64,000 nt of DNA, taken from positions 19,041,936 through 19,105,935 of the forward strand of contig CAIIXF020000006.1 of NCBI GenBank assembly GCA_903813345.2, in the 5' to 3' direction. Made by a program: the position numbers and the translations under genes. This DNA comes from Owenia fusiformis. Its lineage: Eukaryota > Annelida > Polychaeta > Sabellida > Oweniidae. Shown here one piece after another: positions 1 through 64,000 of this stretch. Under the pieces are notes generated by a model, which worked only from the letters and a program-made list of their open reading frames with translations, had not been told where the DNA came from and did no database searches. Every line of letters starts with the position of its first letter. Position 1 is the stretch's first letter.

Positions 1-970
1 TATTGCAATTTACATAACTGGTAAGTGTCAAAGACCATACAATTACATTAGGGATCAAAAGTGGGCGTCGCCCTTATAGTAGTAGATGATTGCCATTCTC
101 GATAAATACAGAATTTTAGTTGACTTTTGAGATACATTTATATTGAACTTCTTTGGTTATACTTGATATGAAGCATTTTAACATCTAAGTGTTATAGTTA
201 TTGCATGGGGATACAGGGGGGAAGAGGGGGACGGGGGGGGGTAGTAACAGAATTGGGAGGGGGCAGAGCTTATCAGTCTTAAGTATAAATCTCATCTTCA
301 TGGTTCTAGATTTCATAGGGTACATCTTCTTGGTCTTATTATATTCATCTTAATATAGAAGATATTAGAATTTACATGGTTGGTAAGTGTCAAAGACCAT
401 AGAATAAAACATGTGATCAAAAGTGGGCGTCGCCCTAATCATAGTATATGGTTCATTCTCTTTAAATACAGAGTTTAACTTGACTTTTGAAGTATATTTA
501 CTTAAAAACATCTTTGATTTATACTTAATGTCAAGCATTTCTGGTAAGTTATATACATCTAATTGTAATAGTTATTGCCTGGGGGAGGGGGGGGGGAGAG
601 TAACAGAATTGGAAATGGGCAGAGCTAATAAGCCTTAAATATAAATCTAATTTACTTAGTTCTGGATTTCATTGGGTACATCTTCTGGGTCTTCTTCACG
701 TCTTCTCAATATATGGGATATTCCAATTTACATGATTGGTAAGTGTCAAAGACCATTCAATTACGTAAGTGGGTGTTGCCCTCACAATAGTAGATAATTC
801 ATTCTCTATGAATATGGAGTTTAACTTTACTTTAAGATATATTTTTTACATTAAAACTTCTTTGATTACACTTAATATTGTAATAGGTATTCCCTGGGGG
901 GAGGCAAGGGGGGTAGTAGCAGAAATGGGAGGGGGCAGAGCCAATGGCCAGTCAGTCTTAAGTATTAATA

Positions 971-1267
971 TCATAGTCTGATCATTTTCATATGGAAGAA
1001 TATACCACTACACTTGCAGACTTGAGAATCATTCAGTTGAATGTGTCTATATGGCGCCCCACTTTTGCCTTTTAAAAAGGTGCTCTTGCTATTGCCCTTT
1101 CTGCATGACACTTCATCTGTGAATGTATAAAGTGCTAGGAAGGCTGCATATATGTCAGGGTCTATATTGGAGGAAATACCACTGACATCAGTCTTCATTT
1201 GTTTCCAACTCAAGTATCCAGCAGCACACTTTGCTGTATTTTGCTTCTTGTTTTCATCATCATACAA
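971..1267 (-). other. Unrecognised 98-codon open frame inside the fold-back element
   Basis: This open frame lies at the inner edge of the left arm and is transcribed toward the window start. It is Lys/Ser-rich with a few Cys, has no signal peptide or membrane segment, and matches no family I can name. Its place between the arms makes a relic of an element-encoded protein possible. Chance is also possible, since the length is modest. Confidence 0.15.
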
Positions 1268-2522
1268 GAACTCATTCCAATCTTTAGGGACTCTTGTTTT
1301 TCAACCTTAAATAGGGCAAGGTGTCCCTCCCCTCTTTCAGGTTCCTTTATAGAATTTTTGATGTAATTATCACATACAAAAACTAATCAATCTGCAATTG
1401 TAGAATCTTCCTATTCATGCATAGGAATGGGTTTCTCTGTTCTTGCAAGAAGTCCAGTCAGTGTACCTAGAGCCCAAGGCACAGGGCTCAATAGGAACTG
1501 CAGGAGACATTCTAGGCTAATTTTATGTTCCTAAGCAAGATCGAAGCTGTTCAAAGATGTTTCATTCAGAATCAGAATGAATTTGAACCATCTTATAAGC
1601 TTGTTCTGAGTACTTTTTTACTGTCACTGTTGCTGCTGTAGTTTACTGCTGTAGTTTTCAATTTCATATGTTTTATTATATCGTGAACTCTTTTTTTCAA
1701 CTAATCGCAAATTTTCCTTTTGACTAAAATTAGATGACAGCGACATCATTTGGCACAGATTCTCCTTATGATAGACCTCAATGGTAAATGGATCAAGAAA
1801 CTCTATGTCTTTTTCTGTACTTGATATTTGTGCCTTTCCAAGGTCATAATGGGTGTCACACTCATCTTATCTCTAGATAATATTCCTAAGTTTGTCTTAT
1901 GAAGGACCGCCTGATTGTTGTAACCATCTCATCCATAAAAAGCACTTATTGTCTGTATGGCCCATATTGCAAATCCTCATATTGAACCACCAGATGGACT
2001 TGAATGGAAACTAGATGACTCCATCTTTATAATGGGTATTGACTGATATTCTCAGATAAGAGATTGGTGATATAGCAACACCAGGAGAGGAATCAGAAAA
2101 CCCCAGAAGATGTACTCTATGCAATCCAGAATTAAGAAGATGAGATTTATACTTAAGGCAGATTAGATCTACACATTCTAATTCTGTTACGACTCACCCC
2201 TCCTCCCCGCCCCAATGTAAAAACTATAATACTTACACAGATGTATTTACCAGAAATGCTTGACATAAATTAAAATAACAGCAGTTCAGTATAACTATGA
2301 ATGTATCTCAAAGTCAAGTTCAATTTTGTATTTATACAAAGAACCAATCATCTACTATTGTTAGGATGACACCCCCCTTTTGATCATTTATTAATATGTA
2401 ATTGTATGGTGTTTGACAAATCATGTAAATTGTCATATCCCATATATTGAGATGAATATGAAGAAGACCCAGACGATGTACCCCATGAAATCAAGAACTA
2501 TGCAGATGAGATTTATACTTAA

Positions 2523-3110
2523 AGTGTCTTTCTAAGACTTAGAAGGAGAAATGTGAGATTTCGAGCCATATGTCTTAAGAAAATGCTCTTACCTTTCTAG
2601 TAGGATGAGTTCAGGTGCCAAAAACAGCTGATCAAAGGATATATATCATTTTCTAATTGAAAATTTTTGTTGAGCCCTGCATTTTTAACACTGTTTTGAC
2701 AGGAAGTCATACCCAAAATGAAAACTGAATAAAACAACATTTATCCTAAATGTTGATCAAAATACTTACTCAGACATGCAAAATGTTATTATTAGTAGTA
2801 ATTCTGATCATTTTTAAGAAATTTAAGCATGTAAATAAGACTTTTTTCGTCCATGATTATATAGATAAAGAATTTCTTCCTTCAGGAAGCTTTGGCAGTT
2901 TGGTGTAGTGGTTAGAGCTTTGGGCTCTATCAGAGTTTTATTCCAAAAGATCTGGGTTCAAATCCCTCCGGTGGAATATGTTTTTATTCTTTATTTTTTT
3001 TTTCATTTTGATCCACAATATTTCTAAAATTAATTTTTATATATGGCACTTAAACCATATTTAGTATTTCCAAGGGTTTTAATTTTTAGATGAAATCATA
3101 GAAAGTTACT
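2523..3110 (+). mobile_element. TTAA-flanked non-autonomous element carrying a tRNA-like pol III promoter, copy 1
   Basis: The 588-bp element is flanked by TTAA on both sides (2519-2522 and 3111-3114). Its ends are imperfect inverted repeats: agtgtctttctaaga at the left, and the reverse complement of the right end reads agtaactttctatga (12 of 15 match). A near-identical copy lies at 44850-45440 between TTAA sites. Inside are an A-box-like TGGTGTAGTGG (2901-2911), a B-box GGTTCAAATCC (2955-2965) and T-runs after 2980, as in a tRNA-derived SINE head. TTAA duplication points to piggyBac-type mobilisation (inference). The sister arms of the surrounding fold-back repeat show the empty site. Confidence 0.75.
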
Positions 3111-3770
3111 TTAAGGCTGATTACCTCTGCCCTTTCCCAATTCTGTTACTACTCTCCCCCAATCTCCCCCAGGCAAGAACTATTACAATTAGATGTGCAT
3201 TACTTACCAGAAATGCTTGATATTAAGTATAATCAAAGAAGTTGTAATGAAAATGTATCTCAAAAGTCAAGTTAGACTGTATTTATAGAGAATGAATCAT
3301 TGACTTTGATAAGGGCGACGCCCACTTTTGATCAATTGAGTAATTCTATGGTCTTTATACTTACCAATCATGCAGAATTATAATATCCTATATATTGAGA
3401 TGAATGTGAAGAAGACCCGGACGATGTAACCCATGAAATTCAGAACTATGGAGATGAGATTTGTACTTAAGGGTGATTAGCTCTACCCTCTTTCAATTCT
3501 GTTACCCCCCCCCCATCTACCCCCTCCCCCCATGCAATAAGTATAACACTTAGATGTACATTATTTAGCAAAAATGCTTGATATGAAGTATAACCAAAGA
3601 ACATCATTATAAATGTATCTCAAAAGTCAACTAAAATTCTGTATTTATAGAGATTGGCAATCATCTACTACTATAAGGGCGACGCCCACTTTTGATCCCT
3701 AATGTAATTGTATGGTCTTTGACACTTACCAGTTATGTTAATTGCAATATCCTTTATATTTGAATAAATG

Positions 3771-4348
3771 TTTGAACTCCCCTGGTAATTTTGAGAATGC
3801 TAAAATGTTTTGATATCTGTTGATTTGAAAAATAATCCACATTCTATATTAGGTGAAGGTACAGATTTTACAAAAATTATGGATCTTCTCATCAAAAATT
3901 GTGGTTTCCATGACAACCATGAGTGTCAGACCATTGAAACTTTACATACTACCTCAGAATGATCTCATCAACTCTCAATAAAATTATTATAATGATTGAA
4001 GATCAACTGAATTAATTATTCAATGATGATAATGTACCCCCCTGTAATTTTCCTTTTTAGGGTCAAAAACCCCATTTTGACCACTTTCGCCCCGGATACG
4101 GCGCGTCAGACATAAATTTTCTGAAGTATCACATAAAAATACATAGGAAACAAGTAATTTCAATTTGTTCAGACACCGGTACATTTTTCGGTGCTACCTC
4201 ACATACTAAAATTATAATGAAATCAAAGATAATTTCTCAAGAGACTGATTTCCAAGATAACTTGTTGGGATTTAAGTTATAAATCATTGTAAAGTTTGGC
4301 TCAGTAAAATAGAAACATTTAACTCATTAGACAAAATATATTGCAATA
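3771..4348. other. No gene or clear repeat recognised
   Basis: AT-rich sequence with stops in all frames. A short GC-richer stretch around 4081-4110 stands out only by composition. Confidence 0.4.
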
Positions 4349-4490
4349 CAGTAAAACCTATATTAGTGAACATCTTTTAACAGATTTTACATTGGCGCCT
4401 GTATAAAACCCCCTTTCTGGAGTGAACAAATATCTACAGTGAACACTTTTTAATTGCTCTGTAGGTGTTCACTATATACAGGTTTTACTG
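4349..4490. mobile_element. Short MITE with TA target duplication (cagtaaaacct ends)
   Basis: The ends cagtaaaacctatattagtg and the reverse complement of the right end (cagtaaaacctgtatatagt) form an inverted repeat of about 26 bp. TA flanks both sides (4347-4348, 4491-4492). Related ends occur near 27622, 40915 and 61915. A Tc1/mariner/pogo-type origin is inferred from the TA duplication. Confidence 0.7.
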
Positions 4491-5315
4491 TACATATTAC
4501 AAGTATTCTAGACATGTGGGTTTGATATTAGTAACTTTTGATATCAAATCCATATTCACAGTGATATCATCTTGAAAAAATACTTGAATCGAGGAAATTA
4601 TTTGAAATTATTTTACTGACATAATAAAAGTATATTACACATATATCCTTTTACATATCCTTTTGTATCAGTATTCAAGTTCAACAAGAACAGAACTGTA
4701 TTGTACAAGCACCTTTATTAATTTGCATAACATAAAGTATTACATACAAAAGAAAGAAAATATCTAATGTTAACATTATTATAAGCCAACAAAATATAAC
4801 TATACCTTCCCAAATATTACATTTTTCACTTATTGATTTTTAAATATATATAAATATATTTTTCCATTCATTTTCTGATATACCATGCAGAATGGAAGGA
4901 AAGGAATGGTATACTTTGAAAAATATAGACTACTACTTATCCACATACCACTGTATTATGTATATGTATATATACTGCTACATACAATCATTATATAATC
5001 ATATTTAATTATTAGAAGTAAGACAAGATTAACAAATAAAATGCTAAACTCTTGATTACGTATTGCAATAGTGAAAAAAGCAAACACTAGAACACAATTA
5101 ACTAATACAAATATATGACATATCTTTGCTTCATGAGCACTTTAATTAAAGGACGAGGATTTCATCCAGAATATATTTCACAATATTTCATGAACTGAAC
5201 ATCTTTGGGAATCTCATCATAATTGCTTTTAATTGGCATATATGCATGTTCTGTATTTAAGTTACACACTATTTAAGTTGAACAGAAACTGAAGCATGCA
5301 AAGATACACAAATAA
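4491..5315. other. AT-rich spacer, nothing recognised
   Basis: No coding or repeat structure was identified. It lies downstream of the minus-strand LIM gene and could hold distal 3' UTR, but no polyadenylation site can be chosen with confidence. Confidence 0.35.
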
Positions 5316-5672
5316 TATAAACTTAACACAATAGTTCCCTCTTTTGGGAAAAGTTTGAGTAACTTTTAAAATATAATAGAATTCCAAACTATTTGATGGA
5401 ATGTACAACTTAACACATTAGTTCCCTCTTTTGGGAAAAGTTTGAGTAACTTTTAAATATAATAGAATTCCAAACTATTTGATGGAATGTACAACTTGAC
5501 ACAATAGTTCCATCTTTTGGGAAAAGTTTGAGTAACCTTTAAAATATATCAGAATTCCAAACTATTTGATGGAATGTACAACTTGACACAATAGTTCCAT
5601 CTTTTGGGAAAAGTTTGAGTAACTTTTAAAATATAACAGAATTCCAAAATATTTGATGGAATATACAACTTG
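5316..5672. repeat. Tandem array, four copies of an 85-88 bp unit
   Basis: Four successive units start with acacaatagttcc at about 5326, 5410, 5496 and 5584. Each continues through a shared ttttgggaaaagtttgagta block and ends in a block containing gatggaatgtacaactt. Divergence between copies is only a few bases, so the amplification is fairly recent. Confidence 0.9.
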
Positions 5673-5729
5673 TTCTGTATAAAAAATATGATTATGTTAA
5701 TAACGTGCACATGTTATAAATATAAGGTA

Positions 5730-5877
5730 CAGTGATCTCCCCGGCATTAAAGCAAGTGGGTGCATCACCCACCTGAGATTTTGAAAAAAGGCTTGAATTC
5801 AAATGAAAAATTTGCATCTGAATTGTGAAAATGAGAATTTTGCACCCACCTGAGAAAAAATCCTGGGGAGATCACTG
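5730..5877. mobile_element. 148-bp MITE with 16-bp terminal inverted repeats
   Basis: The left end cagtgatctccccgg and the right end cctggggagatcactg are inverted repeats. The 5-bp sequence AGGTA flanks both sides (5725-5729 and 5878-5882) as a target duplication. The internal cacccacctgaga motif is also inverted near both ends. No coding capacity. Confidence 0.8.
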
Positions 5878-6261
5878 AGGTACAGTGTCTTGTTCTGATA
5901 TACTAAATTTCCAAATATATATAATCATTTATAATATATCAAAAAGCATTAGATTTATATAATATATAACAATAAAAAGTACATGCTAAGCTTACAACTA
6001 CATAAATATAGATAACTGGATAAAGGCAACAAGTGATTTAACTTGTAGTGAATTGTAGATTGGAAATGTATATAAATTGTAGGTTGAAAATGTTATTGGA
6101 GGAAAAGGAATGGTTGAATTCAAGTTGAGAATTGGATCACACATATATGGTTTAAAGCTGATGTATTGGAAATGATATATGGAATGTATATAAATTATAA
6201 GGCATGTAAGAAGTTAAAAAATACTTACATTGTATGAAACATTTACTATACCTTGAGTTCT

Positions 6262-6550
6262 TTATTATAAAAAATTTAATCTCTTGAATCCCAGGCTCTA
6301 AAATCGGTTTGAAATCAGAGATTTTTTCATTTTTGACATTTTATTACATACATATACAACAGATGATGCTCAATTAAGTGAAATTACATAATTTCTAAAA
6401 TGTTGTTTTTGTATAAATTGGATGAAAATTGTTCAAATGAGAGCAATTTTAGTAAAGAATTTTGTGACAGATTATCTCCCTCATTCTAGGTTTTAACATA
6501 TTTATTTTGTGGTAAGAAATCTTGTCACTCTGGGCAGTCAAGAGATTAAT
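6262..6550. repeat. Interspersed inverted-repeat element (ttaatctcttga ends)
   Basis: The left end ttaatctcttgaatccc pairs with the right end gcagtcaagagattaatt. Related sequence occurs at about 20727-21015 (cctcttgacttaataactc and onward) and 52917-53160 (cctcttgaatcccatgc). It lies in the 3' flank of the LIM gene. Confidence 0.55.
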
Positions 6551-7584
6551 TGCACACTATTTTCTAAATAATAATGTTATCACTGTAAATGTGGCTTAGA
6601 AAAGGGTCCAACAAATTTTGAGATATCTACAAAAATAGTCCAGAGCATGGGATTCACCCCAACATTTGTAAAGATGAAAATAAAGTATATGCAATAAAAA
6701 CATTATCAGTCATGGTTTATGTCCTTATGTATCCAATGACAATTTGGCTCATAATAAAATTTTGACACTGTCCAGTCCTTAGTCCAATCTATGAACTATG
6801 TTGATCAAAAGTTGAAGTCCTCAGTCCAGTCTATAAACTATTTTGCTTAGAAGCTCTGAATTCTTAACATTACTACTTCATATCTGTTTAATATACAACA
6901 TCTAGCAGTAAATGTCTGCATCTTGAGAATGTGTGTTCTCAAGCAATGGAATGCAACATAAATTGTATATTCCATTCTCTCCTACAACCTGCAGGAGAGT
7001 ACTGTCACTGTTTGTAAATAGAATGACAACTATTATGTCTTCTCTGATATTTAAGCATACATTGGAATGACCAGAGTCTCTTCACTAAATATCTTAAGTC
7101 TGCTAAATAACATAAAATACAATTTACACTACATCAATGTCTGTATACAATGAGTCACAATTTTTTCAAATATAAATCCATTTTTTCAAAGCTTCTGAAG
7201 CTTTTACTATTATTCACATGGGTAAGGGGCTTCAACTGTGGTCCCAATGCTTCATTAATGATGAAACTATCTCCCCCAATATCTGCCCTCCTGGGTGAAG
7301 GGGGAGGTTAACATACAATTTTAGCTCATATATACTTTAAATATGTATAAAACCATATCATTAAGCTCTATTAATGTAATCATGATCCAATGTGATAGTA
7401 TTACTGGTTGCTATGGCGATGAGTTTTACAATAGTTATGGCTAGTTCCTATGATACATTATTATGATGCTATAATTACTGGTTGTCACTGAAAATATTTT
7501 TCTATTAAAAATGCAGATATTCATGTTGCTATAGTAATGGCAGGTTGCTGGTTGCTATGGCAACATCTGATGCTAAAGTATCCT

Positions 7585-7664
7585 TTATTTCCCCTCAACA
7601 GAAAGAGCTCCAGCGCCTCCTCCATATCCATATCCCTTGGGTCCATAACTCTTTCCATAGCAAC
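7585..7664 (-). CDS. Mlp84B-like: Distal last exon of the LIM gene
   Basis: It follows a TTTTAG acceptor in phase 1 and encodes [20 protein letters not shown] followed by six more residues and TAA. The Cys is the last zinc ligand of LIM3. The stop codon overlaps an AATAAA on the minus strand (7588-7583), probably by coincidence because cleavage so close would leave almost no 3' UTR. Confidence 0.9.
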
Positions 7665-10600
7665 CTAAAAACAAAACCAATTTAAAATGATAAAATCCAT
7701 CTACTACATAGGCCTGTTATATGTTACAATAGAACTTAATATATATATTGGTAATCACAACATAAATAAAAATTAGTCTTTATGTTGAAATAAAATGTTA
7801 GTTATTTGAGTGAACGCAATAACAAACAGTAGATTAGATGAAATTGTTTTATGACTTACTGTACAAAACAAACACAACAAATGATCAGCATTGGTGAAAA
7901 AAGTATATACATGTACAAAGAATAAGAATAACACTCATAAAGCTTAACTATCAATATGTAAAAAAACAAAATCCATGCCATGCATAATATGAATATATAT
8001 ATATATATTGCAAAAACAATGGCTGAATATCTTACTGTACAAAAAACACAACTTATGAGGAATATACTACCATCATGACATGACCATTTACATGCTTTTG
8101 AAGATATTTTTGATGTGGAAATCAATGGCATTTTTTCTACTACAGTAGTAGTATTTTGAAGAGCTTATGGATTGTTGTACTCTTGTGAAAAAGTATTATA
8201 TGTGTAAGAGTCTCTTATTCCAAAACAATGATGCAACGTAGATAGGTAACGTATGAGTATAAGCTTAGATAATTTTTGAAGGAAAATAATTATGTGATCT
8301 GGAACAAAGGTATGTTATATGTTCTTTAAATTATTCTGTATCAGACTGTTTCTTAGAACCAAAAATAAAAAAATTAATAATCGTAAACCAAATTATTCCA
8401 CACATTTTTGTAATACATAGTACAGTATAATACATGTACAGACAATTACTGTAATTTTGACCCCAGGAATGTTGATTTCAAATCTTGCAATGTTCTCAAT
8501 ATTTCAACGAGAAGTCAGTAACTCCACGGAGTAGCAAATCCCAACAATCACAATATTCATGAATCTTTATAAATGTATGTCACAATGTAATATTTACCAT
8601 CTACTCTACCCTTGAGAGATATCAGATTTTCTAATTTAAGTATTTGGGTGACCACTGAGGAGTTTCAAAGGCCCAAATCATAAAGACAATACAATATTTG
8701 AGATCTAATATAGTATAATATAACTATACTTTGAAGAGTAATAGCAGATTCTTGCTCGGCAGCCATTTTGAATTTTCTGAAGCAAGAATCAGAAAAATAA
8801 TACCATAATTGTGATCTATTCTAAAATTCCTTCAATTTGAGTATAATATACAGTGTAGTCATACTTTGAAGAAATTGCAAAATCCCACATTTAGTGGCCA
8901 TTTCAAATTTTACGGCGCCTGAATCAGAAAAAACGATATAATATTTGCAATCTACTCTAAATTCCCTCTCATATGAGTTTAATAAAGCTATACTTCAGAA
9001 AGATCTTAAAATTAACAAAATTTTCTATTTTCCCCACCCCCCACACACAGCCCCTGGGGGCCAGGCTGAAAAAATCGGAATTTATGTGACAAAGATAGAT
9101 GTTGTGAATATACTACCAAAGTTTGGAATAATAATATTAATTTCTCTGGTTTAAAATGAAAAACTTAAGATTTTCGCCAAATATTCCCATTATTTCTCAA
9201 GCGGTAGCTATCTTGAAAAATTTTTTTGCGTAAAAGTTTTAAAACTATTCGCCAATATACATCCTTCCACCAAATTTGAAGCAAATCAGTCTACTAGCAT
9301 TCAAGTTATCTTCCAGATGGATAGACGGACTGACAGACAGACTGACAGACCACAGACTGAGGGCTTCACTTTATCCCAACCGAACTTCGTTCGTTGGGAT
9401 AATTATCTAATAACTTCTATCATGACAAACTTAGGATAGAAATTATATTTATATATCATGATGATTTGAACGTATTCAAGTATACAACATGATATAACAT
9501 TTTTTACTTTGTATATATACATGAACAGGCATGCAACTTCCTATAGTAGCCAGGACAGTGAATGTGTATAGGTTGAACAAGAGCCATGAGGTTTTGACAT
9601 TTTTCAAAATATTTCGAGTCTTTACATAAATAAATTTGAATACAGCACAATATGTTATATATTAATATACATGTTTTATAAAATAGCATGAACTTCTAGA
9701 TTTACACCTTTTTCAAACAGAGGGATTCTCTAATGTAAGAGACTGGCACGAAATATATTTGACATATGGCATTAAGAAAAGTGAATTACGGTATCAAACA
9801 GCTGTCCAGGCTACTATAATACAATATGGTTACAAAATCAATATGGCCATCACCATGGTTACCAGCTGAGGTAGATGGTCTATTTATGGGTGTACAGAGA
9901 ACCTGACCCATGGCCATAACCAATACAGTTAGGCCCAAAATTTTTCGAATAGCACACTGGAAAATTAATAAATTGATAAGCAACAAAACTGATTTTAAAA
10001 AAAATAAGCTAAAAATTGAAATCTTTTTTAACTACTAGATGTATATCAATCAATGGTATTTAAAGCAAATTTTAAAAGCTAGATAAAACTTAATAAACAT
10101 ATATTATTTTCAATGCAATGTCACCATTTATTTAAATGGTTTTGAATAAAACAGATTTGCAAAGACTGAAAGTATGTTTTCAGTTTGTGGCTTTAAAACA
10201 ACCCCTAAAAACAATGTCAATTCTCTACAAAATACAAAATACTATGATCACTCCTCATTGGAAGATACTGCACAAACAAATTAAGTTTTTCAAATGGGGG
10301 TTCTTAAGTCCAGGGACAAGACTTCATCAGTTTACAAGTAGAGATAAACCTCTTAAACCTCTTAGAGCCATTCAAGTTTAATAATTGTGGGCTCCTGTAT
10401 AACATCTAGCACATTTTCCATGAACTTTATTCACCGGTGAATAACTCAACATATATATTTAAAAGATGATGATGAATGACGTTCAACATTTACAAAACTT
10501 GTGTACATAAACTGTATGTTAAGTAATGACTGAATACTAAAATAAACAAGATGTAGAATATGTGAAATCTTCCTTACCTTTGCAGAATATGATGTCCTCT

Positions 10601-13600
10601 CTTGAGCACTCCTTGCCAGATTCAAGAGATGTTCCACAGTCTTTACATCTGAAGCACGCTTTGTGGTACGACTAAAACAAAAAATGTTTTTATTCATAAA
10701 ATGACATAGAAGATGCAGTAGAGGTTATACACATTCCAAAAATACCAAGAAGCACCATTTTTGATCTTTTTTTTGCTTAAATAATGGACTTCTGCCAAAT
10801 CCCTACTCATCTATAGCTAAGGTTCGGGATTACAAACTAACTGCAAATAGAGTCAACATCATAAATAAAAAATATTATATGGTCTCTGACTAGCTTCATA
10901 AGGATGCTCACTAGAGAAGAACGTTTTTTATCTATTCCCTACTTTTATATTTTTTTGTCTTCCAAGTGGGTACAGATGGGTGTTCAAGTGGGTTCAAGCA
11001 TATTTCCAAAACCTCAATTGGGTGTGGCACCCCCTTGATTCAATGATTGGCTGATCACTATTTGTCTAATCCCTTTATTTTCCAATTGCTATACAAATAC
11101 TTACTGATCCTGCCGGTCCATTGATCTTTTCTGCGGCATAGACTGACTTTGTGCATCGTGGACACTTGGGTGCACCACCAAACTTGGACGCAACTGATGT
11201 GCGCTTGGGGGCATCACCATTTAAATCCAGGTTAGAGAGCTCAGTTGTGGGTGCAGCATAGGCTTGCGCAGTTGCAGGGACATTACTAGAATCACAAAAA
11301 CACACATAGTGACAAAGAATAAAGGTACAATTATAACTTGCAATGTGAACAACATGTTTACTGGAACTGTAAAGAAAGATACTCAATGAAACATGATGAA
11401 ACATAATTCAAGTACAACATGCATATCTTATTTCAATAAAACTCAAATCAGTTTAGTTGATACAGTAAATCTTTCAACTCTGCCATACACTATAGAGTAC
11501 ATACTCCTATAATTCGTGAGCAACATACTTATTTTTTTTGTATGGGGTTCAAAAATGGATAAAATCGAGTTATTTCCTGATCTACATTAAAATACATTGA
11601 ATGTTATGGTCATGTCTTAAAGATAACCATTTGTATTGGGGAAAAGGCAAAATAAAATTAAGATAACAAAAAGGTTATTTTTCTGTTATAATACTGTTTG
11701 TAACTTAAAATCTTAACTTACTCTCTTGTGACTTCTCCTCGCTTTCCCGTGTCCATGGAAAGACCCGTACCCGCACCTCCTGCAAACCCATAACCTTTGG
11801 GCCCGTAACGTTTCCCATGGCAACCCTTACAGAATGCCTCACCTTCATGTCCCGCTGCATTGGTGCTATCCAAGCCACGGTTGCAGTCCACTATAAATGA
11901 AATGCATTTTTATTTGTTTTGATCTAACAAATGAACAAGTCTATATATGAAGTAGTTATCCACCAGGAGGGCTTTTATATGAGGAATATCACAAGGATAT
12001 GATAACAATATTTCCCAATGGAATGCAATGTCCCGATCCCAAATACATGTACTTGATTTATCAATTGCTATACCTGATATTGCTTGGACTATGGTATAAA
12101 TATAAATGTCTACTGGAAGATCGAAAAAGATTAATTTACCAAAAGAAGATAATAGCCATACATGGCCATATCCCATTATCTCCTTGAAGAAATATTCCTT
12201 ACTTAAACCAAGCTCTAGACATAATCAAACATAGAAGTATTCTATTTTTTCTAAAGGAGAAATCTCTCATATCAACTTGTATTCTACAATCACCTGAGGG
12301 AGACAACCCTCAAACTATGTCCAAACACTCAACTTTGCAAGGGTAAAAATAAAATACACAAAACTTCTTACAACATCTGAAGCAGAGTTTATGCCATTTG
12401 CGATCCAACGACAGTACTTGTTCAGCAAAATAGACAGCCTTTCCACATCTGGGACAATTGTTTGGGTTGGTTTTGTCTACGGATCCCCCAGTTGTGCCAG
12501 TGTAAGAACTACGGTTGCCAGCTTCACCTGAACAAATGGGTACAATATACTTTAATATACAAGTAACTTCATTCTATTGAGGTGAGTACCTTCCTGTACC
12601 TTCCTGTGAATCATTTCAAATAGTATTCCATGAAGCCTGAATTTCAGTAAAAGGCTATGGACAGTAAATTTGACCTAAAAGAAAATCTATTTTATACAGT
12701 CTTCATTCTTTCCTTTGTGTTTTCATAATTAAATTCTATGGATGTGCTTCATTAATCTTGCATCATATCTTAAGTCCCCACTTTATATTTCCCTGTTTAG
12801 TCTATTGTAGGTATGTATGTAAGATAGGTACATTTATATATCTGTAACTACCCTTTGCCTTCGTTCGACTTCGCTTCTTAAAAGAGAGCTTCGTCTTCAC
12901 TCTTTCAGTTTACAATAATTCTCTGATCTCACCGAGCCAATCAGAGTACGTCGTCAAAATACGGATGACTTTCTATGTGGTCATTTCCTATGACACCACC
13001 GCATAGTTAATGAGCAAATTTTTAGCACGCGTTCGCTGATTGGTTGAGAAAGGGTCAGCGTGGTAGATTTGAAATGATTTATAACCCGGTCTGTCACAGG
13101 CACCAATCTTTGGGGCAGGGCTCTTAAACTGTAATATAGTCTATACTAGGCAGAGGGTAGTTTATAACTAGACTGTGCACGGGGTAATATTTAACAAACT
13201 AATGCAAAATGAACAGCTGATTTTCTAACCTCCATCTGTAGAGAGGCCTGCAGCTCCACCAGAAAAGCCATACCCCTTGGGTCCAAATTTCTTGCGATGA
13301 CAGGAGTTACAGAATAATTCCATACCCTCTTCTCCCTCATGCTCAGTCACATTTGTGCTGTCCAGTCTTTTGTTACAACTTCCTGAAAGTACAAATACAT
13401 AAGAGTAAATTTCCAGGGAGTCTTTAATTTCATCATTAAAACAGAAGGAATAAAGCAATGTATGCTCAAAACAAGGATTTAGACTTGTGTCTTTGGTATC
13501 TGGTATCAGTTAATGGGATGGTGCCCCACTTTTGTGAAATAAATAAATTAATGGTGTAAGGGAAGGAGATGGTAAATGATTAATTCATAAGTGAAGAATA

Positions 13601-16600
13601 CTTATATGTTGTAATTTATTGGAGAGCAAGGAGGATTGGCTCCCACAATGCAACATCAATAAATGTCAATATGGCCAATCTATGCCAATATGGCAAATAA
13701 ATTGATGTCCAAAATGTAGTTATTGAATATTTCTATTATAAAAACCAACCATCAATTTTACTTTGATTGGCCTAACAACAATTCAGAAACTAATATCAAT
13801 TATTAACGGTTACCTGTATTTTACAGGTGACCAGGCGACCCAGGCGGGCGCTTTTATTTTTTTCATAGGGGTGGTAGGATAAACACATCCGCCTGGGTGC
13901 TTGCCCGCCGGTAAAATACAGGTAACCATCATTAATAAGGGAAATAAATATATGTTCTGTTAATATGCTACTAGTATTCTGTGTAATATCCTTGCATTTG
14001 AAAGAACTACCTATAGTAAGCATTTCGTTATAATATAAATTGTGGAAAACATTCCTGTTCCCAAACACTACTTTATTCCTTGCTATATATCCCATCAATT
14101 CTATTTCACATTTTGAAACAAGATCATGATATTCTATGCAATGGTATAATTGCCTCGGGAACAGCCACATGTAGGCTGTAATGAGAGAGTGTCCTTAAAT
14201 GAAATGCAGGGAACATGTTTCCAAATACAAAATAAACTGAAAGAAGAAGAAAAAGGCATGAAATAGGCATGAACTCAACATTTTGAATTATAAGAAATAC
14301 CACTAAATCTGACAACCCATTCAAATTTTCATGAGCTATTATGTAGAATAAGCAAAATGTAAAAGATATGTTTTAACAGAAATGGGATTTATGGGTGTGG
14401 TCTCAGCCTACCTGTTAAATGATACATTGTTATGAGATTTTTCAGATGATGGATGGATCAGGTAATTTCATGTACATGTATATACATACAGAATGTAGAA
14501 AGGCTAATAATGAATCTAGGCTCAGTAATAATGACTAAACCCATAGATACACTGGTATCCTTGTTAACAAGCAATCATATATGTGTGAGCGTGATGTCGT
14601 TGAGAATGAGTTACACTTTCTCATGGAGTGTTCACTCCATCAACTAAGAATTAACTTATTTGAGAAAGCCAGGTTTCACATAACCAATGTTAACTCACTA
14701 TCTAGTTTTGGTAAGAAGCTAAATGCTCTCATGACAAATGAAAATCTCACACAAACACACTATTTTATCGATTCATACGTCGCATTAGATTTTACACTTT
14801 ATAATACATGTACATGTATTTAAATGGATATCCAGCCTCTTGTAAGTCGAATGCCTGCCTGTATACTGAACATCTCTCATGCATTCTGATACTCAGCTTT
14901 CTGTTTTACTTAAAACATGGCTGCCATGAGGAGAAAAGGGTTGTCATGGTTTTTCACAATGTCTCTCATGCATTTTTCTAACAGTTAACAGTTTTTCTGG
15001 TATTTCTATATAATTTCTAGTATTTATTACAAGAATGTTTATTTCATTTTTTCTTTATCTCACCATTTTAAGATTATTTCCTATCCAACCCTTTAGATTA
15101 TAATGTAATGTAATAAGTAGAAAAATAAGAAATTAGTACTTAAGCTGAAGCTGTTTTTAAAAATGTGGAATCAAACTCTTAAAAAGTGTAAACATAAACA
15201 TCATGACATTTTCTCATTTTTTCATTTCATAATTTTCATTAAAGGCTCCAATGCCAGTTTTTTGTAAGAATAAATCTGTTATAAATAGATAACTAGAAGA
15301 TGACATTCTAATTGGTATCTGAGCATCCTGCATTCAACTGATTGTGATTTATGTCGATTTAGACGTATTATGTCGCTATGGTAACATATACTTCCTACTT
15401 TTTGCCCTTCACAATATCAATATACTTCAACTTGACTTCTCAAAACCAGCACTTTGTCCACATTCTTAGAATAGTCAGTCAGAAAAACAACTACCCAATC
15501 AGAATTAGGGTCACTGTTCTCTGCCTATACAAAGCTGACATTTATGAAATATTTAAACTTAGAAGGCTATGAATATGAAAGCTACTTTACTGTAATCATT
15601 ATCATATAAGGATCAACATGGTAAGAACAAGTGAGATGTTCAGAGGTGTCTAAAGCTATCTCCTTTGAATAAAGGATAATAAGCCCATTTTCAAAATGTC
15701 ATCTTATATTGATTTGCCTTATATGGAGTTGTTCTGGATTATAAAATGAATTAGCCTTACCGGTTGTAATAAATATTTTATTAGATAATACTAATTTCTA
15801 ATGGTTCAAAACAATGCGCAATGCAATAATTAACTAGATAACGGCAACTCCGCGGAGTAGCACATCCCAACGAACAAAATATCAATTAGCGAATTCCAAT
15901 CAATTATACTCATTACTTTGGTTAAAATTGAAAAAATTAGATTTTAGAATTGCGAATTCCTGCAAAGCAGCCATTTTGAATTTTCTGAGATACAAATCTG
16001 AAAAATAATACCATAATTGTGATCTACTCCAAAATTCCTTCAATTTGAGTATAATATAGCCATACTTTGAAGGGATCGAAAAATTATTGCGAAATCTTAC
16101 ATTAGACGGCCATTTTGAATTTTACGAGGCTCGAATCAGAAAAAAGATACAATATTTGCAATCTACTCTTAATTCCCTTTCATTTGAGTATAATAAAGCT
16201 ATACTTTAGAAAGATCTAAAAATTAGCAAAAATTTCTGTTTTCCTGTCCCCCCTGTTTTTTGCGTAAAACTATTCACCAATATACATCTTTCCACTAAAT
16301 ATGAAGAAAATCCGTCTACTGGTATTTGAGTTATCTTCCGGACAGACGGACGGACTGACTGACTGACTGACGGACGGACGGACGGACGTCATTTGTTGTT
16401 GCTGCATTGGTTTCTTCATTCATTTTCTTCTTTCTTTGTCTTGATTTGATTGCGATGTTACTTATCTTTCTTCAGGGTCCACAGACTTGAGACTGCGCAT
16501 AGGTGGGTTAAACGTTTTGATCCGGCCGGAAAACTCTCCCCTTCCCCTTACTGTTGGTGGTCTTATGCTGATTTGTCCTCTTAGTTTACCCTCTTTGCGG

Positions 16601-19600
16601 ACGGACGGACGGACGGACGGAGGGCTTCACTATATCCCTACCGAACTTCGTTCGTTGGGATAATTAGTATCATGAAATAAGTATGATAGATAAATCATCT
16701 GAGTTCCCATAAAAGGTTTTCTGTAACATATACCCTTTTAATAATTAAAGAATATTGATCAAAGTGAATAATATAAACTGAGCATTTTTAATATTGGGAA
16801 TAACCTTTTTTCTTGGGGTATCATCTACATGTACCCTCTATGTATCTAACTGCTAAAAATATCATATGTTAGAAATACTATGCTATATGGTGCTTATATA
16901 TATATTTCTTCCTTTCTTTTCTCCTAACTTTCTATCTTTCAAAAACAGTTTAATATTGTCATCTTGAACATGTAATATAATCATATATAACTATTTTTAC
17001 CTGTATGGGGGTCAGTTGCCTGTAAACTGAATACTGATGAAAATTACAAATAAACTTCTTTGCAAACTGTGAACTGTAAGTGTTCAAAGTATTTTGGCCA
17101 CACAATCTTAACAGTATTATTTGAAATTCTCAATTTGATGCTATCCAGTAACTTCAATGTAAAAATGATCTCATTCTAAAAAGAGGCAATATGGTATAGA
17201 ATGATAACAGTTCCTGACAGGAAACACTTATAAAAAACAACTCAAATATCATGTCACATTTATATTAATTTCATAGATAACTGTACTGAATCATCAATGT
17301 GTATTTGGAATATGCAATACTTTATACATACATGTAGTCTGTAATTGGGTGGAGCTTGGATTTGATATGCCTTTTCCAAGGACTTTAAACTTGCACATAT
17401 ATATTCTATGAACATTTTGGTTCCAAAATACAAGCCTTTAATCATTTGTTAGAAAATAGTGTTTCCTTTTACTTATGACTTCTTTTTCAATCTTTTTATT
17501 TTATCCCCCTTTGGCCAATAACTATACAGACTGATATAAATAACTTAAATAATAAAGCACATATATCTCTGGACACTCTTCTCACAATTATCCGAATGGC
17601 TTATTTCTGCTTAAAATATCAGTCTGTTCATTCTTATCTCTCAAAATTCTCTCTAAAATTTGAATGAAGTAAATTATATTTTTGCATTTCTCTACAATTT
17701 AGAGTATAGATATTGTCTCTGTATACTTTATTCCTTGGTGAATCCACTAATTCCTACTTTATTTCACATTTCTAAACATGACCCATATGATACTACATTG
17801 CATTACATTATGGTCAGGTATTGATTTCAGATTATGACAAAGTCTGTTCTTCACTTTCTCCAGATAACACTATTTGCTAGAAAATGATAAGTGTTAATAA
17901 ATGATATAAAAGCCACTAAGAAGTATCCATTGAGATCCTTTGATGTAATTTCACAGAGTTTACAAGACCCTTGAGGAATACATGGAAAATGTATAAAATA
18001 TGAATAAGATAGAATGCTTTGTGTGTTACCCTGAGCTCATGTGCATATCCTCTGACAATGAACGATCATTAAATACACTTTAGCCTCAACCAATCATTGA
18101 CATGTTTCTCGTTCCTGAGTAAAGGTTTCCTTAATAAACAAGTTTACTCAATAAACCATCTGTAAATGTATACAGAAATCGGCTGGCTCTTACAACTCGG
18201 TGGTTTATATCACTCATTTAAAGAGGAAAAGGTGACATATATCAATCTTGCATTTTAGGGTACAATACTTAATAAGGTATACTGTTCTACAGACAGACTA
18301 GTGCACAGTCACAGGAACTCAAGGCCATTAGGTGATCATTCCATGAAATATATAAATGAATGAAACATAAACAATCCATTTCTAGGGACTGTTTATCTGA
18401 CTGAGTATACAGCTATAAAAGGCATACCGAGAGCTAATATGTTTTTAGAACATGTACCAGTAAATCATAGCATCAAAAAATCAATTCTGAGTAAGTAGAT
18501 CATACACTGTTACATGCATATTGCATTTGCACAATATACATGCATACCAACAGCTAGTGATACATGATCTAGAAAGGAAAGGATTGTGCATATTGTACAT
18601 TTTCATCTCACTTGGTCCATTAAATGATAGCCTTCCAAAAGTTAACTTCATAAAATTAGGAATAAATTAGATTTAAAGTGTATCAGAATAGTCAGAAAAT
18701 CACAATATACCATTATCTACCTATTAGTCACTGAGCTTCATTTCACATTGAAACTCTGATGAAGTTCATAGCAACAAAACTTTAAAATCATTTTTGGTAG
18801 TTAGAGGGAAGTATTAATAGTCAATGGTCATTCAGGGTAATGAAATGTCATTGTAGTCATGTTTTATTACGCAAACATAGAAAATTATAGCCCTCTTGGC
18901 ATTTTTTCATAATTTCAGTCTTACATTCAACACTGTTATCATTTTAATAAACTGCTCTCTACTTGTATTCATGGATATAGATGAAATGAATACTTGGGTT
19001 CTATTTCAATTTTTCCCACTCAGCTCCCATATTCAGTCCAGCTCTTATAGGTGAACACCTCCATACTTGAACATTTTCTGCTGATCCAAATTGTGTTTTT
19101 TCATCAAAATGTTTCTACATGTATCTGGATATCTTTATCCATGGTAAAACTTGTAAATATTATTCAAAATAAAGGAATCCAGATTACTTACCACATTTGA
19201 AACATTTCTCGTGCCATTTCTTCCCTGCAGCGCTTCTTTCCTCTTGAAAATACACTCTGTCTCCACACTTGGGACAAATAGGGGCACCCGACATAGTCAC
19301 TGATTTCTGCAAATAAATACACACAGTCTGTAAATGTGTCATTATATCCTATACAAGTAATTAGATATAAAATCTAACAATTTCATTATTACAATAACCA
19401 TAATCAAATAGCTCTTACAAATATGAAATTCCTTTTTCCCATTTCCGTAACAATTAACTGTTGAGTGTATTCAAGTAAATCGAAAACTTTAACATATTCT
19501 GAAGAACCATTTGAAAAACCATTAACTACTATACATGTAATTTTAAGTATGGATCATAGCCATACCAAGCTAATTTTAGCTTACAGGGCACTTAAATTTG

Positions 19601-19765
19601 GCTGGTTTTTAATTTTGACATTTGTATTTTAATGTTTACATGCCATCCAAGCTGAGTAGAGAGAAACCAATGAAGAGCAGATTAAATACCAAACCACCAC
19701 AACTATAATATGAGAACATTTTCTGTTTAAATTATTCAGTAATTCAGCAATTCACTTACCACCAT
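7585..19765 (-). CDS. Mlp84B-like: Muscle LIM protein with three LIM domains (CSRP/Mlp84B family)
   Basis: Eight coding exons, read downwards: 19765-19760, 19306-19192, 13382-13230, 12527-12372, 11890-11722, 11285-11105, 10671-10578, 7664-7585. Phases agree at every join, giving 317 aa. Three LIM zinc-binding domains are visible: C13-C16-H34-C37-C40-C43-C65-C68, then C116 to C167, then C241 to C293. Each is followed by the family's glycine-rich GPKGYG segment. Proteins of this family act as adaptors at Z-discs and actin filaments in muscle. The start at 19765 is chosen because exon 1 encodes only Met-Val before a GTAAGT donor and joins in frame; a second in-frame Met lies at residue 7. Drosophila Mlp84B has five LIM domains, vertebrate CSRPs two; three is intermediate. 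An alternative last exon is listed separately. Confidence 0.92.
8515..9404. repeat. Interspersed repeat with atcccaac / gttgggat ends, copy 1
   Basis: It starts near ggagtagcaaatcccaac and ends in cgaacttcgttcgttgggat. Inside are 'gccattttgaattt' stretches and a gacagacggac-type microsatellite near 9318-9355. The same order of blocks recurs at 15840-16662. It lies in the last intron of the LIM gene. No coding potential; the class is unknown to me. Confidence 0.6.
9880..9956 (-). CDS. Mlp84B-like: Alternative (proximal) last exon of the LIM gene
   Basis: A TTTTCCAG acceptor at 9960-9957 is followed in phase 1 by [10 protein letters not shown] and a Gly-rich tail ending HK and TAG. It completes the third LIM domain just as exon 7664-7585 does, giving 316 aa instead of 317. 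The tail (CYSKNFGP, then GYGHGSGSL) resembles the vertebrate CSRP ending (CYAKNFGP). Its reading frame, phase and retained Cys ligand argue for a used alternative exon rather than a relic. It lies in the intron between 10578 and 7664. Confidence 0.8.
12845..13165. mobile_element. MITE-like inverted-repeat element (taactaccct ends)
   Basis: The left end taactaccctttgcc pairs with ggcagagggtagttta at the right. A diverged copy in the opposite orientation lies at about 53410-53690, sharing cgttcgacttc, cttcttaaaaga and cgctgattggt blocks. It lies in a LIM gene intron; no coding capacity. Confidence 0.65.
14500..14823 (+). pseudogene. LINE reverse-transcriptase C-terminal relic
   Basis: The frame from 14581 begins [18 protein letters not shown], which resembles the Cys/His motif (C, then E-x-HFL-x-C) at the end of ORF2 in CR1/Jockey-like LINEs. 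Upstream frames are broken, so this is a decayed fragment in the large second intron of the LIM gene, on the opposite strand. Confidence 0.5.
15840..16662. repeat. Interspersed repeat with atcccaac / gttgggat ends, copy 2
   Basis: Same block order as 8515-9404: a ggagtagcacatcccaacga start, ccattttgaatttt blocks, and a cgaacttcgttcgttgggat end. The (gacg)n microsatellite is split by about 200 bp of unrelated sequence (16388-16595) with (gacg)n on both sides. It lies in a LIM gene intron. Confidence 0.65.
16663..19180. other. Remainder of LIM gene intron 2, nothing recognised
   Basis: AT-rich unique sequence without a further LIM exon that I could find on the minus strand. Open frames here are short and show no family features. 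Confidence 0.5.
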
Positions 19766-19857
19766 TTTGTATTTTAAAAACTGTTTCAACTTCCCAAAAA
19801 GATCACGTCTTGTTTCAAATCTATTAAATGTTTTCTGTTAGAATCGTAATGATAGTT

Positions 19858-19865
19858 TTTATATA
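19858..19865 (-). promoter_or_regulatory. Possible TATA box of the LIM gene
   Basis: On the minus strand TATATAAA lies about 95 bp upstream of the first ATG (19765). Transcription starting about 30 bp downstream would leave a 5' UTR of about 65 nt. Muscle structural genes often have TATA promoters. The position is right but the match is not proof in AT-rich DNA. Confidence 0.4.
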
Positions 19866-21221
19866 TGACTTATTCAAAGGTTATTTGTTGACAAAACAAC
19901 AATGAAAAAATACCTGGTTTAAATCACTTAATATATATGACCATTTCCTTCCAATACAAATCACCACACAAATATTTCAAGAAGTTTTGTCCTCAATTTT
20001 TCAAACCATATAAGGGCAATTCTTATCTTGAATACAAAAGTGGAGGAACTTAATCTTATGTATTGTATATACTGAAAAACTATTTATTCAAATACTATAA
20101 TAGATAAAGTGGAGCCATTCATGCTACTGTTAAGTTGTTCACCTATAGAGTAAATAAACAAATATTTGAAGTCTGACAAATAACTGAAGTTTCGATTGTG
20201 CCAAATGTAATACAGATTTTTTTCATATACTTCCATAAATAAATGTATTTGTTGGATAATTAACTATATTAATTAGTTGAGAAGAGTTACACATTGAACA
20301 AAAAAGTGTAATATTACGACCCCAAGGATTAATGTCCCAGGGAAATTGATCTCGTGGAAAAGGATTCCTTAAGGGACCATCAAACAGTCACATTCTTTAA
20401 AACAGTGCTAACTTAACCTCCCAAATATTGCTTTTTTATTCTGATCAAGTGGTATATTGTTTTGATCAAAGTCAATTTTTCTACCTGCATATTTGGCCTA
20501 GACGCAATTAGGCATTTTGTTATTTATTTATTCAATGATGAATTACACCCTATTCAAAGAGAATGGACCATTTCTGTATGTAACGAAGGAGAAATGGTGA
20601 CGAAATTTTGCAATGTCAGACCAGCTCATCGCAAATTACCATCACATTTCTCTTCTTTGCAATTCTGATCGCAGATTAGAAAACATATGTTTCGCATCAG
20701 ATAGAAATCTAAAATAAATGAATTTAACCTCTTGACTTAATAACTCAGAGTGACGAGATTTTCCGTCACCTAAGAGATGACCTTGAAACCTAGAGTGACG
20801 AGATAATCTGTCATATATTCTTTTAATAAAATTGCTCTAATTTAAACAATTTTCATCCAATTTACACAAAAATGTTTTTAAAAGTGTAGAATTGATCTCT
20901 GTCAACTAATTTCACTAATAAATAGAGCATCACTTGCTGTATATGTATGACGTAAAATGTCTAAAACTGGCAAATATGAGAAATTCTCTGGTTTCAAATA
21001 GATTTAGAGCCTCTGTAAAGAAGGGGAGTCATGTATCCATGACTCATAGCCTAAATACAAAGAGATGAAATATATTTTAGGTGAAAAAGACATGAAAACA
21101 AACCTTGATAACATTTTTATATGCAATATCGTTTTATTACATACAAGTGTAAAGAAATACCTTAGTATAATAACTTGGATAACTTAGTATTCTGCTATTA
21201 ACTTTAAGAAACTATATCAAA
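19866..21221. other. Divergent intergenic region between LIM and EF-hand genes
   Basis: The two genes are transcribed away from each other from this 1.4-kb stretch, so it probably holds both promoters. It contains a diverged inverted-repeat element at about 20727-21015 related to 6262-6550. No clear muscle enhancer cluster was identified by eye. Confidence 0.5.
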
Positions 21222-23399
21222 ATGGCTGATAAACCTGAAAACTCTTGTGATGATAAACAGAAGTCGGAGGCAAGGAGGATTGGCTCCCAGAGTGCACCAC
21301 CGATATTCTGTCCCATATATGGGTATGTCGTAATACAAAATTCGAATTCAAACAGCCGCCATTTTGTTCACTTCAACATTTAAATCGTGAATTTTGGTCT
21401 TATTTCCAAACGAAAAATTCCAAAACTCACAAGAAACGATCGAGATATTGGTTCGAATCTTTTGAACTGTTTATTTTGAATTTATAGTCGGTTTTAATTT
21501 CAGAAAATAACGACATTTCGACGTTTTCATTGTTGGAAAATATCGAGTTTCGATCCTGGGAGCCAATCCTCCTTGAGTCGGAGGTGAATATGATTTTTTG
21601 TAATGCGCTTATGGTTGTCTGGGGGGGGGGTCACTTGACACAGTTTCTTTTGCATTTGATCGTTGTATATTTCAGTTTATTTATACATTTTCAGATCAGA
21701 CAAATGCCTCAATTATGGCTACGGAAGATGATTACGATGATTGATGCCTGGGATTTGGACAAAGATGGGTATGTTGGGTATGATGATGTAATGAACATAG
21801 CATATAAGTTTATCCAAGTTGGTGAGTAACATTAATGATATAATTAAGGATTTAAGCCCTGGACTAGGTGCATTGTTTACCACGAAGGTGTTGTTTCCAA
21901 ACCTTTGTATGACCGCGCAGTGGGAATGCAAAGTTTAGGAAACAATGCCTGAGTGGAATGAAGCAGCTACAATGCATTGAGTTTGGACTTAAGTTCTTTT
22001 CACACATTGCAATTTTTCTACAAAATCATCCAAATGGAACGGAATCACTAGAAGAACACATTTTCAATGAATTTTTTGCAAGCAAGGGTCAAGTTAGCAA
22101 GTCATCAAATCCAATGTGAAAAGCCCATTCATCACCATGACAACTGTTTATCTAGTGACCTTGCATGTGTTATTGATATTTCACACACTGTTCATAATGT
22201 GAATACTCTGTTCTGATTGGCTGGAATCGGACACACCTTCCTTAGCTATATGTGAATTTTACTAAATCTAAGAAATAAAAAAATGAAAAACAAAAATTAA
22301 GAGAAAAAAATTAATAAATAAAGCAGAACTTTAAGTGTTCAGAAAAGTTACAATTCTTTATGAAAATAAAAAATCACTCAGCTTAGCATCATAGGTAAGC
22401 CAAAGGTAAGGTCAAACTATAAAACTGTCATTTGCACTACTGAGACTAAATGAGTAGTCAGTTTCCATTCAGGCAGTTAAGGGAGGGGGGGGGTGTATAG
22501 GGATATTGTATATCATATAAGAGGGTGAAAAATTTATTGTAATATTGTATAAGAGGGGGCAAACTTTATTGTATGTAATTACTAATTATGAAGAAATTGT
22601 ATGGAAAATCTGATATCCACAATTAAGCAGTCAATTTTAGGTAATTTTAACATGACATCTGATTTGACAATCAAGCAGTAAATTTAAATTTTAGGTAAAT
22701 TTGATGGAAATTCTGCAGATAATGTAATAGAGTTTTACAGAGGTGGACTAAAGCACTCAAGTGATAACCCCTTTGAAGAAATTGTCCAATCGACATCCAT
22801 GTCAGATCAGCTAGTGGCGATTTGGAGGACCAAAGATAATCCATCTGCATTGAAGTTGATTTGCAAATTGTATTCTGATATGTTTAAGGTAAAACTGAAT
22901 GTATTACACAGCCACTAAATATCTGTGCAACAATATGGCCTGCCTGCTGATAGCAGATTCTGAAAGATATTTTGTTTTCTCCATTTAAACGTGCACAATG
23001 TTGAAAGAAAGAAATCCTTCTAATTTCTCTCACTTAACTTCTGTTAGAATATTAATCGAGAGGAGAAATATAAATTGCATCTTAGATTTTCACACATCGT
23101 CAACTTTTTAAACCTTGTGTTTAACAGAAAGGGAAGGAAAACAAGGGCCATCAACTTTTTTATTTCTATTGCAGGCTCTTGATCGCAACGCCACTGGATT
23201 TCTTACATTTGACCAGTACCTGGTGTTTTGGAACACATTCAACCTTGATAAGAGATTTGCAAAACTGCAATTTGACAACATGGATACTGACCTTGATGGA
23301 AAGATAAGTGAAGAAGAGTTTGTGAATGCTTACCTTGATTACCGTAAGAAGGAAGATGATAAACTCAATCGATTTTTTGGACCACTCTTAAAGTATTGA
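21222..23399 (+). CDS. Sarcoplasmic calcium-binding protein-like EF-hand protein
   Basis: Four exons: 21222-21269, 21695-21821, 22695-22888, 23175-23399, all in phase, 197 aa. EF-hand loops: D36-D47 (DLDKDGYVGYDD), D126-Q137 (DRNATGFLTFDQ, with Gln at the bidentate position 12) and D160-E171 (DTDLDGKISEEE, canonical). The second EF-hand position, between the first and third, is degenerate. Length, pattern and the C-terminal FFGPL motif fit invertebrate sarcoplasmic calcium-binding proteins/calexcitin, soluble Ca2+ buffers of muscle and nerve. Exon 1 is placed from its frame and the duplicated donor: its original GTGAAT donor was displaced by a transposon (21271-21575), leaving a GC donor (GAG|GCAAGG). 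Reading on through the transposon would stop at 21381-21383. Confidence 0.85.
21271..21575. mobile_element. 305-bp MITE inserted on the EF-hand gene's first splice donor
   Basis: Perfect 20-bp terminal inverted repeats (21271-21290 and 21556-21575; left end caaggaggattggctcccag). The 9-bp duplication agtcggagg flanks it at 21262-21270 and 21576-21584. A 9-bp duplication suits Mutator-like elements (inference). A partial relative of the end lies near 13626. The duplicated target includes the last coding bases of exon 1 and the first G of the donor. Confidence 0.9.
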
Positions 23400-23541
23400 A
23401 CTTGGCCGAAATACAGGAAATTGATTAGTGACATGATAATTTTAATTTAACTTTTATACTTTAACTTGAACATTTCAAGGAACGTATTCAACTATAAACT
23501 TTCTAAAATTGTAATTTTGTTCCAATACTGTGACATGGATT

Positions 23542-23547
23542 AATAAA
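23542..23547 (+). terminator. Polyadenylation signal of the EF-hand gene
   Basis: AATAAA 143 bp after the stop codon is the first strong match downstream on the coding strand and gives a plausible short 3' UTR. Confidence 0.5.
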
Positions 23548-26500
23548 AAAAAAACTCATATCAGTAACAGCTAAAACACAACATAACTTTTCATGTTCTT
23601 TATTTTATGAGGCAATATTTTATTCTTATCACAGTGTGACATTCTTTCCTCACACCTGTATGAAAGTTCTAGAATGAATTGACTAGAATATAAATGTTCG
23701 AATTGAGTGGACGTTTTTCAATTTATGGTGCCATAACTTAAAACATGACAAAAATTGCAAGCTAGGCAAAGTTATGAATTTCCAAATGTTTGTTTTACGA
23801 GTTTTTAGCCATAAAATATGCCATAAGCAAAATGGTCACTATATATGTATAACAAATCTAGCACATCCAAAACCTTATCAGATGTTGGCAAAAGTATGCT
23901 CTTGAATCTGAAGAGATCTCAGGTTGAGCAGATAACATATGTATATGTATACAGTTAAAAATGTTTGGTGACATTTCTACATGCACAGGTAGCATAAATT
24001 TCTCAGAATATTCTATAATGCCTTGCCAAGAATAAAAATGAATTTGTTGCTATTTCCAATTTTGTTAAATACTACTTATCTGTGCTAAACACAGAGCTGA
24101 GCTTTAGAGAATATATTTCTTATTTACAGTTTACGTGAAAAATGAAAATTATTGTTTTAATATTCAACTTTGTAATACAAGGGTGCGTACATGTACTTAA
24201 ATGTACTTACCTACTATGCTCTGAATCTACCACTGTGTCACTATCACTTTTTATAGCTATAATATACTCCATGCACTGGTGTATATCTATTCAATTTTCA
24301 GTCTACTCTTGATGCCCTGATTATAACTGATTGCAATATCTGTATTCACTATTTGCATGGAAGGGTGTGTCTACAACCAATCTTGATTTACAGCATTCTT
24401 TGTTATATTATATCATTCATCTTTGTTGAAATTAAATCTAACATACATATACCTACCTTTCTCTCTGGAATCAAACTAAGGTAGTCTAGTACACAGTTAA
24501 TATTGACATGACAGTTCCTGCGATTAAAGTTGTATATGTGTACTGCTTTTAAATGCAAAGTATATTGAAAAAGGGAGGAATTTGCAAGGAATAATTTATT
24601 GGGGTATGTAGAGAACACTCTGTATATTATGCAGAAATGTCAGAAACTCAAACACTTTTTTTAAATTTTAGAGAGAATTTGAATGAAATAACTGTGGATA
24701 GAATGGCGATTTTAAGCAGATGCATTCCACAGGTAGATGGTTTGTTTATGACAGGAAGGAATTCCTATATACAATATACAAAACCTCTTTTCATCATTTT
24801 ATTTTTTTCTAAAAATGTGAAAGCAGTTTATGTACTTGCATTTCTTTATCATTTTAAATTATCTACTTTATGTCTGTAATTACTTGCTAATTTCATTACA
24901 TTACCTATATTTTCCCTTATATAAAATATGGAAACATGAAATAATTCATAGGATGATTTTTACAGGTTTCTCATGTGTACATTTAATTAAGGATCTATTA
25001 AATCAAATGTCTCTTTTAGCATTGCCTGGCTAGCCTTTATAAAACCTCCCAGGTAAAACCTTTTTTGAGAATTTTTGTTTTGTCCTGTATAATTTCAATT
25101 TTGCAAATAAAGAAATGAGAGAAACATATATGGTTCAGTGTTTTTTCTCTCAGAGTCTGCTAAACAAACAATTAATTTGTATGGACAATACTGTATTATA
25201 TTATTTGTATTGAACTTGACAAGGCACTTGTATGGTATATGATACCCATAAATAATGCTTCTCTGCTCCAGGTATTCATCAACCCTATTTGACCTGAAAT
25301 GACTGTGTATGGTATAAAAGAAATTCTAAGCATACAAATGACCAAATATTGCGGTTTGAGTACTTTCTAGGACATGTCTTAACCCTATCTTTTTTGATTT
25401 AACAATCAAGGAAATATACATACCTATATCTAGGCAGATATCAGGCAAATAAATAACCTATTTTTGATTGATAAAATTATCTGTAATGTAACCAGAAATG
25501 TGTTTTTATGACAAGAATCAAACTATGATAACATAGTCGAAAGTCTCAATAAATTAAAAATATTCTCTGAAGTAAAGAATTTGACTTGTTTCTGATATGA
25601 TAACATTGTTTTATGACCTAATTTGACCCTGACCTTGAAAATTGTCCTTTTTCAGACCTCAGTAGGTCTTTTGAAATCAAGCTGACCTATATGAGTAAAA
25701 AAAAAATCAATTTAAAAAATCTACTTTTCATGGGTCCAACACCAATATTTATCATTTATTAAAAAGGAATAAGATGACTATCAATCTCAGCAATGACCAA
25801 CTGGCTATACAGAAAGTGATTAGGGCAACCAGGGTTGAAAGCCCATGGGGCAACTATATTCTGATGTTATATATTCAAGTGCTCCACGGAGCTGTCAACT
25901 TCAAACAATGATGGTAAACTAATAAAAAAAATATATGTTTATATTTTGTCTGGCTGTGTCTATTTTAATTTTGTAATCATTTCTAAATGTCGACAAATCA
26001 TGTTACACTAGCGGAAATGTCAAAGTTAAGGTCTTATTTCGAAAGCATATAAGAATGATGCGTCATTGTAGGGTAGACAAACGAAGGTATGCTCTGACGA
26101 TTCATATTCATACTGCACATTTGTAATCATATCACATTTGTTTGAAGTTCAGTTGATCATAATTTGTCACCAAAATAAAGTCATTTTTGTGGTTATACAG
26201 CAGTACATGTATATGCATTTTTTCCCTTCTTTAGGAAATCCTAAATACGTTAGACAACATGTCAGTCAACATGATTTGAACAAGGTATTAACATGCAAAA
26301 TATCACCACCTGTCATTTGTTACAGACACCAAGCACCCACTACCAAAATCCATCCACAAAGAAGTTGGAGACTATAACAACATATCACCACTTCTGTTGG
26401 TGACATAAAAACCACAACAAAATCATCGAGTATAATATACAAATTTTAGGTGATCTAGACATTATTGTAAACTATGGGCTTCAGGGGCTTCCGAGGGCTT

Positions 26501-26680
26501 TCAAACCACCATGGTTTGGTCGTGCGTTTCGGCTTGGTTACTTTCCTTTTTTCTCCCTAATAGGGTTCCCTCCTCTGACTCAGAACAGTATACAGGGGGC
26601 GCTACGTGCTCCTTTGGTGAATGAGGATGATCATCATAGGAGACTAAAGGACCCAAATTTTAGGATCTGGTATGGAAATG
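23548..26680. other. Gene-free spacer, nothing recognised
   Basis: AT-rich unique DNA with only short, featureless open frames on both strands. A GC-richer stretch at 26470-26640 has no coding sign. Confidence 0.5.
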
Positions 26681-26689
26681 CCCTCAAAT

Positions 26690-27010
26690 TATGACTTGAG
26701 GTTTGGCAATGGTTGGATTTTTCCACTTTCTGGTATGAGAATGGTCATAGAAAATATATTACATCTCACTTGTGGTATGGCAAATCCTTAATTTAAGGTT
26801 GTTTTGGATCGTTTTACTCAAAGATCTGCCTTCTTATTGGGGCTTTAGACATTTTGAATGGCCTTGGGTCTTATATCTGGATATTAGGTATGGCATTGGT
26901 CCTATATTTGGACATTTGGTATGGCATTGGTCTTATATTTGAATATTTGGTATGGCTTAAGGCATTATTTTGGTTGGTATGAGAACACATTGAAATTTGA
27001 CAGATTGGTA
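26690..27010. repeat. Degenerate tandem repeat built on 'ggtatggcattggtc'
   Basis: Units of about 40-45 bp with ttggtatggcattggtc and tatatttg blocks repeat imperfectly; the clearest copies are at 26880-26960. Confidence 0.5.
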
Positions 27011-28109
27011 TGGAAATATATTGATATCTGAGGGTTCAGCCTAGGCCCCCCGCCAAATTTTATACAGTGAACCCCCGGGGATGACAGAGACATCCTATGA
27101 TTAGGTAATTTGTTGAGTTTATTAATAGTTAGGCTATTTACACATTTAGATTTAGTAAGGTAGCTAGGGTTGTACTTAATACCACCAAGGTGCCCCAGCC
27201 CCACACCTAGGTGTCCCCATTGAAATGCCTTACTGCCTTATTTCACTACTTTATTTCAAGCTTAACATTTTTCCAAGTGTTAATATTTTCGAAAAATGGT
27301 GGAGTCATACCAGATATGCTTTACATCTAGCCGCGCATACATATTTTTGGATCAAGTGAGAATTTGGACCAATTTTTGCAAGTTTGACCAGGAAATCACC
27401 TTTAATTTGGTACGAAAGTAACTTTTTTTTTGAAAAACTAGTTTTGCGGAAGCTTTTGAAAAAATGCTGTAGTTTTTGCAGTACATTAAAAAAGCTGATT
27501 TTGCGTAAATTTTGACACACTTCAATGAATAAATAATAAAGTATGTTTTTCTAGCACAGCATGTTTGGAACTCTTTCACAAACATACTAACAATTTGAAC
27601 ACTTCAGTGTTTATATAATTATAGTAGAACCTGTGGTAGTTGAACACTGTGTTTTTGCATCACGATACTCCCCAGTGTGTTGACTGATTACACGCCAGCT
27701 TACTTAGTTACTTACTAAGTACGCAATAACCACAGTCAAAGACCTGCCGACACCTATTTATTTTCGGGTTGGTAATGGAATATTACAAGGGCAATGCGAG
27801 AAGAATTCAATTTTTCAGAATTTCCAAAAAATTACGGTAGATTTTACGGTAGTTTTAACAAGAATACTGTTAATTCCAGCAGAAATATGGTCGATTTTCA
27901 AATATTTACGGTATATTTTACGGCCGTTCTTATAGAAAAAATCAAATCATAATAAAATATTTTACGGTAGATTTTGGTAAAATTACAGTAGATTTTTAAG
28001 GTCGTTTTTACAGGAAAAAACGGTAAATTTTTTACGGTAATTTGTCATTTTTTATGGAAAAACTAAAGTTTTATGGTAGATTCCCGTTAAAATAAGGTAG
28101 GTTGGCAGG

Positions 28110-28585
28110 TATGAGTTACCATGGCAACCGTGGAAATGGGTAAAAAATGAGAGCAAAATCCACCCAGACCCGCCATAATGACACTAATTTTCAAAATTTT
28201 TCTAGACATACAAATTTTCTTAAACTTTAATATCGTCAAGAACACTTCTAGACAACAAAAATACCAAAAATTGGGGGTAGGTTTATCATTTCGATTTTTT
28301 GCAAGCCTTGGTCAAAGTAAAACTACGAAAAAAGCACTCATTTTCCCTTTAGAATCACCTATTATCGCCCAAATGGCTATATGTTGTCAAGGTCACCATG
28401 TTAAAAGTAGAATTACGGAGCTAGATCTGCTCTTCAGACAATGTTTGAGAGCTTTCCTTTACCACGGAACAAAGATCTTTGCACTGGTATGCCCATTTCC
28501 ATGAGATAATGCACATGAAAGAGGAACAATGTCTTTAAATGTCATCAAAACTTTTTCGCACTACTTTTGGTGTAATAATACCATC
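28110..28585 (-). repeat. Interspersed repeat, inverted relative of 36245-36755
   Basis: Shared landmarks in reverse orientation: tttccacggttgccatgg, ccatttgggcgataataggt and attattacaccaaaagtagt. It is interrupted or bounded by the LINE insertion at 28599. Confidence 0.75.
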
Positions 28586-28598
28586 TGATTGATTGTTG

Positions 28599-29556
28599 AG
28601 AGACTCCAGTACAGAATTGCATGCATTGTATCAGGGTGTTTACATGGCTCAAATACAAATTCGGTATTGAAATTACTAAATTGGGACAAACTTGTTGACC
28701 GACGTAAATCACACATAGCAACGTTTATGTACAAATTATCTTTAGGTCAAATGCCATCTTATATATCAGAAATTTTTCAACAATATAGACCAACCAGATT
28801 ACATATGCAACTTAGAAATCCAGTTGATTTTCACTTACCTACTAATATATCAGCTAAATTTAGAAATTCCTGTATTTTTTCATGCATAAATATTTGGAAT
28901 TCACTCCCACTTGAATTGAGATGTCAACCAACAATATCCACCTTTAAAAATCATGTCAAAAGAAACTTCTCAACCCAACCAAAGATATTTACAAATTGTC
29001 AAAATATTGATATTGATAGATTTTATGAAATTAGTTTGAACAGGCTTAGAGTAGGATTTCTTTTAAAATCACATAAATATGCTCATAACTTTCCTGGAAT
29101 TTTGGATGACCTCTGTCAATGTGGAAAACCACAAACTACTGAACACTTTTTCCTTCACTGCAACCTACATATCAATGAAAGACTAACTCTACTTGCAAAA
29201 CTTTCAGAGCTAAATGCAATTGAAATTTTTCTAGATTCAAATGTTCGAAACAAAATTGAATTTCTACTAAATGGAAATGACGAACTAAATATTGAAGAAA
29301 ACCAAGCTGTGCTGCAGATTACTGCCAATTTTGTATTCAGCTGTAAATAACTATTTAATTTGTTTTCTGCTTATTGCCTAAACACCCCAGACAGAAAACC
29401 TGACACCACCCTTTAGTTTTTTTTGTTTTTTATAATTTTACTATGTTTGTTAAATAAAAACTGCCACCAATGTTTTTCAACTTCGGCAGTCATTACATGT
29501 GTAATTTGTATGTACTAAAATTGAATAAAGAATAAGAAAAAAAAAAAAAAAAAAAA
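28599..29556 (+). mobile_element. 5'-truncated LINE copy with poly(A) tail and target duplication
   Basis: The frame open to TAA at 29350 encodes about 250 residues of a non-LTR retrotransposon ORF2 C-terminus. RRKSHIATFMYKL and IWNSLPLELR are typical of the post-RT region, followed by a Cys/His motif CQCGKPQTTEHFFLHC. AATAAA lies at 29524-29529, then a poly(A) run to 29556. attgattgttg flanks both sides (28588-28598, 29556-29566), marking the insertion. No RT catalytic core remains, so it cannot move itself. The unbroken frame suggests recent arrival. The CR1/Jockey-like group is inferred. Confidence 0.85.
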
Positions 29557-29566
29557 TTGATTGTTG

Positions 29567-30767
29567 GTGTAAACAGTGAGTCTGGGTTTTTCATTAAGGG
29601 AAGTGCTTTATTCCCATGACTCAAAGTGCTTTTCTGCCATTTGTAGAACAAACGTCCACGAATCCGGGGCAGGTTGACGTTATATCATTACATTTGTTTT
29701 GGGTGTATAGTTTTTGTTTTGACACTAAACAAAAAATATTACCGCAATAGATGGTGCATTATGGGTAGGACCTGCTGTGAAATAATGAACGTAAGTGACA
29801 TCGATGTCAAATTAAAAGTTCCTATAAAGTTATCGGTCGCGCATGCGTCATGACAACTTAAACCAATCAGATCACTAAAACCGAATACTTTCCCGGGATT
29901 TGGGCTTCAGGATACGATTTTACACTGACCGATTGCAAGAGAGGACGCAGTTGTGAAACATTTTTGGAAGAATGAGCACATTTTAACTGTTTTCTACTAC
30001 ATGTAATTTGAGGTATGGGCTTCCATTTTTAATAACATTCGGTATCATTGGGACCTCCGTGATGTCCTTCACCAAAAATAATTGAGAAACAGTACACTTG
30101 TGTGGACTGGAAACGTCGAATTCTTAGTCTGAAAAGTAGGGTGTCTGTAAAATGAACGGTAAAATGGCAAAAAGCTTTTGAACTTTTGGCTATTATATAA
30201 GATACTAAGATAGAGTATACCATTGATATTGCTGAATATGCATTGAACCAGAGACATATAAAACAGAGCACTGTACTTTTCAATTATTTGCAAAAAAAAT
30301 TCCAACACTGGCCTTCATGGAAATTATTTGACACTTAGATCTCTGTTCACAATGTGAACGTATTTTGCTACAACAGTACATGCATGTTAGTAAATGTACT
30401 CACCTTTTATCTTAACTGGCTTTTGCGGATTTATTTGATAATTTTTAATCTAAATATTTGACCAACACTTTCCAAAGCACTTTCAATTTGGAGTGATTGG
30501 TCACCCCAAAACAGATCTTGACTTCTAGTTAGTGTAGCAGTAATGAAGTGTTTTTAAATGCCCATGCGATGCAAATTCCAATGTTTTCGATATTTATAAC
30601 TATGAAAGTTGCCAAAACATTAGAAAGTACACAATACTAAAAATAAACGTCAGTATCCAGAATCATATCCAAATTTCTAACCCCGTGAGAGGTGTGTATC
30701 TAAAATCTACTCGTGGGTGTTCATATAATTTCGACCAATCAAAACTGAGATTGTTTTGTTAGAAAAG
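29567..30767. other. Upstream region of the ZDHHC17 gene
   Basis: No coding sequence seen. A CG-containing stretch at 29838-29847 (cgcgcatgcg) resembles an NRF1 site about 0.9 kb before the start codon, which would suit a housekeeping-type promoter; this is weak evidence. Confidence 0.35.
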
Positions 30768-33700
30768 ATGGCGGATGAGGAGAGAGACCCTACTTGCAAC
30801 CCTGTAGAGCCTTTACTACAGCATGTAAGTTATGCACATACATTTGTATTCGTCATAATTGTTGCTCTTGTGTTCTTTTGTGATTAAGAATATCTAATGT
30901 ACCATTCTATTTGCAAAATTCGGTAAATTCGAGCAAAATCTAGCTCAAATGTTGTAAATAAAACCCGGAAGTAATGCTAAAATTCTGTGTACAGTTGGGG
31001 ACAAAAATAAATGACAGGTCGATTTTCGATCACCATTTCCTAATTATGGTGGTCTGAAAGCCCATAATTTCCAATATTGTCTAGATACATATCCCTTAAA
31101 ATTTGTATATTTTACATTTTGTATAATCGTATCCACTGATTTATGGCCTCTTGTAAATTCTCTTATTTTTAACATGGGAAATCCTCACTTCAGCAAATCC
31201 ACCTGTCATTTATTTATGTCCCCAACTGTAGCCTACACAATCAACTAAAAGAGGCGTGCAAAAATAAACCTTGGCTCAACCTCATATATATAACTCTTTT
31301 AGATTTTTATTCCAACAAAGGGTCTTCCATGGATTAGCCAGGCAGCCTTTGATAAGCAAATGTAAACAGTAGTCTAGTATGCGCTCTGGCTTATTTTCAC
31401 TTACTCGAGTCTCTAGCCAATACTTGGATAGAGGGGATTTCATCTGAATACTGTGAACTCTATTTGAAAAAAGCTGGCCGTGGTGTCATAAATTTATTGA
31501 ATATTTTAAAAATCGCCAGATAAATAAATCATTTATCAAACCGGACCCAGCTCGGCTCCTTGATGAGATATGACATGATTTCATCAGGATTTCGTCTAAA
31601 ATTAAAACAAAATGGCTCCAAGAAAAATGGCGATGTTCGAAAACTGGACGAAATGTCGTTAAAGTCTGACATTAGTAACTGGCTGTAAATTCTAAGTTAG
31701 CGATCCAGAAGATGTGAACTAATACACTGATCACTTTATGTGTGTTTTGGAATTTTTTGTGAGGTAATAAGACCAAAACTCGCAATTCAAATTGTGATGT
31801 GGAAAAATGGCGGACATATGATTTCAAATTTTATGATTACGACATGACCAGTTGTTCATGCAGGAATATATCTGTACTGGAAGGCCACGATACAGTGGCC
31901 TTAGAAGAAGGTAAATTTCACCATCAGATCACGAGACTCATGTGCAATAGCCATGAAGAAATGGAATGGGAATTTTACTTTAACAACCTGGTTATATTAT
32001 AATCGGCTTATCGTAGAACTTCCCATTATCCGTGTCTGTAGCTCTCCCATCAAAGTAAATGAGTGTCGATATTTGAGCAAATTTTGTTCCTGTTTTCTCA
32101 CCTGTGAAAATTCCCTTTTGCTTGAACTGGGACTAAAAGAAGCGGGTGGGTTTAGGTAAAGACTATATCCTCTATTATTTTTTCATGGCCTGACTCTGTC
32201 GGTAGAACTTGAAGTATAAGTCGAGTAACCTGGAGATTAGGAGTCTTAGTTACCCTCTAGAGGTTAGATTTCAATGAAACCCTATCACCTTTTTTGCATC
32301 AACCATATAGCATTTAGCACAATATCCAAAAGGTTAAATATGAAACGCGAAAATAAATGATTTTCTTGTAACTTCCGGAAGTTTTAATCCTATAAATTAC
32401 AAACATTTGTGAAAATTGAATGTTTGTTCGTTTATAATTTACAAGTGTGTGTGTTCTTCTATACTTTGGTCTAAATTATAAAGCATCACAAACAGGAAAC
32501 CATAATACAAAGACTAATACAGCAAACGACCCATTCATACTTTCTGCGTAGCATTTCATTCATACCAATAGTTCCACTGTAGATCATGCATTTTCTTCCA
32601 TCTTAGAACAGGCCATCCTCCTCTGCCCTGTCCTAAACTCATCTGCAAACGACCGCAAAACATTATTTTCTAATATTATAATTATTTCCACATCAGACAT
32701 GGTTGGATGACATGTCACAAAATTAAAGTTCAAGGGTCAATACATTATATTTCGTGATTTGGGCAACGCCTTCCCGGAAGTAACATGAAGAAAATTAAAA
32801 GTCCAAAAAGCATTTATACAAATTTCAATCAAGTTCTGTGTTTATACTTCATCATGAACAAAACAAAGCTGATATTGTTTCATTGAAATTTGTGTTCTAA
32901 CCTCTAGAGGGTAAGTAAGGCTCCTAATCTTCAAGAAACTGTTATATAAGTTCTACAGACGTAGTCAGGCCATGAAAAAAATAATAGTCAAAATGGCCGA
33001 TAGAGTAAATTAATTTGCATATTAGTTACTTTTCCAAGCTTTATTTCCATTTGACAACATGCTTTATGGGTATTATGCAACATACTTTTTATAGCATTTA
33101 ATTGTACCTCACTACTTAACTGAATTGTTGTAATGTTTATTTTTGGGAAGTGAAGCTTCCTAAAATTGATAATTTTGTGCACAAAAAGTTTTTTCCCACA
33201 ATAGGGACATGATGATCAAAAGACCGAATTCTCAAGATAATTGGTGTATTGGATATAGACTAGGTTTAGATTGGCAATATGTCTTCAGGACATATCAATA
33301 ATGCATTTTATATATGAAAATTTGCCAAAAATCAAAAAAATGTGAAAATTGAAAGTTCCTGCAGGATATGCGCATTTGAATTTGTAGCAGGGATTTTCAA
33401 TATTAGATATCTATTCATTCGTAAGAGAGATTAGAAATATTGATCATATATAGACAGAATAAGGACATATTAATATCTAGCAACAAAGATGTAAATTTCA
33501 TATGGATATTCCAGGCTGAGTATAAGCCCTATCCCACTCAACCAAATTACCCAACACAGTCCAACTTTGAGGGGCATGGACACAGTCACAGCCATGAACC
33601 TGTCAATCATCCACCAGCCCCGCCTACCACTGAGCCTGAAGACACTTCAGCATGGGATATAGTAAAAGCAACACAGTATGGTGAGTCTACTCAGTGTATT

Positions 33701-36700
33701 TGACAAATAAGATTTTATTTGAGAATGATGAATCAAAAATCAAAATAGTTGACAATAATGAATAAAAGGTATATTCATCAGTGTTAATGCACAATGTGTT
33801 CACACCAACTCATAAATCACATGGCAAATGGCTGAAACTGAAATCTGTTTAAAAAATTCAATAACGGTCTAAATTTCTTTGACAGTGTCTTTAAAATCAA
33901 TGTATCTTGTTTGTCGCAAGATGCACATAACATAAAGCATCTTTGATGAAGTTTAAATTCTTTTTTGTATGACCCCTCCCCTAAGAGATAGTCAATTAAA
34001 AAGGTAGCCATAATTTGGCTATTTTGAGTTCTCAGAGTAACATGTACATCAAACATGTGGTTTATTCTTAATCTAAGTACTGTATGCTGCAATTTGATTT
34101 AACAGTTTTCTCTAGATATACATTTTAGTTATAATTAAAACACATATTTTCTCTGACCCCCCCCCCCTCCTCCAGGTGTATATGACAGATGTGTGGAGCT
34201 GATTGAGGCTGGGCATGATGTAAACCAACCAGATGCGGAGAATGTCACTCTCTTACACTGGGCAGCAATCAACAATAGGCAAGATATTGTCAAGTAAGTC
34301 ATCTAACCTCTTATTAAGGTAAACCGAGCGGGTAATTTTTATAGACTTATTAAGGTAGTCCAAGTTGAATGAAAAATTTCACTAAAGAATCAAGTTAATA
34401 ATTGACATCTAAACAGTTAAGGTATGTCAAATTAGACTAGTAACATGAAACAATGAATTATGTACAGTACTATTGCAGATGGTTATACAGTCCTCTTTTT
34501 TAAAACAAAAGCTGAAATGCATTTCACAAAATCATTGAATTAAATTCACTTTCAGGTACTACATGAACAAGGGTGCCATAATAGATAAGCTAGGAGGAGA
34601 TTTGAACTCTACCCCTCTACACTGGGCTACAAGGCAGGGGCACCTACCCATGGTTGTGCTGCTGATATCATATGGTGCTGACCCATCTTTGAGAGATGGA
34701 GAAGGTAAATGGAGGTGTCATTAATGGAGAAGTTGTACAGTTATGCTCCTAAATGGAGAAGGTGTACAGTATACTTCTAAATAGAAAAGGTATATATACA
34801 GTATGTACTTACATGGAGAAGGTATACAGTATGTACTTAAACTAAGGTATACAATATGCACTTAAATGGAGAAGGTATACAGTATGTACTTAGATGGAGA
34901 AGGTATACAGTATGTACTCAAACTAAGGTAAACAGTATATACTTAAATGGAGAAAGTATACAGTATGTACTTAAATGGAGAAGGTATACAGTATGTACTT
35001 AAATGGAGAAGGTATACAGTATGTACTTAAATGGAGAAGTTATACAGTATGTACTTAAATGGAGAAGGTATACAGTATGTACTTAAATGGAGAAGGTATA
35101 CAGTATGTACTTAAATCGGAAAGGTATACAGTATGTACTTAAATGGAGAAGGTATACAGTATGTACTTAAATGGAGAAGGTATACAGTATGTACTTAAAC
35201 TAAGGTATACAGTATATACTTAAATGGAGAAAGTATACAGTATGTACTTAAATGGAGAAGGTATACAGTATGTACTTAAATGGAGAAGGTATACAGTATG
35301 TACTTAAATGGAGAAGGTATACAGTATGTACTTAAATGGAGAAGGTATATCACTCTCAACTGCGCACAATTTTATTATCCCATCGAACGAAGTTCGGAGG
35401 GATATAGGGAACGCCTCCGTCCGTACGTATGTCTGTCCGTACGTCCTTCCGTCCGTCCGTCCGCCCGTCCGTCCATCCGTCCGTCCGGGTAATAACTCAA
35501 ATACCGTTGGCCCGATTTTGTTCATATTTTGTACACATATACCTTATGGGGGTAGAAGTTCTGCTGGAAAGCTGATTTTCAAAATGGCCGCTCATTTCAA
35601 AATGGCGGCCATTTTAGTGCCAATTTTACAGTAATTTAGGTGCAATATGTAAAACTGTTATAGCAATATGTTTTAAATGTAAAAAAATTATAAAGGACAT
35701 TAATAATGCTACAAATGTAGATATTAAAGAAGCACATGGCAGCCATCTTGAAAAATGGTGGCCTTTACTCGTCATTTTACGATTTTTGCTATAACTCAAA
35801 AAATAGTGGAGCGATTTTGTTCATATTTGGTATGTAGTATAAGCATTGTACACTGTCTTAAGACACGGAATTATTACACCAAAAGTAGTGCGAAATGGCC
35901 TTTTCACGTGTTAGCATAAAGTTTTGATGACATTTAAAGACCTCATGATATGGGTACCAAATTGAAGAGGACGTGACAAGCTTTAAGATGGAACCAAACA
36001 TGTGGCCATTCATTTGATTAAAATGCTAACTTGAATAAGCCCAAAAGGTGTGTCACTCCCCTACCCCATCCATTTTTCAGGCCAGTGAAAAACACCAAAA
36101 TCTTAAATAATGCAGGCATCTTCAGGGGTCGTTTTTTGGCCCCGTTTTATTCAAAATATCATGTTTCTGGATACCATTTTTATCAGAAATGTCTCAATTA
36201 CCTAAAAACAGTTACACTAGTGCTGCATAAGAAAACTTGTCTCCATTATGGAATTATTACACCAAAAGTAGTGCGAAATGGCCTTTTCACGTGTTGGCAT
36301 AAAGTTTTGATGACATTTAAAGACATAGTTCCTCTTTCACGTATATTATCTCATGGAAATGGGCATACCAGCGCAAAGATCTTAGTTCCGTGGTGAAGAA
36401 AAGCCATCAAACATTGTCTGAAGAGCAGATTTATCTCCTTAATTCTACTTTTAACATGGCGACCTTGACCTTGAAAAAATATAGCCATTTGGGCGATAAT
36501 AGGTGATTCAAAAGTGAAAATGAGTGCATTTTTCGTAGTTTTACTTTGACCAAGCCTAGAAAAAAATCGAAGTGGTAAACCTATTCCCAATTTTTGATAT
36601 TTTCGTTGTCTAGAAGTGCCCTAGATGATATCAAAGTTTAAGAAAATTTGTATGTCTAGAAATATTTTATAAATTAGTGCCAATATGGTGGGTTTGGGTG

Positions 36701-39700
36701 TTTTTTTGCTCTAATTTTTTATCCCATTTCTACGGTTGCCATGGCAACTATAAGGCTTTGGTAACCATGCCAACTTGATTTTTGAAGGACATCCACCTGA
36801 TAGTAGTTGGGCCAAGTTTGATGGAAAATGGGCATGGTTTGATATGCTGACAGTGAGGTTGATTGTGGCATGTAGTAAAACGGCAAAAGAATGGTGGAGT
36901 CATACCACACTTTTGGTAGAAGGTGGCCATTTTGAAAAATGGCCGCCATTTTAACGTATTTTACTATAACTCGAAAAGTAGTGGAGCAGTTTTTTCGTAT
37001 TTGGTATGTGAATACTATAAGCACGGCACACTGCCCTATGACACTTTTGGTAGAAGACGGCCATTTTGAAAAAAAAATTGAAAAATGGCCGCCATTTTAA
37101 CATGTTTTACTATAACTCGAAAAGTAGTGGAGCGATTTTGTTCATATTTGGTATGTGAATACTATAAGCATGGCACACTGTCCTATGACACTTTTGGTAG
37201 AAGGCGGCCATTTTGAAAAAAATTTTGAAAAATGACCGCCATTTTAACGTATTTTACTATTATTATCGAAAAGTAGTGGAGCAATTTTGTTCATATTTGG
37301 TATGTGAATACTATAAGCATGGCACACTGTCTATTTCTAATGACACTTTTGGTAGAAGGTGGCCATTTTGAAAAATGGCCGCCATTTTAACGTATTTTAC
37401 TATAACTCAAAAAGTAGTGGAGCGATTTTGTTCATATTTGATATGTGAATACTTTAAGAATGGCACATTTTCTAATAAAACTTTGGGGAGTAGTCTGCCA
37501 TTTTGAAAAATGGCCACCATTTTTATGTGTGTTATTTTACAAGTGCGTGTGCGATTTTTCAAAAATTTTAGAGGTGGCTACTGAAAAGCATATTATTTCT
37601 TCTGATGACAACTTGGCTAGTGAGCAACCATTTTGAAAATGGTGGCCTTTCTTATGTGTGTTGTTTTATGATATTTGCTATTCGTTTGTAAAAATGCCAG
37701 CCATTTCTGTTCGATGGGATTCGCTACGCTTTGGTGTTGCAGTTGTTCTGGTTTTGCTTAATTTGACCAGATTTGTTCACAGAAAAGTAAAGTTATGCAC
37801 TTAGTTTAACGAAATCAATCAGCTTTAAATTTCTTACATAGTATGACATTTTCAATGAGGTAAATAGAATTAACAATATACCTCAATTTTATATCCCAAC
37901 CTCACTATAAACTAAAATCTATGCAAGGATAGCGCTGAGGTATACAATCTACTCTGTCAACCTCTTGATAAGTAATCAAATGCATCCTATCTGCACAGGT
38001 TGTAGCTGTATTCACCTTGCTGCCCAGTTTGGCTTCACTGCAATAGTTGCGTACCTTATAGCCAAGGGACAAGATGTGGATATGCAGGATAAAAATGGCA
38101 TGACTGCACTCATGTGGAGTGCATACAGGGTGTTTAAGTAAGTGACATTTCAGTAGCTTGTCATTTGAGTTGTTAGTCATTCGAGTAAATCTAAATTGCT
38201 CAAAAACTTACATTTCTGAAAATGTGGCTGGGATATATTTATGTTTGGATACGCATATCAGGAGTCTTTACTAGGAAGGTAACAAAAACATATTCCTTTT
38301 GGACTTTAAGAATTTCCAAAATGGCTTCCAATGCATATGAGGCACCTGATATGTTGAAAAAGACAATTTGATTACTATGAAGTTGATTTTAAATACATTA
38401 GCTTTTTGATACATATTGGTGGAAAAAGCGCAGTGATCTGTAATCTGAGAAAAAGATCTTCCATCTAAATTGTGACATTAAGATTTGCTGTACTCGTAAC
38501 TGCTACAATGCGAATAGTTAGTACAGTGTGCTTCATCTGTGAAAAAAGTTAATGGTTCTTCTTTTGATAAAAATGTTTTAGGAAATGAAGGTTTTAAGGG
38601 CAAATTATCATTACTTATAAAAAGTTCTGGATCTTTTTGATTGTACGTTCACAAACTGATTTTAGAATTATTGTTTTTTGTTGAAAATATACAAAATTAC
38701 TGTAAACAGTTGGTAGGTATTCATATTTATATTTAAAACTACTATGCAAACTGTAAAAAAATTGCATTATTTAACTGAAGTCTAATTTTTGGTCTGACCC
38801 CAAAGATGTATATCTGTTCCAGTCCTGACCCCACAAGGCTACTGCTGACATTCAATGCTACAGTAAATCTCGGTGACAAGTTCCACAAAAACACGGCCCT
38901 CCATTGGGCCGCTCTCTCTGGCAACCATGTTGTAGTTTCACTTCTCATACAAGAAGGTGCTAGTCTAGTCTCAAAAAATGACAAGGTAGGTTAATTTTTT
39001 GAAATAAGGCAAAGAGGGCTTATGAAGCAAAATACATTCATTGTGTACAAAACCTTAAAAGAGAAAAATCAATTACAAGAAGGTTCTTCTTTTGACATGT
39101 GACATTTCCACATGTCTTGTACAGCTCGTATGGCTAACTATTTAAGATTATGTTGATTATTTCACACATGTTTTCTTATTTTTTCGATGATTGTTAGATG
39201 TCAGTCAAATAGCATAGCTTATGTGCATTAATAGTGTTGTCCTAAAACTGTCCAAGGTTCCAGAAATAATTTGATGTCCATCAATTTTCAGTTTTCAGCA
39301 GTGACTTAAATCAGAAAGCATTCTTCAGTACATATATCAATATTTTTGTGTCACCACCAAAAAGTGGTGACATATTGTTATGGTCTTCGCTTTTTTTGTG
39401 GCAGCGGTTGGCGTCTGTACCTTGGTGTCTGTACCAAATTCTTAAAACTTCCAATAACATTACAAATACTGTTTATACTGACTTCAGTTGTTTTCAAAAT
39501 CATGTACAAGTTTTCAGAAGTTCAAATCTGACTTTAGATTTGACCTTCATTGACCTTCTCAAGGTGAAAAAAGGTCATAAAGGTCTTTTTCAACTTGCTT
39601 CAAATTGTCCAATTTTTTTATTCAAAATCATCTACAAGTTGTCAGAAGTTCAAATCTGACCTTAGACTAAAGATTTGAGTTTACCTTCAAGGTCAAAAAA

Positions 39701-42700
39701 GCTCAAAAGGTATTTTTTCATTCAAACCCATCTACAAGTTATCAGTAGTTCATATCTGACTATAAATTTGACCTTCAGTGACATTCTCAAGGTCAAAAGA
39801 AGATTTGACCTTCAATGACCTTCTCAGATTCAAAATCATCTACAAGATTGAACTAATAATATCTTGAGCAACTAGGTAGTGACATTTTGTCATGTTAGTG
39901 CCTTGTCTATTTTATACAGGATGAGTTAGCCTTGGACATAGCTAATCAGAAAAAACATTTTTGGATCTCACAGAAGATACAGAGTGCCAGAATCCTGAAG
40001 GGAATTGACCAAACAAAGATGTTACAGTCTATTACGTCTAATAAGGTACTGTATTTCATTCTTTTTGCTTTACATAAAATGTCATGAGGTACATGCAACC
40101 AGGTATACTACCTTTTCCCTTCTCTCAGTCTCAATCAACTTAAAATCTCATAACAAGGGGCACTACCTTTTTCATTCCCTTCACCTCCATCTATGTACAC
40201 CCTTTCCAATGATGTATCACACTTGGTACCAAATATCTTGGTTTTGGCTGTAGAGGGGGATGGGGCTTATTTGACACCCTGTATATACATGTACATATAA
40301 AATCTCATAATCTGCAATACCTTTTTTCATCTCTGACCATAACAACATGCTAACCTCCAATAAGTATGTTCATTCACTTCCAATTTAGAATACATTGTTA
40401 ACAATGAATATATAACATCTAATAAGTACAGTGAATATATAATTATAAGTTTCCAAACCATGCTTTTTGAAAGTCAATAGTTTCCAATATTGTCTAAATT
40501 ACATATCAGCTAAAATTTTGTATATTTTACATTTTGTATACTCTCATCCACTGATGTATGGCCTCTTAAAATAGTCTTATTTTTAACATGGGAAATCCTC
40601 ACTTCAGCATATCCAGGACTCCTTTATTTTTGGTCCAAACTGTACATTACTATACATTCTCTTAGCCCTTGTCTACATGGGTTACTTTCAATTAGGTATC
40701 ATATTAAATTCCTTGAATTCAGTTTATAATACATGGTTGAGCAGTTAATATGAAACATCTAAAAAAGTATGTCCAGTAAATATATAACAACCTTTCAGGT
40801 ACATGTACATGTATTTATATCATATTCTTGTCCTTAATCCATATGTAAAACATTTCATGAATAACTATAATTCCATTCTCTTGGCCCCATATCTACATTT
40901 GTAACTATCAATTACAGTAGAACCTGTATATCTGAACACCTGGCTAATCCGAACACCTCCCAATCTGAAACCTTTTTTCAGTCACATTATTTCCTCCCAT
41001 TGACTCCCATGTTAAAAAAAGAACCTTGAAATGTGAACACCTTGCAATTTGAACAGTGAACAGTCATATTTGAAAGATTCACCTGTCTAATCTGAACACT
41101 TTTCATAAAATTTCCTGTAATGCCATAAAGCTATGTGGTCAAAAGAATTATAAATGTAAACATTTTGAAATGGCTGCAAATTTTCAGAAAAAATTTAATA
41201 ACTTAAAATTTTGACTCTTATTTATAATTTCTTGTTTATTTTCAGACCTTACGGCGGAGAGTGATGCAAGGTTTTCCATTTGTCGTCTTCTTTCTGATTG
41301 GCTTCATCTGTGAGCTGGACGCCACCTGGTGGTTAAAACTACTTATGTTTGGTTTCATGACACTCGGAATGCGAGTTGTTGGAAAGTAAGTCACCCTTCA
41401 TATTGGATGCAATAAGTGGAATGTAATGAAAGTGATGATCAAAAACATGATCTAAAAGCTATATCTTAAGATTTAATGCTAAAATCTTAAGATGCAATGA
41501 AGATTATTGAATTATGAAGATGCAAAGCACATGACATGTTTGTATTGCACAATGTCATAAACAGGTATTATGTGCAGTATATACAAAAATAAGAAAGATT
41601 CATTACAAACCTTTCAGAATGTTTTGATGAACAAATGTTTACTTTGCCTATTTTAGAGATAAAATTTGAAGAGTAAGAATGACATTCATTTGACTCTGCC
41701 TTTCATAAGGGAGCAAAATGAGGGTACGAATGAGTGGAATGATATCTTAAACATTTGCCTTGATCTTTCAGAGAGGAAGGGATCTGAGGCCTTAATATTT
41801 TGACAAAGTCCCTTGCAATTTAATTAAGTTATAGTATAGAAGCTTATCCTAGTAGACCATGCTAAATATTCTCTTACATGCTCTGTGTTTGCATGTTTAG
41901 ATTCCTTATGTTGATTATAGAATGCAAAGTTGTGGCTGTAGCTTTATTACATTTATTATCCCACCAAATGAATTAATGCGATTATATGATATACTGTGTT
42001 CTGATTGGCTGGAATAACGCAGATGCGAGTAGGTAGTTACCAATTTCACCACCAGGTGGCTCGTTCGGGTCAGATAGCATGGCGGGTATGGTAGAAAGTT
42101 CCCTTTAACTTAAATTACATCTGTTTTGGTGGTTCAATTTTGATATAACCCTCATGTATCTAATAGTTATGCTAATTAAAAAATGTCCAGTGAAGGAAAA
42201 TGATATTTGTCGATTACAAGAAAATATATTTCACTTTTTGTGACTTTGTAACATGGGGTCTATGGGGATTCAACCCGAACTAGAAATCACATTTTCAAAA
42301 TAAATTAAATTTTCAAAGTTGATAAACAATTTTCGAAACCATATTTCTAGATGTACTTTTACATGTAGATTTCAAATATGACATCACTTTGACTGAATTT
42401 TGAACATTTAATGACGTAAATCAAGGTTATTTCTACTCGCATCTAGTTTATTGGACATGCCTTCATCGCCTTGCCCTAGCCATGTGTGACTATCATTCAT
42501 TTAACTTTTGAAATTCTCCCGAAAGTTAAATGCCAGTTTGTTTGTATTACATTGCCAATCAAGTGCCAGTTCTATCCATTAGTATATGCAGATCTGCTTT
42601 TTACACCATCTAATCAATCTATATTCCTATATACTACCTGTTCACCTGCCACCTGTCACCCTATTGTATGAGAGGAAGGGGTCACATAACTGCCTTGTCC

Positions 42701-45700
42701 AAAAGTTGAACATTTGAATGTATTCAAATGATGTCTTAATGAAGTAGAATATCCTCTTTGGCTCAAGTTTTGTCTTGCATGTTTAAATTTGCCTCACTAG
42801 ATATACCTCTGAGGCTATATATAGGTTGTCTCAAAAAATGTACCCAAAAGAATATCAACACCATAGACAAACCAATCAATATTTTCAGACATTTTTGCAT
42901 GGTCTTGTAGATAAAAGATGAAAGTTTTTTCCCCTATACTCAGTTTTTAATTCAGTTTTGCCTTTTTGATACTTTGACCCGTTACCTTTTACACCACATA
43001 TTCAATGTAACCTCATATTTCGATGATAGTATGCATCCTTACTACTACATTGTTCATCACATTTGATATTTCTGGTGGAATGTTTTGATTTCTGTTCGGA
43101 TGCTGGTCTTAAGTTGTTCTAGGTCTCTTAACTTGGGTTTAGCATAAAAATGGTCCTTTAAATAGCCTCAGAGAAAAAAGTATGGGCCGTCAAATATGGT
43201 GAATAGGGAGGCCCTCACAATGTCTTATAGCCCCCTTATACAAAGAGGTCAGAGGTTCAAAAAACTGATTTGGTTGGGATTCTAGTGTAGCTTCTGTTGT
43301 GTGTATCAATTTGAGACCACTGTGCTTTCATTTGGATATCATTTGGTCTCCAGGCTAGCCTGCCTAACTCTGGAAGGTAACTCCTGAATCATTTGCCGAT
43401 AATTGACCTTATTATCTGTGTTTGTTCTGCCATCGTCATCCTCAAACATCTTTCTCTGTGGCTATTTGAAGGAGTGTTTTAATGCTCATTCCAAGCAAAA
43501 AGACCTAGAACAACTTAAGGGCAACATCCAAAGAGAAATCCAAAACATTCCACCGGAATTATTACCAAATGTGATGAACAATGCAACAGTAAGGATACAG
43601 GCTGTCATCGAAATATGAGGTTACATCGATTATGTGGTTTAAAAGGTAAAGGGTTAAAGCATCAAAAAGACAAGACTGAAATAAAAATGGTGTATTGGGG
43701 AGAAAACTTTTATGTTTTGGCTACATGACCATGCAAAAAATGTTTGAAAATATTGATTGGTTTTTCTGTGCTTTTGATATACTTTTGGGTACATTTTTTT
43801 TGAGACACCCTGTACTTCTAAGAGCATAGCAAATTTAGTGTCATTTTAAAACTGGGAATATTCAGTGGATGCCAGTGAAATAATTTTGATTTTTATGATT
43901 AAGGCTGTATTTATGTGTAACCACAGAGCAAGTGAATTACGTTATATGAGTGAGTTTCTTTTGGGATCACGAAAAAGAACAATAAGCCCTTCAGTGCAAA
44001 TTACATGCTCATATGTTTTCAACAAAAATAGCTCATCCAAGTGAAGTGCACTCACATATTTTTTAAGGATTTAAGTATTTATTGCAATGAAGCTCCAGTG
44101 GTACATTATCACTCTTAAAGGTTGATCACTTTTGAATTGATTATTGTTTCGGATATAATTTCCTATTTAACCTTCATTTAATAGCATCTGACGGAATAAC
44201 AAATTTATATGTAGGATGATATTATAATTAAAGTGGTCCCATGAGTCGGACAGAAGCATGGCAAATGTCATAGATAAATAAGAAAATGAAATACCAATAT
44301 CCAAATGTGTTTCAAGTACTGAACATATATGATTTAATTAGAAACTGAGCCATGGGCGTAGCGCCCGGTACGCTGGGTACGCACAGGCGTACCAGATGGT
44401 TGCAAATTCGCTCTAAATACAACCATATTTCAAAATTTTCCAGGGGGAGAACCCCCAGACCCCCCTTAATGCTCGTTTTTTGATTCACTCAACTCTTGTT
44501 CCTGTGGTGGTGGTGTACTACTTAGAAAAATAGCGCTACGCCCATGTGAGCAGTTCTGTCAGGAATTGCACTCTAGAGATTGCTATCATGTGATAGTTGT
44601 TTGTAATGAGTGTTGCAATAAGGTTTTTGCAGTGCTACAAAAGTAAAGATATTATTCCTAAAATCCTGATTTTAAAGGTTCATGTTGTTAATCCTTGCAG
44701 TTTGATTGTTTGGCATCGAGACCTCATTACATTACAAAAGAAATGCCCTTTTGTGTCCATGTAAATGGTCCTTTGTAAAAGGGACAATTTTGTAAGTTAC
44801 AGTGGGGGAGGTTTAAAAGGTCTGAAGTCAGAACGAGGCCCTATGTTAAAGTGTCTTTCTAAGACTTAGAAGGAGAAATGTGAGATTTCGAGCCATATGT
44901 CTCAAGAAAATGCTCTTACCTTTCTAGTAGGATGAGTTCAGGTGCCAAAAACAGCTGATCAAAGGATATATATCATTTTCTAATTGAAAATTTTTGTTGA
45001 GCCCTGCATTTTTAACACTGTTTTGACAGGAAGTCATACCCAAAATGAAAACTGAATAAAACAACATTTATCCTAAATGTAGATCAAAATACTTACTCAG
45101 ACATGCAAAATGTTATTATTAGTAGTAATGCTGATAATTTTTAAGAAATTTAAGCATGTAAATAAGACTTTTTTCATCCATGATTATATAGATAAAGAAT
45201 TTCTTTCTTCAGGAAGCTTTGGCAGTTTGGTGTAGTGGTTAGAGCTTTGGGCTCAAACAGACTTTTATTCCAAAAGATCTGGGTTCAAATCCCTCCGGGG
45301 GAATATGTTTTTATTCTTTATTTTTGTTTTTTTTCATTTTGATCCACAATATTTCTAAAATAAAGTTTATATATGGCACTTAAACCATATTTAGTATTTT
45401 CGAGGGTTTTAATTTTTAGATGAAATCATAGAAAGTTACTTTAAAGTAATTGCTTTTTGCACCTCATGAAAAGGGATATGTTTTATCTGATTTTTTTTTT
45501 CTTTTTTCATAGTGACGTGCTTATATTTGAGGATGTCACAGGTGATTCCTGTGTGAAGTCAGGAATGATGTGTTTTGGCCTATCAACAAAGTTCTGGCTT
45601 TATTCCACAATATTCTACGCTTTTTTACCCTATATCCTTTTCATCTCATAGTATACAGGTTGTATCCACCCTCCATCTTACTATGTCTTACCAAATGGTA

Positions 45701-48700
45701 TTAAAAGTTGCGCAAAGGGGCTTCTCTGTATGATATAGGATTTCACTATATGTAATATAAGTTAGGCCCTTTGCTGTAGCCACAGTATGGTAGGGTATGG
45801 ATACATGCTGCTGCAATTAATTATGCATATTTGAAAGAAGGCCAGTTTTTTAAACTTTGATTCAATGATAACCTTCATAATTATGCTTTTTGATATACCT
45901 GTCCAAGAAGAATTGCTTGAATAAGAACTATGGCTCGTATTATCACCAGATTCCACTTTATGTTTCCAAAAATGTTTTTTTCACACCCTATCACATCTAT
46001 TGCTTTTTAAATGCTTACTATTTAATGGACACCCCAGGAAAATTAGAAGTGCTTTGTTTCCATTTCTTTGGGATTTATGTTCGATTTCTAAATATATTGG
46101 CTTTTATTATGTCCCCACCACATAGTGTGGGGCCATATTGTCGGCCTAGGCGCGTCCGTCTGTCTGTCCGTCTGTCTGTCCGTCCGTACGTCCGGCAGTT
46201 TTCTCCAAAACCGCTACAGATATCATCTTCAAATTTTCAGGGATAACTTATGAGTGCATACAGATGTGGATGAAAAAAAATTAACTCAATACCTACTTCC
46301 TGTCGGCCATTTTGAAGTCAAATGCTAAAATCCTTGTCTGCAAACTTTAAGAAAAATGGCTTCACAGTTGCTTTTAAAACTTTAACATCTTGTTCAGCTC
46401 ACTTCATTCTAGATCTGATTAGGTTTTGGACCTGTTAGCTCAGTCATGTCAGCCATTTTGAATGTTTTAAGAAAAGTTAGCGCACGATAATACTTTGTAT
46501 CATATTGAATGGTGTTTTTCAGTTTTCATACTTTAACTTTTTAGTAGCTTTATAAATAATTTCAGGTGTACTTTGTTGTAAAAGCTTATGTTATTGTTAA
46601 CAGTAGTTATATGTGATAATTTTGTAAAACGGTTTCAGCAAAAACTCATAATCACTTTTTTATTGTCGGCCATTTTGGATGTTTCCGTCTTAAAATCTTG
46701 TCTGTAAAGTCTTGTCTACGCATTTTCAGGCGAACCGTTTGGTAGATCAATTTCAAATTTTCAGGGATGATTCTTAGTATGAGAATCTAGATCTGATTAG
46801 TTTTTGGGCATTCTGGGTAAATGTCAAGGCAGCCATTTTGGATTTTCCGTCCTAAAATCTTGTCTGTAAAGTCTTGTCTACGCATTTTCAGGTGAAATGT
46901 TTGGTAGATCAATTTGAAATTTTCAGGGATGATTCTCAGTATGAAAATCTAGATCTGATTATTTTTACGGCATTCTGGATAAATGTCAAGGCAGCCATTT
47001 TGGATTTTCCGTCTTAAAATCTTGCCCGTAAAGTCTTGTCTACGCGTTTTTAGGTGAACCGTTTGGTAGATCAATTTCAAATTTTCAGGGATGATTCTTA
47101 GTATGAAAATCTAGAACTGATTAGTTTTTGGGCATTCTGGGTAAATGTCAAGGTAGCCATTTTGGATTTTCTGTCCTAAAATCTCGTCTGTAAAGTCTTG
47201 TCTACACATTTCCAGGTGAACTGTTTGGTAGATCAATTTCAAATTTTCAGGGATGATTCTTAGTATGAAAATCTAGAACAGATTAGTTTTTGGCATTCTG
47301 GATAAATGTCAAGGCAGCCATTTTGGATTTTCTGTCCTCAAATCTTGTCTGTAAAGTCTTGTTTACATGTTTTCTGGTTAACTGTGTGACGGATCAATTT
47401 CAAATTTTCAGGGGTGGTTCTTAGTATGAAAATCTAGAACTGACTAATTTTTGGGCATTCTTGGTAAATTTTAAGGTGGCCATTTTGGATTCTCCGTCCT
47501 CAAATTGTGTCGGTAAAGTCTTGTCTACTCATTTTTAGGATAACCATTTGACAGGATCACCCATAGGTGGGGACATATTGTACACATTTGTGTTCTTGTA
47601 TAACGATGCATAGCCATAATTTATTAATTATACAGATTTGTTTGCTTTATCATTCTGTATTAGACATAGAACCCAATCTCATATTTGACATTATGGCCAA
47701 GTTAGCATCATAAGAATTCACACATGTCAGTTGCAATAGTTGTGTAAATTGCCTAATCCAATCATAGCAGTTGTATTAAATTGCCCAAATGAATCACAAC
47801 AGTTGTTATTAAAATTGCCCAAACCAGTCACAATGGTTTTGTTATATTGCCAAACGAATCACAAAAGTTGTGTTAAATTGCCCAATCCAATCACGGCAGT
47901 TGTATTAAATTGCCCAAATGAATCACAACAGTTGTTATAAAATTGCCAAACCAGTCACAATGGTTTTGCTATATTGCCAAACGAATCACAAAAGTTGTGT
48001 TAAATTGCCCAATCCAATCACAGCAGTTGTATTAAATTGCCCAAATGAATCACAACAGTCCATCTATATCTCTAACTCTAACTACTCCCTTATATATGGC
48101 AGGTGACATGATGTTTTTGTAATCTCCACTTTAACTCTGTATTATTCTACTATAATAATTCATTTTTCTCTTTTACTTTTAGCAATATTTTATTAATCGA
48201 TCTGAATACTGGCTATGTTGACCCTGAAGATGAAATCCTTACACGTGTTTTACCTATCAATATTGGCCTCTGCACAAAATTCTGGTGCTACTCTACATTT
48301 TTTACAGCTTGCTGGCCTTATATCCTTGACAAAAGTACAAAAATCTGTCTCTCTGTATTGATTTTTTCATTATTCTGATACACATTTTTGCTTATATCAC
48401 AGAATGAGTCCTTTTCATGGAAGCAAGAGTTTTTTCTTGCAATTTGAAATCTACATTCCATATATTTGTTTGAAATGTATCAGATAGTTGTTATTTACAA
48501 CATATTTGACAAAATATTTTTGTGTCCAGCTTTTTGTAATGTGTTTTGTCTTCTTTTTGCTTGCTACTTGTATGTCAAAATAATGAATGATAATCTTCCC
48601 ACCAAACAAAGTTAAGCAGAGGTTTGAGAGCCTTTCCCAATTTATAGTTTTCCCTTTCATGTGTCTTGGCGATGACTCCAATACTAATAATTATACTCGT

Positions 48701-51700
48701 CAGATTTGGTTTGAATTTTGCATGCTGATGCCTTACGGGCTTAGTCCATGCATTTATCAAAAATTAAATGCACAGCAAAATCATTTTCATGCGTATATCA
48801 ATAAATTAACGCACTGAAATGCTTTAAGCTGATTGGCTGAGACACAGTTGGCATGTTTGATTCACAATTAACACTACCTAGTTGTGCACATCATGTCACA
48901 GAGAAATCTAAATTAATGCTTGGTCCTCCATGAAACATTTTCACCACATAATACACAGTTGCTAATTTCAGACAGAAGCAACCCCCATGCTATGGCCTAA
49001 TAATAATCATTCTCTGTAGGACTTTTGTTGTAATACAGTTCTAATCCAAAATCTTAAAACTTCTTAAAAATGGTGCAGATAATGTCCAACACTTCACATC
49101 TGAAAGATTGTTTTTTAATAGAACCACCTGTATTGTGTGGAATTCTTGATATTTCTTCTTACAATGTCATGCTCCTGCACTAATCAAAATGAGACAATCT
49201 ACCTGAAAATCTTACAGAATTTTTTTAATATAATTTGCACTCTGTTATGTGCTCATATGAGTTAAAGTGAAAAATCACTGTTAAGTATTTACCTTGGTCA
49301 AAAGAGAAAATGTTTTAAGAAAGTTGTCTTTGAATTTAAAACTGATGAATCAGTAGATTTTTTATTGTTTATTTGTATTAGTTGCATGCATGCTCAGCAC
49401 ATACAATGTGTATCACTAAATTTATTTAAGTATTTAAGTTTGATACATAGGATATTATTTGTTTACTCTGTTGTATATAAGATAACAATCCAAATATTAT
49501 GTATACCTTTGGCTTAGACTTTGTATAATTATTAATTAGCACTTAATATAGGCTAGAAGGTAGCAATAGCAAAGATATGCTTGATGAAAACCAAAAATTA
49601 TAAACTGTAGCCTTGCATTGAGCCCCTGTGCTGTTCTCCCCTCATTCTTTGAAAAATAGTCTTGCTCAAAGACTGTATCCACCCCCCCCCCCCATCACCT
49701 TCACTCTCTTTACCTGGCAATATACTAGAGAGAAGGATAAATGGGGGGGGGGATGAGTACAGGGTCTTTTAAGCAAGACTATTTGAAAAAGAAACTGTGT
49801 ATGAGAACAACGTAAGTTAGGGGAACTTGATAGAAGACTACAAAAACTGATTCTAATATGTTAACCCGACCACATGTTCAATCTACTAATACCAAAGCTA
49901 TGCATGATATTTGGGTATGGTTACGTAGAATTTCTTGACACTAACTTTTCTGAACTTTCTCTCTTTTGCAGAACTTTCTTCGATCCAACAGCCTACTCGC
50001 TGGTCATGCCCGTCGCCCTTTATTTGACCACCAAATTCTGGATGTACTTTACCTGGTTTTATTACCTTTGGAACTATATCCTTTTGCACCAGAATGCAAT
50101 TTGTAAAATCATCAAATGGTTTTCAACAATAGTAATAATAAAATTCGAAAGATTGAGTCAATATATATTTTTTTTAAATGGAAATGTATAATCTTTGTAT
50201 CTGATACTTTGATTGGTCAGTTGATGTTAAGCAATTAGAAAAAAGATTTGAGTTGAAATGTCAAATAGTCAGGTCATAGTGATGGTTTCTGCAATTGGTA
50301 TAGTTTCCAATTAATCTTTCCGTTCCGGTGTTCTAATGGGACTCACCAATCACAATATTTAGTTAATAAAAGTTAATGTTTTCACGTCACATATATTTGA
50401 AATTTAATGGGTGATAATAGGTCAAACTAGGACAATATTCTTAACTAAAGAAGCTTTGGAAGTATGAAAAGAAGAAAAACAATGCATAATAGTTTGCTAT
50501 CATATACAAAATTTAAACCTCAAGTCTGACATTTGGCTGACAGTTTAAGTCTATTCACATACTGTATTAATATATTATGTGATTTACTTATAATGCTGCA
50601 ACTTTATTGTATTCAGTTCATTGCTCAAATTTTATCGCAAAACATTTTGCATTGTCACAACATCCTGTTTTTAAATATTGATTCTGGGATGACCTGTTTT
50701 ATAGTTGCTTTACAATGCATGCGCTTTTGTAATGTGTATATGTGTCACATGATTTATCAGTTTAGAATATTCATTTTGCATGATTATTTATAGTTTATTC
50801 AAGTCAAGCAGTTTTGATATTAGAGCATAAAATGATTATTGTTTTGCCTTGTTGATCTGTGCTTAATGTCTATGCATTTTTCTGTTCATGCTTCTATGTT
50901 ATGTTATTTCTTAGTTTTAATTGCAGTCCATATATGGTATATTCAATGCAAGCCAAGGCGTATTTTATACCAATTGAAAGCTTCTTAATCCAGACTTTTA
51001 GAATGTATTGATTCTATGTGTTCAAATTCAGTAATGCCATCATATGTTCAGTATTTAAAATGAATGATTTTGTAGAGGCCTTAAAAGTGCATTTTTCTAC
51101 TACACTGTACCTTAAAATAGTGTTTTTGCTGCTTATTCTAGCAAGATTCTCTTGGGCCATATTATTTCGTGAAATCTTTCTGTACTATATTTTACCTTTG
51201 AAGGGAAGGTTGTTAACGATTCAAAATGAAGAATTTCTAAACGGTCTCCATAAATGGAAATATTCCTTAACTATACCACATATCAACACTCTGACGATTA
51301 TGATACCATTCAGTATTGATACCATGTTTTTAACGTACAACTTCGTCAAGTGCTGGAAGATAGACCCTGGTACCATCAAAACCACTAGGGACGAGAAAAT
51401 AAGGGTAAGACCTCAGACAAGCTTGCTTACTATACTGTATCTAGTAGAGTAACTTCACAAAATGTTTTACATATCCTGTTTTTTTCTTTTAAAGAACAGA
51501 AAGTACATATATTAGAAAATACTCTTTCATTGTTTGATATATTTATAGACTCAAAAGATGGCAGCACCTCTTGATTTATTATATGAGTGTTTTATCATTC
51601 ATGATGCGTTTTCTTCATATTGAGCATTCTATTGTGTATACCATAAATGCGATGCTGCATATTGGAACCAGTTATTGGATTGTAACAAATTATCTCTAAA

Positions 51701-53263
51701 TATCACATGTACATATAAAACATCATTCATTCCCTTGAAATGAGAAAGATACATTTTCTAGAGAATCATAACTGGAACGAATGTCTTATTTGTTGATATT
51801 TCAGTCAAAGGTGGGAAATAGTGTTATGATATATCAATATTTAACTGCTTCATTTTCAGGCAGTTCTTGAGATGTCAGAACTACAGATGTTTGACATGAC
51901 TCAATTCTGCAGTACATGTCTGATTAGACGCCCTCTGAGGTCTAAACACTGCTCTATATGTAACAAATGTATAGCCAGGTTTGACCACCATTGTCCCTGG
52001 GTGGACAATTGTATTGGTAAGTTTTGCAGTTCACGTCTTATTAGGTGCTCTCTTAGGTCTAAACACTGCATCGTAGCTAGGTTAGACTGTTATGTAAAGT
52101 AAAGGGACCTTCCAACTTTCATTAATCCTCATTATTTCCAATATATGACCCATTTTGAAATGCAATATTCTGTGATTGATTTATGTATTATGAGAATTTT
52201 CATCAAGAAAGATATATTTTCAAAATTGACCCCTTTTCAAATAATCCAAAATGCATGAAAATATCAGCTATCATGTAACATTCTACAATTGCATGTGTTA
52301 CAATTTATATTTTTATTTTAGGGGAGAGGAACCATAAATACTTCTTAGGATACCTGTTCTTTCTGTTTATTGCCCTGATGTACTGCATGTATGGTTGTGC
52401 ATCATGTAAGTTTATTTTTCCAAACTGTATACTTAATTTCTTGAAACAAGAAGTAATATTACACGCCTACAAACAGTGTGCCTGTGTCTATCATTTTAAA
52501 AGGTTTACAAAAGACAAATCAGTAAATCATGACACTTATTATCTGTTAATTAATAAAAAGTTTTTTTGAAGTCTTGTGGCTCGCTCCATCAACAAAACAG
52601 CAATAATGAAGTATGAACCATATGGGTTTTGAGGATAATTTGATACAATTATTTTTCTGGTAATTATTTATAGATTGGCATTTTACCTGCTTGGCGCATT
52701 CTGTTGATGAGAGCTATATGGTTATACTTGGCAAAATAATGTCCTGCTCACCATGGGTGTTCTGGATTGCCTTCAATACAGGTCTACATTTATTCTGGAT
52801 CGGAGCTCTTCTTGGATTCCAGCTTTACCAGGTATATGTCATCTATATATGCCCTTACATTGTATACCCATCGTGTACCTTGAATAATATGCTGCCATTA
52901 TGCTCAGTATGCATGATGACCTCTTGAATCCCATGCTTTAAAATTGGTTTGAAACCAGAGCATTTCATGATGCTTAATTTAGTGAAATTTAGCGATCATT
53001 TCTACACATTTTAGAGTAAATTAGACAGAATTGTTCAAATTAGACACTGAAATGCACATTTATTTTGAGTATATCATACCACGTTTTTTATTATAACCGG
53101 AAACTTTGTAATAAAATCAAAATCTAATTTTACTGCCACGTAATACTAAAAAATTCTGTCTGTAGATCATGTGGGTTGGTGCGACAACAAATGAGAAGAT
53201 GAATATGCCTCGTTACAAACATTTCCACACGTCCAAGCAAGGTGTCTACAATAGTCCCTTCCA
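30768..53263 (+). CDS. ZDHHC17: Palmitoyltransferase ZDHHC17/HIP14 (3' end missing)
   Basis: Exons: 30768-30824, 33515-33680, 34176-34293, 34556-34704, 37999-38137, 38823-38985, 39920-40045, 41246-41385, one of three exon 9 versions, 51280-51404, 51860-52016, 52322-52405, 52674-52831, 53166-53263. With 9c this gives 594 residues; the human protein has 632. Residues about 65-300 are ankyrin repeats. N107 and W137 match human N100 and W130, which bind substrate peptides. Six membrane segments follow, with the DHHC-CRD between TM4 and TM5: C446, C449, H459, C463, C466, and D471-H472-H473-C474 (catalytic Cys). TTxE is at 569-572. The family S-palmitoylates proteins such as SNAP25 and huntingtin at the Golgi. 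Exon 14 ends in phase 2 and the final exon was not found. Confidence 0.95.
30992..31228. mobile_element. Mariner-type MITE in ZDHHC17 intron 1
   Basis: The ends cagttggggacaaaaataaa and their inverse at 31203-31228 form terminal repeats of about 27 bp flanked by TA (30990-30991, 31229-31230). A diverged copy of the body is at about 40484-40640. Confidence 0.8.
34699..35349 (+). repeat. Minisatellite of 28-bp units made from the exon 4 splice donor
   Basis: About 20 head-to-tail units containing atggagaaggtatacagtat with ttaa-containing joins; some units carry an 'actaagg' variant. The array begins at the end of ZDHHC17 exon 4, where the exon/intron junction itself reads gatggagaag|gtaaatgg. 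Each unit therefore repeats a GAGAAG|GTA donor-like junction. Confidence 0.9.
35376..37725. repeat. Long composite interspersed repeat in ZDHHC17 intron 4
   Basis: It is bounded by ttatcccatcgaacgaagtt at the left and ctgttcgatgggattcg at the right, with a (gtccgtcc)n microsatellite at 35415-35485. The middle (36245-36755) is the inverted relative of 28110-28585. No coding signal. Confidence 0.65.
36880..37480. repeat. Internal tandem array of about 150-bp units
   Basis: Four or so units, each with acacttttggtagaaggcgg, gccgccattttaacgtattt and aagtagtggagcgattttgt blocks, at about 36900, 37045, 37190 and 37345. They lie inside the larger repeat 35376-37725. Confidence 0.8.
39345..39905. repeat. 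Interspersed repeat (caccaccaaaaagtggtgac) in ZDHHC17 intron 6
   Basis: It begins with a hairpin caccaccaaaaagtggtg and carries repeated 'gaccttcaatgaccttctcaa' blocks about 100 bp apart. Similar 'gacctt' blocks occur in 56400-57240. Non-coding. Confidence 0.55.
40915..41110. repeat. Fragment of the cagtaaaacctg-end MITE family
   Basis: It starts acagtagaacctgtatatct and continues with 'ctgaacacc' blocks that recall 4349-4490. The right end is not clear. Confidence 0.4.
42002..42450. mobile_element. Inverted-repeat element in ZDHHC17 intron 8
   Basis: gatgcgagtagg near the left pairs with tactcgcatc near the right (about 42436). The left flank 'tgttctgattggctggaat' also occurs at about 22208. 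Non-coding. Confidence 0.4.
42826..43815. mobile_element. Palindromic mariner/Tc1-like element
   Basis: The ends are tgtctcaaaaaatgtaccca and its inverse (ending at about 43810). The right arm (about 43450-43815) encodes the tail of a mariner/Tc1-type transposase ([10 protein letters not shown], then IQNIPPELL at 43403-43618). The left arm (about 42826-43160) is an inverted copy of the same transposase tail, including the 'ctagaacaacttaag' block. No DDE core remains. Confidence 0.75.
44352..44547. mobile_element. MITE with catgggcgtagcgc inverted ends
   Basis: The left end catgggcgtagcgcc pairs with gcgctacgcccatg at the right. The body has a gagaacccccagacccccc segment. This type of sequence is widespread in invertebrate genomes (from memory). 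It lies in ZDHHC17 intron 8. Confidence 0.75.
44850..45440 (+). mobile_element. TTAA-flanked element with tRNA-like promoter, copy 2
   Basis: Near-identical to 2523-3110 over the whole 591 bp, flanked by TTAA at 44846-44849 and 45441-45444. A-box TGGTGTAGTGG at 45228-45238; B-box GGTTCAAATCC at 45282-45292. It ends 72 bp before alternative exon 9a of ZDHHC17. Confidence 0.8.
45513..45631 (+). CDS. ZDHHC17: ZDHHC17 alternative exon 9a
   Basis: Follows a pyrimidine-rich tract and TCATAG acceptor. It accepts phase 2 from exon 8 and leaves phase 1 at the U12-type donor ATATCCTTTT (45632-45641). It encodes 39 full codons covering a loop and TM3: [14 protein letters not shown], then [20 protein letters not shown]. 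It shares TKFW-x-Y with 9b and 9c. The loop sequence is unlike 9c, the version closest to human. Confidence 0.85.
46112..47590. repeat. Composite repeat with six or so 160-bp tandem units, in ZDHHC17 between exons 9a and 9b
   Basis: Bounded by tgtccccaccacatagtgtg at the left and cccataggtggggacata at the right, with a (gtccgtct)n stretch at 46155-46195. From about 46660, units of about 160 bp repeat blocks gccattttggattttccgtc, taaagtcttgtctacgcatt and aaattttcagggatgattct. Non-coding. Confidence 0.8.
47730..48060. repeat. Higher-order tandem repeat (about 32-bp subunits in 129-bp units)
   Basis: Subunits of the form cacaacagttgtgttaaattgccc vary in a fixed order, and the order repeats after about 129 bp, giving about 2.5 units. 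It ends about 120 bp before exon 9b. Confidence 0.85.
48183..48319 (+). CDS. ZDHHC17: ZDHHC17 alternative exon 9b
   Basis: Acceptor CTTTTAG (48176-48182), phase 2 in, phase 1 out at the U12-type donor ATATCCTTGA (48320-48329). It encodes 45 full codons, the longest version. An acidic loop (TGYVDPEDE) is followed by [19 protein letters not shown] as TM3. The length keeps the frame (137 nt; 9a is 119 and 9c 104, all 2 modulo 3). Confidence 0.87.
49651..49790. mobile_element. Short inverted-repeat element with C- and G-runs
   Basis: aaatagtcttgctcaaagac pairs with gtcttttaagcaagactatt at the right. The interior holds a long C-run (49681-49693) and G-run (49743-49752). It lies between exons 9b and 9c. 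Confidence 0.6.
49972..50075 (+). CDS. ZDHHC17: ZDHHC17 alternative exon 9c (human-like version)
   Basis: Acceptor TTTTGCAG, phase 2 in, phase 1 out at the U12-type donor ATATCCTTTT (50076-50085). It encodes [19 protein letters not shown] followed by [16 protein letters not shown], which follows human ZDHHC17 residue by residue (FLSKSFFD, then ATKFWMYVTWFF). It is therefore probably the ancestral version of TM3. Confidence 0.92.
50076..51279 (+). other. U12-type AT-AC intron of ZDHHC17
   Basis: 5' splice site ATATCCTTTT, branch-site TTCCTTAAC at 51263-51271 and 3' AC at 51278-51279 give the minor-spliceosome consensus with a branch-to-acceptor spacing of about 9 nt. Joining 9c to 51280 gives an ungapped match to the human protein across the junction (WNYIN against WNDLN). 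The same acceptor serves 9a and 9b. Confidence 0.88.
52019..52085 (+). pseudogene. Degenerate partial duplicate of ZDHHC17 exon 11
   Basis: Immediately inside the intron after exon 11, ttttgcagttcacgtcttat and aggtctaaacactgc repeat the exon's zinc-finger segment ([16 protein letters not shown] read as [16 protein letters not shown]). The copy lacks the DHHC motif and the last Cys ligands and has no donor. Confidence 0.75.
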
Positions 53264-53339
53264 GTAAGTTTTTGTTGCTTTCTTCCACAGAATAAATGTA
53301 ACAGGTCCTGTATCTGCTACCCTGCATGCAGAGTCTAGT

Positions 53340-53690
53340 TAAACTACACTGCCTAATAGAAACCATATTACAGTTTAGTAGCCCCGCCCCCACCCCCACG
53401 ATGGGTGCCGATGACAGTTCGGGTAATAAATCACTTCTGACCTACGCCCTGACCTTTCTTCCACCAATCAGCGAGCTTGAAGAAACACGCGCCAAAATAA
53501 ATTCTGAATTGTCATTGGTCAATTCCGGGCTTAACGATGATGTCAGAAGGAATGACCATATGTAGAACGTCGGTCAAATTTGGTCGACGAGCACTGATTG
53601 GCGCGGTGAGTTCACAGGTTTATTTTAGTTTGAATGAGTGAAGACGGAACTTTCTTTTAAGAAGTGAAGTCGAACGAATGCAAAGGGTAT
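53340..53690 (-). repeat. Reverse-orientation copy of the 12845-13165 element
   Basis: Read on the minus strand it matches 12845-13165 (tgcattcgttcgacttc, cttcttaaaagaaag, caatcag and cgctgattggt blocks). It lies directly after the last ZDHHC17 exon found. Confidence 0.65.
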
Positions 53691-53699
53691 GTATCTGCC

Positions 53700-55690
53700 A
53701 TTCTGATCCCAGGTAACCAAGGCAACAAAGTCTCTTGATGCTGCAAGTTTAAGATCATAATGAATTCAAAACATTTTGGGATTATTTAGGATCAGGATTA
53801 TGACTCTGCCATTTAAGTTTTCTCCTCTTGGGCAGGACGAGGGGATAGATGGCAGGAGGGGTGATAACCCAAACAGTGTCATCTTGACTGAAATGTTATA
53901 AAATATTCTCGTGCAACTTCTCATCTTGTTTAATTAAATATTGCAAATAGTACTCTTGGCTGCAATTGTATGATTGAATCATTATGCTGGTGTCACACAA
54001 ACCTCAAGATGACCCGAATCTGGAGTCGGAAGGGTGGGGTCCCAATCAACTTATTACCAATTAAGGTCGGGTCAGAACACTCAGGAATATCATATATAAT
54101 TGCAAAATGCTTATATTCCCAGCAAAAATTTCAATCTTCTAGCTGACCTATTTCTTGCTATTGCTATTTTTCTTCTGTTTCTTCTGATCTGATCCAATAT
54201 TTCCCAATCCGTACACTTTTTTCTGCCTCGACCAAACCAAAGAAGTATCTGACCTGTGACACCTCTAGTGATTAGTCCAATACTCTGGGCCTCAAGGTTT
54301 AGATATGTTTTGTTGTTTCTTTTTGGAGGGGGTGGGGGTGCTCTTGAGACCAATTACTACAATTTGATCCTAGATATCAAGGATATTAAAGATGATGCAT
54401 TTTTCAAAAAATGTTAAGTGACCCCAGAGGTGTCTTTCGCCATTTGTTCTTTGCCGGAGCGATTTTGATATGAGCATAAGTTAAAGAAGCTAATGACAGT
54501 GATTGACAAAAACTTCATACAGTTTCGACTTCTTTGCTAGAATGCCAAAATTGTGTTCAACGTGACATATCATGAATAAATAAATAAATAAATATAAATA
54601 AATAAATAAAATATTAAATATATTCTGATTTTGAAGTGCTTAACAAACAAAATAATTGTTTTGAGGGTTGGGAAACTCTTAAAGTGTGCGCCTGACCCGG
54701 CTACGTATAGCAGTTTATACTGGCGGATTAGACTAGTTCATTTTTTATATGTGTGTGAAAGCTTTCTCTTATTTGCGTTTTTTCGTTTAGTACGGTTCTG
54801 TTATAATTGCCGAGGTCATATAACCGGGATAAAACAATGATTATCGTTGACTGCCCACACACAAAACATACGTTGATGAGTGAACAGTGTTATTACAAAC
54901 AACAGGCTTTAGAATGCAAAGCGTAGTGTGATAATAAGCTGTACACTACCACTGCTGCATGTGCATATTACTAATTTACTAGGGCTCCCAAAGAGTGGAT
55001 AGGGAGGTTGTGTTTGTCACTTTTAAATTTTACATTTCAAAATTGTCATTTTACATGTCATCATTTGTTGGTTTCATTCGTTTAGCCAATCAAAATATTG
55101 TAAAACAATAAATTGTCTGTTACGTACAATCAATTTTGTTCAGTTTTGATTAGTTGTCAGAATAAAGTTACGTTCATCTGAATCCATGTATCAAAACAAA
55201 AATCCTATTTTTACTTCAAAATACTTCAGTGAGATGAAGGCTCGGAATTGTCACATGCAATAACTTATTGTCGTATTCGTTATTTTATCTTCTCGATAGT
55301 AGCATTTAGTCGCACATTTGATGCCAGGTCACCTTGTCGCGTACCTCTTGGGGAACCCCACATTTATGTGTGTACTCATGGAAGTAAATTCCCCGGTGTA
55401 GCCGAGAGCCACAAACTTTTCAACAGGTTCGAAATGACCAATTTCTCTCATATATACTCTAAATATTTTATTATTTAGCACCTACAAAGTATTGCTAATA
55501 ACCATATGTAATTTCAATAAGGAAACTTATCTTGCTACATGTAAATTCAATATCAACACTAGCTGTTCTCTCAACACGTCCTGGCTTGCCTTGTGGTGAC
55601 AAACCCTGGGTTTTCGCTATTTATAGTTTATCAACACCTGGACGCATGCGCATTTTATAGTTTATCGGGCACTTTAAAACTTAAACATAT
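53700..55690. other. No gene recognised; expected place of the ZDHHC17 last exon
   Basis: Searched by eye for a phase-2 acceptor followed by the family's conserved tail after the PF-N/S-x-G motif; none was convincing. An (aaat)n microsatellite is at 54570-54606. Confidence 0.4.
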
Positions 55691-55693
55691 GTA

Positions 55694-57793
55694 CAGGGTG
55701 GGCCAAAAAAACGCCACTTTTTTTCAAGACACTATAACTTTTTTATTTTCCAACCTACATACCCCAAATTTTGCCGTTATATAGTGCCAAGGGTTCTGAG
55801 TGATAATATAATGTAACAAGTCCTTCAACTTGGATTATATTTGATCTAAAAGAGGAGTTCAATTGGTCCGCCACCCTATTTGATGATAGATTTTAGTTTT
55901 AGTCGCCTTGCTGATATAGCAGTATCAATGAAATGTTAGCTATATTTTTATCGCACTTTGAAAAAGTGCTATATTGTCGTCGTCTTGTGCTGTTGGGCGG
56001 GCGTGCGGGCGTTTGGGTGTGCGGGCGTGCGGGCGGGCGGGCGGGACATAAACCAAATCTTGTCATCAAATTTCCAGGATAACTGCTTACCTGTTCAACT
56101 TGAAATTTTTACAGATGCAAGAGCAGACTAGTACCAAGATCTGATTAGGTTAAGGGCATGCTGGGTAAACTATGTGGCGGCCATTTTGAATTTTTCAACA
56201 AATCTTGTCATCAAAATTCCAGGAAAACCACTTATCCTATCAACTTGAAATTTTTACAGATGCAAGAGCAGACTATTGCCAAGATCTGATTAGGTTTTGG
56301 GTATGCTGGCTGAATTACATGGTGGCCATTTTGAATTTTTGAATTTGGCGGCCATTTTGAATTTTTCAACTTGCTCTAAATTGACCAAATTTTTTTTTTA
56401 AAAACATCTACAAGTTCTCAGAAGTTCAAATCTGACCTTAGATTTTAGATTTGACCTTTCATTCACCTTCAGTGACCTTGAAAAGGTCAAAAAAGTTGAT
56501 TTTCTAAATTGATATTTTGGATTTAAATTTAGGTCAGCTTAATTACAAAACACCTACTGAGGTCTGAAAAAGTGAAATTTTCAAGGTCGAAAGTCAAGGT
56601 CATTAAACTAGGTCACAAATGATGTTATCCAAGTTTCTCAAAGTTTGTGACTACAAATCAATTCTTGTCATCAAAATTCCAAGAAAACCGCTAACCTGTT
56701 CAACTTGAAATTTTTACACATGCAATAGCAGACTAGTGCCAAGATCTGATTAGGTTAAGGGCATGTTGGGTAAACTACGTGGTGGCCATTTTGAATTTTT
56801 CAACAAATCTTGTCATCAAAATTCCAGGAAAACCACTTATCCTATCAACTTGAAATTTTTACAGATGCAAGAACAGACTATTGTCAAGATCTGATTAGGT
56901 TTTGGGTATGCTGGCTGAATTACATGGTGGCCATTTTGAATTTTTGAATTTGGCGGCCATTTTGAATTTTTCAACTTGCTCTAAATTGACCAAATTTTTT
57001 TTTTAAAAACATCTACATGTTCTCAGAAGTTCAAATCTGACCTTAGATTTCAGATTTGACCTTTCGTTGACCTTCAGTGGCCTTGAAAAGGTCAAAAAAT
57101 TTATTTTCTAAATTGAAATTTTGGATTTAAATTTAGGTCAGCTAATTACAAAAGACCTACTGAGGTCTGAAAAAGTGAAATTTTCAAGGTCGAAGGTCAT
57201 CAAATTAGGTCACAAACAATGTTATCTAAATTTTCCCAAAGTTCAAGACTACAAATAAATTCTTCTCATCAAAATTGCAGGAAAACCACTAACCTTGTCA
57301 ACTTGAAATGTTTACAGATGCAAGAGCAGACTAGTGCCAAGGTCTGATTAGGTTTTGGCCATGCTGGGTAAATTGCATGGTGGCCAGTTTGCTCTTCAAA
57401 GTGCGATATTTATCACTGTGTGTCTTGTTTTTCAATGTGTCTTAATTGCCAGCTTTAGTTGAGCAATTTTTTAGATTGGTGCCTTCATACCATCTCCTGG
57501 AGACCTTCCCATACCCTATACTCACTGGGGTTTGCATAAGGGCTATTAGCTTGGCGGTCATCAGGGCGTATCAGTTCAGGAACATTTTGCAAATTATGCT
57601 TATTTCTCATGGTACACCACATGTTAAGTGAGACGCTGATGACATATTTTATTCAAGTAAAAGTGTATAATTCATCATCCATGGCTAGATAACAACCTCA
57701 AGTTTCATTTGGTATGCAAATTATGATTTTGTATCAAAAATTCAAAAAGTTATAGCATTTTGAAAAAAAGTGGCGTTCTTTTGGCCCAATCTG
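55694..57793. mobile_element. Mariner-type MITE (outer element) split by another element
   Basis: The left end cagggtgggccaaaaaaacg pairs with gtggcgttcttttggcccaa at the right, with TA on both sides (55692-55693 and 57794-57795). Its body is interrupted at about 55950-57408 by an unrelated repeat. Confidence 0.85.
55950..57408. mobile_element. Inner element with tcgcactttgaa ends, nested in 55694-57793
   Basis: tatcgcactttgaa at the left pairs with ttcaaagtgcgata at the right. It holds a (gcgg)n-rich stretch (55995-56045) and two units of about 650 bp (about 56060-56645 and 56655-57240) with gccattttgaatttttcaac and tgaaatttttacagatgcaa blocks. Related fragments lie at 62556-63020. Confidence 0.8.
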
Positions 57794-57795
57794 TA

Positions 57796-59210
57796 GTTTC
57801 ATCCAGGCGAAATCTAATGGTTCAGATATTGCAAAAGATTTACCTCAAAATATCTGTGTGGGGTACTATGTAACTAAAAATACAATAATAATAGTAAGTG
57901 GTCATTATAGAGCAATCGTATTTATCACAAAGATAAGCCTGTCAAAAAGTGAAGGATGTTTGTTTTTGAAGCCATTAATATGTAAGTCCTTGATATATAT
58001 TTAGAATACTTGTACACAATTTCAAACAACGGACTTTAAAAGATCTTATTAAAAATTTGGGTTATTTTAACCTAATTCCAAAATACAAGTATTAGAATGT
58101 ATAAGATTACCTTTTGAAGGTTGAATCACATACCTCTTGCCTCACTGTTGCTTTTTATTGTCAAACTTATTATGGCTCTCCTTTCTTTTAGGCTTTTAAT
58201 TGCATTGTACAATCAAGTTACATCACAGTGAAGATACACAAGGGGCAACAATATTAAACTTGTCACATATGTGCTCTATATATTGCGTGTCCCAAAAAAG
58301 TTAATTATTTTTTGACAAGTATTTTCTCAGGTATAGGAAAGCCAAATTCTCTGAAATTGTTTATAAAGACCCTATAGGGTAACATTAGCTGTGCTCTATA
58401 TGCGAAAGAGATCAGTTGCATATTATGCAGGTATTCTCAATTAATTAAAAAACCATGCCAAATACTAATTATCCTCCATCCAAACATTTCACATCGAACA
58501 GTTTTCAAAAGTAACCTCATCGCCTATCACTTTAAGGTATTATTTATCTCTCCAAACTGAAATTTTGGATAGAAAGTATTTTCGAATTTTTCAATTAAGA
58601 ATTTACGCAGTAAGTATTACTTAAATTTTTGTTTAATGTCACACTTTTAGCCAAAAGACATTGCTAGTTTATCTGAATATTAATTTTTTCATTTAGTGTT
58701 CAAATTGACACATGATTTGTTAAAATATGTTTCATGACGTGTGATTTGTTAAAAATTTGCTTGTGAGATTGCAGACAGTAAAACTATTTTTGATTATTTT
58801 AGGTATATATCCTAAATATTCCTCACTAACAAAGACAAAATTCTACGTCATCCCCATGGCTTATCTTGCAGCATAATGGTTGATCTGTTGATCTACCACA
58901 ATTTATTTCCAGAAATTACATACACTCTGCCTTACATTTCCTATTCAATGTATGAGATCCTCTGATTCCAAATATGTTTGGATAACCTTGAAAATGTCAA
59001 AAAGCACAAATTGATTCTTTACTAGTACCATTGTATTACTGTTAACCTAGAAAAATAAAATATCAATGACCTAATATGAAATGACATTTAACAATGCTTT
59101 CTTTACACAGAAATATAGAAATCATTGTTCATGGTTCAATTCATCTTGTAAAGTCTGTAACTTGTTCACCAAATTGCCATCAATTTTAATGTCTAGTAAT
59201 TATTACTTTG
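57796..59210. other. 3' flank of the UGT gene
   Basis: No coding exon seen. The part 58640-59035 has a diverged copy at 63496-63995 in the same orientation. On the minus strand an AATAAA at about 58905 could serve the UGT gene's 3' end. Confidence 0.45.
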
Positions 59211-60791
59211 TTAATCATATTTGTCCTTCTGGTAAGAGAATAAGAAACAAATTGCTTTCTTGGCTATAATAAACATAACAGTTCCAATCATAATGCAAAC
59301 ACAACACACTAGCGCTATAATGTCGAGCAAATAGTATTGGAAGAAATTCAGTTCATTAGCACCTTGGGATCGTAAATGTGGTGCACCTTTGTGGCGTATT
59401 ACATATTCAGCCCAGTAAACAAGTTTGTCCTTTGGTGGTATGGGTTGATCATGGTATATAGCAGCAGCTCTGTCAGCATTCTCCTTGTATTTCTTGTTCT
59501 CTATAACCTCCTCCATGGCTCGTTGGAGTTTCTCACTGGTGATTCCTTCCAAATACACAGTTTGACCAGATTTGACTCTGTCGGACAGTTTCTGGCAATA
59601 GAAAGGCTGATCCCAAAAGAATGGTACTCCAACCACAGGGAGGGCATAATGCAAAGCTTGAAAGCTTGATGAAGCTCCACACTGTGTCACAAATAGTTTA
59701 GTTGCAGGTTGGTTCAATAGGCTTTCCTGGGGTATCCATTTACTTGTGATAGTATTATTTCCAATGCCTTCTGGTGAAGGGCCTTCGTAACTCCATATCA
59801 CAGTTTGTGGCATGGCGGCAAATGCTTTGGCAAATATGGTACGAAGTTCTGGCCAGAGTCTACGAAACAGTGACCCAAAGCTGACAACAATTATCCCATT
59901 TTTTCCAGCTTTCTCAATAATGTTGGCATAGTGTTGATCTAAATTCTTTGGATTTTCAAGGAAAAATCCCTCTATAGATATAACATGTGGCATTAAGGGA
60001 AGTGGGTAATGAAGTGCGTCATTTCTGTTCATAAAGACCAGAGAGACAGTTTTGTCAGCATTCTCTATGTTATCACAGGCATCTCCATAACCCAATTCTT
60101 TACATATTGCAATAGATTTACTGAAAATTTTCCTGTTCACTTCTTTAAGTCTATAGTACTCCCAGACATTGCTGACTCTTTCTGAGAAAGACATAATGTC
60201 AGAGTATGGTTGCAAGAAAGCAGGAACATAAGCAAGATTGAATCTTTGAACAAGATTTGCACCTATGGTCATTGGTCCCCAATTTACATAGAGAATCAAT
60301 GGAATATTGAAGCTTGCAGCTGCAACCATTGAAACATACACATTCTCATCACTAACTATCAAGTCGAACTTTGCACTTGCAATATTTTTCCAAAGAGATT
60401 TATCTTCCAGAGGAAAGGAAATAAATTCATCAAATATTGGTGCAAAACTGTCAAAAGCATCCACACCTTTCACCAGCATACTGTTTATAAATTCCTGATT
60501 CAAAGAATTCATGTCTTCGGATGGATCTACAGGTGGCTTTTTGAAATGTATGACATTGAATGTTTTGTCCATATTATTTGGCTCACCTAATTTAAACATT
60601 GCATCATGTTCAATCTTGTCAGAGAGCAAGAGGGTTACATTGTGTCCTGCATTCAGCAAAACTCTTCCAATGTTTATCACATTCCTCATTCTGCTGTTAT
60701 AGCCGAAATCCTCTGGGATAACAAAAATGTTTCCACAATCACAAAGAGAGGAACACAGTACGACTGATATCAAAAGTCCAATGAAATCCAT
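59211..60791 (-). CDS. UDP-glycosyltransferase-like protein, probable pseudoenzyme
   Basis: A single-exon frame of 526 aa, the usual UGT length. Signal peptide at about 1-20, acceptor-binding half to about 285, UDP-sugar-binding half to about 480, a membrane segment at about 487-509 and a cytosolic tail ending KDKYD (KxKxx, ER retrieval type). The family transfers sugar from UDP-sugars to small lipophilic molecules on the ER lumen side. W352-x-P-Q355 and D394-Q395 of the signature are present. But the residue aligned with the catalytic His (His35 type) is Arg34, the signature 'THGG' His is Gln370 and the ribose-binding Glu is Gln378; the catalytic Asp (D148) remains. The frame is unbroken, so the protein is probably made, perhaps without transferase activity. 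Confidence 0.93.
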   Translation of the reverse strand: MDFIGLLISVVLCSSLCDCGNIFVIPEDFGYNSRMRNVINIGRVLLNAGHNVTLLLSDKIEHDAMFKLGEPNNMDKTFNVIHFKKPPVDPSEDMNSLNQEFINSMLVKGVDAFDSFAPIFDEFISFPLEDKSLWKNIASAKFDLIVSDENVYVSMVAAASFNIPLILYVNWGPMTIGANLVQRFNLAYVPAFLQPYSDIMSFSERVSNVWEYYRLKEVNRKIFSKSIAICKELGYGDACDNIENADKTVSLVFMNRNDALHYPLPLMPHVISIEGFFLENPKNLDQHYANIIEKAGKNGIIVVSFGSLFRRLWPELRTIFAKAFAAMPQTVIWSYEGPSPEGIGNNTITSKWIPQESLLNQPATKLFVTQCGASSSFQALHYALPVVGVPFFWDQPFYCQKLSDRVKSGQTVYLEGITSEKLQRAMEEVIENKKYKENADRAAAIYHDQPIPPKDKLVYWAEYVIRHKGAPHLRSQGANELNFFQYYLLDIIALVCCVCIMIGTVMFIIAKKAICFLFSYQKDKYD

Positions 60792-61910
60792 CTTGCAATA
60801 TCCTATATTACTGTGGTACTAAAAACAATTTGTGAATGATTGCTGTTTAGTTCAACACATGACTCTTTGAATGTGAACAGATAATATATACCCTCTGGTC
60901 AGAAAAATCTGTGCAGCATCATCATCATCATCATCATCTAATACAATTCCTATCCTATCAACCCAATTCATTCATGTGCATGAACTAGAATCTATGGATG
61001 ATGACATTGAGGTCTTGAGATCTTGAGATTTTATGAGAAATTCAGAAAAAAGTTCCAAACAAGATATTTCTCATTTAATATTTCAATTAAAAATGAAAAA
61101 TAGGCAATCTTAAAACATTAAATAAAAATTAGATGACTGAAATTACTGGCCTCTGAGCAAGAACACCTAAAACACTGTACAAAGTTCCATTAGACAAATT
61201 CTCAAGATATTATTAAGACAGCAGAATGAGCAGTCAAAAACATTGTACTAGTATGTATGACATGTGATATCAAAGTCAAATATTTAATAAAGAGGTGGAC
61301 GAAGAAGAGAGAACTGTTTTTTGCTTATTTATCTAGAGATTTCTTAGAATGGGGGTATGAAAAAGCATAGTATGCGATTGCATTGCACGTAGTTCCAAAA
61401 AATCACTTAGAAGGTGCAGCCATACCGAAAGATGAGTTAAAGGTTGTTGGGACACTTCCTCAGTAATAATCTCAACCCCTGTATTCTCACAAAAAGATGT
61501 TATGGGTTTAAACAAATGATGTATAACCCTTTGATCCATATGCAAATCTTACATTTTCTTTTCTTTCACAATTTGTAATTGACCATGATAAGAAAAATAT
61601 TGAATGTTCTGTAAGAATTCGGTACAACACTGTCATCCATATATTGTAGCTTATGTACATGAAAATGAAGCTGATAATATATGGATTAAAGAAATTGTTT
61701 CATTTTTCAGGCTACTCCCAACTTTTTATAATGATTTTGATTTTAATGATACATACAAATATAATACTTTTTTGAATAATTAAAACTAAAATGTTGAACT
61801 TATATAGGCATTCCATATTGAGTCACACATTTTTTGGCCAGAGGGTATGTCATAAGATAGTATGTCATAAGATAGTATGTCTTAAGAGTAGTTAATGTAC
61901 TATTTGACAC
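60792..61910. other. 5' flank of the UGT gene, nothing recognised
   Basis: An (atc)n microsatellite is at 60917-60938. No upstream exon or promoter motif could be supported. Confidence 0.4.
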
Positions 61911-61914
61911 ATAT

Positions 61915-62242
61915 AAAGTAAAACCTGTGTAAGTGAATTGTTTCCAGTCAGAACATCACAATAGGAGGTTTATCCAGTTTGATTAATTATGATTTTTGCA
62001 ATCCCGATTTGCTAATTATTATCAAGTTACAGTGTTGTTTCCTGCCCTGAAATCACTTTACAAGGTTATTCAAATGATTTTTCAAAATTGAATGTTCCAC
62101 TTTAATGCATTAATTTTTCATAATGATGTGTTCAATGTTTACTGTTTCACCTTTACAGGTTCATTTTACATTAAGTCAGTGGGTTCCACTTTCAAGGTGT
62201 TCTACTTAAAGAGACGTTCCACCTAACAGGTTCTATTGTACA
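61915..62242. mobile_element. MITE of the cagtaaaacctg family
   Basis: aaagtaaaacctgtgtaagt at the left pairs with cctaacaggttctattgt at the right. Same end type as 4349-4490, body diverged. Confidence 0.5.
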
Positions 62243-62555
62243 CTTTGTTTGACATAGATTTGACATATATACGCGCTGTTGGAAGTTCAATGGAGATAAG
62301 TTATAAGTATTACTGCATGTATTTTTTGAGTGTTTATCTTTTAACACTTTTATAAATCTTTTGTCTGACCTTAAAGATGATTATTGGCCATTGACCAAAT
62401 TGAAATTTCTGTTAATTTCGAGATCTCTCTTAAATTTACTATTCCCAAAGGAGAAGCATTTAACAGAACATTGCAGATATTTCATTATTTACCAAATAGT
62501 TTCAAGTTAAATCCAATTTGGCTGCCTGAAGACAGTAATTTAACGCATTTTTTAA

Positions 62556-63020
62556 CGCACTTTGGAAAATTGTTAGATTTCTGTCATCTTGTGCTGATAG
62601 CAGTGAGCTGGCGGATGCCACATAAATCAGATCTGGTCATCAAAATTCCAGGAAACTGCTTACCTTAACCAGAAATTTTTGCAGATGCAAGAGCGACTAG
62701 TGCAACTTTTGAGTATGCTGGGTAAATTACTTGATGAAATTCCTGGAAAATCACTTATCTGTTCAACTTGAGATTTTTACACTGATGCAAAAGCACACCA
62801 GTGCCCAAATCAGATGAGGTTTTTGGGGTATGCTGGCTAAATTACATGGTGGCCATTTTGAATTCTTTGATAAATCTGCCATTTTTGGATTTTTCATGAA
62901 TCCTGTCATCAGAATTCCAGGAAAACTGCTTGTCTGTTCAACCTAAAGTTATTACAGATGCAAGAGTAGATTAGTGTCAACAACTGATTAGGTTCTGTGC
63001 AAGCTGTGTAAATTACATTG
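62556..63020. repeat. Fragment related to the inner element 55950-57408
   Basis: acgcactttggaaaattg, then gtcatcaaaattccaggaaa and tggtggccattttgaat blocks in the same order as the larger element, more diverged. Confidence 0.65.
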
Positions 63021-63495
63021 TGATTATGTTTCTAATTGGAAGGGTAAGGTGCAACTTATTTGATGTACAGTGCGTTAAATGTCCCATTATTGTATAACTT
63101 GTGAAAGTGAACAGTGAAAGACATCTCCATATTTGTAGAAAACACAATAATGATAGAGTTACAACTCGTAAAGAAGTTGTACATCAGATCCCATTTTAAG
63201 ACATGGAACCTTATTTTGCCAAACGTTTTGCAAATTGGTATGGAATGGGATGTATTTTTAAAACATTCTGCCATCTATTATTAGAAATTCTACTGATGGA
63301 ATTCTTCTAGGTCAGTCAGTCAGTCAGATGTAATGACTGCCAAGTTACAATGACTGTCATTTTCAAAAACTGATGTTAATGGAAATTGGCTGTTCAGATG
63401 GAAATATCCACAGTTATTTAATAAAAAAAATTAGGCTATAACCTCAGCAATTCATGCCCGATTTGGGGTTAATTTCACTAGTATTTATTTATTTT

Positions 63496-63995
63496 TAGCC
63501 AAAAGACACTGCTTGTATATATCTGATTACTTATATCATTTACTGTTAAAAATTAGGTTTGATTTGTTAAACCAATGGTTGGGTGTTATACCAATGGTTT
63601 ATTTAGCAGCACAAAATGGTTGATGTGTCGACCTAACACAAAAGTTTCTTTCTGTTATTCCCTATATCTGCTAGTTGTGAATTGGACAAATAAACAAGAT
63701 TGAAGTAAAACTAGCTGTTTTTGTTTTATGCATTCTAGTATAGACATCATTTTTATTTGTTTTCAAAAATTGCAAAACTATGCCTTACAATTCTCAATTA
63801 ACATTTGAAATTCATCTTGATCCATTTTAGATATCTTTTATTGACTCTTTAGATGTCATGACCTGACATATTAGTCAAAAGTAATGGAATCCCCTGATTT
63901 CAAATATTTCTCCTATTTAAGAATCCAACAACACATCTGAATAATCTTGAAAATGTTTAACAGGTCAAAAGTACAAATTGATTCTTTACTTGGAC
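63496..63995. repeat. Diverged duplicate of the UGT 3' flank (58640-59035)
   Basis: Shared blocks in the same order: agccaaaagacat/ct, gatttgttaaa, agcagca/taatggttgat, ttgaaaatgt and gtacaaattgattctttact. The copy runs up to the window edge. Confidence 0.6.
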
Positions 63996-64000
63996 CTTTA

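Follow-up and report, generated by a model that had tools for sequence, protein, structure and literature searches.

The window, a 64,000-nucleotide stretch of the Owenia fusiformis genome (contig CAIIXF020000006.1), carries on its plus strand a gene which, judged by its predicted protein, is the palmitoyltransferase gene ZDHHC17/HIP14. The stitched translation of its ankyrin-repeat exons has HIP14/ZDHHC17 ankyrin domain structures (3eu9) as best PDB matches (E value 2.3e-116), followed by a DARPin (1.1e-70), and also matches Pfam ankyrin families. Further downstream, a partial match to the DHHC domain PF01529 (97.9 bits) follows the fourth hydrophobic segment. The gene shares with ZDHHC17/HIP14 the ankyrin repeats, the four hydrophobic segments ahead of DHHC and a TKFW motif in the third of these. 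Exon 9 is present in three versions, termed 9a, 9b and 9c; the exon numbers (8, 9, 10) are those of the first-pass annotation. The features are as follows.

33425 to 40087, plus strand: ankyrin-repeat exons of ZDHHC17, from the stitched translation, with individual borders set by eye
41246 to 41385, plus strand: exon 8, two hydrophobic segments, ending in AAA and followed by the U2-type donor GTAAGT at 41386
45513 to 45631, plus strand: exon 9a, 119 nt, loop and TM3, from frames, shuffles and residue comparison
45632 to 45639, plus strand: U12-type donor of 9a, ATATCCTT
48183 to 48319, plus strand: exon 9b, 137 nt, loop and TM3, from the same three lines of analysis
48320 to 48327, plus strand: U12-type donor of 9b, ATATCCTT
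49931 to 49955, plus strand: latent U12-like acceptor, TTTCTTGAC (49931-49939) with an AC ending at 49955; a lead only, scored with a smoothed, approximate consensus
49972 to 50075, plus strand: exon 9c, 104 nt, again from frames, shuffles and residue comparison; presumably the version nearest to vertebrate ZDHHC17
50076 to 50083, plus strand: U12-type donor of 9c, ATATCCTT
51263 to 51279, plus strand: U12 branch site TTCCTTAAC (51263-51271) and AC acceptor; no other plus-strand branch site in the window scores as high
51280 to 51404, plus strand: exon 10, TM4 and DPG motif, then the U2-type donor GTAAG
51860 to 52016, plus strand: exon 11, zinc-binding and DHHC catalytic motif

A motif search of positions 53000-63900 recovered one more exon-like piece and no last (C-terminal) exon. 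DNA searches of the source genome found no second copy of 9a or 9b outside the window, so there is no allele for comparison. Four other DHHC loci (L004-L007) were considered as ZDHHC17 paralogues with the same intron and rejected, as none of them has the exon-9 region in its translation. One of the four contains a U12 intron of its own; by resemblance we take this locus to be ZDHHC1/11-like.

Splice sites, frames and homology of the three versions

Exons 9a, 9b and 9c are each preceded by a pyrimidine-rich U2-type AG acceptor. The pyrimidine fraction of the 20 nt before the AG is 0.95, 0.90 and 0.80, respectively, and 0.60 before exon 10. All three exons are followed by the identical AT-type U12 donor ATATCCTT, starting at 45632, 48320 and 50076, and they have in common a single AT-AC acceptor at 51280, whose AC ends at 51279 and whose branch site TTCCTTAAC is perfect. 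Exon 10 starts 10 nt past the branch A. In agreement with the consensus of AT-AC introns, the ATATCCTT donor is combined with a TTCCTTRAC branch site 10-20 nt before the AC, without a pyrimidine tract. The interval as a whole has a U2 donor upstream (GTAAGT, 41386) and a single U12 acceptor downstream (AC, 51279). At 8-21 nt from their AGs, 9a and 9b lack a convincing U12 branch site: their scores are matched by 2036 and 536 of 3231 AGs, respectively. Before 9c, the branch-like TTTCTGAAC lies 18 nt from the AG, a score reached by 61 of the 3231 AGs. Together with the latent AC acceptor, this means that U2-only entry is less clear-cut for 9c than for 9a and 9b.

The exons are all entered in phase 2 and left in phase 1. 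Each of the three single joins is open through exon 10; skipping, the three double joins and the triple join all shift the frame and run into stops. Thus, the coordinates, site types and phases given by the first-pass annotation (AG acceptors in phase 2, ATATCCTT donors in phase 1, one shared AT-AC acceptor) are correct. Its statement that the loops differ in length and charge is also borne out: with the partition chosen in this analysis, the loops of 9a, 9b and 9c comprise 18, 24 and 13 residues and carry net charges of -3, -4 and 0.

Counting both strands, the window contains 11 copies of the donor motif ATATCCTT, compared to an expectation of 4.40. We also searched 400 dinucleotide shuffles of the region 41400-51250 for exons that have a pyrimidine-rich AG, the required phase, an open frame, a length of 80-160 nt and an [AG]TATCCTT donor. 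Any such exon was found in 4 of the 400 shuffles; three of them, or one with [TS]KFW, were found in none (0/400 each). The real region yields exactly 9a, 9b and 9c on the plus strand and none on the minus strand.

The three versions are tandem homologous exons within one interval. Within the last 22 codons, 9a and 9b share 12 residues, 9a and 9c share 9, and 9b and 9c share 10, levels of sharing that shuffling of the codon order reached in 0, 3 and 0 of 20000 trials, respectively. TKFW is present in all three. By NG86, dS is undefined for all three pairs and dN is 0.40-0.66; the contrast between codon positions is weak for 9b/9c (11, 12 and 10 of 22 at positions 1, 2 and 3). The exons are far diverged, yet their splice sites and frames are intact.

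These data bear on the possibility that one or both of 9a and 9b are relics, being old copies of the exon which are no longer spliced into mRNA. It would fit with this that 9c, not 9a or 9b, is the version we take to resemble vertebrate ZDHHC17. Neutral survival of acceptor, donor and frame is moreover not rare at low divergence: in simulations with 0.25 substitutions per site it was seen in 553 (9a), 438 (9b) and 520 (9c) of 20000 runs, so that decay is an argument only if the divergence is large. The synonymous sites, however, are saturated by NG86, and at 0.5 substitutions per site only 30 (9a), 27 (9b) and 45 (9c) of 20000 runs survive. All three exons also combine an open frame and the right phase with a strong pyrimidine tract, an exact 8-nt donor and TKFW. 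We regard relics as unlikely; the versions are probably used in RNA.

Proposed exclusivity through a change of spliceosome

The site types call for a minor spliceosome, and genes for U11, U12, U4atac and U6atac in the source genome reach the Rfam gathering score. CENATAC/CCDC84, which is reported in the cited part of PMC8329584 to be particularly needed for AT-AN introns, gave three matches over the cut-off on C10, searched stretch by stretch. In addition, JNK in this genome contains a single adapter exon, the only copy between its neighbouring exons, with a GT-type donor and a U12 GT-AG intron. This indicates that the logic of passing from U2 to U12 sites is in use elsewhere in the genome.

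PMC3584512 (in part) describes U2 and U12 sites as incompatible in general. We propose, on the evidence of the DNA, that ZDHHC17 probably carries an array of three mutually exclusive exons whose exclusivity is enforced by the change of spliceosome. The U2 donor of exon 8 could be joined only to exons with a U2 acceptor, namely 9a, 9b or 9c, and their U12 AT donors only to exon 10 with its U12 AC acceptor. The three versions would thus act as U2-to-U12 adapters, and once one is used no second could be entered. Joining exon 8 directly to exon 10 should be blocked too, the U2 donor being incompatible with the U12 AC acceptor. A U2 donor on exon 8 and a U12 AC acceptor on exon 10 would hence require exactly one adapter exon, however many exist. 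The rule would be independent of copy number and would not need RNA pairing, and an exon duplicated with both its splice sites would yield copies that are exclusive from birth. Failed joins, which shift the frame, would be destroyed by nonsense-mediated decay. The choice of version would have to come from other regulators. RBFOX-, Nova- and related motifs within 500 nt of the exons number a handful each, mostly near the rate of the window, and we therefore claim nothing about the selector.

The first-pass annotation had proposed exclusivity through U12/U2 incompatibility. Gene identity, site types, phase, open frames, the frameshift of all other joins, homology and the minor spliceosome speak for this; the latent AC site ahead of 9c qualifies it. 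Its expectation that double joins are blocked agrees with our reading but understated the layout, which should block skipping from exon 8 to exon 10 as well.

The latent acceptor raises the possibility that the array is used but is not strictly exclusive, with 9a or 9b being joined to the AC before 9c to give an in-frame double with an extra membrane segment. TTTCTTGAC at 49931 has an AC at 18 nt, counted from the branch A to the would-be exon, and this AC sits 16 nt before 9c. Joins of the 9a or 9b donor to it (exon start 49956) are both in frame and open through exon 10. A hybrid intron whose 5' site is of U12 type and whose 3' site is of U2 type is described for JNK genes (PMC3584512, in part). 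Such acceptors are common, however: of the 30 plus-strand sites in the window that are branch-like with at least 8 bits, 26 have an AC or AG at 9-21 nt. By the smoothed, approximate consensus, the latent acceptor scores 9.5 bits vs 13.9 for exon 10. The double product would moreover be predicted to have an odd helix count ahead of its cytosolic active site. We regard leaky doubles as unlikely, slightly more so than relics. In MAPK12, U2 donors use the 3' site of a U12 intron when minor splicing fails (PMC8329584, cited part), which by analogy may count against strict U2/U12 exclusivity.

It is very improbable that exclusivity arises mainly from competing RNA pairing, steric hindrance or decay of random joins. 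All failed joins shift the frame, so decay alone could yield an exclusive pattern in mature mRNA, and the intron contains 42 pairs of inverted repeats. However, decay leaves unexplained why the donors of 9a, 9b and 9c are all U12 sites of the AT type and the shared acceptor an AC, the introns between the exons (2551 and 1652 nt) are too long for steric hindrance, and none of the 25 inverted repeats listed, of 42, has an arm pairing with sites next to each of the three exons.

Incompatible spliceosomes as the basis of exclusive exons are already known from other genes, as the first-pass annotation stated, with two exons in MAPK8/9 and in TMEM87A/B. In MAPK8 and MAPK9 (JNK), exons 6a/6b (7a/7b) follow a U2 intron, have U2 3' and U12 5' sites, lead to one U12 acceptor and are exclusive in mRNA (PMC8329584, PMC6717393). 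Exons 9a, 9b and 9c combine the same site types, 9c less cleanly, so that the layout is the same; the gene is different, and it has three versions rather than two. As JNK of the source genome has a single, GT-type adapter exon, the array in ZDHHC17 is distinct from it. Exons 11/11a of TMEM87A and TMEM87B have an interlocked U2/U12 layout, with no reads joining 11 to 11a in the cited part of the study (PMC6717393, Olthof 2019). Both are 72 bp, so a double would keep the frame there, whereas in ZDHHC17 there are three versions and every double shifts it. Five human clusters of mutually exclusive exons (0.79% of 629) have been attributed to U2/U12 splice-site incompatibility (PMC5740500, in part), and the cited passage of PMC6071210 states, as a remark on range rather than mechanism, that this mechanism is limited to exactly two exons. 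Here there are three; compared with the published cases found (MAPK8/9, TMEM87A/B), all with two versions, the third is the new element. We found no publication linking ZDHHC17 to U12-type or minor introns. The one publication found to mention ZDHHC17 together with mutually exclusive exons is a lung-cancer fusion study, as judged by its listing.

If our model of spliceosome-enforced exclusivity is true, incompatibility scales past exon pairs, contrary to the "exactly two" printed in PMC6071210 (cited part), and any exon with a U2 intron on one side and a U12 intron on the other would be exclusive as soon as it is duplicated. The model also predicts where to seek such arrays, namely at exons with a U2 acceptor and a U12 donor.

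A possible three-way swap of the third helix

If the three versions are used, the first helix of the DHHC catalytic core would naturally come in three interchangeable forms, and the isoforms may differ in function. In DHHC20, Ser29 is a determinant of acyl-chain length. Residue x of the otherwise shared motif TKFWxY, when aligned to it, is Leu in 9a, Cys in 9b and Met in 9c, and the cytosolic loop beside this residue would also change its charge between versions. Tentatively, and we consider this unlikely, the adapter-exon array may act as a chain-length dial: an array of open-ended exon number that swaps a helix lining the acyl-CoA pocket, with isoforms that prefer different fatty-acid lengths and with hard-wired exclusivity. 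A single gene could then link different kinds of lipid to one set of substrates recruited through the ankyrin repeats. The swap would offer a direct test of how the helix sets acyl-chain and substrate preference. The mapping of Ser29 to TM3 is tentative and rests on topology. With whole segments, the two MAFFT modes disagreed, one placing Ser29 in TM3 and one in exon 8's TM2, and phmmer aligned TM3 to the second helix of DHHC20. After trimming to TM3 onwards, four of four modes agreed.

ZDHHC17 and its array of three exons

The window occupies positions 19041936-19105935 of contig C6 of the Owenia fusiformis assembly (G000; 498 Mb). The predicted protein identifies this gene as ZDHHC17/HIP14. 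Compared with structures, the ankyrin exons match HIP14/ZDHHC17 at 2.3e-116, and the stitched protein has hits to ankyrin families as well as part of a DHHC domain. Three exons of like layout (9a, 9b and 9c) sit between exon 8 and exon 10:

41246-41385, plus strand: exon 8, ends in a donor of the major (U2) splicing machinery
45513-45631, plus strand: exon 9a
48183-48319, plus strand: exon 9b
49972-50075, plus strand: exon 9c
51280-51404, plus strand: exon 10, starts at an AC acceptor of the minor (U12) machinery

As the first-pass annotation had proposed, all three combine a U2-type AG acceptor, pyrimidine-rich in each case (fraction 0.95, 0.90 and 0.80 for 9a, 9b and 9c), with a U12-type donor, the common ATATCCTT. 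The AC at 51279, with TTCCTTAAC, is the sole top-scoring U12 acceptor. In line with the claim that all versions fit this one AT-AC acceptor, the reading frame is open to exon 10 in the three single joins; skipping (8-10), all three double joins and the triple join run into stops.

Because exon 8 leaves by a U2 donor and exon 10 starts at a U12 acceptor, each version would act as an adapter from the U2 to the U12 system. Use of one adapter would close entry to any second, and exon 10 would be out of reach without one. Double inclusion and skipping would therefore be blocked by the same rule, whatever the copy number, with the reading frame as a second lock on failed joins.

Elsewhere in the window, two ATATCCTT copies lie 12 nt apart at 4643-4662, outside any recognised exon. 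The intron before 9a contains a large imperfect palindrome (42833-43814), likely a mobile element, whose arms measure 177, 102 and 64 nt with a complementarity of 79-91%, and a tRNA-like stretch at about 45220-45310, 200 nt upstream of 9a, appears SINE-like by eye. LIM-domain pieces on the minus strand at 11075-13509, beside ZDHHC17, resemble a CSRP gene; two fragments were scanned and one of them contains PF00412. Human CSRP2 adjoins ZDHHC17 too, so this neighbour pair may be old. Downstream of the ZDHHC17 exons, the minus strand carries a single-exon UDP-glucuronosyl/glucosyltransferase frame (59211-60818; PF00201, 6e-85).

Chance, selection and splicing machinery

The array is not a product of chance. 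A rule-based scan of its region recovered exactly 9a, 9b and 9c on the plus strand and zero such exons on the minus strand. Among 400 shuffles of the region, four yielded any qualifying exon, and none yielded three or the motif [TS]KFW. Over their last 22 codons the exon pairs have 9 to 12 residues in common, which 0, 3 and 0 of 20000 codon-order shuffles attained.

NG86 synonymous divergence is saturated, and thus undefined, for all three pairs (dN 0.40, 0.58 and 0.66). Agreement at codon positions 1, 2 and 3 is 16, 15 and 8 of 22 for 9a/9b, 10, 14 and 5 for 9a/9c, and 11, 12 and 10 for 9b/9c, so that the first two pairs show a clear contrast and the third a weak one. In neutral simulations, acceptor, donor and frame were all kept in 553, 438 and 520 of 20000 runs (9a, 9b, 9c) at 0.25 substitutions per site, and in 30, 27 and 45 at 0.5. 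Divergence and simulation point to selection on the exons, without proving it.

Homology matches indicate that the minor-spliceosome machinery is present in this genome. Rfam gathering scores were reached by U12 (two matches), U6atac (two), U4atac (one) and U11 (two), and CENATAC/CCDC84 has three matches on contig C10. The four matches to the U11-48K zinc finger are weak evidence, since among 14 control genomes that of an archaeon also gave a match to this family.

Known cases and a possible loophole

JNK is the textbook case of U2/U12 exon exclusivity. In the same assembly, its exon combines a U2-like acceptor with a GTATCC donor, TTCCTTAAC precedes the next exon, and a single copy is found across the interval between its neighbours. 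JNK thus has one adapter exon, in contrast to three in ZDHHC17, which makes the array a separate case. Interlocked U2/U12 exon pairs, rather than triplets, are described for MAPK8/9 and TMEM87A/B in passages of PMC8329584 and PMC6717393. Incompatibility is credited for five human clusters in a portion of PMC5740500, and an excerpt of PMC6071210 limits the mechanism to clusters of exactly two. The accessible parts of the open-licence literature yielded no U2/U12 array of three exons, an absence unproven beyond it, and nothing on ZDHHC17 together with "U12-type" or "minor intron". U2/U12 exclusivity itself is already known, and we class the three-exon ZDHHC17 array as a new variation on it.

U12 sites were scored with a smoothed consensus and a cut-off of 8 bits. 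Four sites on the plus strand of 41386-51290 score at least 8 bits, among them exon 10's own (13.9 bits) and one overlapping the 9b donor. Another of the four, the U12-like site at 49931, scores 9.5 bits; an AC lies in range of it, 16 nt upstream of 9c, and joining 9a or 9b to this AC keeps the frame. The AG of 9c has a second, weaker branch-like motif 18 nt away; of the window's 3231 AGs, 61 have a score at least this high. U12-like sites are common (26 of 30 across the window have an AC or AG in range), so the acceptor at 49931 is only a lead towards a latent, in-frame entry to 9c that might offer a loophole in exclusivity.

Predicted consequences for the protein

The exon 9 versions encode a loop and TM3, and the loops differ in length and charge, as anticipated (18, 24 and 13 residues; net -3, -4 and 0 for 9a, 9b and 9c). 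By topology, we take TM3 and TM4 of ZDHHC17 to be counterparts of TM1 and TM2 in four-helix DHHC enzymes. In DHHC20, according to sections of PMC9105814, PMC8059564 and PMC9006032, TM1 Ser29 and Tyr181 form a pair that closes the acyl pocket, and S29F favours shorter chains, Y181A longer ones. In all four alignments trimmed to the TM3-onward core, the residue opposite Ser29 is Leu in 9a, Cys in 9b and Met in 9c; untrimmed alignments do not agree on where Ser29 falls. Our guess is that the exon swap might tune acyl-chain length.

In a second DHHC gene (G000:C3:9642000-9646000), which we take to resemble ZDHHC1/11, the first two helices are separated by a U12-like GT-AG intron. Its donor is at 1349 and its branch site at 1753 of that locus, and it is in phase 0, as against phase 1 in ZDHHC17. 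Within 14 kb at G000:C4:17652099-17666189, five DHHC matches with open frames of 382-401 aa follow one another on the same strand, a tandem cluster of palmitoyltransferase genes that appear to lack introns.
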